Shown: piece by piece, positions 1 to 64,000 of the stretch
How the letters are laid out: each line of letters begins with the position of its first letter
Numbering within the stretch: the first letter of the stretch is position 1
Assembly (NCBI GenBank): GCA_015228815.1
Contig: JADGCV010000005.1
Span: 62,001 to 126,000, forward strand
Direction: 5' to 3'
Length of the DNA stretch: 64,000 nucleotides
Source of the DNA: Magnetococcales bacterium
Lineage (GTDB): Bacteria; Pseudomonadota; Magnetococcia; Magnetococcales; UBA8363
Translations under genes and position numbers: made by a program
Notes under the pieces: model-generated
The model's database searches: none
Told to the model about the DNA's origin: nothing
Seen by the model: only the letters and a program-made list of their open reading frames with translations

Positions 1-642
1 CATGGACAGACCTTCGCACAGGATTTCATTGGTGACGACATCCATGAGCACTCCGGCGCCGATCCGGTCTTCCCGCCACCCTTCCACCACGTTGGAACGG
101 CGCACCAGGGTGGCGTAACGAGGGTGTCCGGTTTCATCCAACGCCAGGCCGTTAAGATGGCAACGGTCTTCCGCCGCCAGACGGTTGATGAACGGTGGCA
201 TCCAGAAGGGGCGGAAGGAATGGTCATGACCCAGGCTGGCGAAACAATTGAACAAGGTTACGGCAAAGACCGGGGTCTGATCGTTCATGATGGCCATGTC
301 ATGAACATCGATATCGCCGGTGGTGTGGCTTGCCATGGGGACATACAGGGCGTCATGACCTTCGTGCAACTGGCCGGGATCGAGAATGTTGACAAAACGC
401 CACAGTTGATGGCGGGTGGCGAGCCACAGGGTTCGTTGTTGGACGGCCAATCCCATGCATCGGTCGAAACTGCGTTCGAAGACCGACAGGTTGCCGTCCG
501 GTTTGATGCCGATGAAAAATATTTTTCCCGCCTGATAGGTGGTAAAGGCCAGACTGACCTGTTCTCCCTGCAACCAGCGTGTGAACAGACGGGAACCTTT
601 GATGCTCAGTGTCGGGGGCGACTCGTTCTCAGGGGTATTCAT
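1..642 (-). CDS. TIGR03032/DUF4915-family protein (partial, 3' end off the left edge)
   Basis: The frame is open from an ATG at 642 to the window edge, giving 214 codons of an incomplete protein. The translation has the hallmarks of the TIGR03032 family: LWLATRHQLWRF, then TTGDIDVHD, a TLFNCFASL stretch, FRPFWMPPFI, AAEDRCHLNGLAL and VVEGWRED. The function of the family is unknown. Its ATG overlaps the TGA stop of the giant FG-GAP gene (ATGA, 639-642), so the two are very probably translated together and may act together at the cell surface. No signal peptide is visible at the N-terminus (MNTPENESPPT). The family call is from remembered motifs and is fairly safe; the role is not known. Confidence 0.85.
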   Translation of the reverse strand, partial: MNTPENESPPTLSIKGSRLFTRWLQGEQVSLAFTTYQAGKIFFIGIKPDGNLSVFERSFDRCMGLAVQQRTLWLATRHQLWRFVNILDPGQLHEGHDALYVPMASHTTGDIDVHDMAIMNDQTPVFAVTLFNCFASLGHDHSFRPFWMPPFINRLAAEDRCHLNGLALDETGHPRYATLVRRSNVVEGWREDRIGAGVLMDVVTNEILCEGLSM

Positions 643-3600
643 AAGGAGTGCTCTGGCATCCATTGCTCGGGAAGGTTGGGCTGGAACAGGTCAAACTCAT
701 GGCGTTCTCCTCCATCCATGGCGGTCAGACCCCAGCCGGGATCCGGATGAACTTCCACCAGGTCGCCGTATCCGGGAGGCATCGTTCCTTCCATGGATTG
801 AACAGGATACCACAAGGACTGGACGGAATCATTGGTGGTTTGTGGAGGGGGGGGGCTGATTGAGGTCAACAGGTTGAACAAGAGCTTATCGAACACCTCC
901 GGATCCATGGTTCGAGGGTCTTCGGGGGGGGCTGTGTCGGAAAGAGTGGCCTCGGGACGATGAAGAAAAGAAACCTCGGCCAGGTGTCCGTGTTGACCCT
1001 GATCGTCGATGAAAGAACCATCGGTCAAAATCTGGTTTCCTTCCCGCCATGAACCGTTGACGGTGGTCTCCAGGGCGAGGGTGGCGATTCCTTTTTGCGC
1101 GAGTGTGGTCAATTCTTCCGGGTCTGATATTCCATCCTGGTTTTGATCCTGCCATACCAGAAGATCGGCATAAGCGAGGTCCAGGGCGTCGAGCAGGTGG
1201 TTGTGGTCGTCATCCAACCGGGAGAGGGCTGCCATGCCTGAAGGGGTATCGGGGAACATACGCTCCGAAAACAGTTCGGTGGCATCGTCGATGCGGCCAT
1301 TATCGTTGCGATCCCAGGCCAGCAGGGCATCTCCGGGACCGACCCAGCCGGTGGTCTGGGGTTGTCCCGTCAGGGCCATGTCAAAGCGGACCCCTCGTTC
1401 GAGACCGACCAGATCGAGGCCGTCGCCGGTCAGATCCAGGACGATGGGATCGAGGGCAGTGGCAATGTCGGCGTCCACCAATAGAGAAACACCTCCCTGA
1501 ACATATTGGTGGTACACCTGACTGTCGATGGTGCTGAAATTGGCGGTGTAGTTCCAGCCGGTGCCGATATGGAGTGTATCGTTGCCATCCCCCATGATGC
1601 GCAGGTCCGAGCCGGCACCGGCGATCTGACTGACGTGTCGTGCTGTCAGGGTCAGGGTATGCGCACCACTTCCCGATTGCAGGTCGATGAGTTCGATGTC
1701 GTGGATGCGGTTGGCCTGGCCTGTGGTCGTCAGATTGAGATGGAAGCCCGTACCCTCCAGGCGCAAGGTGTCGGTGTTGCCGCCACCATCGATTTTTCTG
1801 AAGGTGGCATCGGAAATGGCTAAAATATCGTTACCCGCCCCTCCGACCAGCACATCCGCGCCCCCACTGCCCGTCAGAATGTCATCTCCCAACCCGCCAC
1901 GCAGAATATCGGCCCCGGTTGTGCCACTGATGGTCTGGGCTGTGGTGAAGGCATTGGTAAAATTGCCGCCGAAGAAAATGTACGAAGCGCCTGAATCGCT
2001 GCCACCCGGGTCGGCACGATGAGCGCCTACGATCAAATCGTCAAACCCGTCGCCATTGACATCTCCGGCACCACTGAATCCATAACCACTCCTATCCCCC
2101 ACTGCCACCCCATCCAGTCGAAACCCATCAATGCCATTCAGTGTGGAAAGATCCAGTTGGGATACAAAACCTTCAGGCTTGCCGAAAATTATATAACTCG
2201 CTCCGGAATCGCTGCCACCCGGGTCGGCGAGAAAAGCGCCCACGATCAGATCATCAAATCCATCGCCATTGACATCCCCGGCAATATTCACCGGAAAACC
2301 ACTTTGATCACCGGCGGCATTACCATCCAGTCGAAACCCATTGCTGCCGTCCAGCGTGGAAAGATCCATCTGGGAGACAAACCCAGAAGCTTTGCCAAAG
2401 ATTATATAACTCGCTCCGGAATCGCTGCCACCCGGGTCGGCACCATGAGCGCCGACGATCAGATCATCAAACCCATCGCCATTGACATCTCCGGCACCAC
2501 CGGTCGAGTTGCCACTATGGTCCCCAGTTGTTACCCCATCCAGTCGAAATCCATTGCTGCCGTCCAGCGTGGAAAGATCCATCTGGGAGACAAACCCAGA
2601 AGCTTTGCCAAAGATTATATAACTCGCTCCGGAATCGCTGCCACCCGGGTCGGCACCATGAGCGCCGACGATCAGATCATCAAACCCATCGCCATTGACA
2701 TCTCCGACATTGCTCACCCTGCAATTGTAGTCATTTGCTGCTACGCCATCCAACCGAAACCCATTATTTCCGTCCAGGGTGGAAAGATCCATTTGAGACA
2801 GGAATCCACTTGCCTTGCCAAAAACCACATAACTCGCGCCGGAATTGCTGCCACCCACGTCGGCGAAATTACTTCCCAAGAAAAGATCGTCAAACCCATC
2901 ACCATTGATATCTCCCGTACCTTTTACAGGACGACCGTTCCAGTCATTCACGGCCACTCCGTCCAGCCGAAATCCATTGCTGCCGTCCAGCGTGGAAAGA
3001 TCCATCTGGGAGACAAATCCAGAAGCTTTGCCAAAAATTACATAACTCGCTCCGGAATCGCTGCCACCTGGATCAGCACCCTCAGCTCCGACAATCAGAT
3101 CGTCAAACCCATCGCCATTGACATCTCCGGCCTTGCTCACCGATACACCACTAGTGTCCCCTGCCGCTGCCCCATCCAACCGAAATCCATTACTACCGTC
3201 CAACGTAGAAAGATCCCATTGGGAAACAAAACCACCAGCCTTGCCAAAAATCACATAACTCGCTCCGGAATAGCTGCCACCTGGGTCGGCTGCACGGGCA
3301 CCTATAATGACATCATCAAACCCGTCGCCATTGACATCTCCGGCAGTACTCACCCATCGACCACTGTAGTCACCCGCCGCCACCCCATCCAGGCGAAATC
3401 CGTTCGTCCCATTCAGTGTCGAAAGTTGAATCGCCGATGAGACCTGTGTGGTGGCAATGTCCGAATCGACCAGAAGCAGGTTGCTATCTTTTTGATATAG
3501 GTCATAAGTTTGACTGTCTACCGTGGTTTGGTTGGCGGTGTAGGACCATGCGGTGGTCAGGAGTACCCGGTCGGCGGCGTTACCTTTCACATGCAAGGTT

Positions 3601-6600
3601 TGTCCGGTCCCGGTGATTTGGCTGATGCGGGCAGCGACATCGATGATCAGGCGATTGCCGGTCCCCAGCTCGATGGTTTCAATATCTTGAATCCGATTGC
3701 TCATCCCGGTTGCGGCAAGATTCAGGGTCCACGAGGATCCATCCAATCGCAAGGTATCGCTGCCGCCACCGCCATCGATTTTTTTGAATGTGGCATCGGA
3801 GATGGCCAGGGTGTCGTTACCTGCCCCTCCGATCAATACATCCGCGCCACCGCTACCGGTCAGGGTGTCGTTGCCCAACTCTCCACGCAAAACATCAGCT
3901 CCGGTCGTGCCGGTGATGGTCTTGGCGGTGGTGGATACGCCCGCAAGGTTGCCACCGAAAACGACATAACTTGCCCCGGAATCACTGCTACCCATGTCGG
4001 CTCGATAGGCACCAATGATCAGATCGTCAAAGCCATCGCCATTGAGATCTCCGGCATCGCTGACCGCATGACCGCTCCAGTCAGCAGTTGCTTCTCCGTC
4101 GAGTCGAAATCCGCTACTGCCATTGAGGGTGGACAGATCGAGTTGGGGGGCAAAGTTGCTCGCTTTGCCAAACACGACATAACTTGAACCAGATTTACTA
4201 CTACCATTTGGGTCGGCATAGTCGGCACCAATGATCAGATCGTCGAAGCCATCGCCATTGAGGTCTCCGGCGCCACTGACCGAAAAACCGCTTCGGTCAT
4301 AGGCTGTGGCGCCATCAAGGCGAAATCCGTTGCTGCCATCGAGGGTGGACAGATCGAGTTGCGAATCAAATACACCCGCTTTGCCGAAAACAACATAACT
4401 TGAACCGGATTGTGTGCCACCACCCGGATTGGCCTTATAGGCACCGATAATCAGGTCGTCAAAGCCGTCGCCATTGACATCCCCGGCACTGCTGACCGAA
4501 CGACCGCTCCAGTCATTATCAACCTTTCCATCAAGTCGGAACCCGTTGGCGCCATCGAGGGTGGACAGGTTGAATTGTGAGGCAAAGCCAATCGCTTTGC
4601 CAAAAATGACATAACTCGCTCCGGGATAAAAGCCCGAACCGGCCCAAGGGGCACCCACGATCAGATCGTTGAAGCCATCGCCATTGACATCTCCGGCACT
4701 GCTGACTGAACGACCGCTAAAATCACTACCAGCCACCCCATCGAGACGAAACCCATTGTTGCCGTTAAGGGTGGACAGATCGAGTTGCGAGTCAAAGCCA
4801 TCCGCTTTGCCGAAAACTACATAGCTTGAACCGGACCGACTTCTGTTATTTGGGTCGGCAGCATAGGCACCAATGATCAGGTCGTCAAAGCCATCGCCAT
4901 TGATGTCTCCGGCGTTGCTGACCGAACGACCGCTCTGGTCAAAGGATGCTCCTCCGTCCAGTCGAAACCCGTTGCTGCCGTCAAGGGTGGAAAGACCGAT
5001 TTGCGTGGCAAAGCTCGCCTTGCCGAAAATGATATAACTTGCACCAGAACTGGTGCCACCCGGATCGGCATAAACGGCACCGATGATCAGGTCGTCGAAG
5101 CCATCGCCATTGACGTCCCCGGCACCGCTGACCGATTGACCGCTCCGATCGCCAGTCCCCACCGCATTCACCCCATCGAGACGAAATCCGTTGCTGCCGT
5201 TAATGGTGGAAAGATCCAGTTGCGAATCAAAGCCACTCGACTTGCCAAACACGACATAACTTGAACCGGAATCGGTGCCACCAAAATCCGCCAGCCTGGC
5301 GCCAACGATCAGATCGTCAAAACCATCGCCATTGACATCTCCGGCGCTGCTGACTGAATAACCGCTCAAATCCTGGGTCGCCGCCCCATCAAGGCGAAAT
5401 CCATTGCTGCCGTTGAGGGTGGCGAGTTGCAGTGTGGCGGGTTGAATGGAAGAGACCAGCGTGACCTCAATATCCGCATCGACCAGCAACCGGTTGCCAT
5501 CCTTCTGGTACAGATCGTAGGTTTGACCGCCCTCCGTGGCATGGTTGGCGGTGTGGGACCAGCCCGTGGTCAAAACCACCCGGTCGGAGGCGTCTCCTTT
5601 CACGGACAAGGTTTGTCCGGTTCCGGTGATCTGGCTGATGCGGGCGGCGGTATCGACCAACAGGAAATTGTGGGTTCCCAGATCGATGGTTTCGATCTCC
5701 TGGATTCGGTTGCTCATCCCGGTTGTGGCAAGATTCAATGTCACACCGGTCCCATCCAGCCTCAAGGTGTCGCTGCTTCCACCGCCATCGATTTTTTTGA
5801 AGGTCGCATCGTCGACGACCAAAATATCGTTGCCCGCGCCACCGATCAGCACGTCCGCGCCACCGTTGCCTGTCAGGGTGTCGTTGCCCAGACCTCCAAT
5901 CAGAATATCGGTTCCGGTCGTACCGGTCGGAGTCAGGGCGATGGTGGCAGCACCCGTAAAATTTTTGCCGAAAACGACATAACCAGCTCCGGAATCCGTG
6001 CCGCCCGGGTCGGCTCCATGGGCGCCAATGATCAGATCATCAAACCCATCGCTATTGATGTCTCCGGCACTGCTGACTGAAATACCGCTCTGGTCCGAAG
6101 CCGCCACCCCATCGAGGCGAAATCCGCTGTTGCTGTCAAGCATGAACAGATCGAGTTGCGAGGCAAATCCACTCGCTTTGCCAAACATGACATAACTTGT
6201 TCCGGAATTTTCGTCAGCCAAGTCGGATCCATTGGCGCCAATGATCAGATCGTCAAATCCATCGCCATTGACGTCTCCGGCACTGCTGACCGAACGACCG
6301 CTCCAATCCAAGGTTGCCGTTCCATTGAGACGAAATCCATTGCTGCCGTCGAGGGTGGCAAGATTGAGTTGGGAAACAAATCCACTTGCCTTGCCGAAGA
6401 CAATATAACTTGATCCGGAATCAACAATGCCACCCGGATCGGCGCCATGGGCACCCACGATCAGATCGTCAAAGCCATCGCCATTGATGTCTCCGGCACT
6501 GCTGACCGAAAAACCGCTCTGATCCGAGGCCGCTCCATAGATGCGAAATCCGTTGTTGTCACCAAGGGCGGCAAGGCTGAGTTGGGAAACAAATCCACTC

Positions 6601-9600
6601 GCCTTGCCGAAGATGACATGACTTGATCCGGATTGACTGCCAATGATCAGATCGTCAAAGCCATCGCCATTGACATCCCCGGCGTTGCTGACCGAAAAAC
6701 CGCTCTGATCCGAAGTCGCCGCCCCATCGAGGCGAAATCCGTTGCTGCCATCGAGGAGGTTGAGTTGGGAAACAAATCCACTCGCCTTGCCAAACACGAC
6801 ATAACTTGCCCCGGATTCATTGCCACCACCCGGGTTGGCTTTGGAGGCGCCAATGATCAGATCGTCGAAGCCATCGCCATTGATGTCTCCGGCGCTGCTG
6901 ACCGAACGACCGCTCAAATCATTGGCCGCTACCCCGCCGAGGCGAAACCCGTTGCCGTCGTTGATGGCAGACAGATTGAGTTGGGAAACAAAGCCACTCG
7001 CTTTGCCAAAGATGACATAACTTGCTCCGGAGGCAGAATCGGAACCCAGAGCACCAACGATCAGGTCGTCGAAGCCATCGCCATTGATGTCTCCGGCGTT
7101 GCTGACCGAAACACCGCTCCCATCACCAGCCGCCACCCCATCGAGACGAAATCCATTGCTGCCACCGAGGGTAGACAAATCGAGTTGGAAATCAAAGCCA
7201 TTTGCTTTGCCAAAGATGATATAACTTGTTCCTGAATTTGTACCACCCGACCCGGAATCGGAACCAAGAGCACCCACGATCAGGTCGTCGAAGCCATCGC
7301 CATTGATGTCTCCGGCGTTGCTGACCGAATAACCGCTTCCGTCACCAGCTGCCACTCCATCGAGCCGAAACCCGTTGCTGCCATCCAGGGTGGAAAGTTG
7401 AACCACTGGTTGTCCCTGTGTGATTGCAATATCCGCATCGACCAGCAACCGGTTGCCATCCTTTTGATAAAGATCGTAGGTTTGACCTCCCTCCGTGGTA
7501 TGGTTGGCGGTATGTGTCCAGCCTGTGGTCAGGCCAATCTGGTCGGAGGCATTGCCTTTCACATGCAAGGTTTGTCCGGTCCCGGTGATTTGGCTGATGC
7601 GGGCAGCGACATCGATGATCAGGCGATTGCCGGTCCCCAGCTCGATGGTTTCAATATCTTGAATCCGGTTGGCGCTACCGATTGCGCCAAGATTCAACGT
7701 CGAACCAGTTCCGTCCAGCCTCAAGGTGTCGCTGCCGCCGCCGCCATCGATTTTTCTGAATGTCGTATCGGAAATGGCTAAAATATCGTCACCCGCCCCT
7801 CCGATCAGCACATCCGCGCCACCTCCACCCGTCAGGGTATCGTTGCCCAGACCGCCACGCAGAATATCGGTTCCGGTCGTACCGGTGACGGTCTTGGGCG
7901 TAGTGGATACGCCTGCAAGGTTGCCACCAAAAACGACATAACTTGCCCCGGAATGCACGCCGCCGCCTGCGTCGGCTCGATAGGTCCCAATGATCAGGTC
8001 GTCAAACCCATCGCCATTGAGATCTCCGGCATCGCTGACGGCATAACAGCTCCCATAAAAAGAGATGGCTTCTCCGTCAAGTCGAAATCCGTTGCTGCCG
8101 TTGAGGGTGGACAGATCGAGTTGCGCGGCAAAATGGTTCGCTTTGCCGAAAATGACATAACTTGAACCAGACGTGCCGTATACATGTCTCATCCCGACAA
8201 GCAGATCGTCAAAGCCATCGCCATTGAGGTCTCCGGCACCGCTGACCGAAAAACCGCTATTGTCAATGACCGCTGCCCCATCAAGACGAAATCCGTTGCT
8301 GCCATCGAGGGTGGACAGATCGAGTTGCGAATCAAATACACCCGCTTTGCCGAAAACGACATAACTTGCACCGGATCGTGTGCCGCCACCCGGGTCTGCC
8401 CTATAGGCACCGATAATTATGTCGTCAAAGCCATCGCCGTTGATGTCTCCGGCACTGCTGACCGAACGACCGCTCCCGTCAGCATGAACTTCTCCATCAA
8501 GTCGGAACCCGTTGGTGCCATCGAGGGTGGACAGGTCGAATTGTGCGGCAAAGCCATTGATTTTTCCAAAAATAACGTAACTTTGTCCAGTGAAGCCTGG
8601 ATAATAGTTCGAACCGGCCCAAGGGGCACCAAGGATCAGATCATCGAAGCCATCGCCATTGACGTCCCCGGCATCGCTGACCGAACGACCGCTCCAACCA
8701 TCAGCCACCGCTCCATCAAGTCGAAATCCGTTACTGCCGTTGAGGGTGGACAGATCGAGTTGCGAATCAAATCCACCCGCATTGCCGAAAACCACATAAC
8801 TTGAACCGGAAAGATTTTTGCCATTTGGGTCGGCAGCATAGGCGCCGATGATCAGATCGTTAAAGCCATCGCCATTGACATCTCCGGCGCTGCTGACCGA
8901 ACGACCACTTCGATCTTCGGTCGATACCCCATCAAGGCGAAATCCATTGCTGCCGTCGAGGGTGGAAAGATTGATTTGCGCGGCGAAGTTCGCCGTGCCG
9001 AAGATGATATAACTTGACCCGGAGTTGGTGCGACCCGGATCGGCATAAGTAGCCCCCACGATCAGGTCGTCGAAGCCATCGCCGTTAACGTCCCCGGCAC
9101 CGCTGACCGAATGACCGCTCCGATCGTTAACCTCGATCTGATTCACTCCATCGAGGCGAAATCCGTTGCTGCCGTCAATGGTGGAAAGATCAAGTTGCGA
9201 ATCAAAGCCATTCGACTTGCCAAACACGACATAACTTGAGCCGGAATTGTAGCCGCCAAAATCTGCCAGCCTGGCGCCAACGATCAGATCGTCAAAACCA
9301 TCGCCATTGACATCTCCGGCGCTGCTGACTGAATAACCGCTCAAATCCCGGGTCGCCGCCCCATCAAGGCGAAATCCATTGCTGCCGTTGAGGGTGGCGA
9401 GTTGCAGTGTGGCGGGTTGAATGGAAGAGACCAGCGTGACCTCAATATCCGCATCGACCAGCAACCGGTTGCCATCCTTCTGGTACAGATCGTAGGTTTG
9501 ACCGCCCTCCGTGGCATGGTTGGCGGTGTGGGACCAGCCCGTGGTCAAAACCACCCGGTCGGAGGCGTCTCCTTTCACGGACAAGGTTTGTCCGGTTCCG

Positions 9601-12600
9601 GTGATCTGGCTGATGCGGGCGGCGGTATCGACCAACAGGAAATTGTGGGTTCCCAGATCGATGGTTTCGATCTCCTGGATTCGGTTGCTCATCCCGGTTG
9701 TGGCAAGATTCAATGTCACACCGGTCCCATCCAGCCTCAAGGTGTCGCTGCTTCCACCGCCATCGATTTTTTTGAAGGTCGCATCGTCGACGACCAAAAT
9801 ATCGTTGCCCGCGCCACCGATCAGCACGTCCGCGCCACCGTTGCCTGTCAGGGTGTCGTTGCCCAGACCTCCAATCAGAATATCGGTTCCGGTCGTACCG
9901 GTCGGAGTCAGGGCAATGGTGGCAGCACCCGTAAAATTTTTGCCGAAAACGACATAACCAGCTCCGGAATCCGTGCCGCCCGGGTCGGCTCCATGGGCGC
10001 CAATGATCAGATCATCAAACCCATCGCTATTGATGTCTCCGGCACTGCGGACTGAAATACCGCTCTGGTCCGAAGCTTCTGCCCCATCGAGGCGAAATCC
10101 GCTGTCGCTGTCAATCGTGGACAGGTCGATTTGCGTGGCAAATCCACTCGCTTTGCCAAATAGAACATGGCTTGATCCGGAATCCCCGCCATTCGGGTCG
10201 GCTCCATGGGCGCCAATGATCAGATCATCAAACCCATCGCCATTGACGTCTCCGGCACGGCTGACCGATCGACCGCTCCAATCCTGGGCCGCCACCCCAT
10301 CAAGACGAAATCCATTGCTGCCGTCGAGGGTGGCAAGACTGAGTTGCGAAACAAAGCCGCTTGCCTTGCCGAACACGACATAAGTCGCCCCGGAATCCCC
10401 GCCACCCACGTCGGCCCAATGGGCGCCAATGATCAGATCGTCAAATCCGTCGCCATTGATGTCTCCGGCACTGCCGACCGATCGACCACTCCGATCCGAA
10501 GTCGCCGCTCCATCGAGACGAAATCCATTGCTGCCGTCGAGGGCGGCAAGACTGAGTTGGGAAACAAATCCACCTGCTTTGCCGAAGACAACATAACTTG
10601 AGCCGGAATCACTGGCCGACCCGGCCCCGTAGGCGCCGATGATCAGGTCGTCAAACCCATCGCCATTGACGTCTCCGGCACTGCCGACCGAAAAACCACT
10701 CCAATCATCAACCGCTACCCCATCGAGGCGAAATCCATTGTTGCCATCGAGGGTGGACAGATCCAGTTGCGAACCAAAGCTGCCCGCTTTGCCAAATACG
10801 ATATAACTGGCCCCGGAATCATGGCCAGCCGGACCGGCTCCGTATGCCCCAATGATCAAATCGTCGAACCCATCGCCGTTGACGTCCCCGGCACTGCCGA
10901 CCGAAAAACCGCTCCAATCATCAACCGCTACTCCATCGAGACGAAATCCGTTACTGCCGTTCAGCGTGGACAGATCGATGTGCGCATCGAAGCCACCCGC
11001 TTTGCCAAACACGACATGACTGGCTCCGGACGCATCGCCACCCGGATCGGCTCCGTATGCCCCAATGATCAGGTCGTCGAAGCCGTCGCCATTGAGATCA
11101 CCCGCGTTGCTGACCGAAATACCGCTCCGATCCGAAGCTGCCGCCCCGTCGAGGCGAAATCCGTTACTGCCGTCAAGGGTGGACAGATCCAGTTGCGAAT
11201 CAAATCCACCCGCTTTGCCAAACACGACATGACTGGCTCCGGACGCATCGCCATTCAGGTCGGTCCCGTATGCGCCGATAATCAGGTCGTCAAAACCGTC
11301 GCCATTGACATCTCCGGCATTGCTGACCGAACGACCGCTTCGATCACCTGCCTCTGCCCCATCGAGGCGAAATCCGTCGCTGCCGTCAAGGGTGGAGAGT
11401 TGAATGATGCGGCGTTGAATTGTCTGTTGTTCCCACGGGACAACAAGATCTGCATCGACCAGCAACCGATTGCCATTTTTTTCGTACAGATCGTAGGTTT
11501 GACCTTCCTCCGTGGTATGGTTGGTGGTGCGAGACCATGTGGACAGGCCAGTAATCCGGTCGGAGGCGTTTCCTTTGACCTGGAGGGTACGTCCGGTCCC
11601 GGTGATTTGGCTGATGCGGGCAGAGGTATCGATGTTCAGGATATTGCCCGTCCCCAGATCGATGGTTTCGATGTCCTGGATGCGGTTGCTGATCCCGGTT
11701 GCGCCAAGGTCCAGCGTCAAACCGGTCCCCTCCAGCCTCAGGGTATCGTTGCCGCCGCCGCCATCGATTTTATTGAATGTCGCATCGGCGACGACCAGAA
11801 TATCGTCACCCGCCGCACCGATCAGCACATCCGCGCCACCTCTGCCTGTCAGGAGGTCGTCCCCCAACCCGCCACGCAAAAGATCGGCCCCGGTTGTTCC
11901 GGGGACGGTCTGGGGCGTGGTGGATATGCCCGAAAGATTGCTACCGAAGATGACATAACTTGCTCCGAACCCGCCTCCATCTCTACCATCCGGGTTGGCC
12001 CAATCAGCTCCGACAAGCAGATCGTCGAAGCCATCGCCATTGACATCTCCGGCACTGCCGACCGAACGACCGCTCCAATCATCGGTCGCTGCCCCGGCGA
12101 GTCGAAATCCATCATTACGGTCAAGAGTGGCAAGATCAAGTTGCGAAACGAATCCAATGGCTTTTCCGAAAATGACATAACTTGATCCGGAATCACTGCC
12201 ACCCGACTCGGAACGAAAAGCGCCAACGATCAGATCATCAAAACCATCACCATTGAAGTCTCCGGCGCCACTGACCGAAAAACCGCTTTGATCGCCTGCC
12301 GCTCCATCGAGGCGAAATCCGTTGTTGCCGTCAAGGGTGGAAAGATCGAGTTGGGAAGCAAAGCCACTCGACTTGCCAAATACGATATAACTTGACCCGG
12401 ACAAATTGCCATTCGAGCCGGCTCCAAAGGCTCCGATGATCAGATCGTCGAAGCCATCGCCATTGATGTCTCCAGCTTTACGGACCGAAATACCGTTTTG
12501 ATCATCTGCTGCCGCTCCATCGAGGCGAAACCCGTTGCTGCCATCAAGGGTGGACAGATCGAGTTGCGAAACAAATCCATCCTTCTTGCCAAACACGACA

Positions 12601-15600
12601 TAACCTGCTCCGGAATGACTCCCCCCCACGTTGGCATGATCGGCACCGATGATCAGATCGTCGAAGCCATCGCCATTGACGTCTCCGGCACTGCTGACCG
12701 AACGACCGCTGTGGTCGCCCGATGCCGCTCCATCGAGACGAAATCCGTTGCTGCCGTCGAGGGCGGCAAGATTGAGTTGTGAAACAAAGCCATCCGCTTT
12801 GCCGAAAACGACATAACTTTTCCCGGACTGACAGCCACATTCGTCGGCTTTATAAGCGCCAATGATCAGATCATCGAAGCCATCGCCATTGAGGTCTCCG
12901 GCACTGCTGACCGAACGACCGCTATAGCCCGAAGCCAGCGCCCCATCGAGACGAAATCCGTTGCCACCGTCAAGGGTGGCAAGATTGAGTTGCGAAACAA
13001 AACCGTCCGCTTTGCCAAAAATGACATAACTTGAACCGGAATCGGTTCCACCCAGGTCAGCCATACGAGCGCCAACGATCAGGTCATCAAAGCCATCGCC
13101 ATTGACGTCCCCGGCACTGCTGACCGAAATACCACTTTGGTCACCGGATGTTGCCCCATCAAGGCGAAATCCGTTGCTGCCATTGAGGGTGAACAGATCC
13201 AGTTGCGAAACAAAGCCATCTGCCTTGCCGAAAACTATGTAACTTGATCCGGACCAATGACCATTCGGGTTGGCTCCTCGGGCGCCAACGATCAGATCGT
13301 CAAAACCATCGCCGTTGACATCTCCGGCGCCACTGACCGAGTAACCGCTCCAATCATAGGCCGACACTCCATCAAGGCGAAATCCGTTGCTGCCATCGAG
13401 GGTGGAGAGTTGCAGGGTGGAGGTGTGAAGGGAGGATACCCATGTGATCTTGATATCCGCATCGATCAGCAATTGGTTGCCGTCCTTTTGATAAAGATCG
13501 TAGGTTCGGCCTTCATCCGCGTCCGTGGTACGGTCGGTGTGGGACCAGACGGTGGTCAGGATCACCCGGTCGGAGGCGTTTCCTTTGACCTGGAGGGTGC
13601 GCCCAGTTCCGGTGATTTGGCTGATGCGTGCGGCGGAATCGATCAAGAGAAGATTGTCGGTTTCCAGATCGATGGTTTCGATGTCCTGGATGCGATGGCT
13701 CATTCCGGTTGCGCCAAGATCCAGGATCAGGCCGGTGCCACTCAGCTTCAAGGTATCGTTGCCGCCGCCACCATCGATTTTCTGGAATATGGTCTCGGAG
13801 ATGATCAGGGTGTCGTGGCCTGCCCCCCCGATCAATACATCCGCGCCACCGCCACCCGTCAGGATGTCGTTCCCCAAACCTCCACGAAAAAGATCGGCTC
13901 TGGTCGTACCGGTCGGAGTCAGGGCGATGGTGGCAACATCCGTAAAATTTTTGCCGAAAACGACATAACCCGCTCCGGAACTCGTGCCATTCGGGTCGGC
14001 CCCAGGGGCGCCGATGATCAGGTCATCGAAGCCATCGCCATTGACATCTCCGGCATTGCTGACCGAATGACCGCTCCAATCATAATCCATGACTCCATCG
14101 AGTCGAAGTCCGCTGTTGCGATTGAGGGTGACCAAATCGAATTGCGCGGCAAATCCACTCGCTTTGCCGAAGACAATATAACTTGATCCGGAATACCCGC
14201 CGCCCAGATCGGATCCAGGGGCGCCGATGATCAGATCGTCAAGACCATCACCATTGATGTCTCCGGCGCCGCCGACCGAAACGCCGCTCTGGTCCAGAAC
14301 CATCGCCCCATCGATGCGAAATCCGTTGTTGCCATCGAGGGTGGACAGATCGAATTGTGTGGCAAATCCATTCGCTTTGCCAAACAGAACATAGCTTGCT
14401 CCGGAATCCTCGCCTTTCGGGTCGGATTCCGGAGCGCCGATCATCAGATCGTCAAACCCATCGCCATTGACGTCTCCGGCACTGCGGACCGAAACACTGC
14501 CCGATACCCCCTCGATGCGAAAGCCGTTGCTGCCGTCGAGGGTGGACAGATTGAATTGCGTGGCAAATCCACTTGCTTTGCCAAACACGACATAATTTGC
14601 ACCGATGATCAGATCGTCAAACCCATCGCCATTGACGTCTCCGGCGCTGCGGACCGAAACACTGCCCGATACCCCCTCGATGCGAAAACCGTTGCTGCCG
14701 TCGAGGGTGGACAGATCCAGTTGCGACACAAATCCACTTGCCTTGCCAAACACGACATGATTTGCACCGATGATCAGATCGTCAAAACCATCGCCATTGA
14801 GGTCTCCGGCACTGCTGGCCGAAACACTGCCCGATACTCCCTCGATGCGAAAACCGTTGCTGCCGTCAAGGGTGGACAGATCCAGTTGCGACACAAATCC
14901 ACTTGCCTTGCCAAACACGACATAATTTGCACCGATGATCAGATCGTCAAAACCATCCCCATTGGCATCTCCGGCACTGCTGACCGAAACACTGCTCCGA
15001 TCATCCGCCGCCACCCCATTGAGGCTGAGGCGAAATCCATTGCTGCCATCGAGGGTGGATAGATCGAGTTGTGCGTTAAAGCCGCCCGCCCTGCCAAAGA
15101 CAACATAACTTGATCCGGAATCATTGCCATTCAGGTCGGTCCCATAGGCGCCGATGATCAAATCGTCAAAACCATCGCCATTGACATCTCCGGCATTGCT
15201 GACCGAAACACCGCTATAGTCCAAGGCCGCCACCCCATTGAGGCGAAACCCGTCGTTGCCGTCAAGGGTGGAGAGTTTCGTGGTGAAGTCGTGAATCGTC
15301 GGTTGTTCCACCGTCACGGCAATGTCTGCATCGACCAGTAACAGGTTGCCATTTTTTTGATAAAGATCGAAGGATTGATCTTCCACCGTGGCATGGCTGG
15401 CTGTGTGGGACCAGCCTGTGGTCAGGATCACCTGGTCGGAGGCGTCTCCTTTGACCTGGAGGGTGCGTCCGGTCCCGGTGATTTGGCTGATGCGGGCAGC
15501 GGTATCGATGTTCAGGGTATTGTGGGTTCCCAGCTCGATGGTTTCGATGTCCTGGATGCGGTTGCCGATTCCGGTTGCGCCAAGGTCCAGCGTCAAACCG

Positions 15601-18600
15601 GTCCCATCCAGCCTCAGGGTATCGTTGCCGCCACCGCCATCGATTTTTTTGAATGTGACATCGGAGACGACCAGAATATCGTTACCCGCCCCCCCGATCA
15701 GCACATCCGCGCCACCTCCGCCCGTCAGGGTATCGTCTCCCAAACCGCCACGCAAAAGATTGGCTTCGATCGTTCCGACAATCACTGTTGGCGTGGAGGC
15801 GTGTCCTGTCAGGTTGCTGCCGAAAACGACATGACTGGCCCCGGAGTGACCGCCAGAGGGGTTGGCCCCATGGGCGCCGATGATCAGGTCGTCGAAGCCA
15901 TCGCCATTGATGTCTCCGGCGCTGCTGACCGAACGACCGCTATAACCAAAGTTCTCTGTCCCATCGAGGCGGAAGCCCTTGCCGTTATCGAGGGCGGCAA
16001 GATTGAGGTGCGCGATAAACCCATCCGCCTTGCCGAAAAAGACATAACTTATTCCAGACTTGGTGAGTCCATCATGGTCGGCCTCATCGGCGCCAACGAT
16101 CAAATCATCAAACCCATCGCCATTGAAGTCTCCGGCACTGCTGACCGAAATACCGCTCTGGTCAAAGGCTTCCGCTCCATCAAGACGAAACCCGTTGTTG
16201 CCGTCAAGGGTGGACAGATCGAGTTGCGAATCAAATCCACCCGCTTTGCCGAAGATGACATAATTTGATCCAGAACTGCTCCCACCCAGGTCGGCCCGAG
16301 GAGCGCCAACAATCAGATCGTCAAACCCATCGCCATTGACATCGCCGGCGCCACTGACCGAAAAACCGCTCTGGTCGCCGTCCGTCCCAGCGAGACGAAA
16401 TCCGTTGTTACCGTCGAGGGTGGCAAGATTGAGTTGCGAAACAAATCCACCCGCTTTGCCAAACACGACATAACTTGAATCTGCCGCGTGGGCGCCAATG
16501 ATCCAATCATCGAAGCCATCGCCGTTGAGATCCCCGGCGCTTTTGACCGAAAAACCGCTTCTGTCATCGGTTGTTCCATCGAGGCGAAACCCGTTGTCGC
16601 CGTCAAGGGTGGACAGATCGAGTTGTGCAACGAATCCGCCTGCCTTGCCGAAGATGATATAACTTGATCCGGAATGATTCCCACCCCGGTCGGATCCAGA
16701 GGCGCCGATGATCAGGTCGTCAAAGCCATCGCCATTGACATCCCCGGCACTGCTGGCCGGAATGCCGCTCCAATCATGAGCCGCCGCCCCATCGAGACGA
16801 AATCCGTTGCTGCCGTCGAGGGTGGACAGATCAAGTTGCGAAGCAAATCCACCCGCCTTGCCGAAAATGACATAACCTGCTCCGGAATTGTTTCCACCCA
16901 CGTCGGCATAAAGGGCGCCGATGATCAGGTCATCGAAGCCATCGCCATTGATGTCTCCGGCACTGCCGACCGAACGACCGTTTTGGTCCCCGGTTGCCAC
17001 CCCATCGAGGCGAAACCCGTTGCTGCCATCGAGGGTGGACAGATCAAGTTGCGAAGCAAATCCACCCGCTTTGCCAAACACGACATAACTCGCTCCGGAC
17101 TCACTGCCATTCGGGTCGGCTTTATAGGCGCCAATGATCAGATCGTCAAAGCCATCGCCATTGACATCTCCGGCGTTGCTGACCGAAAAACCACTATAAT
17201 CACCGGCTGCCACCCCATCGATGCGAAATCCGTTGCTGCCATCGAGGGTGGACAGTTGAATGACGGATCGGGGAAGGATGGTGATGGCATTGGAGGCCAG
17301 GGTTTCATTTGTGCCATGGCCATCGGTATAGGAAACCATGAGGCGGATCGATCTGGCGACATCGGAATCTTTTGAACTGTAGATGGCCTCGGTGGCCCCG
17401 ACGATGGCGCTCCAGGTCGTTCCCTCATCGCCGGAACGTTGCCACTGCCAGGACAGGGTTCCCAGACCATCTTCATCAGCAATGGTACCGGTGTCGGTGA
17501 TCAGAAGACCACCTGCCACGCTGTTTCCAGAAATGACCACCGTTCCCGTGGGGGAATCGTTGATATTGGCGACAGGGTTGGTAACCGCGCTTGCGACCTG
17601 TTCCGCAACCCCATGACCATCGGTATACCGGGCAACCACGGTGAGGGTCTGGCCGACATGCCTTTCCGTCAGAAGCAAGGTGTCGCCCGTGGCTCCGGGG
17701 AGTTCGATGCCGTTCGCCCGCCATTGATAGCCGACCGTTCCCAATCCCCCCGCGTCCGCCAGGGTATGGGTGACGGTCAATGTGTGTCCCTGCATCACCG
17801 TTCCATGAATGGTGATGGACCCTGTCGGGGGGCCATTGACATAAAACGGCGTGGTTGTCGATGGAGCAGACGGTTCCGTGATGTCGGACGACGTGGTCGT
17901 GGATGGCGTGAACAGATCCGTGATGTCGAACGACGTGGTCGTGGATGGAATGAACAGTTCCGTGATATCGAACGACGTGGTTGTGGGTGGAATGAACGTT
18001 TCTGGAGCCTGTGGTGTACCGTCGGCAAGCGGGGTCGGGAGTTCCGGTTCGGGGGCGCCGTTGGAAGGCGCAACCATGAATTCTGGTTCAGGGGCACCGT
18101 CGGAAAGCAGTGCCAGGAGTTCCACTTCGGGAGCGTCGTCGGCAGGCAGTGCCAGGAATTCCGGTTCAGTGGCGTCGTCGGCAGGCGGGGCCGGCAGTTC
18201 TGGTTCCGCAATGTCCTGTGTGTTTTCTGTTTCGGAGGATTCAATTCTGTCGGGAAGGGGTGTTTCAACCGGAAGGGGGTCCGTGGTGGTGACTTCGGGT
18301 TCCGTCATTCTGTTGGATGGTGTTCCTGGTGGCGTGACCAACAGACCGACGACGTTTCCCACCGCTTTCAGGGCCACTTCGGTCCCTTGCAACGTACCAC
18401 CCGAATCGATGAGATCAGCCAGGGACAGGGACAACGAGCCGATGGCGCTTCCCACGGACCCCAGGTCCACATCGGCCCCTTGCAACGCATCACCCGAACC
18501 AATAAGCTCGGCCAGGGACAAGGCACCCATCTCCACGGCGGGTCCCGTGTTCACGACCTCATTCACCCTTTGGGGCGCGGTTGTGGGTGTTGCCTCATTG

Positions 18601-19778
18601 GCGTTGGCCCCCTGGATGGCGTCCGTCGTCGGTGTTTCACGGTCCGTGGTGTTTTCGTCCTCGGTATCATCGACGCCCTCGACATCCTGTGGCGTCTTTT
18701 CTTCCTGTTTCTCCTGTCGTTCTCCCGGTCCGCCTTCGGTCTTGTTTTCCTGTTGGCCTTGTTGCTGTCCCCCTGCTGGCGCTTCCGGTTTTCCTTCCGA
18801 TTTTTGTTCCTGGTTGCCGCGATCCTCGCTTTTTTGTTCCTCCTTCGCCTTTTGAATATCCAACTGGCCTTCCAACCGGGAGATGAAATTGGCTGGCGCC
18901 TTGAACACCGGTTCCGGCGCGCCTGCGCCAAAAATCACCTGGGTGGCAGTACCCGGTTCGATCAGGGTGACCGTTCCCTGTCCCTTGGCGTCGGCAATAT
19001 CCAGAATACCGGAAGTGTGGACCACCGTTGTCGAACCATCTTCCATGACCTCGCCGGATAACTGGCTGCCACGAATGCCGATGACTGCCGTCGGTGTTTT
19101 GATCGTCGAGTGACGGCCTGCGTTCAATCCGGAGATGGCGCCGCTTTCAAAGCTGAAAATGCCTCTGGTGACGGTCGCCTCGAACCCGCCCAGTCTGGCC
19201 TCGGGGTCGTAAATGAATTTGTCCAGGATTGCCTGGGCCCCTTCGCCCAGTTGGAACGTGGTACCATCCGCAAAAGTCAGTTTGATCAATCCCCCTTTTT
19301 GCGTCTGAAGGACATCCCCTTTGTAAATGGGGTCCCCTTCCTTGAGTGCCCGTTCTTCGCCATCGATTCCTCTGGCCATCACCGAGCCAAGTATTTCTCC
19401 AACCTTGCCGATAGGGGGCAATGGTGTTGTGGCGGTTGCCGTGGCGAGCGTCGTGGGACCGGCGACCAGAGGTGCTCCTTGGGTGGGATCAACCGTCAAA
19501 AGGGCGTTGACCGTTTCCGGAAGGAGCAGGGCGCCATTGGGCGCCGTGAGGATTGGCGGGACTGCGGCTTCGAAATAACCTTCGACCGTGACCGCAGTCC
19601 CGTCGGGAGCGGTGATGACAAGATCGCCACCCGCGCGCAGGTAGCGTCCTTCGAGGAGTATGGTTGCGTCCGGAAGGGTTATTTCCGTTTCCAGGCCGAC
19701 AACATCAAGATCATTGCCAAAGTGGGTTTTCGACTGTGAAGGGTCTGGTGCATCAATCAGTGCAGTCGTGGTACTCAT
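639..19778 (-). CDS. Giant FecR / Ig-like / FG-GAP propeller / RTX-like repeat protein (6379 aa)
   Basis: The start at 19778 (MSTTTALIDAP) is chosen because AAGGA lies just upstream; an in-frame ATG at 19835 lacks a good ribosome site. Domain order: N-terminal region; FecR-like domain at about residues 125-280 (KGDVLQTQKGG, IKTPTAVIGIRGS); Gln/Glu- then Pro/Thr-rich linker; two Ig-like domains (coding at about 17840-17260); then eight units of seven FG-GAP repeats (GDVNGDGFDDLIIGA type, 56 in all), each followed by an RTX-like block (GGLGNDTLTGGGGADVL) and a linker domain. The C-terminus has further Ca-binding motifs (DRNDNGRIDD, DQNQDGISD). Probably exported and Ca-dependent, perhaps an adhesin or matrix protein; no secretion genes or obvious signal peptide are seen. 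FecR-like domains at the head of giant repeat proteins are not the iron regulator FecR. Confidence 0.93.
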   Translation of the reverse strand: MSTTTALIDAPDPSQSKTHFGNDLDVVGLETEITLPDATILLEGRYLRAGGDLVITAPDGTAVTVEGYFEAAVPPILTAPNGALLLPETVNALLTVDPTQGAPLVAGPTTLATATATTPLPPIGKVGEILGSVMARGIDGEERALKEGDPIYKGDVLQTQKGGLIKLTFADGTTFQLGEGAQAILDKFIYDPEARLGGFEATVTRGIFSFESGAISGLNAGRHSTIKTPTAVIGIRGSQLSGEVMEDGSTTVVHTSGILDIADAKGQGTVTLIEPGTATQVIFGAGAPEPVFKAPANFISRLEGQLDIQKAKEEQKSEDRGNQEQKSEGKPEAPAGGQQQGQQENKTEGGPGERQEKQEEKTPQDVEGVDDTEDENTTDRETPTTDAIQGANANEATPTTAPQRVNEVVNTGPAVEMGALSLAELIGSGDALQGADVDLGSVGSAIGSLSLSLADLIDSGGTLQGTEVALKAVGNVVGLLVTPPGTPSNRMTEPEVTTTDPLPVETPLPDRIESSETENTQDIAEPELPAPPADDATEPEFLALPADDAPEVELLALLSDGAPEPEFMVAPSNGAPEPELPTPLADGTPQAPETFIPPTTTSFDITELFIPSTTTSFDITDLFTPSTTTSSDITEPSAPSTTTPFYVNGPPTGSITIHGTVMQGHTLTVTHTLADAGGLGTVGYQWRANGIELPGATGDTLLLTERHVGQTLTVVARYTDGHGVAEQVASAVTNPVANINDSPTGTVVISGNSVAGGLLITDTGTIADEDGLGTLSWQWQRSGDEGTTWSAIVGATEAIYSSKDSDVARSIRLMVSYTDGHGTNETLASNAITILPRSVIQLSTLDGSNGFRIDGVAAGDYSGFSVSNAGDVNGDGFDDLIIGAYKADPNGSESGASYVVFGKAGGFASQLDLSTLDGSNGFRLDGVATGDQNGRSVGSAGDINGDGFDDLIIGALYADVGGNNSGAGYVIFGKAGGFASQLDLSTLDGSNGFRLDGAAAHDWSGIPASSAGDVNGDGFDDLIIGASGSDRGGNHSGSSYIIFGKAGGFVAQLDLSTLDGDNGFRLDGTTDDRSGFSVKSAGDLNGDGFDDWIIGAHAADSSYVVFGKAGGFVSQLNLATLDGNNGFRLAGTDGDQSGFSVSGAGDVNGDGFDDLIVGAPRADLGGSSSGSNYVIFGKAGGFDSQLDLSTLDGNNGFRLDGAEAFDQSGISVSSAGDFNGDGFDDLIVGADEADHDGLTKSGISYVFFGKADGFIAHLNLAALDNGKGFRLDGTENFGYSGRSVSSAGDINGDGFDDLIIGAHGANPSGGHSGASHVVFGSNLTGHASTPTVIVGTIEANLLRGGLGDDTLTGGGGADVLIGGAGNDILVVSDVTFKKIDGGGGNDTLRLDGTGLTLDLGATGIGNRIQDIETIELGTHNTLNIDTAARISQITGTGRTLQVKGDASDQVILTTGWSHTASHATVEDQSFDLYQKNGNLLLVDADIAVTVEQPTIHDFTTKLSTLDGNDGFRLNGVAALDYSGVSVSNAGDVNGDGFDDLIIGAYGTDLNGNDSGSSYVVFGRAGGFNAQLDLSTLDGSNGFRLSLNGVAADDRSSVSVSSAGDANGDGFDDLIIGANYVVFGKASGFVSQLDLSTLDGSNGFRIEGVSGSVSASSAGDLNGDGFDDLIIGANHVVFGKASGFVSQLDLSTLDGSNGFRIEGVSGSVSVRSAGDVNGDGFDDLIIGANYVVFGKASGFATQFNLSTLDGSNGFRIEGVSGSVSVRSAGDVNGDGFDDLMIGAPESDPKGEDSGASYVLFGKANGFATQFDLSTLDGNNGFRIDGAMVLDQSGVSVGGAGDINGDGLDDLIIGAPGSDLGGGYSGSSYIVFGKASGFAAQFDLVTLNRNSGLRLDGVMDYDWSGHSVSNAGDVNGDGFDDLIIGAPGADPNGTSSGAGYVVFGKNFTDVATIALTPTGTTRADLFRGGLGNDILTGGGGADVLIGGAGHDTLIISETIFQKIDGGGGNDTLKLSGTGLILDLGATGMSHRIQDIETIDLETDNLLLIDSAARISQITGTGRTLQVKGNASDRVILTTVWSHTDRTTDADEGRTYDLYQKDGNQLLIDADIKITWVSSLHTSTLQLSTLDGSNGFRLDGVSAYDWSGYSVSGAGDVNGDGFDDLIVGARGANPNGHWSGSSYIVFGKADGFVSQLDLFTLNGSNGFRLDGATSGDQSGISVSSAGDVNGDGFDDLIVGARMADLGGTDSGSSYVIFGKADGFVSQLNLATLDGGNGFRLDGALASGYSGRSVSSAGDLNGDGFDDLIIGAYKADECGCQSGKSYVVFGKADGFVSQLNLAALDGSNGFRLDGAASGDHSGRSVSSAGDVNGDGFDDLIIGADHANVGGSHSGAGYVVFGKKDGFVSQLDLSTLDGSNGFRLDGAAADDQNGISVRKAGDINGDGFDDLIIGAFGAGSNGNLSGSSYIVFGKSSGFASQLDLSTLDGNNGFRLDGAAGDQSGFSVSGAGDFNGDGFDDLIVGAFRSESGGSDSGSSYVIFGKAIGFVSQLDLATLDRNDGFRLAGAATDDWSGRSVGSAGDVNGDGFDDLLVGADWANPDGRDGGGFGASYVIFGSNLSGISTTPQTVPGTTGADLLRGGLGDDLLTGRGGADVLIGAAGDDILVVADATFNKIDGGGGNDTLRLEGTGLTLDLGATGISNRIQDIETIDLGTGNILNIDTSARISQITGTGRTLQVKGNASDRITGLSTWSRTTNHTTEEGQTYDLYEKNGNRLLVDADLVVPWEQQTIQRRIIQLSTLDGSDGFRLDGAEAGDRSGRSVSNAGDVNGDGFDDLIIGAYGTDLNGDASGASHVVFGKAGGFDSQLDLSTLDGSNGFRLDGAAASDRSGISVSNAGDLNGDGFDDLIIGAYGADPGGDASGASHVVFGKAGGFDAHIDLSTLNGSNGFRLDGVAVDDWSGFSVGSAGDVNGDGFDDLIIGAYGAGPAGHDSGASYIVFGKAGSFGSQLDLSTLDGNNGFRLDGVAVDDWSGFSVGSAGDVNGDGFDDLIIGAYGAGSASDSGSSYVVFGKAGGFVSQLSLAALDGSNGFRLDGAATSDRSGRSVGSAGDINGDGFDDLIIGAHWADVGGGDSGATYVVFGKASGFVSQLSLATLDGSNGFRLDGVAAQDWSGRSVSRAGDVNGDGFDDLIIGAHGADPNGGDSGSSHVLFGKASGFATQIDLSTIDSDSGFRLDGAEASDQSGISVRSAGDINSDGFDDLIIGAHGADPGGTDSGAGYVVFGKNFTGAATIALTPTGTTGTDILIGGLGNDTLTGNGGADVLIGGAGNDILVVDDATFKKIDGGGSSDTLRLDGTGVTLNLATTGMSNRIQEIETIDLGTHNFLLVDTAARISQITGTGQTLSVKGDASDRVVLTTGWSHTANHATEGGQTYDLYQKDGNRLLVDADIEVTLVSSIQPATLQLATLNGSNGFRLDGAATRDLSGYSVSSAGDVNGDGFDDLIVGARLADFGGYNSGSSYVVFGKSNGFDSQLDLSTIDGSNGFRLDGVNQIEVNDRSGHSVSGAGDVNGDGFDDLIVGATYADPGRTNSGSSYIIFGTANFAAQINLSTLDGSNGFRLDGVSTEDRSGRSVSSAGDVNGDGFNDLIIGAYAADPNGKNLSGSSYVVFGNAGGFDSQLDLSTLNGSNGFRLDGAVADGWSGRSVSDAGDVNGDGFDDLILGAPWAGSNYYPGFTGQSYVIFGKINGFAAQFDLSTLDGTNGFRLDGEVHADGSGRSVSSAGDINGDGFDDIIIGAYRADPGGGTRSGASYVVFGKAGVFDSQLDLSTLDGSNGFRLDGAAVIDNSGFSVSGAGDLNGDGFDDLLVGMRHVYGTSGSSYVIFGKANHFAAQLDLSTLNGSNGFRLDGEAISFYGSCYAVSDAGDLNGDGFDDLIIGTYRADAGGGVHSGASYVVFGGNLAGVSTTPKTVTGTTGTDILRGGLGNDTLTGGGGADVLIGGAGDDILAISDTTFRKIDGGGGSDTLRLDGTGSTLNLGAIGSANRIQDIETIELGTGNRLIIDVAARISQITGTGQTLHVKGNASDQIGLTTGWTHTANHTTEGGQTYDLYQKDGNRLLVDADIAITQGQPVVQLSTLDGSNGFRLDGVAAGDGSGYSVSNAGDINGDGFDDLIVGALGSDSGSGGTNSGTSYIIFGKANGFDFQLDLSTLGGSNGFRLDGVAAGDGSGVSVSNAGDINGDGFDDLIVGALGSDSASGASYVIFGKASGFVSQLNLSAINDGNGFRLGGVAANDLSGRSVSSAGDINGDGFDDLIIGASKANPGGGNESGASYVVFGKASGFVSQLNLLDGSNGFRLDGAATSDQSGFSVSNAGDVNGDGFDDLIIGSQSGSSHVIFGKASGFVSQLSLAALGDNNGFRIYGAASDQSGFSVSSAGDINGDGFDDLIVGAHGADPGGIVDSGSSYIVFGKASGFVSQLNLATLDGSNGFRLNGTATLDWSGRSVSSAGDVNGDGFDDLIIGANGSDLADENSGTSYVMFGKASGFASQLDLFMLDSNSGFRLDGVAASDQSGISVSSAGDINSDGFDDLIIGAHGADPGGTDSGAGYVVFGKNFTGAATIALTPTGTTGTDILIGGLGNDTLTGNGGADVLIGGAGNDILVVDDATFKKIDGGGSSDTLRLDGTGVTLNLATTGMSNRIQEIETIDLGTHNFLLVDTAARISQITGTGQTLSVKGDASDRVVLTTGWSHTANHATEGGQTYDLYQKDGNRLLVDADIEVTLVSSIQPATLQLATLNGSNGFRLDGAATQDLSGYSVSSAGDVNGDGFDDLIVGARLADFGGTDSGSSYVVFGKSSGFDSQLDLSTINGSNGFRLDGVNAVGTGDRSGQSVSGAGDVNGDGFDDLIIGAVYADPGGTSSGASYIIFGKASFATQIGLSTLDGSNGFRLDGGASFDQSGRSVSNAGDINGDGFDDLIIGAYAADPNNRSRSGSSYVVFGKADGFDSQLDLSTLNGNNGFRLDGVAGSDFSGRSVSSAGDVNGDGFNDLIVGAPWAGSGFYPGASYVIFGKAIGFASQFNLSTLDGANGFRLDGKVDNDWSGRSVSSAGDVNGDGFDDLIIGAYKANPGGGTQSGSSYVVFGKAGVFDSQLDLSTLDGSNGFRLDGATAYDRSGFSVSGAGDLNGDGFDDLIIGADYADPNGSSKSGSSYVVFGKASNFAPQLDLSTLNGSSGFRLDGEATADWSGHAVSDAGDLNGDGFDDLIIGAYRADMGSSDSGASYVVFGGNLAGVSTTAKTITGTTGADVLRGELGNDTLTGSGGADVLIGGAGNDTLAISDATFKKIDGGGGSDTLRLDGSSWTLNLAATGMSNRIQDIETIELGTGNRLIIDVAARISQITGTGQTLHVKGNAADRVLLTTAWSYTANQTTVDSQTYDLYQKDSNLLLVDSDIATTQVSSAIQLSTLNGTNGFRLDGVAAGDYSGRWVSTAGDVNGDGFDDVIIGARAADPGGSYSGASYVIFGKAGGFVSQWDLSTLDGSNGFRLDGAAAGDTSGVSVSKAGDVNGDGFDDLIVGAEGADPGGSDSGASYVIFGKASGFVSQMDLSTLDGSNGFRLDGVAVNDWNGRPVKGTGDINGDGFDDLFLGSNFADVGGSNSGASYVVFGKASGFLSQMDLSTLDGNNGFRLDGVAANDYNCRVSNVGDVNGDGFDDLIVGAHGADPGGSDSGASYIIFGKASGFVSQMDLSTLDGSNGFRLDGVTTGDHSGNSTGGAGDVNGDGFDDLIVGAHGADPGGSDSGASYIIFGKASGFVSQMDLSTLDGSNGFRLDGNAAGDQSGFPVNIAGDVNGDGFDDLIVGAFLADPGGSDSGASYIIFGKPEGFVSQLDLSTLNGIDGFRLDGVAVGDRSGYGFSGAGDVNGDGFDDLIVGAHRADPGGSDSGASYIFFGGNFTNAFTTAQTISGTTGADILRGGLGDDILTGSGGADVLVGGAGNDILAISDATFRKIDGGGNTDTLRLEGTGFHLNLTTTGQANRIHDIELIDLQSGSGAHTLTLTARHVSQIAGAGSDLRIMGDGNDTLHIGTGWNYTANFSTIDSQVYHQYVQGGVSLLVDADIATALDPIVLDLTGDGLDLVGLERGVRFDMALTGQPQTTGWVGPGDALLAWDRNDNGRIDDATELFSERMFPDTPSGMAALSRLDDDHNHLLDALDLAYADLLVWQDQNQDGISDPEELTTLAQKGIATLALETTVNGSWREGNQILTDGSFIDDQGQHGHLAEVSFLHRPEATLSDTAPPEDPRTMDPEVFDKLLFNLLTSISPPPPQTTNDSVQSLWYPVQSMEGTMPPGYGDLVEVHPDPGWGLTAMDGGERHEFDLFQPNLPEQWMPEHSL
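5281..6101 (-). repeat. Copy A of a nearly identical 821-bp internal duplication
   Basis: This stretch, covering the end of one propeller array, the linker, the RTX-like block and the start of another array, matches 9256-10076 at a constant offset of 3975 bp. By eye I see only four mismatches. Other units of the gene are clearly related but much more diverged. Confidence 0.9.
9256..10076 (-). repeat. Copy B of the nearly identical 821-bp internal duplication
   Basis: Matches 5281-6101 with about four visible mismatches. The propeller arrays at 9415-7925 and 5430-3945 also resemble each other more than the remaining arrays (shared FGG, APWAG and AYAAD blade variants), so a two-unit, ~4-kb duplication is likely. 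Confidence 0.9.
14476..14970 (-). repeat. Three tandem 165-bp copies encoding shortened FG-GAP blades
   Basis: Three units, 14476-14640, 14641-14805 and 14806-14970, follow each other with a period of exactly 165 bp and differ at only a few positions. Each encodes a 55-residue blade (FRIEGVSGSVS...NGDGFDDLIIGANYVVFGKASGF) lacking the ADxxGxxSGASY loop of the standard blades. Confidence 0.9.
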
Positions 19779-20332
19779 TCCGGATTCCTTGGAAGAAAAA
19801 GGAAGGATTCCTGGTATATGGGCGCGGGAAAGCAAACAACGGCAGGAACGGAGGGGTTGTCAGCTAAATGACTGTAATAAATAACTTTTTCGTGGGGGGG
19901 GGGGGGGTAAATAAAACCGTTTATCGCTGACGCACGACCACGGCAACGCGCCAAGTCAACCCAATCACCCGTCAATATCAGCCACTGCCCATTCTCATCA
20001 CGGCGCGATGAAAGTGCCATCTTGTGTCCCTCCCCCGAGAACGCGGAAAGCCCCGATCCACGGACAATGTACCGTTTTTGACGGTAATTTCAAGGAATCC
20101 AGGTTCGTGAACAAAAGGCCATGTCGATTATATTGATCATAGGTTCGCATCGTAACCACATCATCCGCAAGAATCAAGCAAATTTGTCGGACTTGACTGA
20201 AACATTCTTCGTGCGATTGGCATGAAATTTTCCCGACAACCGGTCAATTCCGGGTATCCTTCCATGGAGGGAAATGATAAACTGGCATGGTGATTTACGG
20301 AAATTGACCGATACCCGCCGGAGACAAAGGCC
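19779..20332. other. Intergenic region with a 13-G homopolymer between giant gene and nuclease-like gene
   Basis: Two divergent genes flank this 554-bp stretch. It holds a run of 13 G (19895-19907) with AT-rich DNA on both sides, 117 bp upstream of the giant gene's start codon, plus a short minus-strand open frame from 20020 that runs through the tract and has a GGAGGG site. That frame vaguely resembles the start of a STAS/MlaE-type permease but is too short and weak to call a gene. Confidence 0.6.
19895..19907. repeat. Poly-G (13) tract upstream of the giant gene
   Basis: Thirteen consecutive G on the plus strand, read as poly-C upstream of the minus-strand giant gene. Tracts of this length slip during replication in many bacteria and can switch promoter spacing. 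On the minus strand a TTTACC hexamer abuts the tract and TTATTT/TATTTA lies about 20 bp beyond, so the tract could sit inside a promoter spacer; this is inference. Confidence 0.7.
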
Positions 20333-20962
20333 ATGCCTCGAACTTTGACCAAGGACGACATTCTTAAGTTGTTTCAGGAGACCGACCGGAGATTCAAGGA
20401 AACCGAGCAGCGATTCAAGGAGACTGATCTGAAATTCAAGGAGACTGATCTGAAATTCCAGGAGACTGCCCGGGAAATCAAGGAACTCGCTCTGGAATTC
20501 AAGGAGACCGAGCGTGTCGTCAAGGAGGTTTCGCGGCAGATTGGTCAGTTGGGGAGTCGCTGGGGTGAGTTTCTCGAAGGGTTGATCGCCCCTGCCTGCA
20601 TCGACCTGTTCACGAAGCGTGGCATCCCGGTGGACGAGGTCTATCCCCGGGGCCGAAAGAAACGCGGCGACAAACACATGGAAATCGATTTGTTGGTGGC
20701 CAACACGGTTGCGGCGGTTCTGGTCGAGGTCAAGAGCAACCTCAAGGTCGAAGATGTCCGCAATCATATGGAACGTTTGAGTCAATTCAAAAGTTTTTTT
20801 CCCCGCTACGCCGATTGCACGGTGTATGGCGCGGTGGCGGGCATCGTCATTGACGCCGAGGCGGACCAGTTTGCCATGAACAGGGGATTGTTCGTGATTG
20901 CCCAGTCGGGAGATACGGTCCACATCGCCAATGACGAACACTTCGTCCCCAAAACCTGGTAA
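20333..20962 (+). CDS. Coiled-coil PD-(D/E)XK nuclease-like protein (DUF3782 type)
   Basis: A 209-residue protein in two halves. Residues about 14-70 are a coiled coil built of short repeats (RFKETE, RFKETD, KFKETD, KFQETA). The C-terminal half looks like a PD-(D/E)XK nuclease fold: EIDLLVANTVAAVLVEVKS gives the D...ExK core around residues 120-138. Such proteins are usually annotated DUF3782; a nuclease role is inferred from the fold only and no substrate is known. ATG is preceded by GGAGACAAAGG. It stands alone, convergent with the sensor kinase (28 bp between stop codons), and divergent from the giant gene. Confidence 0.8.
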   Translation: MPRTLTKDDILKLFQETDRRFKETEQRFKETDLKFKETDLKFQETAREIKELALEFKETERVVKEVSRQIGQLGSRWGEFLEGLIAPACIDLFTKRGIPVDEVYPRGRKKRGDKHMEIDLLVANTVAAVLVEVKSNLKVEDVRNHMERLSQFKSFFPRYADCTVYGAVAGIVIDAEADQFAMNRGLFVIAQSGDTVHIANDEHFVPKTW

Positions 20963-20990
20963 ACAAAAACTGACTTGCAAAATACAACTT

Positions 20991-23900
20991 TTAATAAATT
21001 ATTTTTTTCGGGACATCAAGAAGACGGTCCATGGTTTCCAGAAGGTGTTTTTTCCGTACCGGTTTGGTCAAATAGAAGTTGAATCCGGTGGTTTTTATTT
21101 TTTCCGCCTCCTCGGTCATGGCGTGGGCGGTCAGGGCGATGATGGGGGTCGGCGGACGTTTGGTTTCACGTTCCCAGGAACGGATTCGATGAAAGGTTTC
21201 GTAACCATCCAGTACCGGCATTCGAATATCCATCAGGACCAGATCGTAGTTTCCCTCCTTGAAACGGGTGAACCCTTCCGCACCATCATTGGCGGTATCG
21301 ATCTGGTAGCGGGATGCGGCGAGAAAAGCGTGAACGACGAGCTGGTTTTCCACCGAATCCTCGACCAGAAGGACCTTGGCTGGCCGGTGGGAACCGGTGT
21401 TTGGACCTCCTTCGCCGTCGTTTTTCGCTGTTAAAGGAGATGGGACAGGGAGTTTTTCCCTGGATCGGGGAATGGAAAAGTAAAAGGTGCTGCCCCGTCC
21501 TTCGACGCTTTCCGCCCAGATCCGGCCCCCCATTGCCGCGACGAGGCGCTGGCAGATGGCCAGTCCCAGACCCGATCCTCCATGGCGCCGGGTGCTTGAT
21601 GAATCGACCTGAAAGAACGGATCGAAAATTTTTTCCAGATTCTTTTCTTCGATGCCGATTCCCGTGTCGGAAACGGCGAACAGGAGTCCATCGGGCGGAT
21701 GCGGCGATACCTTGATCCTGATTTCACCTTTCTGGCTGAACTTGACCGCGTTGCCGATCAGGTTGAGCAATACCTGACGAATCCGTCTGGGCTCTCCTTG
21801 AGGTCGTTCTGGGGTGCCTGGAGCCGTTTCGGCGGTGAGAATGAGATTCTTGGCGCGGGCGGCAAAGGAATGAACTTCGACCGCTTCATCGAGAATCCGC
21901 CCGAGATTGAAGGGATGTACTTCCATGGGCATCCGGTTGGCCTCGAGCTGTGAAAGATCGAGAATGTCCTCGATCAAGGTCAGGAGGGTCTTGGCTGCCC
22001 GGGTCTGGATGTCCAGAAAGCGTTGTTGCGCTTCGTCCAGGCCGGTTTCGCGCAATACATCCCCCATCCCGAGAATGGCATTCATCGGGGTCCGGATTTC
22101 GTGGCTCATGACCGCCAGGAATTCACTTTTGACCCGGAGTGCCGCTTCGGCCCGTTGTAACGCCGATTGCCGTTCTTCTTCCAACTGCCTGCGTTCGGTG
22201 ATGTCGTAACCGATGGCCAGGAGTCCCGTCACATGTCCTTTTCCATCCTTCAGGGTCTTGTCATACCATTCGATGTATCGCAAACGCCCATCCCTGGTGC
22301 GGATCTGATTGATGTTTCCTTTGGTCTGAATGTCGGCCACGGCTTGTTGGAACAGTTCCCGGATCGACGAAACCTCCGCGTTGGGGAGAAAGAGATCGAA
22401 CCAGTCTTTTCCGCGAACCTCCTCCAGGGTATATCCCGCAAGTTCTTCCATGTAGGGATTGATGCGCAGAATCCGTCCCTTGGTATCCAGTACCAGGATG
22501 ATTGTCTGGGCGGTTTGGATCAGGCTGTCGGCAAAGTCTCTTTCTTTGCGCAGAATCGATTCAGCCTGCTTTTGTTCGCTCACATCCAGAAAGGTGGCAA
22601 GAAAATGATCTCCGAAGGTGACTCCGCCGATGAGGATCGTTTTCACCTGGCCATTCTTGCACCGGACTTCGTATTCACGGGAGGGAATGTCGGCGCCGGT
22701 GGCGATGGCGTCGTGGACATCCTTGTCCCAGGTTGCCATCACCCATTGCCGATAGGTGTCGTCCGGATAGGCCAAGGTCCACCATTCGGCAAGGGTGGGA
22801 ATGTCAGCCATCGTATAGCCAAAAAGGTGGGTGAAGCGGTGGTTGATATGCCGTAAAGCACCCTTTTGGTCGGCAAAACACAGGGCGATCGACACCTCAT
22901 GGAAAAGCCTGAGAAATTTTTGTTCGCTCGCCCGAAGTTCTGCCTGGGCCCGATTGCGTTCCGTGATGTCCCGGCCAATGGAGATCAGGAGTCTTTTTCC
23001 CGAAAAATGGATGGCCGCCGCCGAATATTCAAAGGAAATAAACGTCCCATCCTTGCACCTGAGTGCCATTTCGACAGTGACCATGCTACTGCGGTCGATC
23101 TCCGCGATCGCCCTGGCCGCCTTGGCCTGATCCTCTGGATTGAAATAGCCGTGCGGTGCATTGATCGAGGCGATTTCCGCGTCAGTGTAACCACTGACCT
23201 CCCGGAATCTCCGGTTCCAGCGCAAAGCCTGTCCGGTGACGGGGTCGAAAAGAAAAAAGGTGTCGTTCAAGGCGTCGATGCTGCTCTGGATCAGTTCCTT
23301 TTCCGCGCGTGCCGTCTCTTCCGTCCGTTTCCGGTCATCGATATCGGTGAGCGTGATGATCGCTCCGGTAGTTTTTCCTTCCTCATTCTGTTGTTTGGAA
23401 ATTTGGGCCAAAATCCAGATGATTGTCCCATCGGAACGCTCGATTCGATATTCCCGCGGTCCATCTTCCTGGAAGGCATTAAATCCATGTTTGATGAACG
23501 GTTGACGGTCGGTTTCATGGAATCGCTGATACCACATGGATCCTTCCGCCTCGGTCGCTGTTCTCCCGGTCAATGCGCACCATTTGTCGTTGACGAAGCG
23601 GCAGCGCCCGAGGGAATCGGTAACGATGACTCCGACCGGCGACTGATGCGCCAGGGTATGGAATTTTTTTTCACTTGCCCGTAATACGGCCTGATCTTTT
23701 TCTCGTTCCTGCCACCGTTGGCGTTGTCTGCGGTAAAAGACCGTGATTCCGACCGATCCCACAATCCAGAAAAGGGCATGGGAGACGAGAATGTTGGTGA
23801 CCGAACTGTGTTCCAATTCCAAGAATGGGGCCATGGGGACCGAAACCCCGATGCCACCGCGAATATCGCCTGCCGAGTAGCCCTGGTGACCATGGCATTT

Positions 23901-24443
23901 GAGACAGTTTTCCTGGACGATCATCGGTTTCATCAAGCGCAGATGCGCCGTCCCGTCGTGCATGGCGTAGGACATGATTTCCTGAGTCCCCTCCCTGGCG
24001 AAGGTTTCCAGGGCGGTCTTTTCCCAGGAATCGGGAGCGTTGGCGGGATTGAGCGGTTTGAGACTCGTGATCCGTCCGCGAATGCCATAATACTCCGAAA
24101 ACTCCTCCATCATTTGCCGCAGCATGTAGGCGGGATTCATGAGGGTCAGGGGTGTTCCCGAAGGGGTCGTGATGTCGCGTTCGGGAAGATGGCTCAAATA
24201 GGGGTTGGGCGGGGTTCGCTCATCGGTCGGGACATAGACCCCGCCATGGGAGGTGGCCCACAACCGGAAGGCAAGATCTTTGCTGAAATGGATCCGGGCG
24301 GTGTGGCTGGCAAGAATTTCAGTCTGCCGGTGTTCATTGTAGGTGCTCCAAAGGGCTGAACCGAAGACAACCAGGGTCCACAGGAGAAACGTCACCGACC
24401 AGGTCCAGGCAGGTTCCGGAATGTTTTTGAGTCGTCGCTTCAT
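20991..24443 (-). CDS. Heme-type (Tll0287/DUF3365) multi-PAS hybrid histidine kinase with receiver domain
   Basis: The 1150-residue protein starts at an ATG with AGGAG upstream. Order: transmembrane segment (about 14-34); periplasmic Tll0287-like domain with a c-type heme motif CLKCH (Cys180, Cys183, His184); second transmembrane segment (about 217-236); four PAS domains (about 255-750); HisKA with His781 in MSHEIRTPMN; HATPase (NAVKFSQKG, DTGIGI, GSGLGLAIC); and a receiver with phosphoacceptor Asp1072 in LMDIRMP. It probably senses a redox signal or small gas through covalent heme and relays phosphate within itself and then to an unseen partner. No cognate response regulator or Hpt protein is adjacent. 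Heme attachment is inferred from the motif. Confidence 0.93.
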   Translation of the reverse strand: MKRRLKNIPEPAWTWSVTFLLWTLVVFGSALWSTYNEHRQTEILASHTARIHFSKDLAFRLWATSHGGVYVPTDERTPPNPYLSHLPERDITTPSGTPLTLMNPAYMLRQMMEEFSEYYGIRGRITSLKPLNPANAPDSWEKTALETFAREGTQEIMSYAMHDGTAHLRLMKPMIVQENCLKCHGHQGYSAGDIRGGIGVSVPMAPFLELEHSSVTNILVSHALFWIVGSVGITVFYRRQRQRWQEREKDQAVLRASEKKFHTLAHQSPVGVIVTDSLGRCRFVNDKWCALTGRTATEAEGSMWYQRFHETDRQPFIKHGFNAFQEDGPREYRIERSDGTIIWILAQISKQQNEEGKTTGAIITLTDIDDRKRTEETARAEKELIQSSIDALNDTFFLFDPVTGQALRWNRRFREVSGYTDAEIASINAPHGYFNPEDQAKAARAIAEIDRSSMVTVEMALRCKDGTFISFEYSAAAIHFSGKRLLISIGRDITERNRAQAELRASEQKFLRLFHEVSIALCFADQKGALRHINHRFTHLFGYTMADIPTLAEWWTLAYPDDTYRQWVMATWDKDVHDAIATGADIPSREYEVRCKNGQVKTILIGGVTFGDHFLATFLDVSEQKQAESILRKERDFADSLIQTAQTIILVLDTKGRILRINPYMEELAGYTLEEVRGKDWFDLFLPNAEVSSIRELFQQAVADIQTKGNINQIRTRDGRLRYIEWYDKTLKDGKGHVTGLLAIGYDITERRQLEEERQSALQRAEAALRVKSEFLAVMSHEIRTPMNAILGMGDVLRETGLDEAQQRFLDIQTRAAKTLLTLIEDILDLSQLEANRMPMEVHPFNLGRILDEAVEVHSFAARAKNLILTAETAPGTPERPQGEPRRIRQVLLNLIGNAVKFSQKGEIRIKVSPHPPDGLLFAVSDTGIGIEEKNLEKIFDPFFQVDSSSTRRHGGSGLGLAICQRLVAAMGGRIWAESVEGRGSTFYFSIPRSREKLPVPSPLTAKNDGEGGPNTGSHRPAKVLLVEDSVENQLVVHAFLAASRYQIDTANDGAEGFTRFKEGNYDLVLMDIRMPVLDGYETFHRIRSWERETKRPPTPIIALTAHAMTEEAEKIKTTGFNFYLTKPVRKKHLLETMDRLLDVPKKIIY

Positions 24444-24653
24444 GGTTCTCCTTCGTTCAATGTTTTGCGCGATTCGAGGAATCAGGCAAGATCATCGGAA
24501 GTTTCGATGGAGATTGTGATACCGATCTCTACCGGCATGACGAATGCCCGGCGGCCATGGGTTACTGCCGGATCATGTTTGCGGACGTCTAAAAAAACAA
24601 TGATGAATAGTGTAGATAATGCAGCAGAATACACAGGAAGGCCAGAGGAAAGA

Positions 24654-25418
24654 TCAGGAGTGAAGGTTTTTTCCTTCGATATTGATGAGGATGGAGGTAT
24701 GGCCGATACGCATGATGGCGCAGTCGGTCAAGGGGATGGAATCGTTGAGGCTTTCGGTAGCGTATTGAAATCCGCAGCCAAATTCCCCTTCCATTTTTTC
24801 GATCCGCCAGCCATAAAGTCGGCTGTAACGGATGACCAGGTGTTCATGGAACAGTTCGTCGTCGCTGATGTGAATGTATTCCCTGCGGCGGTCGTCGATG
24901 ACGGGGCCGTTGCCGAAGACGATGATGTGTTTTCCTTTGGCGGGGATGATGGTTTGCTTGGGAAGGCAGTCCGTGCGGACGATGATTTCGAGTTGTTCGT
25001 AGGCGCCGAGAAAAATGGCGACATGATGGAGGGTCGCATGCCAGAGGTGGCGCGTGGTGGTGACCAGATGCCGGGCGATGTCGCCGGGATGGGGGATGGT
25101 TCGGTCGTCGAGATGGACGAGCGGATTGACGCGAACGACCGCCTGGACGATGCCGTTCAGACAGGAAAGGAGCTTGCCCTCGGCGGGGGCGTGTACGAGG
25201 GGCGGGCAGCTGCCGGAGGTATGGGAAATCGAGAAGAAGGCGGCCAGACGGGCCTTGAAATCCCAATGGTGGAACAGGTGCGGACCGAGAATGGCGGCCA
25301 GATGGGTGGCGGCGAACATTCGGGTGAGGACATGGACAAGACCGATCCAGGATCGAAAGACCCTGAGATGGAGAAACCTGGGAGTCAGCGTGGAAAACAT
25401 GTCTTGATCCGTGTTCAT
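24654..25418 (-). CDS. Unknown protein with C-terminal FHA-like domain
   Basis: A 254-residue protein starting at MNTDQDMFSTL; an in-frame ATG at 25460 has no visible ribosome site. I do not recognise the N-terminal 150 residues, which are rich in His, Leu and Phe. The C-terminal ~90 residues have the spacing of a divergent forkhead-associated domain: HIIVFGNGPVIDD, IHISDDELFHEHLVI (in place of the usual S..H motif), WRIEK, and a closing LTDCAIMRIGHTSILI. FHA domains bind phosphothreonine, but the key Ser is replaced here, so binding is uncertain. The gene lies 210 bp upstream of the hybrid kinase in the same orientation and diverges from the DegT-like gene. Confidence 0.6.
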   Translation of the reverse strand: MNTDQDMFSTLTPRFLHLRVFRSWIGLVHVLTRMFAATHLAAILGPHLFHHWDFKARLAAFFSISHTSGSCPPLVHAPAEGKLLSCLNGIVQAVVRVNPLVHLDDRTIPHPGDIARHLVTTTRHLWHATLHHVAIFLGAYEQLEIIVRTDCLPKQTIIPAKGKHIIVFGNGPVIDDRRREYIHISDDELFHEHLVIRYSRLYGWRIEKMEGEFGCGFQYATESLNDSIPLTDCAIMRIGHTSILINIEGKNLHS

Positions 25419-25597
25419 GGATGCCCTGCATACTGGATCGGCGGAAGGTGGCCAGGGCATGAATGGTATTCACCACATTCAACGAAGATTATATGCCTGC
25501 CCGCGGCGGCTTGTCATCCTCTGATTCATCATTCACGATGTTTTTCCTCCTTGCCTTGAATCAGGAGATGTGAGTTGTGCAAACATGGTTGTAAAAA

Positions 25598-26638
25598 ATG
25601 AAGAATTCTTCCAATCATGCCCATCGGGCGATGGGAGGGGAACGGGTCGGAGCACGGGTGATTCCCCTGGGGCGTCCCGATATGACCCGGAGGGATCGGG
25701 ATGCCGTGGAATGGCGGATGAAATGCGCTCCGTTTGGCGATGCGGCGTTGGTGGAACGATGGGAGCGGATGTGGTCGTCGTCATGGGGACGGGAGGCGGT
25801 TCTTTTCGACGATCCTTTGGATGTGGCGATGGCGCTCAAGCAGGTTTTTCGCTGGGGGGATGGTGCCAGAATCGCGGCTGGGGGGGGGATGCATCCAGCG
25901 TTTCGCGAGGGGTTCGCCGCAGCCTGGCTGCGGGTGGTCCATCATGATCTGCAACCGGACCAACCGCATCGGTTTGCCGGTGGGGGTGATTTTGTCGCTG
26001 CGTGGGTGGAGCATTTCCAGGGATTGCCGGTGTCGATTTCCGGGGGACCGGGGATGGTGGTGGAGGATGTGACCTCGACGCCGTTGCCATTGCCGGGGGT
26101 GGGTGAGAAAATGATACAAGTAATGGTTCTGGATGGCAATGCCATGCTCCAGGGGGGCAATGCGGCGCTCTTGTTGTGCCGGGACCCGGCTCTGGCCGTT
26201 CAGTTTCGTGCATTGCGCCATCCGCCATCGGGATTGGTGGTGGCGCTGGGGATGTCGCAACTGTCGCAGTGGGAACTGTTTCTCGGGCGACGTACCCAAT
26301 TGGCCGAGCGGTATCTGAGGTTGCGTTCGGGGGGATGGTTTACCGTGCCTGGGCGTGCGGTGGAAAAACGGTGGTGGCATCGGTTTCATTTGACCTTCGC
26401 GGAGGAGGGACGGCGCGATGGGTTGCGCGATTTTCTGGGAAGGGGGGGCATCATGACCGATTCGGCATGGCCATTTTCGTTTCCGGAGGTTGCGAACATG
26501 GCCTGCCGCAAGGATTATGAGTGCCGGACGCTGGCCTTGCCGCTCTATGCCAGCCTGACCGATGGCGAACAAAAAAGAATCATCAATCGTGTTCACCGTT
26601 GGGTGGAGCGTGGCGGACCCCGGTCGTTGTCCGCATGA
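25598..26638 (+). CDS. DegT/DnrJ/EryC1-like protein lacking the PLP lysine
   Basis: The 346-residue product begins like a DegT-type sugar aminotransferase (IPLGRPDMTRRDRDAV) and ends with the family's C-terminal signature (LPLYASLTDGEQKRIINRVHRW). The mid-region aligns by pattern: VVEDVTST stands where DegT proteins have the cofactor Asp (EDAAQ), and LQGGNAALLLCRDPALAVQFRALR where they have TTGEGG..., but the lysine that forms the internal aldimine is replaced (VMVLDGN). It is therefore probably not an active aminotransferase. The start is weakly supported; an in-frame ATG at 25631 is possible. Its 3' end overlaps the convergent hydrolase gene by 56 bp. Confidence 0.65.
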   Translation: MKNSSNHAHRAMGGERVGARVIPLGRPDMTRRDRDAVEWRMKCAPFGDAALVERWERMWSSSWGREAVLFDDPLDVAMALKQVFRWGDGARIAAGGGMHPAFREGFAAAWLRVVHHDLQPDQPHRFAGGGDFVAAWVEHFQGLPVSISGGPGMVVEDVTSTPLPLPGVGEKMIQVMVLDGNAMLQGGNAALLLCRDPALAVQFRALRHPPSGLVVALGMSQLSQWELFLGRRTQLAERYLRLRSGGWFTVPGRAVEKRWWHRFHLTFAEEGRRDGLRDFLGRGGIMTDSAWPFSFPEVANMACRKDYECRTLALPLYASLTDGEQKRIINRVHRWVERGGPRSLSA

Positions 26639-27503
26639 CAGGATTGTGTGTGGTCTGGGGTGCGGGTAGTGCATCGAGCCATCGTTGCAGGTAGTCGTTC
26701 ATCCACTGGCCGTCTCGGGCTTCGAGGGAATGGTCGGAGCCTGAAAAAACGGTGATCGCCCGGGATCCAAGGGCCTGGATTCGGGTCAGATCCTGGCTGT
26801 CGGGGGCGACGATGGGATCCAGGGGCAGAGGACCTTCCGCCTTGCGGACGATGGAGAGATAGTGGGCTTTGGGGTGTTCGGAATGATTGAGCCGGAACAG
26901 CAGGTTTCCCTGTTCTTCCGGCGCCAGGTCGGCATACAGTCCCGCCGACCGGTTCAGCGTCCCCAGTCCGAGAAACGGGGTCATCAGGGTCATGGGTGTC
27001 CGGGTCAGGAATCGGGCCAGTTTTGCCGTATCGGTGCCACGATGGGGGGCGGCGATGGTGATCAAGCCGGCGACTCCCAGGTCGGGGCGGCGGACCATCA
27101 TGAGCCTCAGGGCGACACCTCCCGCCGAGTGGCCCGCCGCGAACAGGACCGTTTCGGGATGTCGTTGCCGGAGCGCCGCCATCACCCGCGCGAGAATCTC
27201 CGCTTGAATTTCGAGCGGCGCTTCCGACGGTATGTCCGCCAGATGGTACCGTCTGGAAAATGCCTCTGGAGGTGATTTCAGTTGAAACCGGCCATCGGCG
27301 CCCACGGGAATCACCGCTCCGTGGCGCCATCCTCCCTGTTCCAGGATGCCGCTGATACCGCTTTTGTTCCAGGCATCGGGATCGCTGACGTACCCGTGAA
27401 CCAGCAGCAGTAGCGCTGAAGGTTTTTCAATGGCCGTTCCCCGTGGTGGCGCGGCGATGACGAAAAGGGGCAGAAGGCAAAAAAAGAAGAGACGTCGGTA
27501 CAT
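26583..27503 (-). CDS. Secreted alpha/beta hydrolase (PGAP1/lipase-like)
   Basis: A 306-residue protein starting with a signal peptide (MYRRLFFFCLLPLFVIAAPP), which decides the start over an upstream in-frame TTG. It shows the alpha/beta-hydrolase layout: LLLLVHGYVSD (oxyanion strand and loop), GHSAGG nucleophile elbow with Ser126, the TIAAPHRGTD stretch typical of PGAP1-like lipases and esterases, and GSDHSLEARDG near the C-terminus carrying the likely catalytic His. Export to the periplasm or envelope is expected; the substrate is unknown. The gene ends inside the convergent DegT-like gene and follows a small DUF1640-like gene by 62 bp. Confidence 0.8.
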   Translation of the reverse strand: MYRRLFFFCLLPLFVIAAPPRGTAIEKPSALLLLVHGYVSDPDAWNKSGISGILEQGGWRHGAVIPVGADGRFQLKSPPEAFSRRYHLADIPSEAPLEIQAEILARVMAALRQRHPETVLFAAGHSAGGVALRLMMVRRPDLGVAGLITIAAPHRGTDTAKLARFLTRTPMTLMTPFLGLGTLNRSAGLYADLAPEEQGNLLFRLNHSEHPKAHYLSIVRKAEGPLPLDPIVAPDSQDLTRIQALGSRAITVFSGSDHSLEARDGQWMNDYLQRWLDALPAPQTTHNPVMRTTTGVRHAPPNGEHD

Positions 27504-27565
27504 GGGAGGGGCAATCCTGGTCCGGATCGCGAAACGACAAATCGTAAGGTGGCGGACAAGTGCGA

Positions 27566-27823
27566 TCAATTCAGTTTCATGAGGACGCCCAGGGCACTGA
27601 ATCCGGCGATCATGAGTCCACCGAGACGGATGATGATGCGGTATTCCATCTCGCGCATTTCGGACCGTAACGCAGCGATGTCGGTCTTGCTGGCCAGATC
27701 CTGCAATGGCGCATCCTGAGCCTTCTTGAATGCGTTGACCATCCCCTTGGATTGCTCCTTGGTGAAACCGGATGATTCGAGGGATTCCACAAGATCCAGC
27801 GTATCAAAAGTGGCAACCGTCAT
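27566..27823 (-). CDS. DUF1640-like small coiled-coil membrane protein
   Basis: An 85-residue protein starting MTVATFDTLDLVE, with GGGAG about 8 bases upstream. The N-terminal FDTLDLVESLESSGFTKEQ matches the DUF1640 (CCDC90-like) opening, followed by a helical stretch (DIAALRSEMREMEYRIIIRL) and a C-terminal transmembrane helix (GGLMIAGFSALGVLMKLN). These proteins have no assigned bacterial function; they are small, membrane-anchored coiled coils and are often found in several copies per genome. Confidence 0.75.
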   Translation of the reverse strand: MTVATFDTLDLVESLESSGFTKEQSKGMVNAFKKAQDAPLQDLASKTDIAALRSEMREMEYRIIIRLGGLMIAGFSALGVLMKLN

Positions 27824-27904
27824 GACAAGGCTCCCTCGGCTACAATGGATGACGCCAACAGCATACCACACTGTCTGGACGAAAAGGGAAAAATTTCGTC
27901 GCCG

Positions 27905-29074
27905 TCATTCAGATCGAAGCATGCCCAGCATGCTCATCAAGAAACTGCTGAAGATGGTTTGCACACCCAGGGCGATCATGGTGACGGCGGGGATGACGAT
28001 GCGCAGTGCCGCGGTCGGTTCCAGATTGCCAAAGGAGACGTCGGCCCAGTTGTGGACCCCGAAAAGCAGCAGCGCCAGACCGGCCACGACCGTGGCGAAG
28101 CCGGCCATCAATCCGGTTTCCAGTCTGATGAAGCGAAAGAGCGGAGTCAGGAGTGGATCGTCGGGATGGATCCCCTTCCGGCTGACGAAAACGCGCCCCA
28201 AAGCCCAGAAGGAGATGCACTGAAAACCGATGATGCACATCAGACCACTGACCAGAAGCGTGTTGACATCCAGTCCGATGTCCCCGATCCACAGGGTGCC
28301 GGGCAGAATCAGAAAAAAACCGACCAAACCAAGAAGGAACAGAAACAGGCCCGGAACGAGGAACACCCAATTGGGGGAGAGAATCATCATGAAGCGCAGA
28401 TGCCGCCATCCATCGCGCCATGTTTTCAGATGGGGCGGGCGACCACGCTGATCGGGATGCAGGGTGATGGGGGTTTGTTCGATGCGCAATCGGGCCAGGG
28501 TCGCCTTGATCACCATTTCGCTGGCGAACTCCATGCCCGGGGTGGTCAAGCCGAGGGACTGGATCCGTTCTTTGGAAAAGCCGCGCATGCCACAGTGGAA
28601 GTCCTGTACCGGACATCCGAAGAAGAGCCGACCGATCCAACTGAGCACCGGATTTCCCAGCCATCGGTGCAGTGGCGGCATGGCGCCGGGCAAAATGGTT
28701 CCGCCCCCTTTGGGCAGGCGGCAGCCCATCACCAGCTCCGTCCCCTGGCGTAATTTTTCCACGAAGGGATCGATCACCGACCAGTCATAGCTGTCATCGG
28801 CGTCGGCCATGATGATGTAGCGTCCTCTGGCGTGTTCGATGCCGGCCATCAGGGCGCTGCCATATCCCCGAATCGGGACATCGATGACCCGGGCGCCGGC
28901 GGCAATGGCTATTTTCTGCGAACCGTCACTGCTGCCGTTATCGGCAATGAGCACTTCTCCATGGATATTGAGTCGCTCAAGAGCGGCGACCCCTTTGCGC
29001 ACGCAGACCTCAATGGAGTTGGCCTCGTTCAGACAAGGCATCAGCAGCGTCAGTTCCATCGGGTCGCTGTTCAT
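27905..29074 (-). CDS. GT2 glycosyltransferase with C-terminal membrane domain (dolichyl-phosphate mannose synthase-like)
   Basis: A 389-residue protein. The GT2 catalytic half (about 1-230) has LLMPCLNEANSIE, a NGSSDGS nucleotide-binding motif, MADADDSYDW (DxD-type metal site) and FHCGMRGF. The C-terminal half contains about four transmembrane helices, two in LVPGLFLFLLGLVGFFLIL and LLVSGLMCIIGFQCISF. Such enzymes transfer a sugar to a polyprenyl phosphate at the inner membrane to feed integral glycosyltransferases. The GT39-like gene two genes away is a plausible user. The start is set at ATG 29074 because homology begins just after; the ribosome site is weak. Confidence 0.85.
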   Translation of the reverse strand: MNSDPMELTLLMPCLNEANSIEVCVRKGVAALERLNIHGEVLIADNGSSDGSQKIAIAAGARVIDVPIRGYGSALMAGIEHARGRYIIMADADDSYDWSVIDPFVEKLRQGTELVMGCRLPKGGGTILPGAMPPLHRWLGNPVLSWIGRLFFGCPVQDFHCGMRGFSKERIQSLGLTTPGMEFASEMVIKATLARLRIEQTPITLHPDQRGRPPHLKTWRDGWRHLRFMMILSPNWVFLVPGLFLFLLGLVGFFLILPGTLWIGDIGLDVNTLLVSGLMCIIGFQCISFWALGRVFVSRKGIHPDDPLLTPLFRFIRLETGLMAGFATVVAGLALLLFGVHNWADVSFGNLEPTAALRIVIPAVTMIALGVQTIFSSFLMSMLGMLRSE

Positions 29075-29313
29075 CGCATTCTCAAAGGTAGACGGCGTTT
29101 CGCCATTTGGAATAACATGATTCAAAGTGCCAGGAGTGGCATTCCGGGAGCAACCGACACTTCCAATATTTTCTATCATGGCGCATCGAAGGATGGCAAG
29201 TTCATCGCGCACGGCGGTGAAGGCGAACCGTCCGGTTGGTAGCGGCGCGAGGTGGGTTCCTTGTTGCATCGGCGCGTGTGCCATGTGCCACGAAAGGGTG
29301 GGTGCAAACCACG

Positions 29314-30078
29314 ATGAGCAATCATTTGTTCGATCTTTCCGATGAATATGACCAAATGCTCAACAAGGGTTTGCGTCTGTCGGGCGAGGGAAGGCGTTTT
29401 TTTTTGGAGGGGAGAGTCGATTTTCTCCTGAAACGTCTGCCATCCGGGCGTCCCTGGCGGCGGATATTGGATTATGGTTGCGGCTTGGGCGAAACCAGCG
29501 CCTGTCTGGCGCGCCGGTTTCCCGAGGCGGAGGTGGTCGGAGTGGATACTTCGCCCGCGGCGCTGAAGAGCGCCCGCCGCCAGTATGGCAGCGATCGTGT
29601 TACGTTCAGCATGCTGGAAGAACTGGATCGATCCGAACGGTTCGATCTGTGTTATTGCAATGGCGTGTTTCACCATATCCCGGTCAACATGCGTCCCCGG
29701 GCCGTCGAACTGGTCCACCGTGTTTTGTGTCCGGGTGGGACCTTTGCATTTTTTGAAAACAATCCGTGGAATCCCGGAACGCGCCTGGTCATGCGGTTGG
29801 TACCGTTCGACCGGGACGCCATTATGATTTCGCCGGCTCGGGCGGTCCGGATGTTGCGTTCCGGCGGTTTTTCCGTCAATGACACGCCGGATTATCTGTT
29901 CATCTTTCCCAAAGTGCTTGCGGCGTTGCGTCCACTGGAGCCAAAATTGGTGAAATATCCCTTTGGGGCGCAGTATTTGATCCTGTCACGTAAAGGGACG
30001 GGTGGGTATTGCGTTATTCCTCGATCCGATCCAGAGGATGCGGCGTCAGGAACGTCAGTTGGACATCGCGAACCGTAA
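29314..30078 (+). CDS. Class I SAM-dependent methyltransferase
   Basis: A 254-residue protein starting MSNHLFDLSDEYDQM. Motif I is ILDYGCGLGET, followed by VVGVDTSPAAL (acidic loop after strand 2), CYCNGVFHHIP (post-motif II) and VLCPGGTFAFFENN. This is a Methyltransf_11-type fold. The acceptor is unknown, but the setting between a GT2 enzyme and a GT39-like enzyme suggests a glycan, lipid or quinone-like substrate. Its last 65 bp overlap the 3' end of the convergent GT39-like gene. Confidence 0.82.
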   Translation: MSNHLFDLSDEYDQMLNKGLRLSGEGRRFFLEGRVDFLLKRLPSGRPWRRILDYGCGLGETSACLARRFPEAEVVGVDTSPAALKSARRQYGSDRVTFSMLEELDRSERFDLCYCNGVFHHIPVNMRPRAVELVHRVLCPGGTFAFFENNPWNPGTRLVMRLVPFDRDAIMISPARAVRMLRSGGFSVNDTPDYLFIFPKVLAALRPLEPKLVKYPFGAQYLILSRKGTGGYCVIPRSDPEDAASGTSVGHREP

Positions 30079-32005
30079 ACGGGCCGTTCCGTGTGTGCAG
30101 AATGACCCTGAAGCGTGACAGAGGCCTGGGTAGATGGGCCATCAGAATATTCTCGCGTTCTTCGCCGGCGCTTCGTTCATGATAGGCGCGGCCCATGTAG
30201 ATGGAGATTGCCATGTCCGGGTTTTCCCGCGTCCACCCCAGAAGCCGCGCCCGGATTTCGCCCAGATGGACTGTCGTCGATGCCTTGAATGACAAACGAA
30301 GCAGCCGCTCCTCCGGCGGATGATTGCCATCACCCGCGTCTGTCCAGGCCGAGGTGCCTTCGGGAATGGTCAACGGTGCGTCAAGGTGCATCCGGCCCTG
30401 GTCCGTTTGCGTGAAGCCTTCGTCCTGGCCCAGGGTCCAGACAGCGCCATCTCCCAGGGTGAATGTGGTGCCTTGTCGTTGGATGGTCCGCGGACCCACG
30501 AGAAACAAATCGGTGAAATCCAGCCCCTGCCGATGGCGGTAGCGTATCGGATAGCGGTCGAGAAGCGGCATGAATTCGTGGATGTCGCCATTCTGATTCA
30601 GACGCCGCCACTCGGCGATGAAATAGCCCGGCCTGTCGAAGACCGTTCCCGCGGGGCCGGTCCGCCACCCCTGCTCATGAGAGAGGTACATCGGGCGGAT
30701 CGCGCCCCAGCCGCCCCCCTTGTAAATGAATTTCTCCCCTCCGGTCCGTTGGACGTCGGCGTTGGCCGCGTCGCTGACGCGCGCGTAGGCGTCATACCCG
30801 TCGATCATCAGGTAGGGGACCGTCCGGGCCGCCGACAGATTCCACAGGCAGAGGCCGGCGAGCGCGGCGGCGGCTGTACCCAAGGTCAGCCGTCGCGCCC
30901 AAGGTCCGAAACGCGCCGATGCGTCGATGATCCGGAAAGAAAGATCGATGGCGGCAAGATAGAAGAACGCGGCGCATCCGGCGTAATAGCGCACCAGGGC
31001 TTCGATGAAAGGGTGGATGGGATCGACGCTCAAATACAAGAATGCCATCATTCCGAAGGGGAACGCCAATAACAACAAGTTGATCCGGGGGCGGCGCTCC
31101 TTGAGCCGGGTCATCCAGAAGAGACCGCCAACGATCCCGGTGGCGAACAGCGCAAATTCCGCCGATCCGGTATAGTGCAGCAATTTGGGGTACCGCAGCA
31201 AAAACCAGGAAAGATCGCCGCCGGGTAGATGGGGAAAGGCATTTTCCAGGACCTTGTCGATGCCGAGGAAATATTTGTAACGGATCAGGGGGTCGCCGAA
31301 AAGCCGGGTGAAATAGTTCATTTCGACGATGATGCCGAGCAGTCCGGCGGTGGTCATCCAGGCGAAGACCCGCCGACGATGGCCAAGCATTGGAATGATG
31401 GCCATGGCCGCCACGGCGTGAAAGACGAACGTTTCGCGTGCCCCGACACCGAGCCAGAGCGCCAGTCCCGCCATGAACGCCGCGGCGAGGCGGCGATGGT
31501 TCCAGGACGGCATCGGTTTTGCGTCATTGCGGAATCCTCCTCCGGCGTAAACGAGCGCCGCGATGCCCAGAAAGATGAGGGATGCGCCGATATTGTCCGG
31601 AAGCAGGATGGTGTCCACCTCCAGATAGGCGTAGCCGCAGCTCCACAGGGCGACGAGTATCAGGGCAGCGTGGCTGTTGAACAGGGCGCGTCCAAGCAGA
31701 AAAAGGCTCAATCCCGACAGCAGTGCCGAAGCGAATACGGCGGTGGTATAGGTGGTCACGCTGTACCCGAAGAACATTGCCGGGATCGCCACCAGCCAGG
31801 CCATGGTGGGCCTGAGGTTGTGATGATGCAGGCCGATGGGTGTCGGATCGGGCAGATAACCGCCGGCGCCCATGTTCATGTAGCTCATGGGATCGCTGTT
31901 GATGGGCGTTTTGATCAGCCACAGGCGCAGGGCCATGCCGATGACGAGCAATGCCGTAAGGATCAACCACTTTTGTTTGCGGGTCATGTCGCGCGTTTCA
32001 TCCAT
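30014..32005 (-). CDS. GT39-like integral membrane glycosyltransferase
   Basis: A 663-residue protein, start chosen at MDETRDMTRKQ because TATGGAGTCC precedes it. Residues about 15-410 hold many transmembrane helices (WLILTALLVIGMALRLWLI at the N-terminus). The first loop contains the acidic/Tyr motif NSDPMSYMNMGAGGY, as in ArnT/PMT (GT39) enzymes, which use polyprenyl-phosphate sugars on the periplasmic side. A ~230-residue soluble C-terminal domain follows. Acceptor unknown. Overlaps the convergent methyltransferase by 65 bp and diverges from xerD. Confidence 0.75.
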   Translation of the reverse strand: MDETRDMTRKQKWLILTALLVIGMALRLWLIKTPINSDPMSYMNMGAGGYLPDPTPIGLHHHNLRPTMAWLVAIPAMFFGYSVTTYTTAVFASALLSGLSLFLLGRALFNSHAALILVALWSCGYAYLEVDTILLPDNIGASLIFLGIAALVYAGGGFRNDAKPMPSWNHRRLAAAFMAGLALWLGVGARETFVFHAVAAMAIIPMLGHRRRVFAWMTTAGLLGIIVEMNYFTRLFGDPLIRYKYFLGIDKVLENAFPHLPGGDLSWFLLRYPKLLHYTGSAEFALFATGIVGGLFWMTRLKERRPRINLLLLAFPFGMMAFLYLSVDPIHPFIEALVRYYAGCAAFFYLAAIDLSFRIIDASARFGPWARRLTLGTAAAALAGLCLWNLSAARTVPYLMIDGYDAYARVSDAANADVQRTGGEKFIYKGGGWGAIRPMYLSHEQGWRTGPAGTVFDRPGYFIAEWRRLNQNGDIHEFMPLLDRYPIRYRHRQGLDFTDLFLVGPRTIQRQGTTFTLGDGAVWTLGQDEGFTQTDQGRMHLDAPLTIPEGTSAWTDAGDGNHPPEERLLRLSFKASTTVHLGEIRARLLGWTRENPDMAISIYMGRAYHERSAGEERENILMAHLPRPLSRFRVILHTRNGPFTVRDVQLTFLTPHPLDRIEE

Positions 32006-32158
32006 GGTGGACTCCATACCTTGACATGCACGCGCACATGGAAAACAGATGATCGTGCCGATGAAAAAGCCGAGGGTTGGACCGGGGATGGTCTGTCTCG
32101 CCGAACCAGCCCGTTTTCATGGATAACACATTTCCTGAACCCGCAACAGGAGAAGAAC

Positions 32159-33058
32159 GTGAACGATGGTGGTCTGTTGTGTCGCTTTCTCGATGACATG
32201 CAGGTGGAACATGGTCTGTCGGCCAATACCCTGGAGGCCTACCGTCATGATCTGGAAGGGTTGGAACGATTCCTGACGGGACAGGGGGTGGGATGGCTCG
32301 ATGCGGGACGGAAGGATCTTTCGGAATGGTTGCACATGATGCTCCAGGAACGACTGGCCCCCGCGTCCATGGCCCGCAAACGTTCTGCCGCGGGGCGGAT
32401 GTTTCGCTGGCTTGCGGCGGGAGAACTGCGCCGGGACGATCCGACGGACCTGTTGGAAAGCCCGCGCCGTGGGCGGCGTCTGCCGAAGGTGTTGAGCGAG
32501 GCGGAGGTCGAAGCCCTGTTGGCCGCTCCGGATCGCAATGATGTCCTGGGTCTTCGCGATGCCGCCATGCTGGAAACCCTGTACGCCACCGGCCTGCGCG
32601 TTTCGGAACTCGTGGGGCTGACAACCGATGCCCTGGACGAGGGGTTTGGTTTTCTGCGGGTCGTGGGCAAGGGAGACAAGGAACGGGTTGTCCCCATCGG
32701 TCAGGTGGCCTTGGCGTTGATCGGACGGTATCAACGCGCTTCCCGGCCAGTTCTTCTGGGAAAACGTGCCGTTCCCGATCTGTTCGTCACCAATCGCGGC
32801 CAGGGCATGACGCGGCAGAACTTCTGGTACATCATCCGTCGCCATGCCCTGATGGCGGGAATCCAGACGCCGTTGTCCCCCCATCTGCTGCGACACTCCT
32901 TCGCCTCCCATCTGCTCAATCATGGCGCCGATCTGCGCGGTGTCCAGATGATGCTGGGACATGCCGACATTTCCACGACTGAAATCTATACCCACGTCGC
33001 CCGTGAACGACTCAAGGAGGTGCATCGAAACTATCATCCTCGAAGTGATGGGCAGTGA
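32159..33058 (+). CDS. xerD: Tyrosine recombinase XerD
   Basis: Start set at GTG 32159 (NDGGLLCRFLDDM) because AGGAGA sits six bases upstream and the 299-residue length fits Xer recombinases; the frame is open much further upstream but without homology. An N-terminal SAM-like core-binding domain (about 5-95) precedes the catalytic domain, with Arg147 (GLRVSEL), Lys171, His242 and Arg245 (HLLRHSFAS), His268 (LGHADIS) and nucleophile Tyr277 (EIYTHV). The C-terminal THVARERLKEVH favours XerD over XerC. It resolves chromosome dimers at dif with XerC under FtsK control. No dif site was noticed here. Confidence 0.92.
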   Translation: MNDGGLLCRFLDDMQVEHGLSANTLEAYRHDLEGLERFLTGQGVGWLDAGRKDLSEWLHMMLQERLAPASMARKRSAAGRMFRWLAAGELRRDDPTDLLESPRRGRRLPKVLSEAEVEALLAAPDRNDVLGLRDAAMLETLYATGLRVSELVGLTTDALDEGFGFLRVVGKGDKERVVPIGQVALALIGRYQRASRPVLLGKRAVPDLFVTNRGQGMTRQNFWYIIRRHALMAGIQTPLSPHLLRHSFASHLLNHGADLRGVQMMLGHADISTTEIYTHVARERLKEVHRNYHPRSDGQ

Positions 33059-33070
33059 AGGAAGGAACCG

Positions 33071-33868
33071 ATGTTCATGGTGAATGGGGAAGATGCACGT
33101 CAACGGCAAACGGGAGGGGTGCAAAAAGGCTTTTTCACGGACCCGATCAAGTCCGGGGTTGCCCTGGTTACCGGTGGCGCGGTCCGTCTGGGGGCCAGGA
33201 TCAGTCACGACCTTGCATCCCTGGGGTTTTCCGTCGCCTTGACGTACCACCGTTCCGGCGATGCCGCGCTTGATCTGACCCGAAAGATTGAACGAGAGGG
33301 AGGGGTTGCCCGTCCTTTTTCCCTGGATCTGGCTGATCCGGAGAACATCTCTTTCCTCGTCGCGTCCGTGGAACGGCATCTGGGACCGATTTCCCTCCTG
33401 GTCAACAATGCCGGAGTGTTCCTGGCCGATTCGGGTCCTGAAGGATGGGCGTTGTTGGAACATCAGCTCAAGATCAATCTTCAAGGCCCCCTGTGGCTTT
33501 CCATGGAGGTGGCCCGATCCATGGAACAGGCCGGCATCAAGGGGCAGATCATCACCATTGCCGACATCTGGGGCGAACGCCCCCTTTCCCGGCATGCTGC
33601 CTATGGTGCCGCCAAGGCGGGCATGATCATGGCGACCCAGGTCCTGGCCCGCGACCTGGCCCCGGACATCCGGGTCAATGCCATCGCTCCCGGAGCGGTC
33701 TATCCCCCTCCGAAGGAGGACCCGGGGTACACCACCATGCGTTCCCGAACCCCCTTGGCCGCGGCCTCCGGTGCCGATGCGGTCCTCGCGGCCATTCACT
33801 ACCTCCTGGAGGCCGGATTCGTTACCGGAGAGGTGTTGCATGTGGATGGAGGACGTCGTCTGGCTTGA
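33071..33868 (+). CDS. Short-chain dehydrogenase, pteridine reductase (FolM)-like
   Basis: A 265-residue SDR whose ATG follows AAGGAAGGAA and lies 12 bp after the xerD stop, so the two are probably cotranscribed. The Rossmann motif is ALVTGGAVRLGARIS, with the Arg typical of pteridine reductase/FolM enzymes; NNAG and the catalytic YGAAKAG follow. C-terminal GEVLHVDGGRRL closes the fold. A dihydromonapterin or dihydrofolate reductase role is possible; the exact substrate cannot be read from the sequence. Confidence 0.8.
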   Translation: MFMVNGEDARQRQTGGVQKGFFTDPIKSGVALVTGGAVRLGARISHDLASLGFSVALTYHRSGDAALDLTRKIEREGGVARPFSLDLADPENISFLVASVERHLGPISLLVNNAGVFLADSGPEGWALLEHQLKINLQGPLWLSMEVARSMEQAGIKGQIITIADIWGERPLSRHAAYGAAKAGMIMATQVLARDLAPDIRVNAIAPGAVYPPPKEDPGYTTMRSRTPLAAASGADAVLAAIHYLLEAGFVTGEVLHVDGGRRLA

Positions 33869-33933
33869 TTTTCGTTCGCGGCGCTTTTCCTTCACGGCGC
33901 TCCTGTCGTGCCGCGTTCGACCCGCCGCGGGAG

Positions 33934-33968
33934 CCAAGGATTCCTTCCATGGTTGAAGGATTCTTTGG
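33934..33968 (+). terminator. Hairpin after the SDR gene, possible terminator without U tract
   Basis: CCAAGGATTCCTTC (33934-33947) pairs with GAAGGATTCTTTGG (33955-33968) around a 7-base loop, with one G-U pair and one mismatch. No T run follows, so intrinsic termination is uncertain. Confidence 0.35.
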
Positions 33969-34127
33969 AAATTGGTCCGCGGTCCAGGGCCGTCCATCCG
34001 GCCCGAAGTGGCGCCGATTCGCGGAAAAGGAAACGGAAAAAAATCAAAAAATAGTTCAAGATCAAATCGATGACGTAAAGCCTTCCGTGTGTCGCCCGAA
34101 TGTCCGGGACTATGGCATGAATATTGT

Positions 34128-34141
34128 TGAAACATGTTTCA
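34128..34141. promoter_or_regulatory. Perfect 14-bp palindrome upstream of arsC, candidate operator
   Basis: TGAAACATGTTTCA is self-complementary over all 14 bases and ends 38 bp before the arsC start codon, where a dimeric repressor or activator site would be expected. No regulator gene is adjacent. Confidence 0.4.
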
Positions 34142-34179
34142 GAGTCCACGTGCCGAACCTTGTGACAAATAGGAAAAAT

Positions 34180-34680
34180 ATGGGCGATACCCTCTACAAT
34201 GTTTTGTTCCTGTGTACCGGAAATTCGGCCCGCAGCATCATTGCCCAGGCCATCCTCGAGCGGGAAGGGGCGGGACGTTTCGCCGCCTTCAGCGCCGGAA
34301 GCCGTCCCGTGGGTCAGGTCAATCCCGATGCCCTTCGGGTGCTGACCATGATCAAACATCCCACCGACCATCTCCATTCCAAAAGCTGGGAGATCTACAG
34401 TCGATCCGACGCCCCGGTGATGGATTTCGTGTTCACCGTCTGTGACCAGGCGGCCAACGAAGTGTGTCCCGTCTGGCCGGGACATCCGATCACCGCCAAC
34501 TGGGGGGTTCCCGACCCCGCCGCCTTCGTTGGAACCATCAAGGAAAAGGCGGTCGCCTTCAACGAAACCTATCGTTTGCTTTTCAACAGAATTTCCACTT
34601 TCGTCAATCTGCCGATCAAGACCCTCGACCGATTGAGTCTCCAACGACAGGTCGTGGATATCGGGCGTCAGATGTCGTGA
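34180..34680 (+). CDS. arsC: Arsenate reductase ArsC (low-molecular-weight phosphatase fold)
   Basis: A 166-residue protein starting MGDTLYNVLFLCTGNSARS, with AGGAAAAAT in front of the ATG. The CX5R phosphate loop is Cys12 to Arg18 (CTGNSAR). Later motifs typical of this ArsC subgroup are FSAGSRPVG, SKSWE, MDFVFTVCDQAANEVCPVWPG and GVPDP. It reduces arsenate to arsenite in the cytoplasm with thioredoxin- or glutaredoxin-type help. Context fits: arsenate enters through phosphate uptake, and a phosphate-binding protein gene lies two genes downstream. No arsenite pump is in the window. A protein phosphatase role is a weaker alternative. Confidence 0.85.
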   Translation: MGDTLYNVLFLCTGNSARSIIAQAILEREGAGRFAAFSAGSRPVGQVNPDALRVLTMIKHPTDHLHSKSWEIYSRSDAPVMDFVFTVCDQAANEVCPVWPGHPITANWGVPDPAAFVGTIKEKAVAFNETYRLLFNRISTFVNLPIKTLDRLSLQRQVVDIGRQMS

Positions 34681-34737
34681 GATGCATGGGTGGCGCATCC
34701 GGGGTGATTATACTGGTTGCTATCAGAAAGGCGCTCA

Positions 34738-34998
34738 ATGAGGTTTCGGAGAATAATAAAAACTATTGAAAGGTATCTTGGCGCGAATAAAAAAAAACAG
34801 AAGAGACGAATCGGCGCATTTGAAAAAATTCTTGACCGACTTTCGGAGAAGGAAACCACGGTGTTGATGCGTTTGAATCGTGAAACAGATCCGAGGAAGG
34901 TCAAGGAAATGAAAAAAAAACTCAGATTGATCCACGCGAACAAGGTTCAGGGGATCAGGATTTGTCGCCAGATGCGGTATGTGGAAAAGAAGGAATGA
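34738..34998 (+). CDS. Small basic protein of unknown function
   Basis: An 86-residue Lys/Arg-rich protein starting at ATG 34738 with GAAAGG six bases upstream; an in-frame TTG at 34717 is less likely. It looks almost entirely helical (RRIGAFEKILDRLSEKETTV, DPRKVKEMKKKLRLIHANKV) and has no recognisable domain. It lies between arsC and pstS in the same direction (57 bp after arsC, 87 bp before pstS). Its codon use is more AT-rich than its neighbours, which may indicate recent arrival. Confidence 0.5.
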   Translation: MRFRRIIKTIERYLGANKKKQKRRIGAFEKILDRLSEKETTVLMRLNRETDPRKVKEMKKKLRLIHANKVQGIRICRQMRYVEKKE

Positions 34999-35085
34999 AT
35001 CCAAAGGTTCGTCTTGGACTGGTTTTCATCAACGCAACAAAGAATGATAACGATAAATCACACACATTTATGGAGACGAGGTATC

Positions 35086-36138
35086 ATGAACTGCAAAAAA
35101 GCATTGAAAAGTTTGAGTCTGGCCGCGATTTGCGTGAGCGGTGCGCTCATGTTTCCCGGCAATGCGGTTGCCCGGGATCAGATCCAGATTGTCGGGTCTT
35201 CGACCGTCTATCCCTTTGCCACGACGGTGGCGGAGGAATTTGGTCGTGCCGGCAAGTTCAAGGCCCCGGTGATCGAAAGCACGGGGACGGGTGGAGGATT
35301 CAAACTTTTCTGTTCGGGGGTGGGTGACCGTTTTGCCGATATTTCCAATGCCTCCCGGCGGATCAAAAAGTCGGAAGTGGAAACCTGCGCTGCCAATGGG
35401 GTCAGCGACATCACCGAAATCAAGATTGGTTATGACGGCATTGTCCTTGCCAGTTCCCGCAGCGCCAAGCCCATGAATCTTTCTCTCAAGGACGTTTTCA
35501 TGGCCCTGGCCCGCCAGGTTCCCGACAAGGATGGGAAGATGGTCGATAATCCCAACAAATCTTGGAAGGATGTCAATGCCGAACTGCCCGACATCAAGAT
35601 TCGGGTTCTGGGACCCCCGCCCACCTCCGGCACCCGTGATGCCTTTGCCGAGTTGGCCATGGAGGGTGGGTGCAAGGCGATTCCCGAGTTGAAGGAACTC
35701 GTCAAAAAGGATGAAAAACAACTCAAGCCCGTCTGCCACAGTGTTCGCGAGGATGGGGCCTATGTCGAAGCGGGAGAAAACGACAACCTGATCGTGCAAA
35801 AGTTGATCGCCGACCCGATGTCCCTGGGTGTGTTTGGCTATTCGTTTCTCGAACAGAACCAGGATCAAATTCAGGGGAACATCGTCGGCGGGGTGAAACC
35901 GACGTTCGACAACATTGCCAACGGCAGTTATCCCGTTTCCCGTCCCCTGTTCATCTACATCAAGAAGGCCCACATCGGAATGGTTCCGGGCATTGCCGAA
36001 TTCGTGGCGGAATTTTCCAGCGAACGCGCCTGGGGCAACGAGGGATACCTGGCGGAACGGGGGCTGATCCCCATGCCGACCGAAGAACGCAAGAAGTTTG
36101 CCGAAGATGCCAAGACGATGCGTAAACTGGAACTGTAA
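35086..36138 (+). CDS. pstS: Phosphate-binding periplasmic protein PstS-like
   Basis: A 350-residue protein. The start at MNCKKALKSLSLAAICVSG gives a classical signal peptide ending near AVARDQ and has GACGAGG upstream. Phosphate-site motifs are IVGSSTVYPF, ESTGTGGGF and PTSGTRDAF, as in PstS/SphX. It should bind phosphate in the periplasm and deliver it to PstCAB, but no pstC, pstA, pstB or phoU is nearby. A sensory or scavenging role, or a transporter located elsewhere, must be assumed. No clear Pho box was seen in the 87-bp leader. Confidence 0.88.
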   Translation: MNCKKALKSLSLAAICVSGALMFPGNAVARDQIQIVGSSTVYPFATTVAEEFGRAGKFKAPVIESTGTGGGFKLFCSGVGDRFADISNASRRIKKSEVETCAANGVSDITEIKIGYDGIVLASSRSAKPMNLSLKDVFMALARQVPDKDGKMVDNPNKSWKDVNAELPDIKIRVLGPPPTSGTRDAFAELAMEGGCKAIPELKELVKKDEKQLKPVCHSVREDGAYVEAGENDNLIVQKLIADPMSLGVFGYSFLEQNQDQIQGNIVGGVKPTFDNIANGSYPVSRPLFIYIKKAHIGMVPGIAEFVAEFSSERAWGNEGYLAERGLIPMPTEERKKFAEDAKTMRKLEL

Positions 36139-36148
36139 GTGTACCTTG

Positions 36149-36173
36149 GGAACGAGGGTTTTTCCCTTGTTCC
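36149..36173 (+). terminator. Stem-loop after pstS
   Basis: GGAACGAGGG and CCCTTGTTCC form a 10-bp stem (one G-U) around a TTTTT loop, starting 11 bp after the pstS stop. No downstream T run, so it may instead protect the mRNA end. Confidence 0.45.
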
Positions 36174-36341
36174 GGGGACCGGTCTTCCGAGGTCCGATTC
36201 CTTGAGGACCGGTGGCTCCGCCCCCTGGACGTTTCGTAACGAATCAAACGATCCAGGGTCGAACCGATACAGGATTCGATGATGCCCTGCTTATGCCCGG
36301 GCCAGGGAGATTGATTCATGACCGCTTTCGACGAACTGAAA

Positions 36342-38294
36342 TCAGAGGCGTTCCTCCCCACCCGATAATTTGGCTATTTGTCGCTCCAGGGCGAAGGATT
36401 GTTCTTCCCACGCCTTCATTGCCCGGCCCAGGTTGGATTCGAGTCGTCCGTTTTCCGCCAATCGTTCCAGCAGCAGTTCCTTGTTTTCCCGGGCGTGCAG
36501 TCCGGGGTCGGTCAGGGCGTCGCGATTGGCCGCGAGCGCTGTTTCCAGCTCTTCGATTTCCTGCTCCAGAATGGCGATCTGGCGCCGCGGATCACGGGTG
36601 GCAAGGTCCATCTCCCTGCGCCGCTGGGCCGCTTCCCGGCGACGGTCCCTGGGACTGGAACGGGGGGTGGTGGACGTATCCGGATTGGATCCCTTTTCGC
36701 TGGCGACCAGGTCGAGATAATCGTCCAGGCTCCCTTCCCAGGGGCGAATGGTTCCCCCGGCGATCAACCAGAAACGATCGCATACCGTTTCCATCAGATC
36801 ACGGTCGTGGGTTACCAGGATCATCGATCCCGCATAGTCGGACAATCCTTCCTCCAGGGCGGCCCGTGATTCCATGTCCAGATGGTTGGTGGGTTCGTCG
36901 AGCAACAGCAGGTTGGGGGCGGCGAGAAACAACCGGGCCAGGGCCAGGCGGGCCTTCTCGCCGCCCGACAGGACCGATACGGTCTTGAATACCTCTTCTC
37001 CCGAAAACAGAAATCCGCCGAGCAAGGTCCGGATTTTTTCTCCCGTCATTCCCTTTCCGGCGGCGCGTGTCGCCGATTCCAGGATGGTTTCTCCGGCCAG
37101 GAGCGCTTCCATCGCATGTTGGGCAAAGTGACCGCTCACGACCCGGTCTCCCAGGATGACGCTTCCCCGGTCGGGGGCCAGGGTGCGGTGGATGATCTTG
37201 AGCAGGGTCGATTTGCCGGCGCCATTGGGACCGAGAAGACCCACCCGGTCGCCCCGTTCCAGGTTCAGGGTGACATTGGCAAATACCGGCAAGGGGCCAA
37301 ACTCCTTGGAAACTCCGTTCAGGGCGAGGACCTCGCGCGCCGATGGCGGCGGCTCGGGAAGCGCCACCCGATCGAGGTGACGTTGCGACACGACGGTTCG
37401 TACCGGTTCGATCCGGTCCAGACGCTTGATCCGGCTTTGTACCTGCCTGGCCTTGGTCGCCTTGGCGCGGAACCGGCGGATGAATCGTTCCAGATGATCG
37501 ATCTCCTGCTTTTGCCTTTCGGCCAGTTTTTCCTGTTGCAGCAGGCGTTCCTGGCGTTGCGACAGATAACGTTCGAAATCGACCGAGTACCGGGTGACCG
37601 TTTTTCCCTCGATCGCAACCGTTACCCGGGTGGTGCGCTGAATGAAACCGCGGTCGTGCGAAATGATCATGCAGGTGGCGGCTCCGTTTTGAATGAACCG
37701 TTCCAGCCAGGCGCAGGATTCCAGATCCAGATGATTGGTCGGTTCGTCCAGGAGCAGCAGGTCGGCACGGGAAAACAACAGCCGCGCCAGGGCGATCCGC
37801 ATACGCCATCCTCCCGAGAAGGTATCCAGAGGACGTTCCAGATCCGCGGTCGAAAAGCCCAGGCCGTGCAGAATGGCGCCGCAGCGACTTTCGGCACTGA
37901 AGGAATCGAGCGCTTCAAGTCGATGTTCGATGTCACCCAGTCGTTCCAGAACCTCCCGCGGTGGGGTTTCATGCGCCTCGATGACCCGGTCGAGCCGTTC
38001 CCGTTCCCTTCTGAGCTGCATCAATTCGGTATCTCCCTCCAGGGTCTCCTCAAGAATCGGACGCCCGGAAGGGGTCGGTTCCTGGGCCAGCATTCCGATC
38101 CGGACCCCTCCCGCCAGACGGATTTCCCCTTCATCGCATTCGAGGGCGCCGACGATCATCTTGAACAGGGTGGTCTTGCCACACCCGTTGGGACCGATCA
38201 CCGCAACCTTCTCTCCCCGATGGATCGTCAGGCTGGAGGGAGAGAACAGCTCTTTGGCGGCAAAACTTTTTTTGATATTTTCGATGAACAGCAT
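36342..38294 (-). CDS. ABC-F family ATPase (Uup/YheS-like)
   Basis: A 650-residue soluble protein starting MLFIENIKKSF; upstream in-frame codons show no homology. Two ABC domains in tandem: first Walker A GPNGCGKTT, signature FSGGW and LLLLDEPTNHLD; then second GPNGAGKST, LSGGE and LLLLDEPTNHLDME. The Arg/Lys-rich linker between them (HLERFIRRFRAKATKARQ) is the ABC-F P-site tRNA-interaction motif. The C-terminus is coiled coil. ABC-F proteins act on ribosomes as translation factors and lack membrane domains. It diverges from the AsmA/YdbH-like gene (78 bp between starts). Confidence 0.93.
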   Translation of the reverse strand: MLFIENIKKSFAAKELFSPSSLTIHRGEKVAVIGPNGCGKTTLFKMIVGALECDEGEIRLAGGVRIGMLAQEPTPSGRPILEETLEGDTELMQLRRERERLDRVIEAHETPPREVLERLGDIEHRLEALDSFSAESRCGAILHGLGFSTADLERPLDTFSGGWRMRIALARLLFSRADLLLLDEPTNHLDLESCAWLERFIQNGAATCMIISHDRGFIQRTTRVTVAIEGKTVTRYSVDFERYLSQRQERLLQQEKLAERQKQEIDHLERFIRRFRAKATKARQVQSRIKRLDRIEPVRTVVSQRHLDRVALPEPPPSAREVLALNGVSKEFGPLPVFANVTLNLERGDRVGLLGPNGAGKSTLLKIIHRTLAPDRGSVILGDRVVSGHFAQHAMEALLAGETILESATRAAGKGMTGEKIRTLLGGFLFSGEEVFKTVSVLSGGEKARLALARLFLAAPNLLLLDEPTNHLDMESRAALEEGLSDYAGSMILVTHDRDLMETVCDRFWLIAGGTIRPWEGSLDDYLDLVASEKGSNPDTSTTPRSSPRDRRREAAQRRREMDLATRDPRRQIAILEQEIEELETALAANRDALTDPGLHARENKELLLERLAENGRLESNLGRAMKAWEEQSFALERQIAKLSGGEERL

Positions 38295-38372
38295 GAAAAA
38301 CAGCCTGTCGGAAACCTTCCATGAGGGTAAAACGGGAGGCCATTCTAGGGGAGGGGTTCGGGAGGGGGCAAG

Positions 38373-41009
38373 ATGAAAATGCACAAAGGGGTCAAGAGGT
38401 TCATTTTCGTGGTGTCGCGTTTTGTTCCGGCATCCTTCCTGATTCTGCTCACGATCCTTTCCGTGGTCCTGTTCCTGATGTTCTTTCAATACTCATGGCG
38501 CGCAACCTTTCTGGAGTGGACCGGTATCCGACCGCCGTTTATGATCGAGGTCAAATCTCCCTGGGTGCGGTTGCACCCCTTGGAACTGGGAAGCGATGGT
38601 GTCCGGATCTTCTTTATTTCGGGGGCGACGCTCAATCTTGACCGGGTGGTCATCGGCGCCGGCATGGGAATCCTGACGCGATGGTCGCTTGAATATCTTC
38701 GTCTGGACAGACCGGTGTTGCGCTTGCCGACGCCGGTGACCGCCATGGAATACGCGGCGGATGAATCCAGGGAAGATGCGCGGGAAATGTTTTTTCCCTG
38801 GCCGTTCGGGATCGATGGGGTGGAAATCGTGGCGGGGGAGGTGATTCAAGCGGCGATTCCGGGAAAGGAAGGGTGGCGGATTCATGATCTTTCCCTTCTC
38901 GGTCAGGATCTGACTACCGAAGCCATCGAGATTCATTTCAATGCCCGGGCCGATCCCGGAGGGGGGATCCATGGGGTGGTGCGTTGGCGGGCGAGGGGTG
39001 ATCTCGATGTGGTGACTCATGCCGATGGCGCCCCTCTGGCCGGGATTTCCCGGTGGCTGGGGCGTTCCGGTCTCTCGGGAACCCTGGTGGGCGATCTTGA
39101 GGCCTCGCGCCGTCCGGGTGCGGGATTGACCGTGAAACTGGCCGGACAGGTGTCTGGATGGGGGTATGGTCGCTGGGGTGGCGATTTGAAGGTGGAGGCG
39201 GCGGGAGATGGGGAACGGTTGTGGGGGCGGTTTCATGGTCTGGTCCGTCCGGGGCCGGGGGAACGATTCGTGCCGCTGGGTGGACGATGGTTGGCTGCGG
39301 GCGTGCGGACGGGAAAGGACTGGACCCTGAACGGGGAACTGGATGGGGGCGCCCTGGGACGGTTGACCCTGACCCGTGCGGCGGGGGCATGGAACGTCGG
39401 TGTGGGGCCGGGGAACGGAATCGATTTGAATCGGGTGTCGCGGTTTGTGCCCGGATGGGGGACGGCGCCGGGGGTCAAGGGGCGACTCCAGGGACGTTTG
39501 ACGTTGCGTGGTCCGGAAACAAATGGGTCGGTGGCGTTTGATTATCGCCTCCGGGTCCGCAAGGGGGAATGGAGCGCTCCGAAAGATGCGGCCATGGAAG
39601 GGGTCGAGGCCGTGGTCCGTGGAACGGGACGGGTGTCCGCGGGCGGGGAAGGTCATGGCAGCCTTGACCTTTCGCTCGTGTCGGGAGAATGGCTGGTCGG
39701 AACCCTCTATGGCAATCTGGCCCGGGAAGAGGCGCGGGCAAGGCTCGATGGCGTCTGGGATGGGGACGGGGTGACGACGGTTGCGGGTGAAGTGACGGGG
39801 CGGACGGGGCGTCTGCATTCAATTTCCTGGAAACGGGGCCGGGATGGTTTTCTGCTTGGGGCCACCCTCGAAAAGGGGGACCTGGGCTGGTTGAGCGAAA
39901 ATTATTTCCAGGGTTTCTCCGCTTCCGCGGGGCGGGGTGGTGAAACGGCGATACGGGTTCGGGGTCTTGCGTGGGGAACCTTGTCGGGAAAGTTTACGTC
40001 ACGGGGAATACCCGACTTTTCGACCTTGAAGGGTTTGATCGAACTCGATGAAGGGGAGGTGGTGGCGGGTGGGGTGCGGGCTTCCGGCGTCCGACTCCGG
40101 TTGCCTCTTCACGGGGCGGATACGTCGGTTCCGGTGACGCCGGGGATGTTCAAGGTCACTTCCCTGACGGTCGGGGACATGGCATTGCCTTCCATCGGCC
40201 TGGCCCCAACCTGGCATGGCGGCGATCTCCGCATGGGGGGCGCCTGGACCGGTCCGTTTCAGGGGGGAACGATTCGTCTGGATCGGATATCCCTGTCACT
40301 CGCCGGTGTACCAGGATTGGCAATGGCGGGGATGGGGCGGGATGTGCAATTTTCCCTGCCCTTTGCCGCGAACCAGCCGGTTCGCGTGGATTTTGATTTT
40401 CCTTTGATCCAGGTTCTTCCGAACGGCGTGTCCCTGGAAGGGACCGTGACGGCATTTCTGTTCGGGGGCGTGGCCAGGGGGTCGGGGTTGGGAATGGTCT
40501 GGAACGGTCCCTCTCCGGAATGGCGGGCCGACATCGATTTTTCCGAACTTGATCTGGAACGGCTGACGGAAGCCACCGGAATCGGCAGAATCACGGGGAC
40601 CCTGTCGGGGGAGATCCTTCGGTTGCGCGTGGTGGGAGACACACCTGTCGCCTTCCAGGCCCGGGTGGCGACCGTTCCGGGAAAAACGACCCAGACGATT
40701 CATGTCAAGGCACTGGAAAATATTCAGATCCTTGGGGGTGGCGGTGCGGCGGCTTCCCTGAATCGCGGGATCATGGCGCTTTTCAAGGAATACCGTTATC
40801 GCACTTTGGGCTTTCAGTGTACATTGAAAAACGATATGTTTGAACTTTCCGGCGTCCGCAATGAAAACGGCAAGTCATGGCTCGTCGAAGGGGGATGGGT
40901 GCCGCCAAAGGTGGATGTGGTCAGTCATCAACGGTCGATTCCCTGGACGGAGATGATCGACCGTTTGCGGTCGATCGGTCGGAGCGATGAAAAGCCTATC
41001 GTCCGATGA
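38373..41009 (+). CDS. AsmA/YdbH-like envelope protein
   Basis: An 878-residue protein with one N-terminal transmembrane anchor (FLILLTILSVVLFLMFF) and a long beta-rich periplasmic body, as in AsmA/TamB/YdbH proteins that bridge inner and outer membranes for phospholipid transport. The C-terminal part (IHVKALENIQILGGGGAAASLN, FKEYRYRTLGFQCTL) resembles the YdbH C-terminal region. GGGAGGGGGCAAG precedes the ATG. A YdbL-like gene lies downstream at 44295; in enterobacteria ydbH-ynbE-ydbL form one operon. The last 61 bp are part of a direct repeat (see 40949-41009), so the present 3' end abuts an inserted R-M system but the reading frame is intact. Confidence 0.75.
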   Translation: MKMHKGVKRFIFVVSRFVPASFLILLTILSVVLFLMFFQYSWRATFLEWTGIRPPFMIEVKSPWVRLHPLELGSDGVRIFFISGATLNLDRVVIGAGMGILTRWSLEYLRLDRPVLRLPTPVTAMEYAADESREDAREMFFPWPFGIDGVEIVAGEVIQAAIPGKEGWRIHDLSLLGQDLTTEAIEIHFNARADPGGGIHGVVRWRARGDLDVVTHADGAPLAGISRWLGRSGLSGTLVGDLEASRRPGAGLTVKLAGQVSGWGYGRWGGDLKVEAAGDGERLWGRFHGLVRPGPGERFVPLGGRWLAAGVRTGKDWTLNGELDGGALGRLTLTRAAGAWNVGVGPGNGIDLNRVSRFVPGWGTAPGVKGRLQGRLTLRGPETNGSVAFDYRLRVRKGEWSAPKDAAMEGVEAVVRGTGRVSAGGEGHGSLDLSLVSGEWLVGTLYGNLAREEARARLDGVWDGDGVTTVAGEVTGRTGRLHSISWKRGRDGFLLGATLEKGDLGWLSENYFQGFSASAGRGGETAIRVRGLAWGTLSGKFTSRGIPDFSTLKGLIELDEGEVVAGGVRASGVRLRLPLHGADTSVPVTPGMFKVTSLTVGDMALPSIGLAPTWHGGDLRMGGAWTGPFQGGTIRLDRISLSLAGVPGLAMAGMGRDVQFSLPFAANQPVRVDFDFPLIQVLPNGVSLEGTVTAFLFGGVARGSGLGMVWNGPSPEWRADIDFSELDLERLTEATGIGRITGTLSGEILRLRVVGDTPVAFQARVATVPGKTTQTIHVKALENIQILGGGGAAASLNRGIMALFKEYRYRTLGFQCTLKNDMFELSGVRNENGKSWLVEGGWVPPKVDVVSHQRSIPWTEMIDRLRSIGRSDEKPIVR
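40949..41009. repeat. Left copy of 61-bp direct repeat flanking the R-M system
   Basis: The last 20 codons and stop of the YdbH-like gene. Identical to 43187-43247 except at 40997 (T against C). Similarity fades but continues for some 15 bp to the right (TTGGAAGAA against CTGGAAGAA). Confidence 0.95.
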
Positions 41010-41074
41010 CAGGTTGGAAGAACAGGTCAGAAGCTTTTGAAGGTGATCATTCGCTGTACGACAAGGACTACGGC

Positions 41075-41908
41075 ATGATACAGGATGAACGTGATGTCCG
41101 ATATCTTGAAATCGTGATGGAGCCGATTCGAGCCTGTGCCAATTATACTCCAAAATTTGGCAAGGGTCGTGGCGATGGCCTGTCTTTGCCGGAATTTCTG
41201 ACCCTTTATCGGTCCGACCCGTTTTATGCCTGGTTTGGCCTTGACAACCCCTTGATGTATGCTGCTCACAAGGCTGCTGGCGGCATGACGAGCGTTTATC
41301 GCCAGATCGGTATCGGTTGTGAAAAATTATTCCGACAAGTTTTGTGTGACCATCTTGGGCTGTCGGTCGAGGCTGTAAACTGGTCTTATACCGTACCTAC
41401 GTCTGGAGGGAAAACGCGCACGCTTCATCTGGATGGTCGGGTTTCCCTGGCCGACATTCGCAACACCTCCACCCGAAAGCGATTTCACGGCTGGATGGAG
41501 CAGGCTGCCGCTGCGGCAGGTGTGGCCAAACCAGTGTTTGCATCACTTGCCGGCGTCGTTTTCGAGATTCGCCAAGGCTACAAAAGCAAGGATTCCAAGC
41601 GTCAGAATGCCGATATCGCCAACGCTTCAATTGCCTATGCCAACGCTTATCTGCCTTGTGCTGTCATTCTCTCGGCTCAAATCGATGACGATGTTTTGTT
41701 GCGCTACCGTCGTGATCGGTGGTCCGTACTCATAGGTATCGTCGGATCGAATGATTCGCTCGAATCTACCTATGAGTTTATGGCTGAGATTATCGGATAT
41801 GATCTTGCAGGATTTTTTCAACGCAATAGAGTTGCATTGAGGGCCGAAATCGACATCGTGTTGCGGGCCTTGTTGGCCCCTGAAACTCCATGGAGGGAGG
41901 TTGAATGA
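41075..41908 (+). CDS. Putative type II restriction endonuclease
   Basis: No family motif is certain, but the gene is coupled (ATGA, 41905-41908) to a DNA methyltransferase and has the size of a type II enzyme (277 aa from ATG 41075). That start has AAGGA upstream; an ATG at 41006 is in frame but lies in the stop codon of the preceding gene, inside the duplicated target DNA, and has no ribosome site. A possible PD-(D/E)XK-type core lies in ...VVFEIRQGYKSKDSKRQNAD (about residues 160-180). The methyltransferase partner resembles M.CfrBI-type enzymes, so a CfrBI-like specificity is a guess. Codon use is less GC-rich than the flanking genes. Confidence 0.72.
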   Translation: MIQDERDVRYLEIVMEPIRACANYTPKFGKGRGDGLSLPEFLTLYRSDPFYAWFGLDNPLMYAAHKAAGGMTSVYRQIGIGCEKLFRQVLCDHLGLSVEAVNWSYTVPTSGGKTRTLHLDGRVSLADIRNTSTRKRFHGWMEQAAAAAGVAKPVFASLAGVVFEIRQGYKSKDSKRQNADIANASIAYANAYLPCAVILSAQIDDDVLLRYRRDRWSVLIGIVGSNDSLESTYEFMAEIIGYDLAGFFQRNRVALRAEIDIVLRALLAPETPWREVE

Positions 41909-43161
41909 CTTCTCTACTGACTGCCCGATCGCTTGCCACATTTCGTTCCGATCTGCGTCAGCGGGCCGATTACACGCATAAATACAATTACCAGAGCGGT
42001 CGTCATGGATGGTTGCGTCTTACTCCCGCCTATTCTGTAAAGATGGTTGAAGAGATGCTGTCTAACGGTCCGAGGGATCCCTCCCATGTACTTGACCCTT
42101 TTTGTGGTACAGCCACGACTGCCCTGTGCGCCGTGAACCGGGGCCATGAGGCAACCACGATCGAGATCAATCCTTTTCTGGTATGGCTGGCTGCCACGAA
42201 AACGGCCCCTTATGCCATTGCCACGCTCAAGACGACGCGGTATGCGTGCGACGAAGCCTTGGCTCTGGTCGCCAAACGCAATGCGTCCCTTATGCCCGAA
42301 CCTCCCATTCATAACATTGCCCGCTGGTGGAATATCCCGGCCCGGCACTTCTTGCGCAAGCTGCGGCCTGCAATCGAGCAGGTCACGGTACCTGGCTCCG
42401 CCGAATGTTCTCTGTTGAAGGTGGCTTTCTGTCGCACCCTCATCACATTGTCGAATGCCGCTTTCAACCACCAATCCATGTCATTTTGCAATGATGACCA
42501 GACCCGATCGGATTCGCCTTCCGATCTGTCCGGATTGTTTCGTGATGACGTGTCCCATGTTCTTGCCGGGGCGATGCAGGCCCCGCAAGGAGAGGTCCAC
42601 ATTATCCATGGCGATGCCAGAGCCTTGCATCTTGTGAAAGATCGTTTCGATCTTGTGATTACTTCGCCACCTTACGCCAACCGCATGTCTTATGTTCGAG
42701 AGTTGCGACCCTATATGTATTGGCTGGGCTATCTTGCCAATGGTCGTGATGCTGGTGAACTCGACTGGAAGGCAATTGGAGGAACCTGGGGCATTGCTAC
42801 CAGTCGTTTGGCGGATTGGCAACCGAATCGCGAGACGTTTACTCCAAAATGGCTGGCGCCGATTCTGGATGCCATTGCCCACAACGATCATGCGAACGGT
42901 CGCTTGTTGGCCAACTACATCGCCAAATACTCTGAAGATATGTGGCATCATTTTATCGGCCTGTCCAAGATCATGGTTCCAGGAGGAAGGATTCATTATA
43001 TTGTTGGCAATTCAACTTTCTACGGCACCTTGTTGCCGACCGAGCGGCTTTATGTCGATATGTTGGCCGAACTTGGCTTCAGCAATCTTGCGATAACGCC
43101 GATACGTAAACGCAATTCGAAGAAAGAGCTTGTGGAATTTGATGTTTCCGGACGGGCATGA
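41905..43161 (+). CDS. Site-specific DNA methyltransferase (probably N4-cytosine) of the R-M pair
   Basis: A 418-residue enzyme with a strong GGAGGGAGG site in front of its ATG, which overlaps the endonuclease stop. SAM-binding motif I is DPFCGTATT (residues 64-72); catalytic motif IV is TSPPY (253-257), the S/T-PPY form seen mostly in N4-cytosine methyltransferases. Motif I precedes motif IV with an unusually long spacer, which may hold the target-recognition region. It protects host DNA from the upstream endonuclease. The pair sits between 61-bp direct repeats. Confidence 0.88.
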   Translation: MTSLLTARSLATFRSDLRQRADYTHKYNYQSGRHGWLRLTPAYSVKMVEEMLSNGPRDPSHVLDPFCGTATTALCAVNRGHEATTIEINPFLVWLAATKTAPYAIATLKTTRYACDEALALVAKRNASLMPEPPIHNIARWWNIPARHFLRKLRPAIEQVTVPGSAECSLLKVAFCRTLITLSNAAFNHQSMSFCNDDQTRSDSPSDLSGLFRDDVSHVLAGAMQAPQGEVHIIHGDARALHLVKDRFDLVITSPPYANRMSYVRELRPYMYWLGYLANGRDAGELDWKAIGGTWGIATSRLADWQPNRETFTPKWLAPILDAIAHNDHANGRLLANYIAKYSEDMWHHFIGLSKIMVPGGRIHYIVGNSTFYGTLLPTERLYVDMLAELGFSNLAITPIRKRNSKKELVEFDVSGRA

Positions 43162-43186
43162 ACTAATTTTGATCGGATTGGAAGAA

Positions 43187-43247
43187 GGAGATGATCGACC
43201 GTTTGCGGTCGATCGGTCGGAGCGATGAAAAGCCCATCGTCCGATGA
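43187..43247. repeat. Right copy of 61-bp direct repeat flanking the R-M system
   Basis: Reproduces the 3' end of the YdbH-like gene, still readable as MIDRLRSIGRSDEKPIVR plus stop, but without the rest of the gene. It lies 25 bp after the methyltransferase stop. One mismatch to 40949-41009. Confidence 0.95.
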
Positions 43248-43340
43248 TGGTCTGGAAGAAGTCAAAGGGATTGTTCCCCAGGTCTTTGGTGGTGACATTG
43301 TATCCACGGTCGTGTTGTACCCGTCCCTGTGAGGCCGATC

Positions 43341-44195
43341 ATGCCTGAACTCTACCCCATCGAGGATCAACATCTTGATGATGCGTGCCGGTTTCTTCAC
43401 GCCAATCTTAATGGCAAGGTCTCTCCCGATGAATGGAAGGTCGTTTATCGCCGTCCCTGGGATCCTGAAAAGCCGAATAATGGTTTCATGTTGCGGCATC
43501 AGGACCGGATCGTCGGGGTCTTCATGGCCATTTACAGCCGGAGGATGATTCGGGGCCGCGTGGAACGATTCTGCAATCCCAACAGTTGGGTCGTTGAAAA
43601 GGATTTTCGAACACAGAGCATGTTGTTGCAGCGTGCCCTGCTGGCGCAGAAAGAGCGGCACTTTTTCATCACCACGCCCAATCCTGTCGTCGCCAAGATT
43701 TTCAGAAGATCCAGGTTTCAATACATGCCGGACCAGATTACGGTGATTCCCTGTTTTCCCTGGATTCCTCTTGGCCGTGATTTTGCGGAGATCATCGATT
43801 CCGGAGAGGATCTTGAAAATCTTCTGGACGCATCCTGCCGTCAAATCTTTGCGGACCATCGTGACATTCCCTGGTTGCATCATGTGGCCGCAGGTGTTCC
43901 GGGGCGTTACGTGTACGTGATCTTCAAAAAAAAACGGTTAAAAAAGATGAACAGCGTTCGCATTTTATACATGAGCAACCCGGATCGTTTTCCTGGCTGT
44001 CGTCATCTGTTGTCAAACTATTTTTTGCGACGCCATTTTGCGGTTACCATGCAGATCGACCATCGTTTTCTTGGCATGACGCTCCCCTTTTCCCTGCACC
44101 GCCAGGAAACTCAACCAAGGATGTTTCTCAGCGATTCTTTGGGGGCGTCTGACTTTGGTTACATTTATTCCGAATCCGCGGCCATGGATCAGTGA
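43341..44195 (+). CDS. GNAT-like acyltransferase, substrate unknown
   Basis: A 284-residue protein beginning MPELYPIEDQHLDDACRFL, with GAGG six bases upstream. The N-terminal 140 residues have the strand-helix pattern of a GNAT fold (LRHQDRIVGVFMAIYSRR, NSWVVEKDFRTQSMLLQRAL), with the acetyl-CoA loop poorly conserved. The C-terminal half is unassigned. Similar proteins occur in polysaccharide loci. It sits between the R-M insertion and the YdbL-like gene. Confidence 0.6.
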   Translation: MPELYPIEDQHLDDACRFLHANLNGKVSPDEWKVVYRRPWDPEKPNNGFMLRHQDRIVGVFMAIYSRRMIRGRVERFCNPNSWVVEKDFRTQSMLLQRALLAQKERHFFITTPNPVVAKIFRRSRFQYMPDQITVIPCFPWIPLGRDFAEIIDSGEDLENLLDASCRQIFADHRDIPWLHHVAAGVPGRYVYVIFKKKRLKKMNSVRILYMSNPDRFPGCRHLLSNYFLRRHFAVTMQIDHRFLGMTLPFSLHRQETQPRMFLSDSLGASDFGYIYSESAAMDQ

Positions 44196-44294
44196 CGGAT
44201 TCGAATGGAGCGGCTTTGATGTCATCGTTCGAATCTCCCGTTTCTTCGCTTAAGGGGGAGATGTGGGCAAGCGCAACCTTTGGGAGGAAGAGAA

Positions 44295-44957
44295 ATGGGC
44301 CTGTCGCGTTTGGCTGGGGGAATGGTCGGGTTGTTGACGATGCTGTTGGCCGCCTGTGTCACCGTCAATGTCTATTTTCCCGCTCCGGCGGTGGATCAGG
44401 CGGCGCAACGGATCGTGCGCGAGGTGTGGAGCGGCATGAAGCCACCCGAATCTTCCATGGAAGAAAAGAAAACTCCCGAGAATCAGCCGGTACCCGCCCA
44501 GCCTCGGGAAAAGAGCGTTCCCGAACGGCAATCGTTGCGCTCGCATTCCCTGTTGGTGATCGTCAACGCCGTGCTGTCATGGACGGTCCCTTCCGCGGCG
44601 GCAGCGGATCTTGATGTTTCCTCCCCGGCCATCCGTGACATCGCCGGACGCCTGAAGAATCGGGCTGGAGGGGCATTGAAACCCTTTCTTTTTGGTGGCC
44701 AGGTGGGCATCAATCGTGACGGTGATCTGGAAATTCGTTCCGAGGAGGGGCTGCCGTTGCAGCAAAAAGGAGCGTTGCGTTCCTCGGTTCGCGAGGACAA
44801 TATCGATCGCGCCCAACTTTATCGGGAAATCGCCGTGGCCAACGGCCATCCGGAGTGGGAGGCGGACATACGGGCCCGGTTTGCCTTGAAATGGGTTTCC
44901 GAGGCGCCGGCAGGTTGGGCGGTGCAGAAACCGGATGGCTCGTGGGTGAAAAAGTGA
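44295..44957 (+). CDS. YdbL/DUF1318-like lipoprotein
   Basis: A 220-residue protein starting at ATG 44295, with GGAGG seven bases upstream. A lipobox LLAAC places the lipid on Cys21; CVTVNVYFPAPAVDQAAQRIV directly after it is the usual start of DUF1318 lipoproteins. The C-terminal ~100 residues carry the YdbL pattern (IRDIAGRLKNR, QLYREIAVANGHPEWEADIRARFA, APAGWAVQKPDGSWV). YdbL works with YdbH and YnbE in envelope phospholipid transport in E. coli. Here the YdbH-like gene is 3.3 kb upstream. A Pro-rich insert and a second hydrophobic segment (LLVIVNAVLSWTVPSAAAA) lie between lipobox and domain, so a fusion of two lipoproteins or proteins is possible. Confidence 0.8.
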   Translation: MGLSRLAGGMVGLLTMLLAACVTVNVYFPAPAVDQAAQRIVREVWSGMKPPESSMEEKKTPENQPVPAQPREKSVPERQSLRSHSLLVIVNAVLSWTVPSAAAADLDVSSPAIRDIAGRLKNRAGGALKPFLFGGQVGINRDGDLEIRSEEGLPLQQKGALRSSVREDNIDRAQLYREIAVANGHPEWEADIRARFALKWVSEAPAGWAVQKPDGSWVKK

Positions 44958-44958
44958 T

Positions 44959-45951
44959 TCATTCCATCGGGGAAGGGGACGACAGGTCGCGGTCTTTTTT
45001 CAAATCCAGTGGCGTGCGGGAGACGCCTCCCAGTTCATGCAGAAAAAAATGAAAATATTGGTGCATCGTCGCGAGGAATCGATCACGGTCCTTGATGTTG
45101 CTGACATAGGGGGTGCATCCCGGTTTCAGGGATGGTGAATGGTAGGTGAATGAAAAAACATCGAGCCCACGATCGAGCAGACCCAGGGTCAACCGTTTCA
45201 GTTCGTCGAAACGGTACCCTTCGGGCGACAGACGGATCCGTTCCAACAATCGCAGCCTGGAAAGAATTCCCGGCAGGCGGAGCGACTTGAAAAAAGGATG
45301 GATGGACAGGCGATGGAGCCGGTGACTCTGGGGGCGCGAGAACGCAAGGAGACCGACGTAATCGCCGGTGGTGGGCAGGGAAAGAATTCGTTGGCCAGGA
45401 CCGATCCGACCGGGATGATTGGATGCGCGGGAAAAATCAGGACCGCCACCGCCGCGAAAATCGAACGGGGGGGCGGGACTGAGATCGACCTCATAACCCA
45501 GTTCTTCCAGAATGGCAGGGGTATTGGGGCCGATGCCATAGCGTCCCGCCTTGTAGATCAGGGGGCGGACACCGATGGATTCCTCGATGCGCCGGGTCAG
45601 AAGGGAGAGCTTTTCCCGTTCCAATTCGCGGGGCAGGTTTCCGGGAAAAGAATGGGCGATGGTCGTTTCCTCGACGAACGGGGGCGAGACCCAGGGATGC
45701 AGGTGGGCGCCGATGACCGCCCGTCCCTCCATGACAAACGTTGACAGAGGCTTCCATCCGTGTTCGTTGTTGGCGACGGGATGGTCGATGACATACACCG
45801 GACGGATGCCGAATCGATCGCATACCTCCTGGCCACGATGGATTTCGTTCATGGCCTGAATCGAAGTGGCATCGGGATTGAACGGAGCGGACCAGTCGAA
45901 TTCTTCCTCGGTATCGACGACGACCAGCAGCACGGGGGGGGATGACCTCAT
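44959..45951 (-). CDS. Polysaccharide deacetylase-like (WalW-type) protein
   Basis: A 330-residue protein starting MRSSPPVLLVVVDTEEEFDWS; homology begins there, although the frame is open further upstream. The DTEEEFDW opening, YVIDHPVANNEH, GAHLHPWVSPP (metal-ligand His pair in carbohydrate esterase 4-like folds) and YKAGRYGIGPNT are typical of the subgroup annotated as WalW or polysaccharide deacetylase, often linked to capsule or LPS genes. Activity unproven. Its stop is one base from that of the convergent YdbL-like gene. Confidence 0.75.
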   Translation of the reverse strand: MRSSPPVLLVVVDTEEEFDWSAPFNPDATSIQAMNEIHRGQEVCDRFGIRPVYVIDHPVANNEHGWKPLSTFVMEGRAVIGAHLHPWVSPPFVEETTIAHSFPGNLPRELEREKLSLLTRRIEESIGVRPLIYKAGRYGIGPNTPAILEELGYEVDLSPAPPFDFRGGGGPDFSRASNHPGRIGPGQRILSLPTTGDYVGLLAFSRPQSHRLHRLSIHPFFKSLRLPGILSRLRLLERIRLSPEGYRFDELKRLTLGLLDRGLDVFSFTYHSPSLKPGCTPYVSNIKDRDRFLATMHQYFHFFLHELGGVSRTPLDLKKDRDLSSPSPME

Positions 45952-46325
45952 GTTCACGTCTCGAAAAAAATATTGAAAGAAAAAAAACGGTTGCTTCCCC
46001 CCAGGGGTTCGGTTTTGACGTTGATTCCCGCAGAGGGGGAATGGAGATGCAATCTCCAAGGAGTTTGATTTTGACGTTTTTCCCGAAGGACATCACGTTT
46101 TTCCTGGCGACGAAAGCCAGGATCGGCGAGGGGACCATGGGTCTTGACGATTGAACGTTTCCCCCCTTCTTATCGGTTGGTGGGGATGAAATCTTTTCAC
46201 TGGAGGTTGCCAAATTTGAAGTGTCCGGGAAAGAAATCGTTCCTGATCCCGCGCGGGTGGGCGGGAAGGGGGGGCCTTGTTCGATCATGCTCCTTTGGCG
46301 TCTGGATCGTTGTCGGTAGGCATCC
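45952..46325. other. Divergent intergenic region upstream of the exopolysaccharide operon
   Basis: No gene seen in 374 bp. The decamer TTTTGACGTT occurs twice (46013-46022, 46069-46078), and a third time at 51676-51685 just before the DUF3473 deacetylase gene. TTGACG at 46144-46149 could be a -35 box for the operon, but the -10 candidate (TCTTAT) is poor. Confidence 0.5.
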
Positions 46326-47756
46326 ATGATACGAATTTTCAAACATTTTATTTCCCGCTGGTCCATCATGCTGCTGGTGTCCGAAACCCTTGTGGGTGTG
46401 CTGGCGGTCCATGTCGGGGTATGGATTCGCTTTTCGGGGGATGCGCCGGAAAATTACAGTCATGGCCCGGAACTGCTCGTCCGATCGTTCTTTTTTGCCT
46501 TGGTGATGGTCATGAGCATGGCCGCCACCGGGCGTTATCAACGGGTCCTGGATGACGGCTTCAGCGCCGAGGTTCTCAGGGTCGGGATCAGTTTCATCAT
46601 CGGCATGGTTGCCTTGGGATTGCTCTTCTATGTTTTTCCCGACATCTTCATCGGGCGGGGGGCCAACGGTTTGGCCATGATGTTTGCGTTTGTCCTTTTT
46701 CTGGCGATCCGCTGGTTTTTCTATCACTTTGTCATCGACATCGATGCCTTGAAACGAAAAATCATGATTTTCGGTGATGGGGAAAATGCCCGACTGGTCC
46801 ATGATCAGGTACAATCGACTCCGTTCGGCGTCAGCATCCTTGGATGTTGGCCCATCCCTGGATCGGGCCGGGCGGTTCCGGAAGGGTTGGTCATCGACAA
46901 CGGTCTGGACCTGTTTGACTGGGTCGTCGGCAACGACATCGACGAAATCGTTCTGGCCATGGACCGCGAATTTCCGACGATGTATGCCAAGGAGATTCTT
47001 GACTGCAAGGGACGAGGGGTGACGATTGTGGACCTTCCCGGTTTTTTCGAGCGGGAAAGACATATGATCAACATGGAGATTTTGACTCCCGAATGGTGGA
47101 TTCACAATTCCGATGGCGTCGATCAGGGATCGGGGCGGGAAATTTCCAAAAAACTGTTCGACATCACCCTGAGCCTGTTGCTGTTGATGGTCGTCTCGCC
47201 GTTGATGGTGTTGACTGCCTTGGCGATTCTGATCGAAAGCCGGGGGCGGGGACCGATCATTTACACCCAGGAACGGGTCGGCTATGGTGGCCGGATCTTC
47301 AAGGTCATGAAGTTTCGCAGCATGCGCACCGATGCCGAAGGAGACGGCGTTGCCCGCTGGGCCAGCCGCGACGACGATCGCATCACCGCTGTCGGAAAAA
47401 TCATCCGTAAGACCCGAATCGATGAATTGCCGCAGTTTCTCAACGTTTTGCGCGGGGAAATGAGTCTTGTGGGACCACGACCCGAACGTCCCGCCTTCGT
47501 CAACATCCTCAAGAGCAAGATTCCCTATTATGGCGAACGGTTGCGGGTGAAACCGGGGATCACCGGCTGGGCCCAGGTCCGCTACGGCTACAGCGCTTCC
47601 GAGGAGGATGCCGCCGAAAAATTGAAGTATGATCTCTATTACGTCAAAAACCACAGCCTGTTTCTCGATCTCTTGGTTTTGATCCACTCCGTCGAGGTGG
47701 TCCTTTTCGCTTCCGGCGCGACCGAGCCCCTTCATCATGGAAAGAAATCGTCATGA
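46326..47756 (+). CDS. XrtA-type undecaprenyl-phosphate sugar-1-phosphate transferase (TIGR03013-like)
   Basis: A 476-residue enzyme. Four to five N-terminal transmembrane helices (20-150), a CoA-binding-like domain (KRKIMIFGDGENA, IVLAMD), then a transmembrane helix (LFDITLSLLLLMVVSPLM) and the bacterial sugar transferase domain: YTQERVGYGGRIFKVMKFRSM, TRIDELPQFLNVLRGEMSLVGPRPERP, KPGITGWAQVRYGY. It starts repeat-unit synthesis by loading the first sugar phosphate onto undecaprenyl phosphate. It heads a collinear group with the chain-length protein and autokinase. Confidence 0.93.
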   Translation: MIRIFKHFISRWSIMLLVSETLVGVLAVHVGVWIRFSGDAPENYSHGPELLVRSFFFALVMVMSMAATGRYQRVLDDGFSAEVLRVGISFIIGMVALGLLFYVFPDIFIGRGANGLAMMFAFVLFLAIRWFFYHFVIDIDALKRKIMIFGDGENARLVHDQVQSTPFGVSILGCWPIPGSGRAVPEGLVIDNGLDLFDWVVGNDIDEIVLAMDREFPTMYAKEILDCKGRGVTIVDLPGFFERERHMINMEILTPEWWIHNSDGVDQGSGREISKKLFDITLSLLLLMVVSPLMVLTALAILIESRGRGPIIYTQERVGYGGRIFKVMKFRSMRTDAEGDGVARWASRDDDRITAVGKIIRKTRIDELPQFLNVLRGEMSLVGPRPERPAFVNILKSKIPYYGERLRVKPGITGWAQVRYGYSASEEDAAEKLKYDLYYVKNHSLFLDLLVLIHSVEVVLFASGATEPLHHGKKSS

Positions 47757-47903
47757 GCGGGAAGGAACTGTACCCGTCGCATCATTTACGGTATGGTAGG
47801 CGATCAGGCCGGAGTATGGATCCCGGCAGGGTGACCTGGTTATCGTCATTGGTACGGGGCGTCCCCGGACCTTCACCTTAGAAGAGTTGAATTCATCCTG
47901 GTC

Positions 47904-49475
47904 ATGCAACAGGAATCCGGACTTCGCGATTTTTATTTCCAGGTGATTCTTCATCTGCGCGGCATGTGGCGTCACCGATGGCAAATGGTGTTCACCGCAT
48001 GGTTCGTCTGTATTTCCGGATGGGTGGCGGTTGCGATCATGGAGGACCAGTATATCGCCCGGGCCCAGGTGCAGATCGATGATCCCCGGGAAAATATTTC
48101 CCAGTTCCTCGAAAAGGAATCGGTCGTCCTGGATGTGACCCGCGAGGCCAAACGCATCCTCAACCGCATTCTGGAACGGGACAACCTGCTGCGGATCATT
48201 CGTGAGACCGATCTGGCCTTTCAGGTCTCGAACGATGCCGAAAAGGAGGATGTCCTGAGGGATCTTCGGGCGCAACTGGTCGTCAAGCAATCCAACAACA
48301 ACATCTACCAGATCATCCATCGTCATTCCGATCCCCGCCTGACCCAGCAGGTGGTCGAGGTGTTGCTCAACAGCCTGCCGCTCGACAACGTCAAGGAATA
48401 CCGCGAGGACAACGCCCGCACTGCCGAGGAGTTTCTTGGGCGCCAGGTCAGCGATTTCGAACAGAAGGTCATCGATGCGGAACGCCAACTCCGGGAGTTC
48501 AAGGCCAGGAACATGCTGGTCCTTCCCGGAAAGGATGGCGGTTACTATGAACGCATGCGTGACATGGTTCAAAAAATCGAGGAGGATGAGGGGACGCTCA
48601 AGGAGTTGGAACGGCGCGAGACGGAAATGTCGCGGCAACTGTCCGAGATGTCCAGCAGCACTGCCTCTCCAACCGCCGAGGTCGATGGTCGGATCGAGGA
48701 GTTGAATTCCCAACTCAACGAGCTGTTCGGAAAATACTATATGAAGAATGGGGTACGGATGCGCCTTTATACGGAGAATCATTCCGAGGTGTTGGCGTTG
48801 CGCAAGTCGATCGAAATGCTGCAACAGCAAAAAAAGGACATCACCGATCGCCTGCGCCAGGAGGCGGACAATCCCGACCGTTGGGAACTCGAATCCAATC
48901 CCATCTATCGCCGGCTCAAAACAGCCATCAGCGAACTGGAGGTGGAAAAGGCTTCGGTCCAGTCCCGCCTCATGGAGACCCGGCAAAAGCTGGCCAAGCT
49001 CAAGGAGATGGAGGATTCCATCCCCAGCATCGAAAACGAAATGTTGCGGCTGCAAAGCTATCTGGACATGTCCAAGAAAAAAATGCTGAGCATGCTCGAC
49101 AAGGAAGGATCAGCCCGGTTTACCGGCGACATCGCCGAAGGTTTGAGTCGGTATGTCCACTTCAAGGTATTGGAGCGTCCTTCCATTCCCGATCGTCCGG
49201 TGGGACCCGACCGGGTCTTGTTCTCTTCGGTGGTGTTGGCGGGTGGACTTTCGGCGGGGTTGGCGCTTGGGCTTTTTTTGACCGTCATCCGCCCGGTGTT
49301 CGACAGCCCCGCTGCCCTGAGAAAGGTGTTGGGCCTGCCGGTTCTGGGGATGGTGTCAATGGTGGACGAGGGGGTCGGCAATCGCTGGAAAAGCTCCACG
49401 CCATTTTTCTTTTTGGTGTTCATCGGTATTTTTGCCGGTTTCGCCGGGGTGTTGTATCTTGGAGGAAAGTTCTAA
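47904..49475 (+). CDS. XrtA-type polysaccharide chain-length determinant (Wzz/GumC-like)
   Basis: A 523-residue protein with two transmembrane helices (about 28-46 and 425-447) flanking a long periplasmic coiled coil, plus a third near the C-terminus (FFFLVFIGIFAGFAGVLYLG). The N-terminal RHRWQMVFTAWFVCISGW and the DDPRENISQFLEKESVVLDV stretch match the TIGR03007 group of exosortase-linked Wzz proteins. The Walker-type kinase is a separate gene just downstream. It sets polymer length and pairs with the kinase. The ribosome site is weak. Confidence 0.9.
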   Translation: MQQESGLRDFYFQVILHLRGMWRHRWQMVFTAWFVCISGWVAVAIMEDQYIARAQVQIDDPRENISQFLEKESVVLDVTREAKRILNRILERDNLLRIIRETDLAFQVSNDAEKEDVLRDLRAQLVVKQSNNNIYQIIHRHSDPRLTQQVVEVLLNSLPLDNVKEYREDNARTAEEFLGRQVSDFEQKVIDAERQLREFKARNMLVLPGKDGGYYERMRDMVQKIEEDEGTLKELERRETEMSRQLSEMSSSTASPTAEVDGRIEELNSQLNELFGKYYMKNGVRMRLYTENHSEVLALRKSIEMLQQQKKDITDRLRQEADNPDRWELESNPIYRRLKTAISELEVEKASVQSRLMETRQKLAKLKEMEDSIPSIENEMLRLQSYLDMSKKKMLSMLDKEGSARFTGDIAEGLSRYVHFKVLERPSIPDRPVGPDRVLFSSVVLAGGLSAGLALGLFLTVIRPVFDSPAALRKVLGLPVLGMVSMVDEGVGNRWKSSTPFFFLVFIGIFAGFAGVLYLGGKF

Positions 49476-49524
49476 GGCCTGGGCCAACCTCCTGTCCGAT
49501 TGTCCATCCGGGAATCAACCCATC

Positions 49525-50367
49525 ATGTCCGAAGTCCAGATTCGCAAGAAAGTCACCCTTGATTTTGAAAAACTCCGTTCGCGTGGCATCTTGACGCCCG
49601 ATTCGGGACGAAGCGTGGTCGCGGAGGAATATCGGGTCATCAAACGACCGCTGCTTCTGGGTGGGCTGGGAAGCGACGGGGAGAAGGAGGACAGGCGTCG
49701 CAACAAGAAAATGATCATGGTCACCAGCGCTTTTCCCAAGGAGGGAAAGACGTTTACCGCGATCAATCTGGCCATGAGTCTGGCTGCGGAAATGGATTCG
49801 ACGGTGTTGCTGGTCGATGGTGATGTCGCCAAACCCTCGGTGGCGCGTATTCTTGGATTCAAGGCGAAGGAAGGATTGATCGACTGTCTGCTGAACAAGG
49901 TCGATAATTTCAATGAAGTCCTGATTCGCACCAATGTTCCCAAATTGATGCTGCTTCCCTCGGGGCGGCGGCACCATCATGCCACGGAACTTCTGGCCAG
50001 TGAAAATATGAGGCTGTTGCTCAATCAGATCATGGACGATCCCGACCGTATTGTGGTCTTTGATTCGCCGCCGCTCCTGGTTACCACCGAGGCCCGGGAA
50101 TTGGCGCGCAATATGGGGCAGATCGTCATGGTGGTCGAGGCGGAACGGACGCCGCAGTTTGCCGTCAAGGATGCCTTGCAGCAATTGGACAATCTGGAAA
50201 TCGTCGGTCTGGTGCTCAACAAGATTCGCAAACGATCAGGTGGCGGATATTATTATTATGGCTACGGCGGCTACGGCGGCTACGGCGGTTATGGCGGCTA
50301 TGGCGGCTATGGTTCGGAGGAGACTCCGACCAAACGAGGTTGGCTGCGGCGTCTGTTCGGACTGTAG
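49525..50367 (+). CDS. XrtA-type tyrosine autokinase (BY-kinase) with Gly/Tyr-rich tail
   Basis: A 280-residue BY-kinase (TIGR03018-like). Start at MSEVQIRKK; an upstream frame overlaps the preceding gene. Walker A is SAFPKEGKT (68-76), Walker A' VLLVDGD (about 94-100), and Walker B IVVFDSPPLL. The C-terminal tail has ten tyrosines in YYYYGYGGYGGYG-type repeats, the expected autophosphorylation cluster. It works with the membrane chain-length protein in a phosphorylation cycle that controls export. Confidence 0.92.
   Translation: MSEVQIRKKVTLDFEKLRSRGILTPDSGRSVVAEEYRVIKRPLLLGGLGSDGEKEDRRRNKKMIMVTSAFPKEGKTFTAINLAMSLAAEMDSTVLLVDGDVAKPSVARILGFKAKEGLIDCLLNKVDNFNEVLIRTNVPKLMLLPSGRRHHHATELLASENMRLLLNQIMDDPDRIVVFDSPPLLVTTEARELARNMGQIVMVVEAERTPQFAVKDALQQLDNLEIVGLVLNKIRKRSGGGYYYYGYGGYGGYGGYGGYGGYGSEETPTKRGWLRRLFGL
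50260..50312 (+). repeat. 9-bp tandem repeat coding for Gly-Tyr-Gly in the kinase tail
   Basis: About six tandem units of the type GGCTACGGC (with TAT and GGT variants) lie near the 3' end of the autokinase gene. Being a multiple of three, copy-number change would add or remove tyrosines without frameshift. Confidence 0.85.
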
Positions 50368-50488
50368 GCGATTGTCGTTCCATGACGGCTTCGTGGGCGT
50401 TTCGCGGAGATATTCTTCCATGTCGCCTGTTTCATGAAAATCCTGGTTCTTTGACCCGTCTTGGACTGGGAAAGGAAAAGAACGTTCG

Positions 50489-51616
50489 ATGAAGGCCCCG
50501 ATTCTCTGCGTTGTGGGAGCGCGTCCCAATTTCATGAAGATGGCGGCGATTCTGCCGGCGCTCAAGGCAGTCGGTCTGGAGACGCGGCTGATTCATACCG
50601 GTCAGCACTATGATCCCGCCATGAAGGAAACCTTTTTTCGTCAGTTGGGAATTCCCGAACCCGATCTGGACCTTGGGGTGGGATCGGGGAGTCATGCGGT
50701 GCAGACGGCACGGATCATGATGGGATTCGAGCCGGTTATCGACTCCTTGCAACCGGCGGCGGTGTTGGTGGTTGGGGATGTCAATTCGACCATTGCCTGC
50801 GCCTTGGTGGCGGTCAAGAAGGGGGTTGGGGTCATCCATGTCGAGGCGGGTCTGCGCAGTCGCGACCGGGGGATGCCGGAGGAGATCAATCGGATTTTGA
50901 CCGATCGCCTTTCCGATTTCCTGTTTACCACGGAGCGCGGTGCCGGGGAAAATCTGCGGGCAGAGGGGATCGAGCCAGACCGAATCCACTTCGTGGGCAA
51001 TGTCATGATCGATACCTTGTTTCGACTGCTGCCGTTGGCGCCCTCGGTGTCGCAAATCCTCGAATCGGATTATCGGGGGGCATGGTCGGGATATGTCCCC
51101 GGTCTGGAATACGGTCTGGTGACCTTGCACCGTCCTTCCAATGTGGACGATCCCGTGGTGTTCGAGGCGTTGATGACGACTCTGGCGCGGCAAAGTCAAA
51201 AATTGCCTTTGGTGTTTCCCGTTCATCCTCGAACCCGGCAGCGTTTTGTTGACCAGGGCCTGGAAAGGGTGATGCACGGGGCCCGATTGATTTTGTTGCC
51301 GCCGGTGGGGTATCTGCAAATGTTGGGATTGATGAAATCGGCCCGGGTCATTCTGACCGATTCGGGTGGAGTTCAGGAAGAATCGACCGCTCTGGGCTGT
51401 CCCTGCCTGACGCTGCGCGACAATACCGAGCGTCCGGTGACGGTGACGGAAGGGACCAATACGGTGGTGGGTCGGGATCCGGAACTGATCGATCGGGTGA
51501 TGGATGACATTTTGCGTCATGGTGGCAAGGGTGGTCGGGTGCCGGAATTGTGGGATGGTCATGCGGCCCCCCGAATCGCCCGGTGCCTTGTAGAATCCTT
51601 TACAACCAGTCTTTGA
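50489..51616 (+). CDS. wecB: UDP-N-acetylglucosamine 2-epimerase (non-hydrolysing)
   Basis: A 375-residue WecB. Motifs: VVGARPNFMKMA at the N-terminus, TGQHYDPAM, HVEAGLRSRDRGMPEEINR, PVHPRTRQRF and TDSGGVQEE (UDP-binding). It interconverts UDP-GlcNAc and UDP-ManNAc in the cytoplasm, supplying a sugar for the polymer made by the surrounding operon. AAAGGAAAAGAA lies upstream of the ATG. Residues 1-375 cover the whole family length. Confidence 0.95.
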   Translation: MKAPILCVVGARPNFMKMAAILPALKAVGLETRLIHTGQHYDPAMKETFFRQLGIPEPDLDLGVGSGSHAVQTARIMMGFEPVIDSLQPAAVLVVGDVNSTIACALVAVKKGVGVIHVEAGLRSRDRGMPEEINRILTDRLSDFLFTTERGAGENLRAEGIEPDRIHFVGNVMIDTLFRLLPLAPSVSQILESDYRGAWSGYVPGLEYGLVTLHRPSNVDDPVVFEALMTTLARQSQKLPLVFPVHPRTRQRFVDQGLERVMHGARLILLPPVGYLQMLGLMKSARVILTDSGGVQEESTALGCPCLTLRDNTERPVTVTEGTNTVVGRDPELIDRVMDDILRHGGKGGRVPELWDGHAAPRIARCLVESFTTSL

Positions 51617-51661
51617 CAGAAAAAAGGGGGACCCGCCGTAGCAGGGAATGACGGGGGATCG
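51613..51661. repeat. REP-like repeat, copy 1
   Basis: A 49-bp element starting within the wecB stop codon, with CCCGCCGTAGCAGGGAATG at its core and G-rich flanks that allow partial pairing. It matches 53644-53692 at 45 of 49 positions. Confidence 0.8.
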
Positions 51662-51715
51662 ACCCAGGATTTTTATTTTGACGTTTTACTCTCGGGGCCC
51701 CACCGGGCGACCGTC

Positions 51716-52591
51716 ATGCTCAATGCCTTCACCGTTGATGTCGAAGATTATTTTCACGTCGCGCTGTTCGAAAAACATGTTTCGAGCGATGGATGGTCTT
51801 CCATGGAGCAGCGGGTCGAGGGAAACACCGATCGCCTTCTGGAGTTGATGGCAGGCCAAGGGGTTTATGGCACGTTTTTCATTCTTGGATGGGTGGCGGA
51901 GCGTTTTCCCGGATTGGTGCATCGGATTGCCACCGCAGGACACGAGGTGGCGAGTCATGGAATGCGTCATCGTCGGGTGACCCTGCAATCGCCGGAGGAA
52001 TTTTATCAGGATGTCCTTGAGTGCCGGAAACTGCTCGAAGATGTCAGCGGGATGCCGGTGCAAGGCTACCGGGCCTCGACCTATTCGATTGGTCGGGACA
52101 ACCTGTGGGCCCTGGATGTGTTGGAAAAGGCGGGTTATCGTTACAGTTCGAGCATCTACCCCATTCGCCATGACCTCTATGGCTGGCCGGAGGCACCGCG
52201 TTTTCCGTTTTATCCGCGGCAGGGAAGGGGGGAAGGGCGCGGATTGCTGGAAATTCCCGTTTCCACCCTGGAGTGGCATCGCTACCGGGTGCCGTGTGGC
52301 GGTGGGGGGTATTTTCGTCTGTATCCGCTGTTCGTTTCGTCGTGGGCCTTGCGTCGTCTCAACGTGGTGGAGGGCAGGAGCGCGGTTTTCTACCTTCATC
52401 CCTGGGAACTGGATCCGGGTCAGCCACGTCTGCCGGGTTTGCCGATGAAGGTTCGGTTGCGCCACTATTTGCATCTGGGCCGCGTTGAATCCCGTTTGCA
52501 ACGGTTGCTTTCGCAATTTTCCTGGGATCGAATGGACCGGGTGTTCGCCCCCTGGCTGGGGGAGGAGGTGGGGGATGGAACGCGGCAATGA
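51716..52591 (+). CDS. XrtA-associated polysaccharide deacetylase (DUF3473)
   Basis: A 291-residue CE4-fold protein of the TIGR03006 type. The N-terminal FTVDVEDYFHV has the catalytic Asp and metal Asp; SHGMRHRRV gives the metal His pair; YRASTYSIG and FYLHPWELDP complete the site. The C-terminal DUF3473 part follows (HPWELD..QPRLPGL, RLRHYLHLGRVE). It is expected to deacetylate or otherwise edit the exopolysaccharide. Its 3' end overlaps the FemAB-like gene by 17 bp. Confidence 0.93.
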   Translation: MLNAFTVDVEDYFHVALFEKHVSSDGWSSMEQRVEGNTDRLLELMAGQGVYGTFFILGWVAERFPGLVHRIATAGHEVASHGMRHRRVTLQSPEEFYQDVLECRKLLEDVSGMPVQGYRASTYSIGRDNLWALDVLEKAGYRYSSSIYPIRHDLYGWPEAPRFPFYPRQGRGEGRGLLEIPVSTLEWHRYRVPCGGGGYFRLYPLFVSSWALRRLNVVEGRSAVFYLHPWELDPGQPRLPGLPMKVRLRHYLHLGRVESRLQRLLSQFSWDRMDRVFAPWLGEEVGDGTRQ

Positions 52592-53633
52592 TCGTGCGGG
52601 GACAATCACGGTCCAAACCATGGCGTCGGGGGACCGCGCTGCCTGGGACCGGTTTGTGTTCGCGGCGGGACAGGCGACCTTCTTCCACCGATCGGGTTGG
52701 AAACGGGTTCTGGAGGATGCGTTTGGCCATGAAACCCATTATCTCATGGCCCAGGTCGATGGGGTGGTGGTGGGGATCCTTCCCCTGGGGCGGATCAAAA
52801 GTGTGTTCTTCGGTGATTCACTGATTTCGACCCCTTTTTGTGTCCATGGAGGAATCGTGGCCGAGGATGGGGCAGTCGCCATGAGGTTGGAACAGGAAGC
52901 GGTCGCCCTGGCCCATCGTCTGGGGGTGGACTACCTGGAAATGCGCCCGATCGCACCCATGCACCCGCACTGGTTGGCCAAAGATTTGTACTGCGTTTTC
53001 AGAAAAGAAATATCCAACGATCCCGACAAAAATCTTACTGCCATCCCGCGCAAACAACGGGCCGAGGTGCGCCGCGGGATCAACAAAGGTTTGACGGGAT
53101 CGGTGGATCGGGATGTCGCCGGTGTCTGTTATGACGTTTATGCCGAAAGCGTTCACAATCTTGGGACTCCGGTATTTTCAAAACGGTATTTTTCCGTTCT
53201 GAAGGACGAGTTTGGCGATGATTGCGATGCCCTGGTGATCCGTGATGGCCGGGTTCCGGTGGCGGCGGTCCTTAACTTTTATTTTCGTGATCAGGTGCTT
53301 CCCTATTATGGCGGGGGGATTGCGGCAGGACGTCAGTTTGGGGCGACTGCGTTCATGTACTGGGACCTGATGAATCGGGCCGCTGCGGAGCGGGGGGTGA
53401 AGGTATTCGACTTTGGTCGCAGCAAGGTTGGCAGTGGATCGTATGATTTCAAAAAATATTTTGGTTTTGAACCGATGCCGCTCCACTATGCCTTTCACCT
53501 GGTTCGGGGGGCGGGCATGCCCAATGTCAGCCCCAATAATCCCAGGTATCGATTGTTCATCGACCTGTGGAAAAAATTTCCCTTGGGGATCAGCCGCCTT
53601 GTGGGACCGATCATCTCCAGGAATCTGGGTTGA
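52575..53633 (+). CDS. FemAB-like protein of XrtA/PEP-CTERM loci (TIGR03019-like)
   Basis: A 352-residue protein whose ATG follows GGGGGAGGAGGTGGG inside the end of the deacetylase gene. Two GNAT-like halves are visible: FFHRSGWKRVLEDAFGHETHYLMA near the start; KNLTAIPRKQRAEVRRGINKG and YYGGGIAAGRQFGA in the middle; and FDFGRSKVGSGSYDFKKYFG near the end, a signature of the exosortase-linked FemAB subgroup. FemAB enzymes use aminoacyl-tRNA; the acceptor in these loci is unknown. Confidence 0.9.
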   Translation: MERGNDRAGTITVQTMASGDRAAWDRFVFAAGQATFFHRSGWKRVLEDAFGHETHYLMAQVDGVVVGILPLGRIKSVFFGDSLISTPFCVHGGIVAEDGAVAMRLEQEAVALAHRLGVDYLEMRPIAPMHPHWLAKDLYCVFRKEISNDPDKNLTAIPRKQRAEVRRGINKGLTGSVDRDVAGVCYDVYAESVHNLGTPVFSKRYFSVLKDEFGDDCDALVIRDGRVPVAAVLNFYFRDQVLPYYGGGIAAGRQFGATAFMYWDLMNRAAAERGVKVFDFGRSKVGSGSYDFKKYFGFEPMPLHYAFHLVRGAGMPNVSPNNPRYRLFIDLWKKFPLGISRLVGPIISRNLG

Positions 53634-53643
53634 GAATAAACCA

Positions 53644-53692
53644 TTGAAAGAAAAAAGGGGTTCCCGCCGTAGCAGGGAATGGCGGGGGATCG
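53644..53692. repeat. REP-like repeat, copy 2
   Basis: Begins 11 bp after the FemAB-like stop. CCCGCC (53663-53668) and GGCGGG form a perfect inverted repeat around the conserved core. Four mismatches to the copy at 51613-51661. Confidence 0.8.
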
Positions 53693-53706
53693 CTTCCAAA
53701 ACGGTG

Positions 53707-54708
53707 TCACACCGTGTCCGAAAAAACTTCATCCAGTGACTGGGCATCGAAGATGCGGAGGCTCCACTTCTCCAGGGATGGTCGCTCAGCCTTGGCGATC
53801 TTTTCGCCAGCCCAATCAGGCACGGTGCCGAAGCGGCGTTGCAACTGGCGAGTCAGCATTTCTGTTTTGCCTCTCTGTTCGCCTCTCTGTTCGCCAATCT
53901 GCTCGCCTTCCCATTTACCAGCACTATAGGTGGAGAGTACAAAGCTCGCTTGGTCGTGCAGCTCTTCTTGATAGCGTTCGTAGGCCCTGCGCTCTGTCTC
54001 TGGTAATTGCAGGACATCAAGCCTTTCTTTGGCCTTTTTTAGGCCACGAGCTGTAAAATCATCACGAATATCAGAATTTTTCAAAAAATAAACCCACTCA
54101 TCCAGGGTATCGCGGGCGACATCATCAAAATTTCTCACCTTGATCAAGTAATGCTCTGGGAAAATGGCGGCGACCGAAGGACGTTGGAACAAAGCCTTCT
54201 GCCCCTCGTCCAAGGCCAGTTCCTCCTGGGTATGCAATCCCCTGAAAGAAGTATTGCCCACATAGATATAATCGCTGCCGCGCCCCAGATCAAAGTAGAG
54301 AATGCTGATGGTGATGACCTTGATGACACTGGCGTAAGGCTTGCCTTCCGTCATATGTTCGGTAATGGCCTTGGCGGTGCTGAAGAGTAACCTCTGTAGA
54401 TAATCCCACTCTCGTTCGTATTGCAACTCAACGATAATAATTTCATCTCGGGAGTTTTTGATCTTGAGATCGACACGGTTGAATTTGTCGTTACGGGCTT
54501 CCTGATTACTTTCACTCTCCAAGATTTCAACGATACGCACATCCTCGCGAAGAAGTTCGGTGAGGAACCCTTCAAGGATTTCAAAATTGGCCTTGCTGCG
54601 CAACAGACGTTTCAAGGCCCAGTCGAAGCTGATCAACTGTCGTTGTTTCACTCTTATTGGTCCTCCGTTCTGAAAGGCAACCTGGATTTTTCTGAAAATT
54701 TCCGACAA
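53707..54708 (-). CDS. Rpn-type recombination-promoting nuclease (PD-(D/E)XK transposase-like)
   Basis: A 333-residue protein of the Rpn/PDDEXK_2 group. N-terminal FDWALKRLLRSKANFEILEGFL is the family opening; DLKIKNSRDEIIIVELQYEREW gives the D...E-x-Q nuclease core, and YFDLGRGSDYIY with FRGLHTQEELAL follow. The C-terminus has GEQIGEQRGEQRGKTEML, typical of Rpn proteins with a DUF4351 tail. Related Rpn proteins are Ca/Mg-dependent nucleases that raise recombination. It lies on the opposite strand inside the exopolysaccharide gene group, right after a REP-like element, so it is probably a late arrival. Confidence 0.88.
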   Translation of the reverse strand: MSEIFRKIQVAFQNGGPIRVKQRQLISFDWALKRLLRSKANFEILEGFLTELLREDVRIVEILESESNQEARNDKFNRVDLKIKNSRDEIIIVELQYEREWDYLQRLLFSTAKAITEHMTEGKPYASVIKVITISILYFDLGRGSDYIYVGNTSFRGLHTQEELALDEGQKALFQRPSVAAIFPEHYLIKVRNFDDVARDTLDEWVYFLKNSDIRDDFTARGLKKAKERLDVLQLPETERRAYERYQEELHDQASFVLSTYSAGKWEGEQIGEQRGEQRGKTEMLTRQLQRRFGTVPDWAGEKIAKAERPSLEKWSLRIFDAQSLDEVFSDTV

Positions 54709-54828
54709 GGTACCACTAATCCAGGATTGTCCAGGATTTCAGCCTTGCAGTCCACTGAATTTTTTCAAAATTGGCTCCTATTGCGTCCAGAATCTGGCCG
54801 GATGGACCCATCGGAAGGGACACCCATA

Positions 54829-56007
54829 ATGACTTCTGAAATCCAACCCGGTTCAAAGACTCAACCGCCAGGCGCCCAGAACCCGTTGCTGCCGTTACGT
54901 GTTGCCCTGATACGTCAGCGCTATACCCCGTTTGGTGGGGCTGAACGGTTCGTGGAGCGGGCGATGGCGGCTTTGGGCCGACAGGGGATGGCGGTCACGG
55001 TGGTGGCGCGGCAGTGGCGGGGCGAGGAGGGGGGCGGTCCGGGCTGTGATCCCTTCTACCTCGGGCGATTGTGGCGTGATCATGGTTTTGCCCGTTGTGT
55101 GACGCGGCAATGGTTGCGCCGTCCGGGATGGGTGGTGCAATCGCATGAGCGGATTCCGGGATGCCATTTATACCGGGCGGGCGATGGGGTCCATGCCCAG
55201 TGGTTGCACAACCGTGGCCGTTCGCAAAACCGGTTGGCCCGAATGACGACCCGATTGAATCCCTATCACCGTTATCTTCTGGCCATGGAACGGCGCCTGT
55301 TTTGCCATCCCGACCTTCGGGCGGTGATTTGCAATTCGGCGATGGTTCGTGATGAAATCATTTCATGGTTCGGGGTCGCCGAGGAAAAACTGCACATCAT
55401 TCATTCGGGCGTCGATACGCATTTGTTCCATCCCCGTTCGGACGCAGCGGTCGGAAACCGCACCCGCAGGGCGTGGGGAATTCCCGAAGAGGTGACACTG
55501 TTTCTTTTTGTCGGTTCGGGGTTTGAGCGCAAGGGGTTGAAACCATTGCTCAAGGCCTTGACACAGGTGCCGGGGGCCTGGTTGCTGGTGGTGGGACGTG
55601 ATGCCCAGGAGGCCGGGTTTCGCAAACTGGCAGTGCGGGTCGGGGTTTCCGACCGGGTTCGGTTTGCCGGTGGCCAGAAGGATGTCCTTCCTTATTACGC
55701 GGCGGCGGACGCGGTGGTCCTGCCGACCTTGTATGATCCCTTTCCCAATGTCGCCTTGGAGGCGATGGCGTGTGGTTTGCCTTTGGTAACCTCCTACCAG
55801 TGCGGCGCACGGGATTTTCTGGACGAGGGAAAGGGGGGGGTGTTGTGTGATGCGCTGGACGTCCCGGCGCTGGCAGGTCATTTGCACGATTTGATGGATG
55901 CCAGGCGGCGGCACGACCTGGGTATGACAGGACGCGCCGTCGCGGAATCCTTGAGTTGGGAGCGGATGACCGCCAGCCTGGAGTCCTTGTACCGCAAGAT
56001 TTTTTGA
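54829..56007 (+). CDS. GT4 glycosyltransferase (WaaG-like)
   Basis: A 392-residue protein; start at ATG 54829 with GGAAGGGA upstream. GT-B fold: N-terminal LIRQRYTPFGGAERFVERA, then IHSGVDTHLFHP, LFLFVGSGFERKGLKPLLKAL (donor-domain start, as in WaaG) and YYAAADAVVLPTLYDPFPNVALEAMACG with the EX7E motif. WaaG adds glucose to heptose in LPS; here the enzyme more likely adds a sugar to the local polymer or LPS core. It is separated from the rest of the operon by the Rpn gene. Confidence 0.9.
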   Translation: MTSEIQPGSKTQPPGAQNPLLPLRVALIRQRYTPFGGAERFVERAMAALGRQGMAVTVVARQWRGEEGGGPGCDPFYLGRLWRDHGFARCVTRQWLRRPGWVVQSHERIPGCHLYRAGDGVHAQWLHNRGRSQNRLARMTTRLNPYHRYLLAMERRLFCHPDLRAVICNSAMVRDEIISWFGVAEEKLHIIHSGVDTHLFHPRSDAAVGNRTRRAWGIPEEVTLFLFVGSGFERKGLKPLLKALTQVPGAWLLVVGRDAQEAGFRKLAVRVGVSDRVRFAGGQKDVLPYYAAADAVVLPTLYDPFPNVALEAMACGLPLVTSYQCGARDFLDEGKGGVLCDALDVPALAGHLHDLMDARRRHDLGMTGRAVAESLSWERMTASLESLYRKIF

Positions 56008-56116
56008 ACAGGTTTTCTTGAAGGCATGGGTCTGCGCGATCCGGCCACACAGACAATGGCCAAGAGGGATCCGTGAACAGGTTGTCAGGAGCGGTTCATC
56101 CAATCTTTTTCATCGG

Positions 56117-56365
56117 TTATCCCGCGGCACGCAATTCCTCACGGATCACTTGGCGAAGCGTCTCTTCCAGGGGTTTTTTGCTCATCTTAAGATAAGTACG
56201 CAAGGCGTTGTTGATCATGATCTGGTAACCCGTTCCAGCCTCTTCGGCAAGACGACGGAATTCCGCAATGACATCATCGGAAAGATTGATGGTGATCCGG
56301 GTCCTTCCTGTCTGGGGAAGCACAGGACCTTGTTTACCTTGGCTGAAATCATATTCTGTTTTCAT
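56117..56365 (-). CDS. brnA: BrnA-type antitoxin
   Basis: An 82-residue protein with a ribbon-helix-helix core: RTRITINLSDDVIAEFRRLAEEAGTGYQIMINNALRTYL. It starts three bases after the toxin stop; its GGAGG site lies inside the last toxin codons, so the two are coupled. BrnA neutralises BrnT and represses the promoter. The C-terminal KPLEETLRQVIREEL extends beyond the fold. Confidence 0.88.
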   Translation of the reverse strand: MKTEYDFSQGKQGPVLPQTGRTRITINLSDDVIAEFRRLAEEAGTGYQIMINNALRTYLKMSKKPLEETLRQVIREELRAAG

Positions 56366-56368
56366 GGC

Positions 56369-56635
56369 TCAACCTCCATATTGTTTGCATTCGTTTTGTG
56401 TCGCACGGCGGGCAGAAATGATGCGAACATTGTCTTCGCCTCGGTAGGTGTACACGACCACCAGGATGCGACCATAAAGGTCCATTCCGATGTTCACAGA
56501 ACGTTCTTCATCAACGGAATCCTCCTCAATCGTTACCGACAATGGGTCGTCCAAAACGGTCGCCGCTTCCGTGAAAAGAATGCCGTGCCTTTTCCAGTTG
56601 TTTTCGGCTTTGGCCGGATCGAATTCAATGATCAT
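56369..56635 (-). CDS. brnT: BrnT-type ribonuclease toxin
   Basis: An 88-residue protein starting MIIEFDPAKAENNWKRHGI; the usual BrnT opening decides this start. It shares FTEAATVLDDPLSV, DEERSVNIGMDLYGRILVVVYTYRG and IRIISARRATQNE with the family; the last contains the active-site RRA. Toxin precedes antitoxin, the usual BrnTA order. It is a RelE-fold RNase that arrests growth when free of BrnA. Confidence 0.9.
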   Translation of the reverse strand: MIIEFDPAKAENNWKRHGILFTEAATVLDDPLSVTIEEDSVDEERSVNIGMDLYGRILVVVYTYRGEDNVRIISARRATQNECKQYGG

Positions 56636-56641
56636 GAGAGC

Positions 56642-56671
56642 AGTGTATGCATATCTGGTGCATATTGCCAA
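56642..56671 (-). promoter_or_regulatory. Candidate sigma70 promoter of brnTA
   Basis: On the minus strand TTGGCA (56671-56666) and TACACT (56647-56642) are spaced by 18 bp and would start transcription at or just before the brnT ATG, giving a leaderless or near-leaderless mRNA; no Shine-Dalgarno is seen there. Two ATATGCA words lie in the spacer and may be BrnA sites. Confidence 0.4.
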
Positions 56672-56750
56672 TCTTTTCTTGACGCCATCCCAATAACTGC
56701 CATACCGTCGGAATCGGAGCTTGAACACCTCCACAAATGGTCCTGCTGAA

Positions 56751-58835
56751 CTAGAAATAGCCGGGGCCGGGCAGTGGCGGGGCGCCAGGCTGGACAGCGG
56801 GCGTCACGACCGAGGGTGGCGGTGAAGCCACGGGATCCTGACGCGCCACGAGTTCGGTCTTTCGCGGTCCGTCGGCATCGATGCGATAGAAGAAATAATC
56901 CCTGCGGCTTTGCCCCTTGTCGTCGAAGAAGACAACTCCCGCAGCGCCATAAACCCTTTGTCCCCCCTTGAGAATGGCTGTCCAGGGTTGACCCGACATC
57001 CGGGCTTCACGCAATGCCTGGGCAACCAGGGCGATGGAATCGTAGGCCAGCATGTCCAGGGGGGTGGGTGTTTCCTTCCAGGTTTGCAGGAAGGAGGAGG
57101 CAAATCGGTTGCGCGCGACATCGTCGGTATCACAAAAATAAGCCCCGCGGAGAAAATCGGTTCCCTCCCGGAACAGTTCCGGTTTGTTCCACAGGGAGGT
57201 CCCAAGGAAGGTGACCTCGGGTTGGCGTACCTTGAAGAAGGCGGCCTGGGGGAGGATCAGGCGGACATCCTGGGCGTTGGCGGGGACGAAAAGGGCGTCG
57301 AAGTCGGCTGCGGATTTTAAAGTGGCCTCCTTGTCACCGGGGTCGGCATTGATCAGCGCCTTGATCCATGGGGAGAAATCACGGGTTCCCGAGGGAAAGA
57401 AGGTGGCGCGGGCGATGGTTCCCCCCAGTTTTTGCACCTCATCGGAAAAGGCCTGGGTGAGAAGATTGCCATATTCGGTATCGGGGGCGAGAATGGCGAA
57501 GCGACGCAATTTTTTTTCCTCGATCGCAAAGCGGGCCATGTATTGCCCTTCGCTTTCGGGTCGGAAGGCGTTTTGCAGAACGCTGGATCCAGGAATGACG
57601 ATGCCGGAGCGGGGATTGAGGGTGATGATGGGAATGTTGTAACGGGCGGCGACTTCGGCGGCGGCCTTGGCCTCTTCGTGAAAGACCGGTCCGATGATGG
57701 CCCCGACACCATCGGCACGGAATTGCTCGATTGCTTGCCGCGCCGGATCGGCCTTGCCGTGGCTGTCGGCAACGCGGAGGACGATTCGGGTGTCGGGATA
57801 GTCACGGAGCGCTTTTTTGGCCGATTTGAGAAGGTTTTTGCCGGTTCCCGCCTTGTCCCCGGTCAGGGGGAGAAGCAGGCCCAGGACCAATTCGGACTGG
57901 CTGTCGGATGGCGCGAGGCGACGCTGGGCTTCCTGGGAGGTCAGGTCGCTTGAGCGCGCCGACTGCCAGAAGGATTGGGCCCCCTGTGTTCCTGAAGCCC
58001 CCCCTTCCTGATGATGACGGTCTCCGAGGATCAACGCGAACATGGGGGTCAGGGGCGACGTGGGCGGCTGGACGGCATGAAGCTGTTCGAGCCGTCCCGT
58101 CTCCAGTTGATCGATGCTTGCCAGGGCCATGCGTGCCAGATCGGGGGCCAGGGGGCCGGATGGCCATCCCTGGAACAGGCGTTGCGTCGTTTCGGCGTTG
58201 CCGTATTGAAGATAGCTTTTGAGGAATCGTTGCCAGGTGGCGGACGCCAGGGGTGTTGGGGCATGGGCAACCCGGACCCAGCTGGTCCACGCTCCGGGAA
58301 GATCGCCCTGCCGGGCCTGGATATCGCCGACAAGGGACAGGCTTTCCCAGGCGAAGGGTTCCCCGGATCGAACCGAGGCATCGACCAGGGTTGGCAAGGC
58401 CTGTTCGATTTGATCCTGAAGCAGAAGGGTTTCACCCAGGCGGAAACGGGCTTCGTTGGCCTGGGGCAGGTGTCCGAATTCCTGGATGGCCCGGCGAAAC
58501 AGGAGCAGGGCGGCATCGAACTGGTTCTTCTCGACAAGGCCCTTGGCCTCTGCGATCATCCCTTCGGGCGTGTCGAAAGCCGCCACCGGTTTTTTTGTCT
58601 CCGTGTCGGATTGAGCGGCGACGGGAGGCCGCCCCTCACGTTCGGCCCGTTCAACGGATTGTTCCGCCGGCGGTCGTGCCGGTTTGTCGGCGACCTGGGT
58701 GGCGCATCCGGCCAGGAGGAGCAGGACAAGGGAAAAGGGGAGAAGATTCCGACGAATTCCCGGGCGTCGTTCGGGCAGGGGTGTCGGTACATGGCGGCGG
58801 TTGTCGCAGGTTGTTGCGCGCATGGAACGTTCCAT
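56751..58835 (-). CDS. lpoA: LpoA-like penicillin-binding protein activator (LppC/YraM)
   Basis: A 694-residue lipoprotein. Start at MERSMRATTC, with GAGGA seven bases upstream. The lipobox LLLLAGC gives lipidation at Cys44. A TPR-like helical domain follows (about 90-330: EAKGLVEKNQFDAALLLFRRA, RFRLGETLLLQDQIEQALPTL), then a periplasmic-binding-protein fold (about 335-660: LVLGLLLPLTGDKAGTGKNLL, GAIIGPVFHEEAKAAAEVA, ITLNPRSG, FLGTSLWNKPEL). LpoA activates PBP1A at the outer membrane. It is divergent from rsmI, as in enterobacteria, but yraN and dolP follow rsmI here rather than lpoA. The C-terminus is Pro-rich (PPLPGPGYF). Confidence 0.88.
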   Translation of the reverse strand: MERSMRATTCDNRRHVPTPLPERRPGIRRNLLPFSLVLLLLAGCATQVADKPARPPAEQSVERAEREGRPPVAAQSDTETKKPVAAFDTPEGMIAEAKGLVEKNQFDAALLLFRRAIQEFGHLPQANEARFRLGETLLLQDQIEQALPTLVDASVRSGEPFAWESLSLVGDIQARQGDLPGAWTSWVRVAHAPTPLASATWQRFLKSYLQYGNAETTQRLFQGWPSGPLAPDLARMALASIDQLETGRLEQLHAVQPPTSPLTPMFALILGDRHHQEGGASGTQGAQSFWQSARSSDLTSQEAQRRLAPSDSQSELVLGLLLPLTGDKAGTGKNLLKSAKKALRDYPDTRIVLRVADSHGKADPARQAIEQFRADGVGAIIGPVFHEEAKAAAEVAARYNIPIITLNPRSGIVIPGSSVLQNAFRPESEGQYMARFAIEEKKLRRFAILAPDTEYGNLLTQAFSDEVQKLGGTIARATFFPSGTRDFSPWIKALINADPGDKEATLKSAADFDALFVPANAQDVRLILPQAAFFKVRQPEVTFLGTSLWNKPELFREGTDFLRGAYFCDTDDVARNRFASSFLQTWKETPTPLDMLAYDSIALVAQALREARMSGQPWTAILKGGQRVYGAAGVVFFDDKGQSRRDYFFYRIDADGPRKTELVARQDPVASPPPSVVTPAVQPGAPPLPGPGYF

Positions 58836-58854
58836 GAAGGGAGGTCCTCGATTG
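58821..58854. promoter_or_regulatory. Palindrome and overlapping divergent ribosome sites between lpoA and rsmI
   Basis: CATGGAACGTTCCATG (58821-58836) is a perfect palindrome holding the lpoA start codon on the minus strand. Directly next to it, GGGAGG (58839-58844) serves rsmI on the plus strand while the same bases on the minus strand give GAGGACC for lpoA. Start codons are 16 bp apart, so each promoter must lie inside the other gene. Confidence 0.6.
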
Positions 58855-59700
58855 AAAGAAGATGATCCAACGTTGTACATCGTTCCCACGCCCATAGGCA
58901 ACCTTGAGGATATGACATTTCGTGCCGTTCGGGTTTTGCGGTCGGTTTCCTGTATTCTTGCGGAGGATACCCGCCAGAGCGGCATTCTCTGCCGCCATCA
59001 TGAAATCTTCACGCGCCGGGTGAGTTTCAACGAACACAACGGCGCCCAACGGATTCCCTGGATTATCGACGAGATGAAGCGGGGGGCTTCGTTTGCCCTT
59101 GTCAGCGATGCCGGCTGTCCAGGAATCAGCGATCCGGGACAACCCTTGATTCGCGAGGTCGTCGCATCTTCGTTGCGTCTGGAAGTCCTGCCGGGACCGT
59201 CCGCGGTCCCCACCGCTCTGGCCGGCAGTGGTTTTGTCGCCAACAGCTTTCTTTTCGAGGGATTTCTGCCGCGCAAGGGAAAGGAACGCCAAGCCATCCT
59301 TCAAGCCCTGGCGACCGAACGTCGAACCATGGTGCTGTTCGAATCACCTGTGCGCCTGGTTGCGACCCTGGAGGATCTTGCGCGGATCATGGGACTCGAT
59401 CGAAGGGCGGTGGTGGCGCGGGAATTGACGAAAATTCATGAAACCTGGCATCGGGGCAGCCTGAAGGACCTGGTCGAGGGGTTTGTCCAAACGCCACCCC
59501 GGGGGGAAATGGTGATCGTGATCGAGGGAGCGGTCAAGCGTTTGGTCGCCGTCGATCCGGAAGAGATCGATCTTTTGATCGATGGCGCCCTGGCTGAAGG
59601 GATGGGGGTCAAGGAAATCGCCCGGTCGGTTGCCGAACGGACCTCTTCAAGCCTCCGTGACGCCTATGACCGGGTCTTGCGGCGGAAACCTTCCCCATGA
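58852..59700 (+). CDS. rsmI: 16S rRNA (cytidine-1402-2'-O)-methyltransferase RsmI
   Basis: A 282-residue tetrapyrrole-methylase-fold enzyme. Start proposed at TTG 58852, because GGGAGG lies seven bases upstream; ATG 58822 or 58834 would add 10 or 6 residues without a ribosome site. Motifs: LYIVPTPIGNLEDMTFRA, CILAEDTRQSGILC, FALVSDAGCPGISDPG, VLPGPSAV, FEGFLPRKGKER, LFESPVRLVATLEDL and ARELTKIHE. It 2'-O-methylates C1402 of 16S rRNA. yraN follows with an ATGA overlap. Confidence 0.95.
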   Translation: MKEDDPTLYIVPTPIGNLEDMTFRAVRVLRSVSCILAEDTRQSGILCRHHEIFTRRVSFNEHNGAQRIPWIIDEMKRGASFALVSDAGCPGISDPGQPLIREVVASSLRLEVLPGPSAVPTALAGSGFVANSFLFEGFLPRKGKERQAILQALATERRTMVLFESPVRLVATLEDLARIMGLDRRAVVARELTKIHETWHRGSLKDLVEGFVQTPPRGEMVIVIEGAVKRLVAVDPEEIDLLIDGALAEGMGVKEIARSVAERTSSSLRDAYDRVLRRKPSP

Positions 59701-60083
59701 CCTTCCCGCGCCGATGGCTGGGCCGACAGGGGGAACTCCAGGCGCAACGCTTTCTTCGTTCCAGGGGGTGTCGTCTCCTTGACAGGAATTATTCCACCCC
59801 GATGGGAGAAATCGACATCGTTGCCAGGGATGGCTCGGTTGTCGTGTTTTGTGAAGTCCGGACGCGGAGTCAGACGACGACCGATGCCGACGCCATCGCC
59901 ATTGCCGGCGAATCGGTCGGCGTGGTCAAACAGAATCGTTTGCGGAGACTTGCCGAATCCTATCTCCAGAGTCATCCCAAGCTGGGTCAGTGTGACTGTC
60001 GTTTCGACGTGATCCTGGTTGGCTGGCGATCCGGTCAGTGGAGGATTGAATGGATCAGGGATGCCTTTCGTCCGGGTTGGTAG
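59697..60083 (+). CDS. yraN: UPF0102 protein YraN (endonuclease-like fold)
   Basis: A 128-residue protein whose ATG overlaps the rsmI stop. It shows the UPF0102 pattern: GRQGELQAQRFLRSRGCRLLDRNYSTPMGEIDIVARDGSVVVFCEVRTR, where GEIDIV and the ExR/K pair form a PD-(D/E)XK-type core; VKQNRLRRLAESYL and CRFDVILV follow. The fold is Holliday-junction-resolvase-like; the biological role is not settled. Neighbours match the usual rsmI-yraN pairing. Confidence 0.93.
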   Translation: MTFPRRWLGRQGELQAQRFLRSRGCRLLDRNYSTPMGEIDIVARDGSVVVFCEVRTRSQTTTDADAIAIAGESVGVVKQNRLRRLAESYLQSHPKLGQCDCRFDVILVGWRSGQWRIEWIRDAFRPGW

Positions 60084-60250
60084 CGACGGTGATGGACTCG
60101 GGTCGAGAGGCGAAGATGCTATTTTTTGACTTGCCTTGTCGGGGTATGAACCGGATGATGACGGGGGCGGTGGCCAGGGTATCGCGAAAACGATCTCCCG
60201 ATGTCTTGCCGCTTGCAGTTCATCAAAGTCAGGACGAATCGAGGTGCGGC

Positions 60251-60919
60251 ATGAACAGGACCGTGAAGGGCATGACTGTGGTCGGGATGCTTCTGTCCCT
60301 GGGAGGATGCGCCCCCATGATGGCTGGAGGGGGACTGGTCGCCACCAACGCTGTGGCGGAGCGGCGGGGACCCGACAGCTTCATCGAAGACAACTGGGTG
60401 GCCTGGAAGATTCGCAGTGCCTACATCAGCAGCGACAGGGTCCAGGCGGGAAACATCAACGTATCGGTCTACAATGGCCGGGTGCTTTTGACCGGAACCG
60501 CCTCTTCCAAGGATGAAATCCGCGAGGCCATCGCGATTGCCAGGAAAACCCGGGGGGTGACCGATGTCTCCTCGGAACTGGCGGTTCAGCATGCGACCGC
60601 CATGGAACTGGCCGAGGACATTTGGATCAGCAACCAGGTCAAGATCAAACTGTTGGCCGATCAGAAGGTGCGCGGCCTGGACATTCATGTCGAAACCACC
60701 AAGGGGGTGGTGTTTCTGACCGGGATGGCCAAGACGGTCCCCGAACGTGATCGCGCCATCGAAATTTCCCAGGGGGTCAAGGGGGTCCGCGAGGTGGTGT
60801 CCTATATCGAGGTCGAGGGAAAATCCTTACCCCTGGCGGGACAGGACTCAGGGGAACGGATTGGCAAGCCGGGCAACCGCGTGGTCGATCCAAGGCCTGA
60901 TCGTTCGAGGAAGGAGTGA
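60251..60919 (+). CDS. dolP: DolP/OsmY-like BON-domain lipoprotein
   Basis: A 222-residue protein; start at MNRTVKGMTVVGM with GAGG six bases upstream gives a lipoprotein signal ending LGGC (Cys20). Two BON domains follow: about 45-110 (VAWKIRSAYISSDRVQAGNI, VYNGRVLLTGTASSKDE) and 125-190 (QVKIKLLADQKVRGLDIHVE, KGVVFLTGMAKTVPERDRAI). DolP binds anionic lipids at the outer membrane and supports envelope integrity. In E. coli the order is yraN-diaA-dolP; the 167 bp between yraN and this gene do not hold a diaA. A charged tail (PRPDRSRKE) ends the protein. Confidence 0.88.
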   Translation: MNRTVKGMTVVGMLLSLGGCAPMMAGGGLVATNAVAERRGPDSFIEDNWVAWKIRSAYISSDRVQAGNINVSVYNGRVLLTGTASSKDEIREAIAIARKTRGVTDVSSELAVQHATAMELAEDIWISNQVKIKLLADQKVRGLDIHVETTKGVVFLTGMAKTVPERDRAIEISQGVKGVREVVSYIEVEGKSLPLAGQDSGERIGKPGNRVVDPRPDRSRKE

Positions 60920-60922
60920 TCG

Positions 60923-62374
60923 GTGGGTTTGGGCCGGGTCATTCCCGAACCGGTGCGGCGTGGTCTGGAAGAACTTCTGGGCGACGACCGGTTTTTTACC
61001 GCCACGGCGGCCCGCGAGGCCTACGCCTGGGACAATACCGGTTACCGCCATCTTCCCGATGCCGTTGCCCTGGCCCGGAGCGAGGAAGAGGTCCGCGCCA
61101 TTCTTCGTTTATGCCTGGAATACCGGGTCGGCGTGACGCCGCGGGGGGCGGGAACCGGAAATGTGGGGGGGGCGTTGCCGGTCCAGGGGGGGCTGGTGCT
61201 TTCGACCCAACAGATGAACCGGATCATCGAAATCTCGACCGATGACCGTTATGTGGTGGTGGAGTCGGGCGTCGTCAACGGCGATCTGCAAAAACGGCTC
61301 GAATCGTTGGGATTGTTCTGGCCTCCCGATCCCTCCTCGGCCCGATCATGTACCATCGGCGGCAACATCGCCATGTGTTCCGCAGGACCCGGGGCAGTCC
61401 GCTGGGGGGTGACCCGGGACTGGGTATTGGGGTTGGACGCGGTATTGATGGATGGAACGAAAATTCGTACCGGGGGCCGCACGACCAAGGGGGTGGTGGG
61501 GCTCGACCTGACCCGGTTGCTGGTCGGCTCGGAGGGGACCCTGGGGGTGGTGACGCGGGCCATCCTTAAACTGGCACCGATCCCGGAAGAACGTTTGCTG
61601 TCGCGCCTTTCCTTTTCCAGTGTGGAGGCGGCGGCGGTGGCGGTCAACCGTCTGTTGTCGGGACGTCAGGTCCCCTCGGCCATTGAATTTCTCGATCATT
61701 CCGCTCTGGATCTTCTGCGGCGGGAAACGGCGCTGACCCTGCATCCGGAAGCCAGGGCGATGCTGTTGCTGGAAGTTGCTGGGGCGGCGGCGGGATTGCG
61801 GCAACAGGTCGCCGAAATGCTGCGGGAGATCGAAACACTCCATCCCCTGGAATGCACGACCCCGGTCACGGGGGAGGCGGCGGCAGCGGTTTGGGCGGCC
61901 CGAAGCGCCCTTTCACCCATCCTGAAAAAACTGGCGCCCAAAAGAATCAACGAGGATGTCGTTGTTCCTGTTTCACGCCTTCCTTCCCTGATGGCGGGTC
62001 TGGCGGGTATTTCCGCCGAATCGGGGATTCCGATCGTCAATTTTGGTCATGCGGGCAATGGAAACATCCATGTGAACCTGTTGGTGGATCCCGCGGACCG
62101 GGCGGTCATGGATCGGGTTTGCGGCGTGTTGGACCGGGTGTTTCGTCTGGTGCTCGATCTGGATGGCTCGCTTTCCGGAGAACATGGCGTCGGCATCCAG
62201 AAACAGGCGTACATCGCCTGGGAGTTGGACGAGGGATCCTTGAGACTGCAACGGGAAATCAAGAGGATTTTCGATCCGTCGGGACTTTTGAATCCGGGCA
62301 AGGTCTGGCCCCCTTGCCTAAAAAGAGGGGAAAAAAATGCCGCGCCGATTGACAAACCGGTGAATCATCAATAG
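60923..62374 (+). CDS. FAD-linked oxidase of the GlcD / D-lactate dehydrogenase type
   Basis: A 483-residue flavoprotein with a GTG start, AAGGAG seven bases upstream, three bases after dolP. FAD_binding_4 domain: TPRGAGTGNVGGALPVQGG, VESGVVNGDL, SARSCTIGGNIAMCSAGPGAV, GVVGLDLTRLLVGSEGTLG. The FAD-oxidase C domain has INEDVVVPVSRLPSL, NFGHAGNGNIHVNLL and LDGSLSGEHGVGIQK. It oxidises a 2-hydroxy acid such as glycolate or D-lactate; no glcE or glcF is adjacent, so D-lactate or 2-hydroxyglutarate is as likely as glycolate. The dksA promoter lies in its last codons. Confidence 0.9.
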   Translation: MGLGRVIPEPVRRGLEELLGDDRFFTATAAREAYAWDNTGYRHLPDAVALARSEEEVRAILRLCLEYRVGVTPRGAGTGNVGGALPVQGGLVLSTQQMNRIIEISTDDRYVVVESGVVNGDLQKRLESLGLFWPPDPSSARSCTIGGNIAMCSAGPGAVRWGVTRDWVLGLDAVLMDGTKIRTGGRTTKGVVGLDLTRLLVGSEGTLGVVTRAILKLAPIPEERLLSRLSFSSVEAAAVAVNRLLSGRQVPSAIEFLDHSALDLLRRETALTLHPEARAMLLLEVAGAAAGLRQQVAEMLREIETLHPLECTTPVTGEAAAAVWAARSALSPILKKLAPKRINEDVVVPVSRLPSLMAGLAGISAESGIPIVNFGHAGNGNIHVNLLVDPADRAVMDRVCGVLDRVFRLVLDLDGSLSGEHGVGIQKQAYIAWELDEGSLRLQREIKRIFDPSGLLNPGKVWPPCLKRGEKNAAPIDKPVNHQ

Positions 62375-62377
62375 AAT
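62349..62377 (+). promoter_or_regulatory. Sigma70 promoter of dksA
   Basis: TTGACA (62349-62354), a 17-bp spacer and TAGAAT (62372-62377): a perfect -35 box and a -10 box with one mismatch. Predicted start near 62384 gives a ~22-base leader with CTGGAGA before ATG 62406, which also rules out the earlier ATG at 62376. Confidence 0.85.
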
Positions 62378-62405
62378 GAATAGGTTTTTCACTGGAGATA
62401 CTGCC

Positions 62406-62843
62406 ATGACCAAGATCGCTGAAATCATCCTTCCGGAAGGCTATCGTCCTTCGGAAAACGAAACCTACATGGAACCCCGTCAGAGGGCGTTCTTCTATCG
62501 TCTGCTGGGCGAATGGAAGAAACAGCTTCAGGAGGAGGCGACCAAGACGGTATCGGTCATGACGGAGGAAAAAGCGGTCTTTGCCGATCCCGCCGACCGG
62601 GCGACGCTGGAGACCGACCGCAACTTTGAATTGCGTACCCGTGATCGTGAACGCAAGTTGATCTCCAAGATTGAACGGACCATGGAGGCCATCGAGGCGG
62701 ACGATTACGGCTATTGCGAAGAGTGCGGCGTCGAAATCGGATTGAAACGTCTGGAGGCCCGACCCGTCACCGATCAGTGCATCAGTTGCAAGACCCGGGC
62801 GGAAAACCGGGAAAAAGTCGTCCGCACCTATGAGGATGAATGA
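62406..62843 (+). CDS. dksA: RNA polymerase-binding transcription factor DksA
   Basis: A 145-residue DksA. The coiled-coil tip carries the key DPADRA (DxxDxA) motif that enters the RNA polymerase secondary channel, followed by ERKLISKIERTMEAIEADDYGYC. The C4 zinc finger is CEECG...QCISC, so this is the zinc form. With ppGpp it lowers rRNA transcription and activates amino-acid genes. It overlaps the next gene slightly and may be cotranscribed with it. Confidence 0.96.
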   Translation: MTKIAEIILPEGYRPSENETYMEPRQRAFFYRLLGEWKKQLQEEATKTVSVMTEEKAVFADPADRATLETDRNFELRTRDRERKLISKIERTMEAIEADDYGYCEECGVEIGLKRLEARPVTDQCISCKTRAENREKVVRTYEDE

Positions 62844-63867
62844 TCGAGTGCCGGCCAAACCCAATACGATACCTGCCGTTCGGACGCAAACACGTTTGGA
62901 ACCCGACCCGGCCCCCGCCGTTTCCGTGGTCATTCCTTTTTTCAATGAGGAAAAAAATGTCGCACTGCTTCTTGACAAGGTGCGGCGGGTCATGGAGGGG
63001 TTGGGCGGAAGTTTTGAAATCGTCTGTGTCAATGATGGCAGTACGGATGGGACCGAGGGAATACTCGACGCCATCGCCGCGGAGCATTCCCGGATCCGAT
63101 TGGTTCACTTCCGGCGCAATCATGGCCAGACGGCGGCGATGATGGCCGGATTCGAATTTTCCCGCGGAGCGGTGGTCGTGACACTCGACGGCGACCTCCA
63201 GAACGACCCGACCGATATTCCCCGACTGCTTGAAAAACTTGAAGAAGGCTATTCGCTGGTTTCCGGCTGGCGCAAGGACCGCAAGGACGATGCCCTTCGG
63301 CGCAACCTGCCCAGTCGTGTCGCCAACCGGCTCATCTCCTCGATTTCCGGTATCCACCTGCATGACTATGGCTGCACCCTCAAGGCCTACCGTCGGGATA
63401 TGATTCGCGGCATGCACCTTTATGGGGAGATGCACCGTTTTGCCCCGATCTATGCCAGTTGGCAGGGGGGGCGCGTCGCTGAAATACCCGTGGCCCATCA
63501 TCCCCGTATCCATGGGGTGTCCAAATATGGTCTGAACCGAATTTTCAAGGTGCTTCTGGATCTGATGGTGGTGAAGTTTCTGGGTGACTACCAGACAAAG
63601 CCGATCTATGTCTTTGGCATGTTCGGTTTTTTATGTTTTCTTCTGGCGGGTGGGGCGGGGGTGTACGCTTTGTATTTAAAATTTGCCCAGGGTATTTCAC
63701 TGATTCAGACGCCTCTGCCCCTGCTGGCGGTATTCTGCGCGGTTTGTGGTGTCCTTTCCATTTTGATCGGTCTGATCGGAGAATTGCTGGTACGGATCTA
63801 TTATGAAGTCCAATCCAAGCCCATCTATCATGTCCTTCGGACTGTGAACATGGATGAAGGTGTCTGA
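62830..63867 (+). CDS. GT2 polyprenyl-phosphate glycosyltransferase (GtrB/ArnC-like)
   Basis: A 345-residue protein. GT2 domain: VSVVIPFFNEEKNVALLL, VCVNDGSTDGT, VTLDGDLQNDPTDIPRLLEKL (DxD), SGWRKDRKDDALRR and HDYGCTLKAYRR, with HGVSKYGLNR closing it. Two C-terminal transmembrane helices follow (FGMFGFLCFLLAGGAGVYALYL, LLAVFCAVCGVLSILIGLIGELL). This is the GtrB/ArnC/DPM1-like layout, which loads a sugar onto undecaprenyl phosphate. Starts at 62836 or GTG 62848 (with GAGGA upstream) are possible alternatives, as the ATG at 62830 lies inside dksA. Confidence 0.9.
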   Translation: MRMNDRVPAKPNTIPAVRTQTRLEPDPAPAVSVVIPFFNEEKNVALLLDKVRRVMEGLGGSFEIVCVNDGSTDGTEGILDAIAAEHSRIRLVHFRRNHGQTAAMMAGFEFSRGAVVVTLDGDLQNDPTDIPRLLEKLEEGYSLVSGWRKDRKDDALRRNLPSRVANRLISSISGIHLHDYGCTLKAYRRDMIRGMHLYGEMHRFAPIYASWQGGRVAEIPVAHHPRIHGVSKYGLNRIFKVLLDLMVVKFLGDYQTKPIYVFGMFGFLCFLLAGGAGVYALYLKFAQGISLIQTPLPLLAVFCAVCGVLSILIGLIGELLVRIYYEVQSKPIYHVLRTVNMDEGV

Positions 63868-63869
63868 AT

Positions 63870-64000
63870 TTGTGTGGCATCTGTGGCTTCCAGGGGCAGG
63901 GCGAACGTCGGCATCTGCTGGCGATGACCCGGGCCCTTTCCCATCGGGGTCCGGATGGCGAGGGATTTTTCGAATATCCGGAAGATCGTCTTTTCTTGGG
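63870..64000 (+). CDS. asnB: Asparagine synthase (glutamine-hydrolysing), N-terminus only
   Basis: From TTG 63870 the frame reads (M)CGICGFQGQGERRHLLAM, then SHRGPDGEGFFE, which is the N-terminal class II glutamine amidotransferase domain; Cys2 is the nucleophile after Met removal. AAGG lies eight bases before the TTG, and the start is two bases after the GT2 stop. Only 43 codons are in the window. In glycan loci such genes often modify sugars rather than make asparagine. Confidence 0.85.
   Translation, partial: MCGICGFQGQGERRHLLAMTRALSHRGPDGEGFFEYPEDRLFL

Follow-up and report, generated by a model that had tools for sequence, protein, structure and literature searches.

It has long been an open question how a bare pair of restriction-modification (R-M) genes can enter a chromosome with no transposase to move it. 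A locus that bears on it lies in a 64,000-nucleotide stretch of DNA from a Magnetococcales bacterium, the whole of which is referred to here as the window. At this locus a Type II R-M pair stands between the 3' end of a ydbH-like gene and a second copy of that same end, and the question is how the genes and the extra copy came to be there. An earlier note on this DNA had proposed insertion with a long target duplication. Coordinates are those of the window, and the genes and segments of the locus all lie on its + strand.

The R-M pair and the repeat around it

Copy 1 of the repeat (40949-41009) comprises the final 61 bp of the ydbH-like gene (codons ...EMIDRLRSIGRSDEKPIVR and the stop), while copy 2 (43187-43247) is noncoding and is located 25 nt past the stop codon of the methyltransferase gene (43161). 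As the earlier note had described, the copies differ by one mismatch: 60 of the 61 positions are identical, the single difference is T/C, and the spacing is 2,238 bp. Self-BLAST of the window recovers the repeat with an E value of about 1e-24. The in-register ungapped similarity between 40946-41022 and 43184-43260 reaches 77 bp (92% identity), because TGGAAGAA follows both copies. In the organism's own 4.2-Mb genome the 61-bp sequence is present only twice. It was not found, chance matches aside, in 47 other genomes of the order, the weak matches there falling within unrelated coding genes, nor were matches obtained in viral contigs (exact 24-mer search) or in plasmid and phage collections. 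With two copies in its own genome and none in relatives, viral contigs, plasmids or phages, a dispersed repeat was rejected as an explanation. A survey of an 812-kb genome sample for direct repeats, tandem pairs excluded, with a length of at least 40 bp, an identity of at least 88% and a spacing of 0.3-15 kb (the giant repeat gene of the window was left out) returned only six pairs elsewhere. One palindromic-looking, REP-like 49-bp pair in the window (CCCGCCGTAGCAGGGAATG; 51613-51661 and 53644-53692) was considered as a comparable case and rejected, since it is a dispersed element with approximately 20 genome copies. A very large region of the window (1680-17260) is built of repeats, with unit lengths near 213 bp and near 2 kb; it may be a giant adhesin gene.

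The segment between the copies (41010-43186; 2,177 bp) contains only the frames of a Type II restriction endonuclease and a methyltransferase, and no transposase or integrase was found in 40949-43247; the earlier reading of a two-gene segment is thus borne out. Flanking insertion sequences are likewise absent, the flanks being ydbH and an acetyltransferase-like gene. The endonuclease gene (41075-41908, its probable start placed by the N-termini of nine homologues) matches PADLOC PDLC03512 (E value 3e-85), as do all 10 of the endonuclease homologues. Pfam contains no family for this protein, and a sequence search of solved structures gave no match. Its AlphaFold model (pLDDT 86) has weak fold matches, none significant (E values above 0.03), to several restriction enzymes including PspGI, EcoRII, Ecl18kI and MspJI. 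The methyltransferase gene (41905-43161), whose start overlaps the end of the endonuclease gene by ATGA, matches PADLOC MTase_II (E value 8e-24) and Pfam N6_N4_Mtase, and its product includes the motifs DPFCGT ... SPPY. The pair is accordingly a predicted Type II R-M system.

The longest endonuclease frame begins, as had been noted earlier, at ATG 41006 within the duplicated host DNA, where it overlaps the ydbH stop codon by 4 bp. That translation starts there, which was meant to explain the lack of a ribosome site, was not upheld. The nine homologues align only from about residue 24 of this frame, and they favour ATG 41075. Since AAGGA is positioned 7 nt upstream of that codon, the true start is probably ATG 41075, and the ribosome site is probably not missing.

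The host gene and the corresponding site in a related species

The ydbH-like gene (38373-41009; 878 aa) is intact despite the duplication of its 3' end, as proposed in the earlier note. Its product has 46% identity to the orthologue in G002, a genome of another species in the same genus (about 74-76% DNA identity), over residues 1-878. The 61 bp encode a C-terminus that can be aligned with five relatives, and copy 1 is therefore host sequence. In E. coli the gene order is ydbH-ynbE-ydbL (PMC8593681). The native downstream neighbour here is a DUF1318 gene (YnbE/YdbL-like; 44295-44957; PF07027, E value 6e-16), which adjoins ydbH in G002, G019, G025 and G026. Among the same-genus genomes, the ydbH-like gene was detectable with this query in G002 only. 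Contig C81 of that genome is collinear with the window from 34.8 to 52.2 kb, to the left and the right of the insertion, and its ydbH gene ends 40 nt before the start of the DUF1318 gene, an arrangement equally tight and in the same order in G019, G025 and G026. The R-M pair is absent from this junction, where the 61 bp have just one counterpart, orthologous but diverged. In the window, by comparison, the two genes are 3,285 nt apart, a distance made up of the R-M segment, copy 2 and the acetyltransferase-like gene.

This last gene, which the earlier note did not anticipate, belongs to a second foreign block (43248-44294; gene at 43341-44195, named by eye) that separates copy 2 from the DUF1318 gene and is also missing between ydbH and DUF1318 in G002. 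A counterpart with 74% identity is found in G002 on contig C83, where it adjoins a phosphoheptose-isomerase-like gene and PelF/PelG-like genes (likewise named by eye). The region past copy 2 shows no homology signal to the region upstream of that counterpart. Because copy 2 sits between the R-M and acetyltransferase genes and not beside the DUF1318 gene, the simplest order of events is that the acetyltransferase block entered first and the R-M pair second. Judged by sequence comparison, the G002 junction represents an empty site for both the R-M pair and the acetyltransferase block, and not the exact pre-insertion junction, since the latter block also entered at this point.

The G+C content of the insert (0.518) is below that of ydbH (0.613) and of the window (0.568), which favours an insertion. 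However, low G+C runs on past copy 2 (43248-44250; 0.50-0.51 over 43248-44279), and so composition alone cannot bound the R-M insert.

Related R-M loci and competing explanations

Homologues of the endonuclease occur in nine other loci in very different hosts. In eight of the nine a methyltransferase gene follows; the viral contig L048 has the endonuclease homologue and no methyltransferase match. The pair is rare and patchy, being present in 2 of 399 genomes of the phylum, and further in Methylophilus, Anaerolineae, Ectothiorhodospiraceae, Lachnospiraceae, Clostridia and viral contigs. The DNA common to the nine homologous loci consists of the R and M genes only. The suggestion that the same pair might be flanked by other long repeats elsewhere failed, as none of the nine carries direct repeats around the pair (L035 and L036 end within the methyltransferase gene, and their far flank lies outside this comparison). 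The absence of such repeats argues that the repeat is host-derived and not part of the R-M unit, and ends borne by the element itself were rejected on the same ground.

For this one locus in one genome bin, we consider it likely that a Type II R-M unit of two genes entered ydbH at its 3' end and duplicated 61 bp of target. This reading is favoured by the syntenic relative, which lacks the R-M genes and has a single, diverged counterpart of the 61 bp, and by the non-dispersed nature of the repeat, and neither of the results that the earlier note named as contrary to it, i.e., both copies in relatives lacking the R-M genes or a repeat dispersed at many sites, was encountered. We infer that the insertion event itself produced the duplication. 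A mobile two-gene unit would have entered the 3' end of the ydbH-like gene, and the target of 61 bp (up to about 74-77 bp) would have been duplicated with one copy on each side, possibly through staggered breakage or through repair synthesis joining the R-M DNA to the ends of a widely nicked target. Joining might have occurred at short matches (TGGAAGAA, GGAG), possibly aided by the hairpin-forming target. The copy resident in ydbH preserves the host gene, and the direct repeats would permit later loss of the R-M unit by recombination. An identical scar would be left by integration of a circle or by the action of an integrase in trans.

A circular R-M molecule bearing a ydbH end could have recombined with the chromosomal ydbH end, either through an integrase in trans or by homologous, Campbell-type single crossover. 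Many integrase sites lie at gene 3' ends and restore the gene, and the repeat observed here is found at a gene 3' end, restores that gene and contains a palindrome. However, the segment encodes no integrase, searches of the genome and its relatives, and of phages, plasmids and viral contigs, yielded no third copy of the site, and the related R-M units have no such end, all of which makes this route unlikely. We regard as very unlikely a process in two steps, in which a tandem duplication of 61-77 bp preceded entry of the R-M genes between the copies, with TGGAAGAA perhaps an ordinary 8-bp target duplication. The occurrence of TGGAAGAA at both insert ends and again past copy 2 would be in keeping with it, as would the unit GGAGATG...TGGAAGAA, which measures 74 bp in each copy; yet no relative has the tandem duplication, a transposase is lacking, inspection by eye showed no terminal inverted repeats, and the five bases preceding TGGAAGAA differ between the copies. 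An assembly artefact, in which an R-M contig was joined to ydbH via a short repeat, might be suspected given that the draft genome consists of 96 contigs, probably binned from a metagenome, and that contig C2 carries at its end an exact 55-bp repeat resembling an assembly k-mer edge. That repeat (G000:C2 1-55 and 4697-4751) is probably such an edge, and its copies give one gene different 3' ends. The repeat at the R-M locus, in contrast, is not exact, its copies differing at one position; it is embedded in a 145-kb contig, both of its flanks are collinear with G002, and an artefact is exceedingly improbable. Insertion with target duplication is thus the explanation that we prefer.

A genome-wide rule of defence modules flanked by long repeats was considered and is not supported, since one further case has an element-borne repeat and another lies amid dispersed repeats. 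A Gabija pair (G000:C2, L090, 14823-18599; gajA 14977-16713 and gajB 16695-18593) is flanked by a 60-bp direct repeat of 92% identity. This repeat is the 3' end of gajB, and hence is element-borne, perhaps the remnant of a tandem copy; the site is present without Gabija in G002 (C97). A HicAB-like toxin-antitoxin pair, identified by eye, lies between 41-bp direct repeats (G000:C28 27518-28305; L066 7518-8305) within a patchwork of repeats that are scattered across the genus.

Junction features and relation to known insertions

The repeat includes a perfect palindrome with 9-bp arms, GATCGACCG-TTTG-CGGTCGATC (40955-40976, also 43193-43214), the sole inverted repeat of the window with arms of at least 9 bp and a loop of 3-8 nt. 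At up to two mismatches it occurs in the genome at these two sites only. As RNA, the 61 bp would fold into two adjacent hairpins that extend from 6 nt off one end to 2 nt off the other, the first hairpin being the perfect inverted repeat. The fold of copy 2 is -29.7 kcal/mol (z -3.7 against shuffles), and that of copy 1 (-27.6) is among the best 1.2% of same-length windows. The orthologous G002 sequence is without the first hairpin. At the left end of the insert, TGGAAGAA (41015-41022) is an 8-mer which also touches copy 2 (43179-43186) and follows it (43253-43260); the similarity of the right-hand extension was matched by 6 of 1500 random pairs. Both the hairpins and the recurrence of TGGAAGAA may bear on mechanism; having been noticed after the fact, they are suggestive only. 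We think it unlikely that the two hairpins, which nearly fill the 61 bp, set the length and position of the duplication by causing a break or template switch.

R-M insertion with long target duplication was reportedly described by Nobusato et al. (2000, Gene 259:99) and Furuta et al. (2010, NAR 38:2428). Reviews describe these duplications as long and variable, of the order of 100 bp (PMC3874152, PMC3031569), and there is a case in H. pylori (PMC4978471). The mode of insertion is therefore already known, and this locus is probably a clean new example of it. Like the known insertions, it lacks a mobile element, has a long direct repeat of the target and is absent at the site of a relative. It differs in lineage, in its target, which is an intact gene's 3' end and folds into two hairpins, and in that the empty site comes from another species. 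In IS-linked R-M movement (PMC3031569) an R-M unit likewise enters the chromosome, whereas here there is neither an IS nor a short IS-type target duplication with inverted repeats. Integrative elements that use gene 3' ends as attachment sites also leave a direct repeat that restores the host gene, but here no integrase is present and the site is not found elsewhere.

With one mismatch in 61 bp, the locus is a clean and fairly fresh scar, for which the host target can be identified, an interspecies empty site is available and the junction features can be measured. Were the hairpin proposal true, DNA structure would guide the long target duplications that R-M units make. The example lies outside the bacteria where the long-duplication mode was described, and it is suited to comparison with other such insertions.
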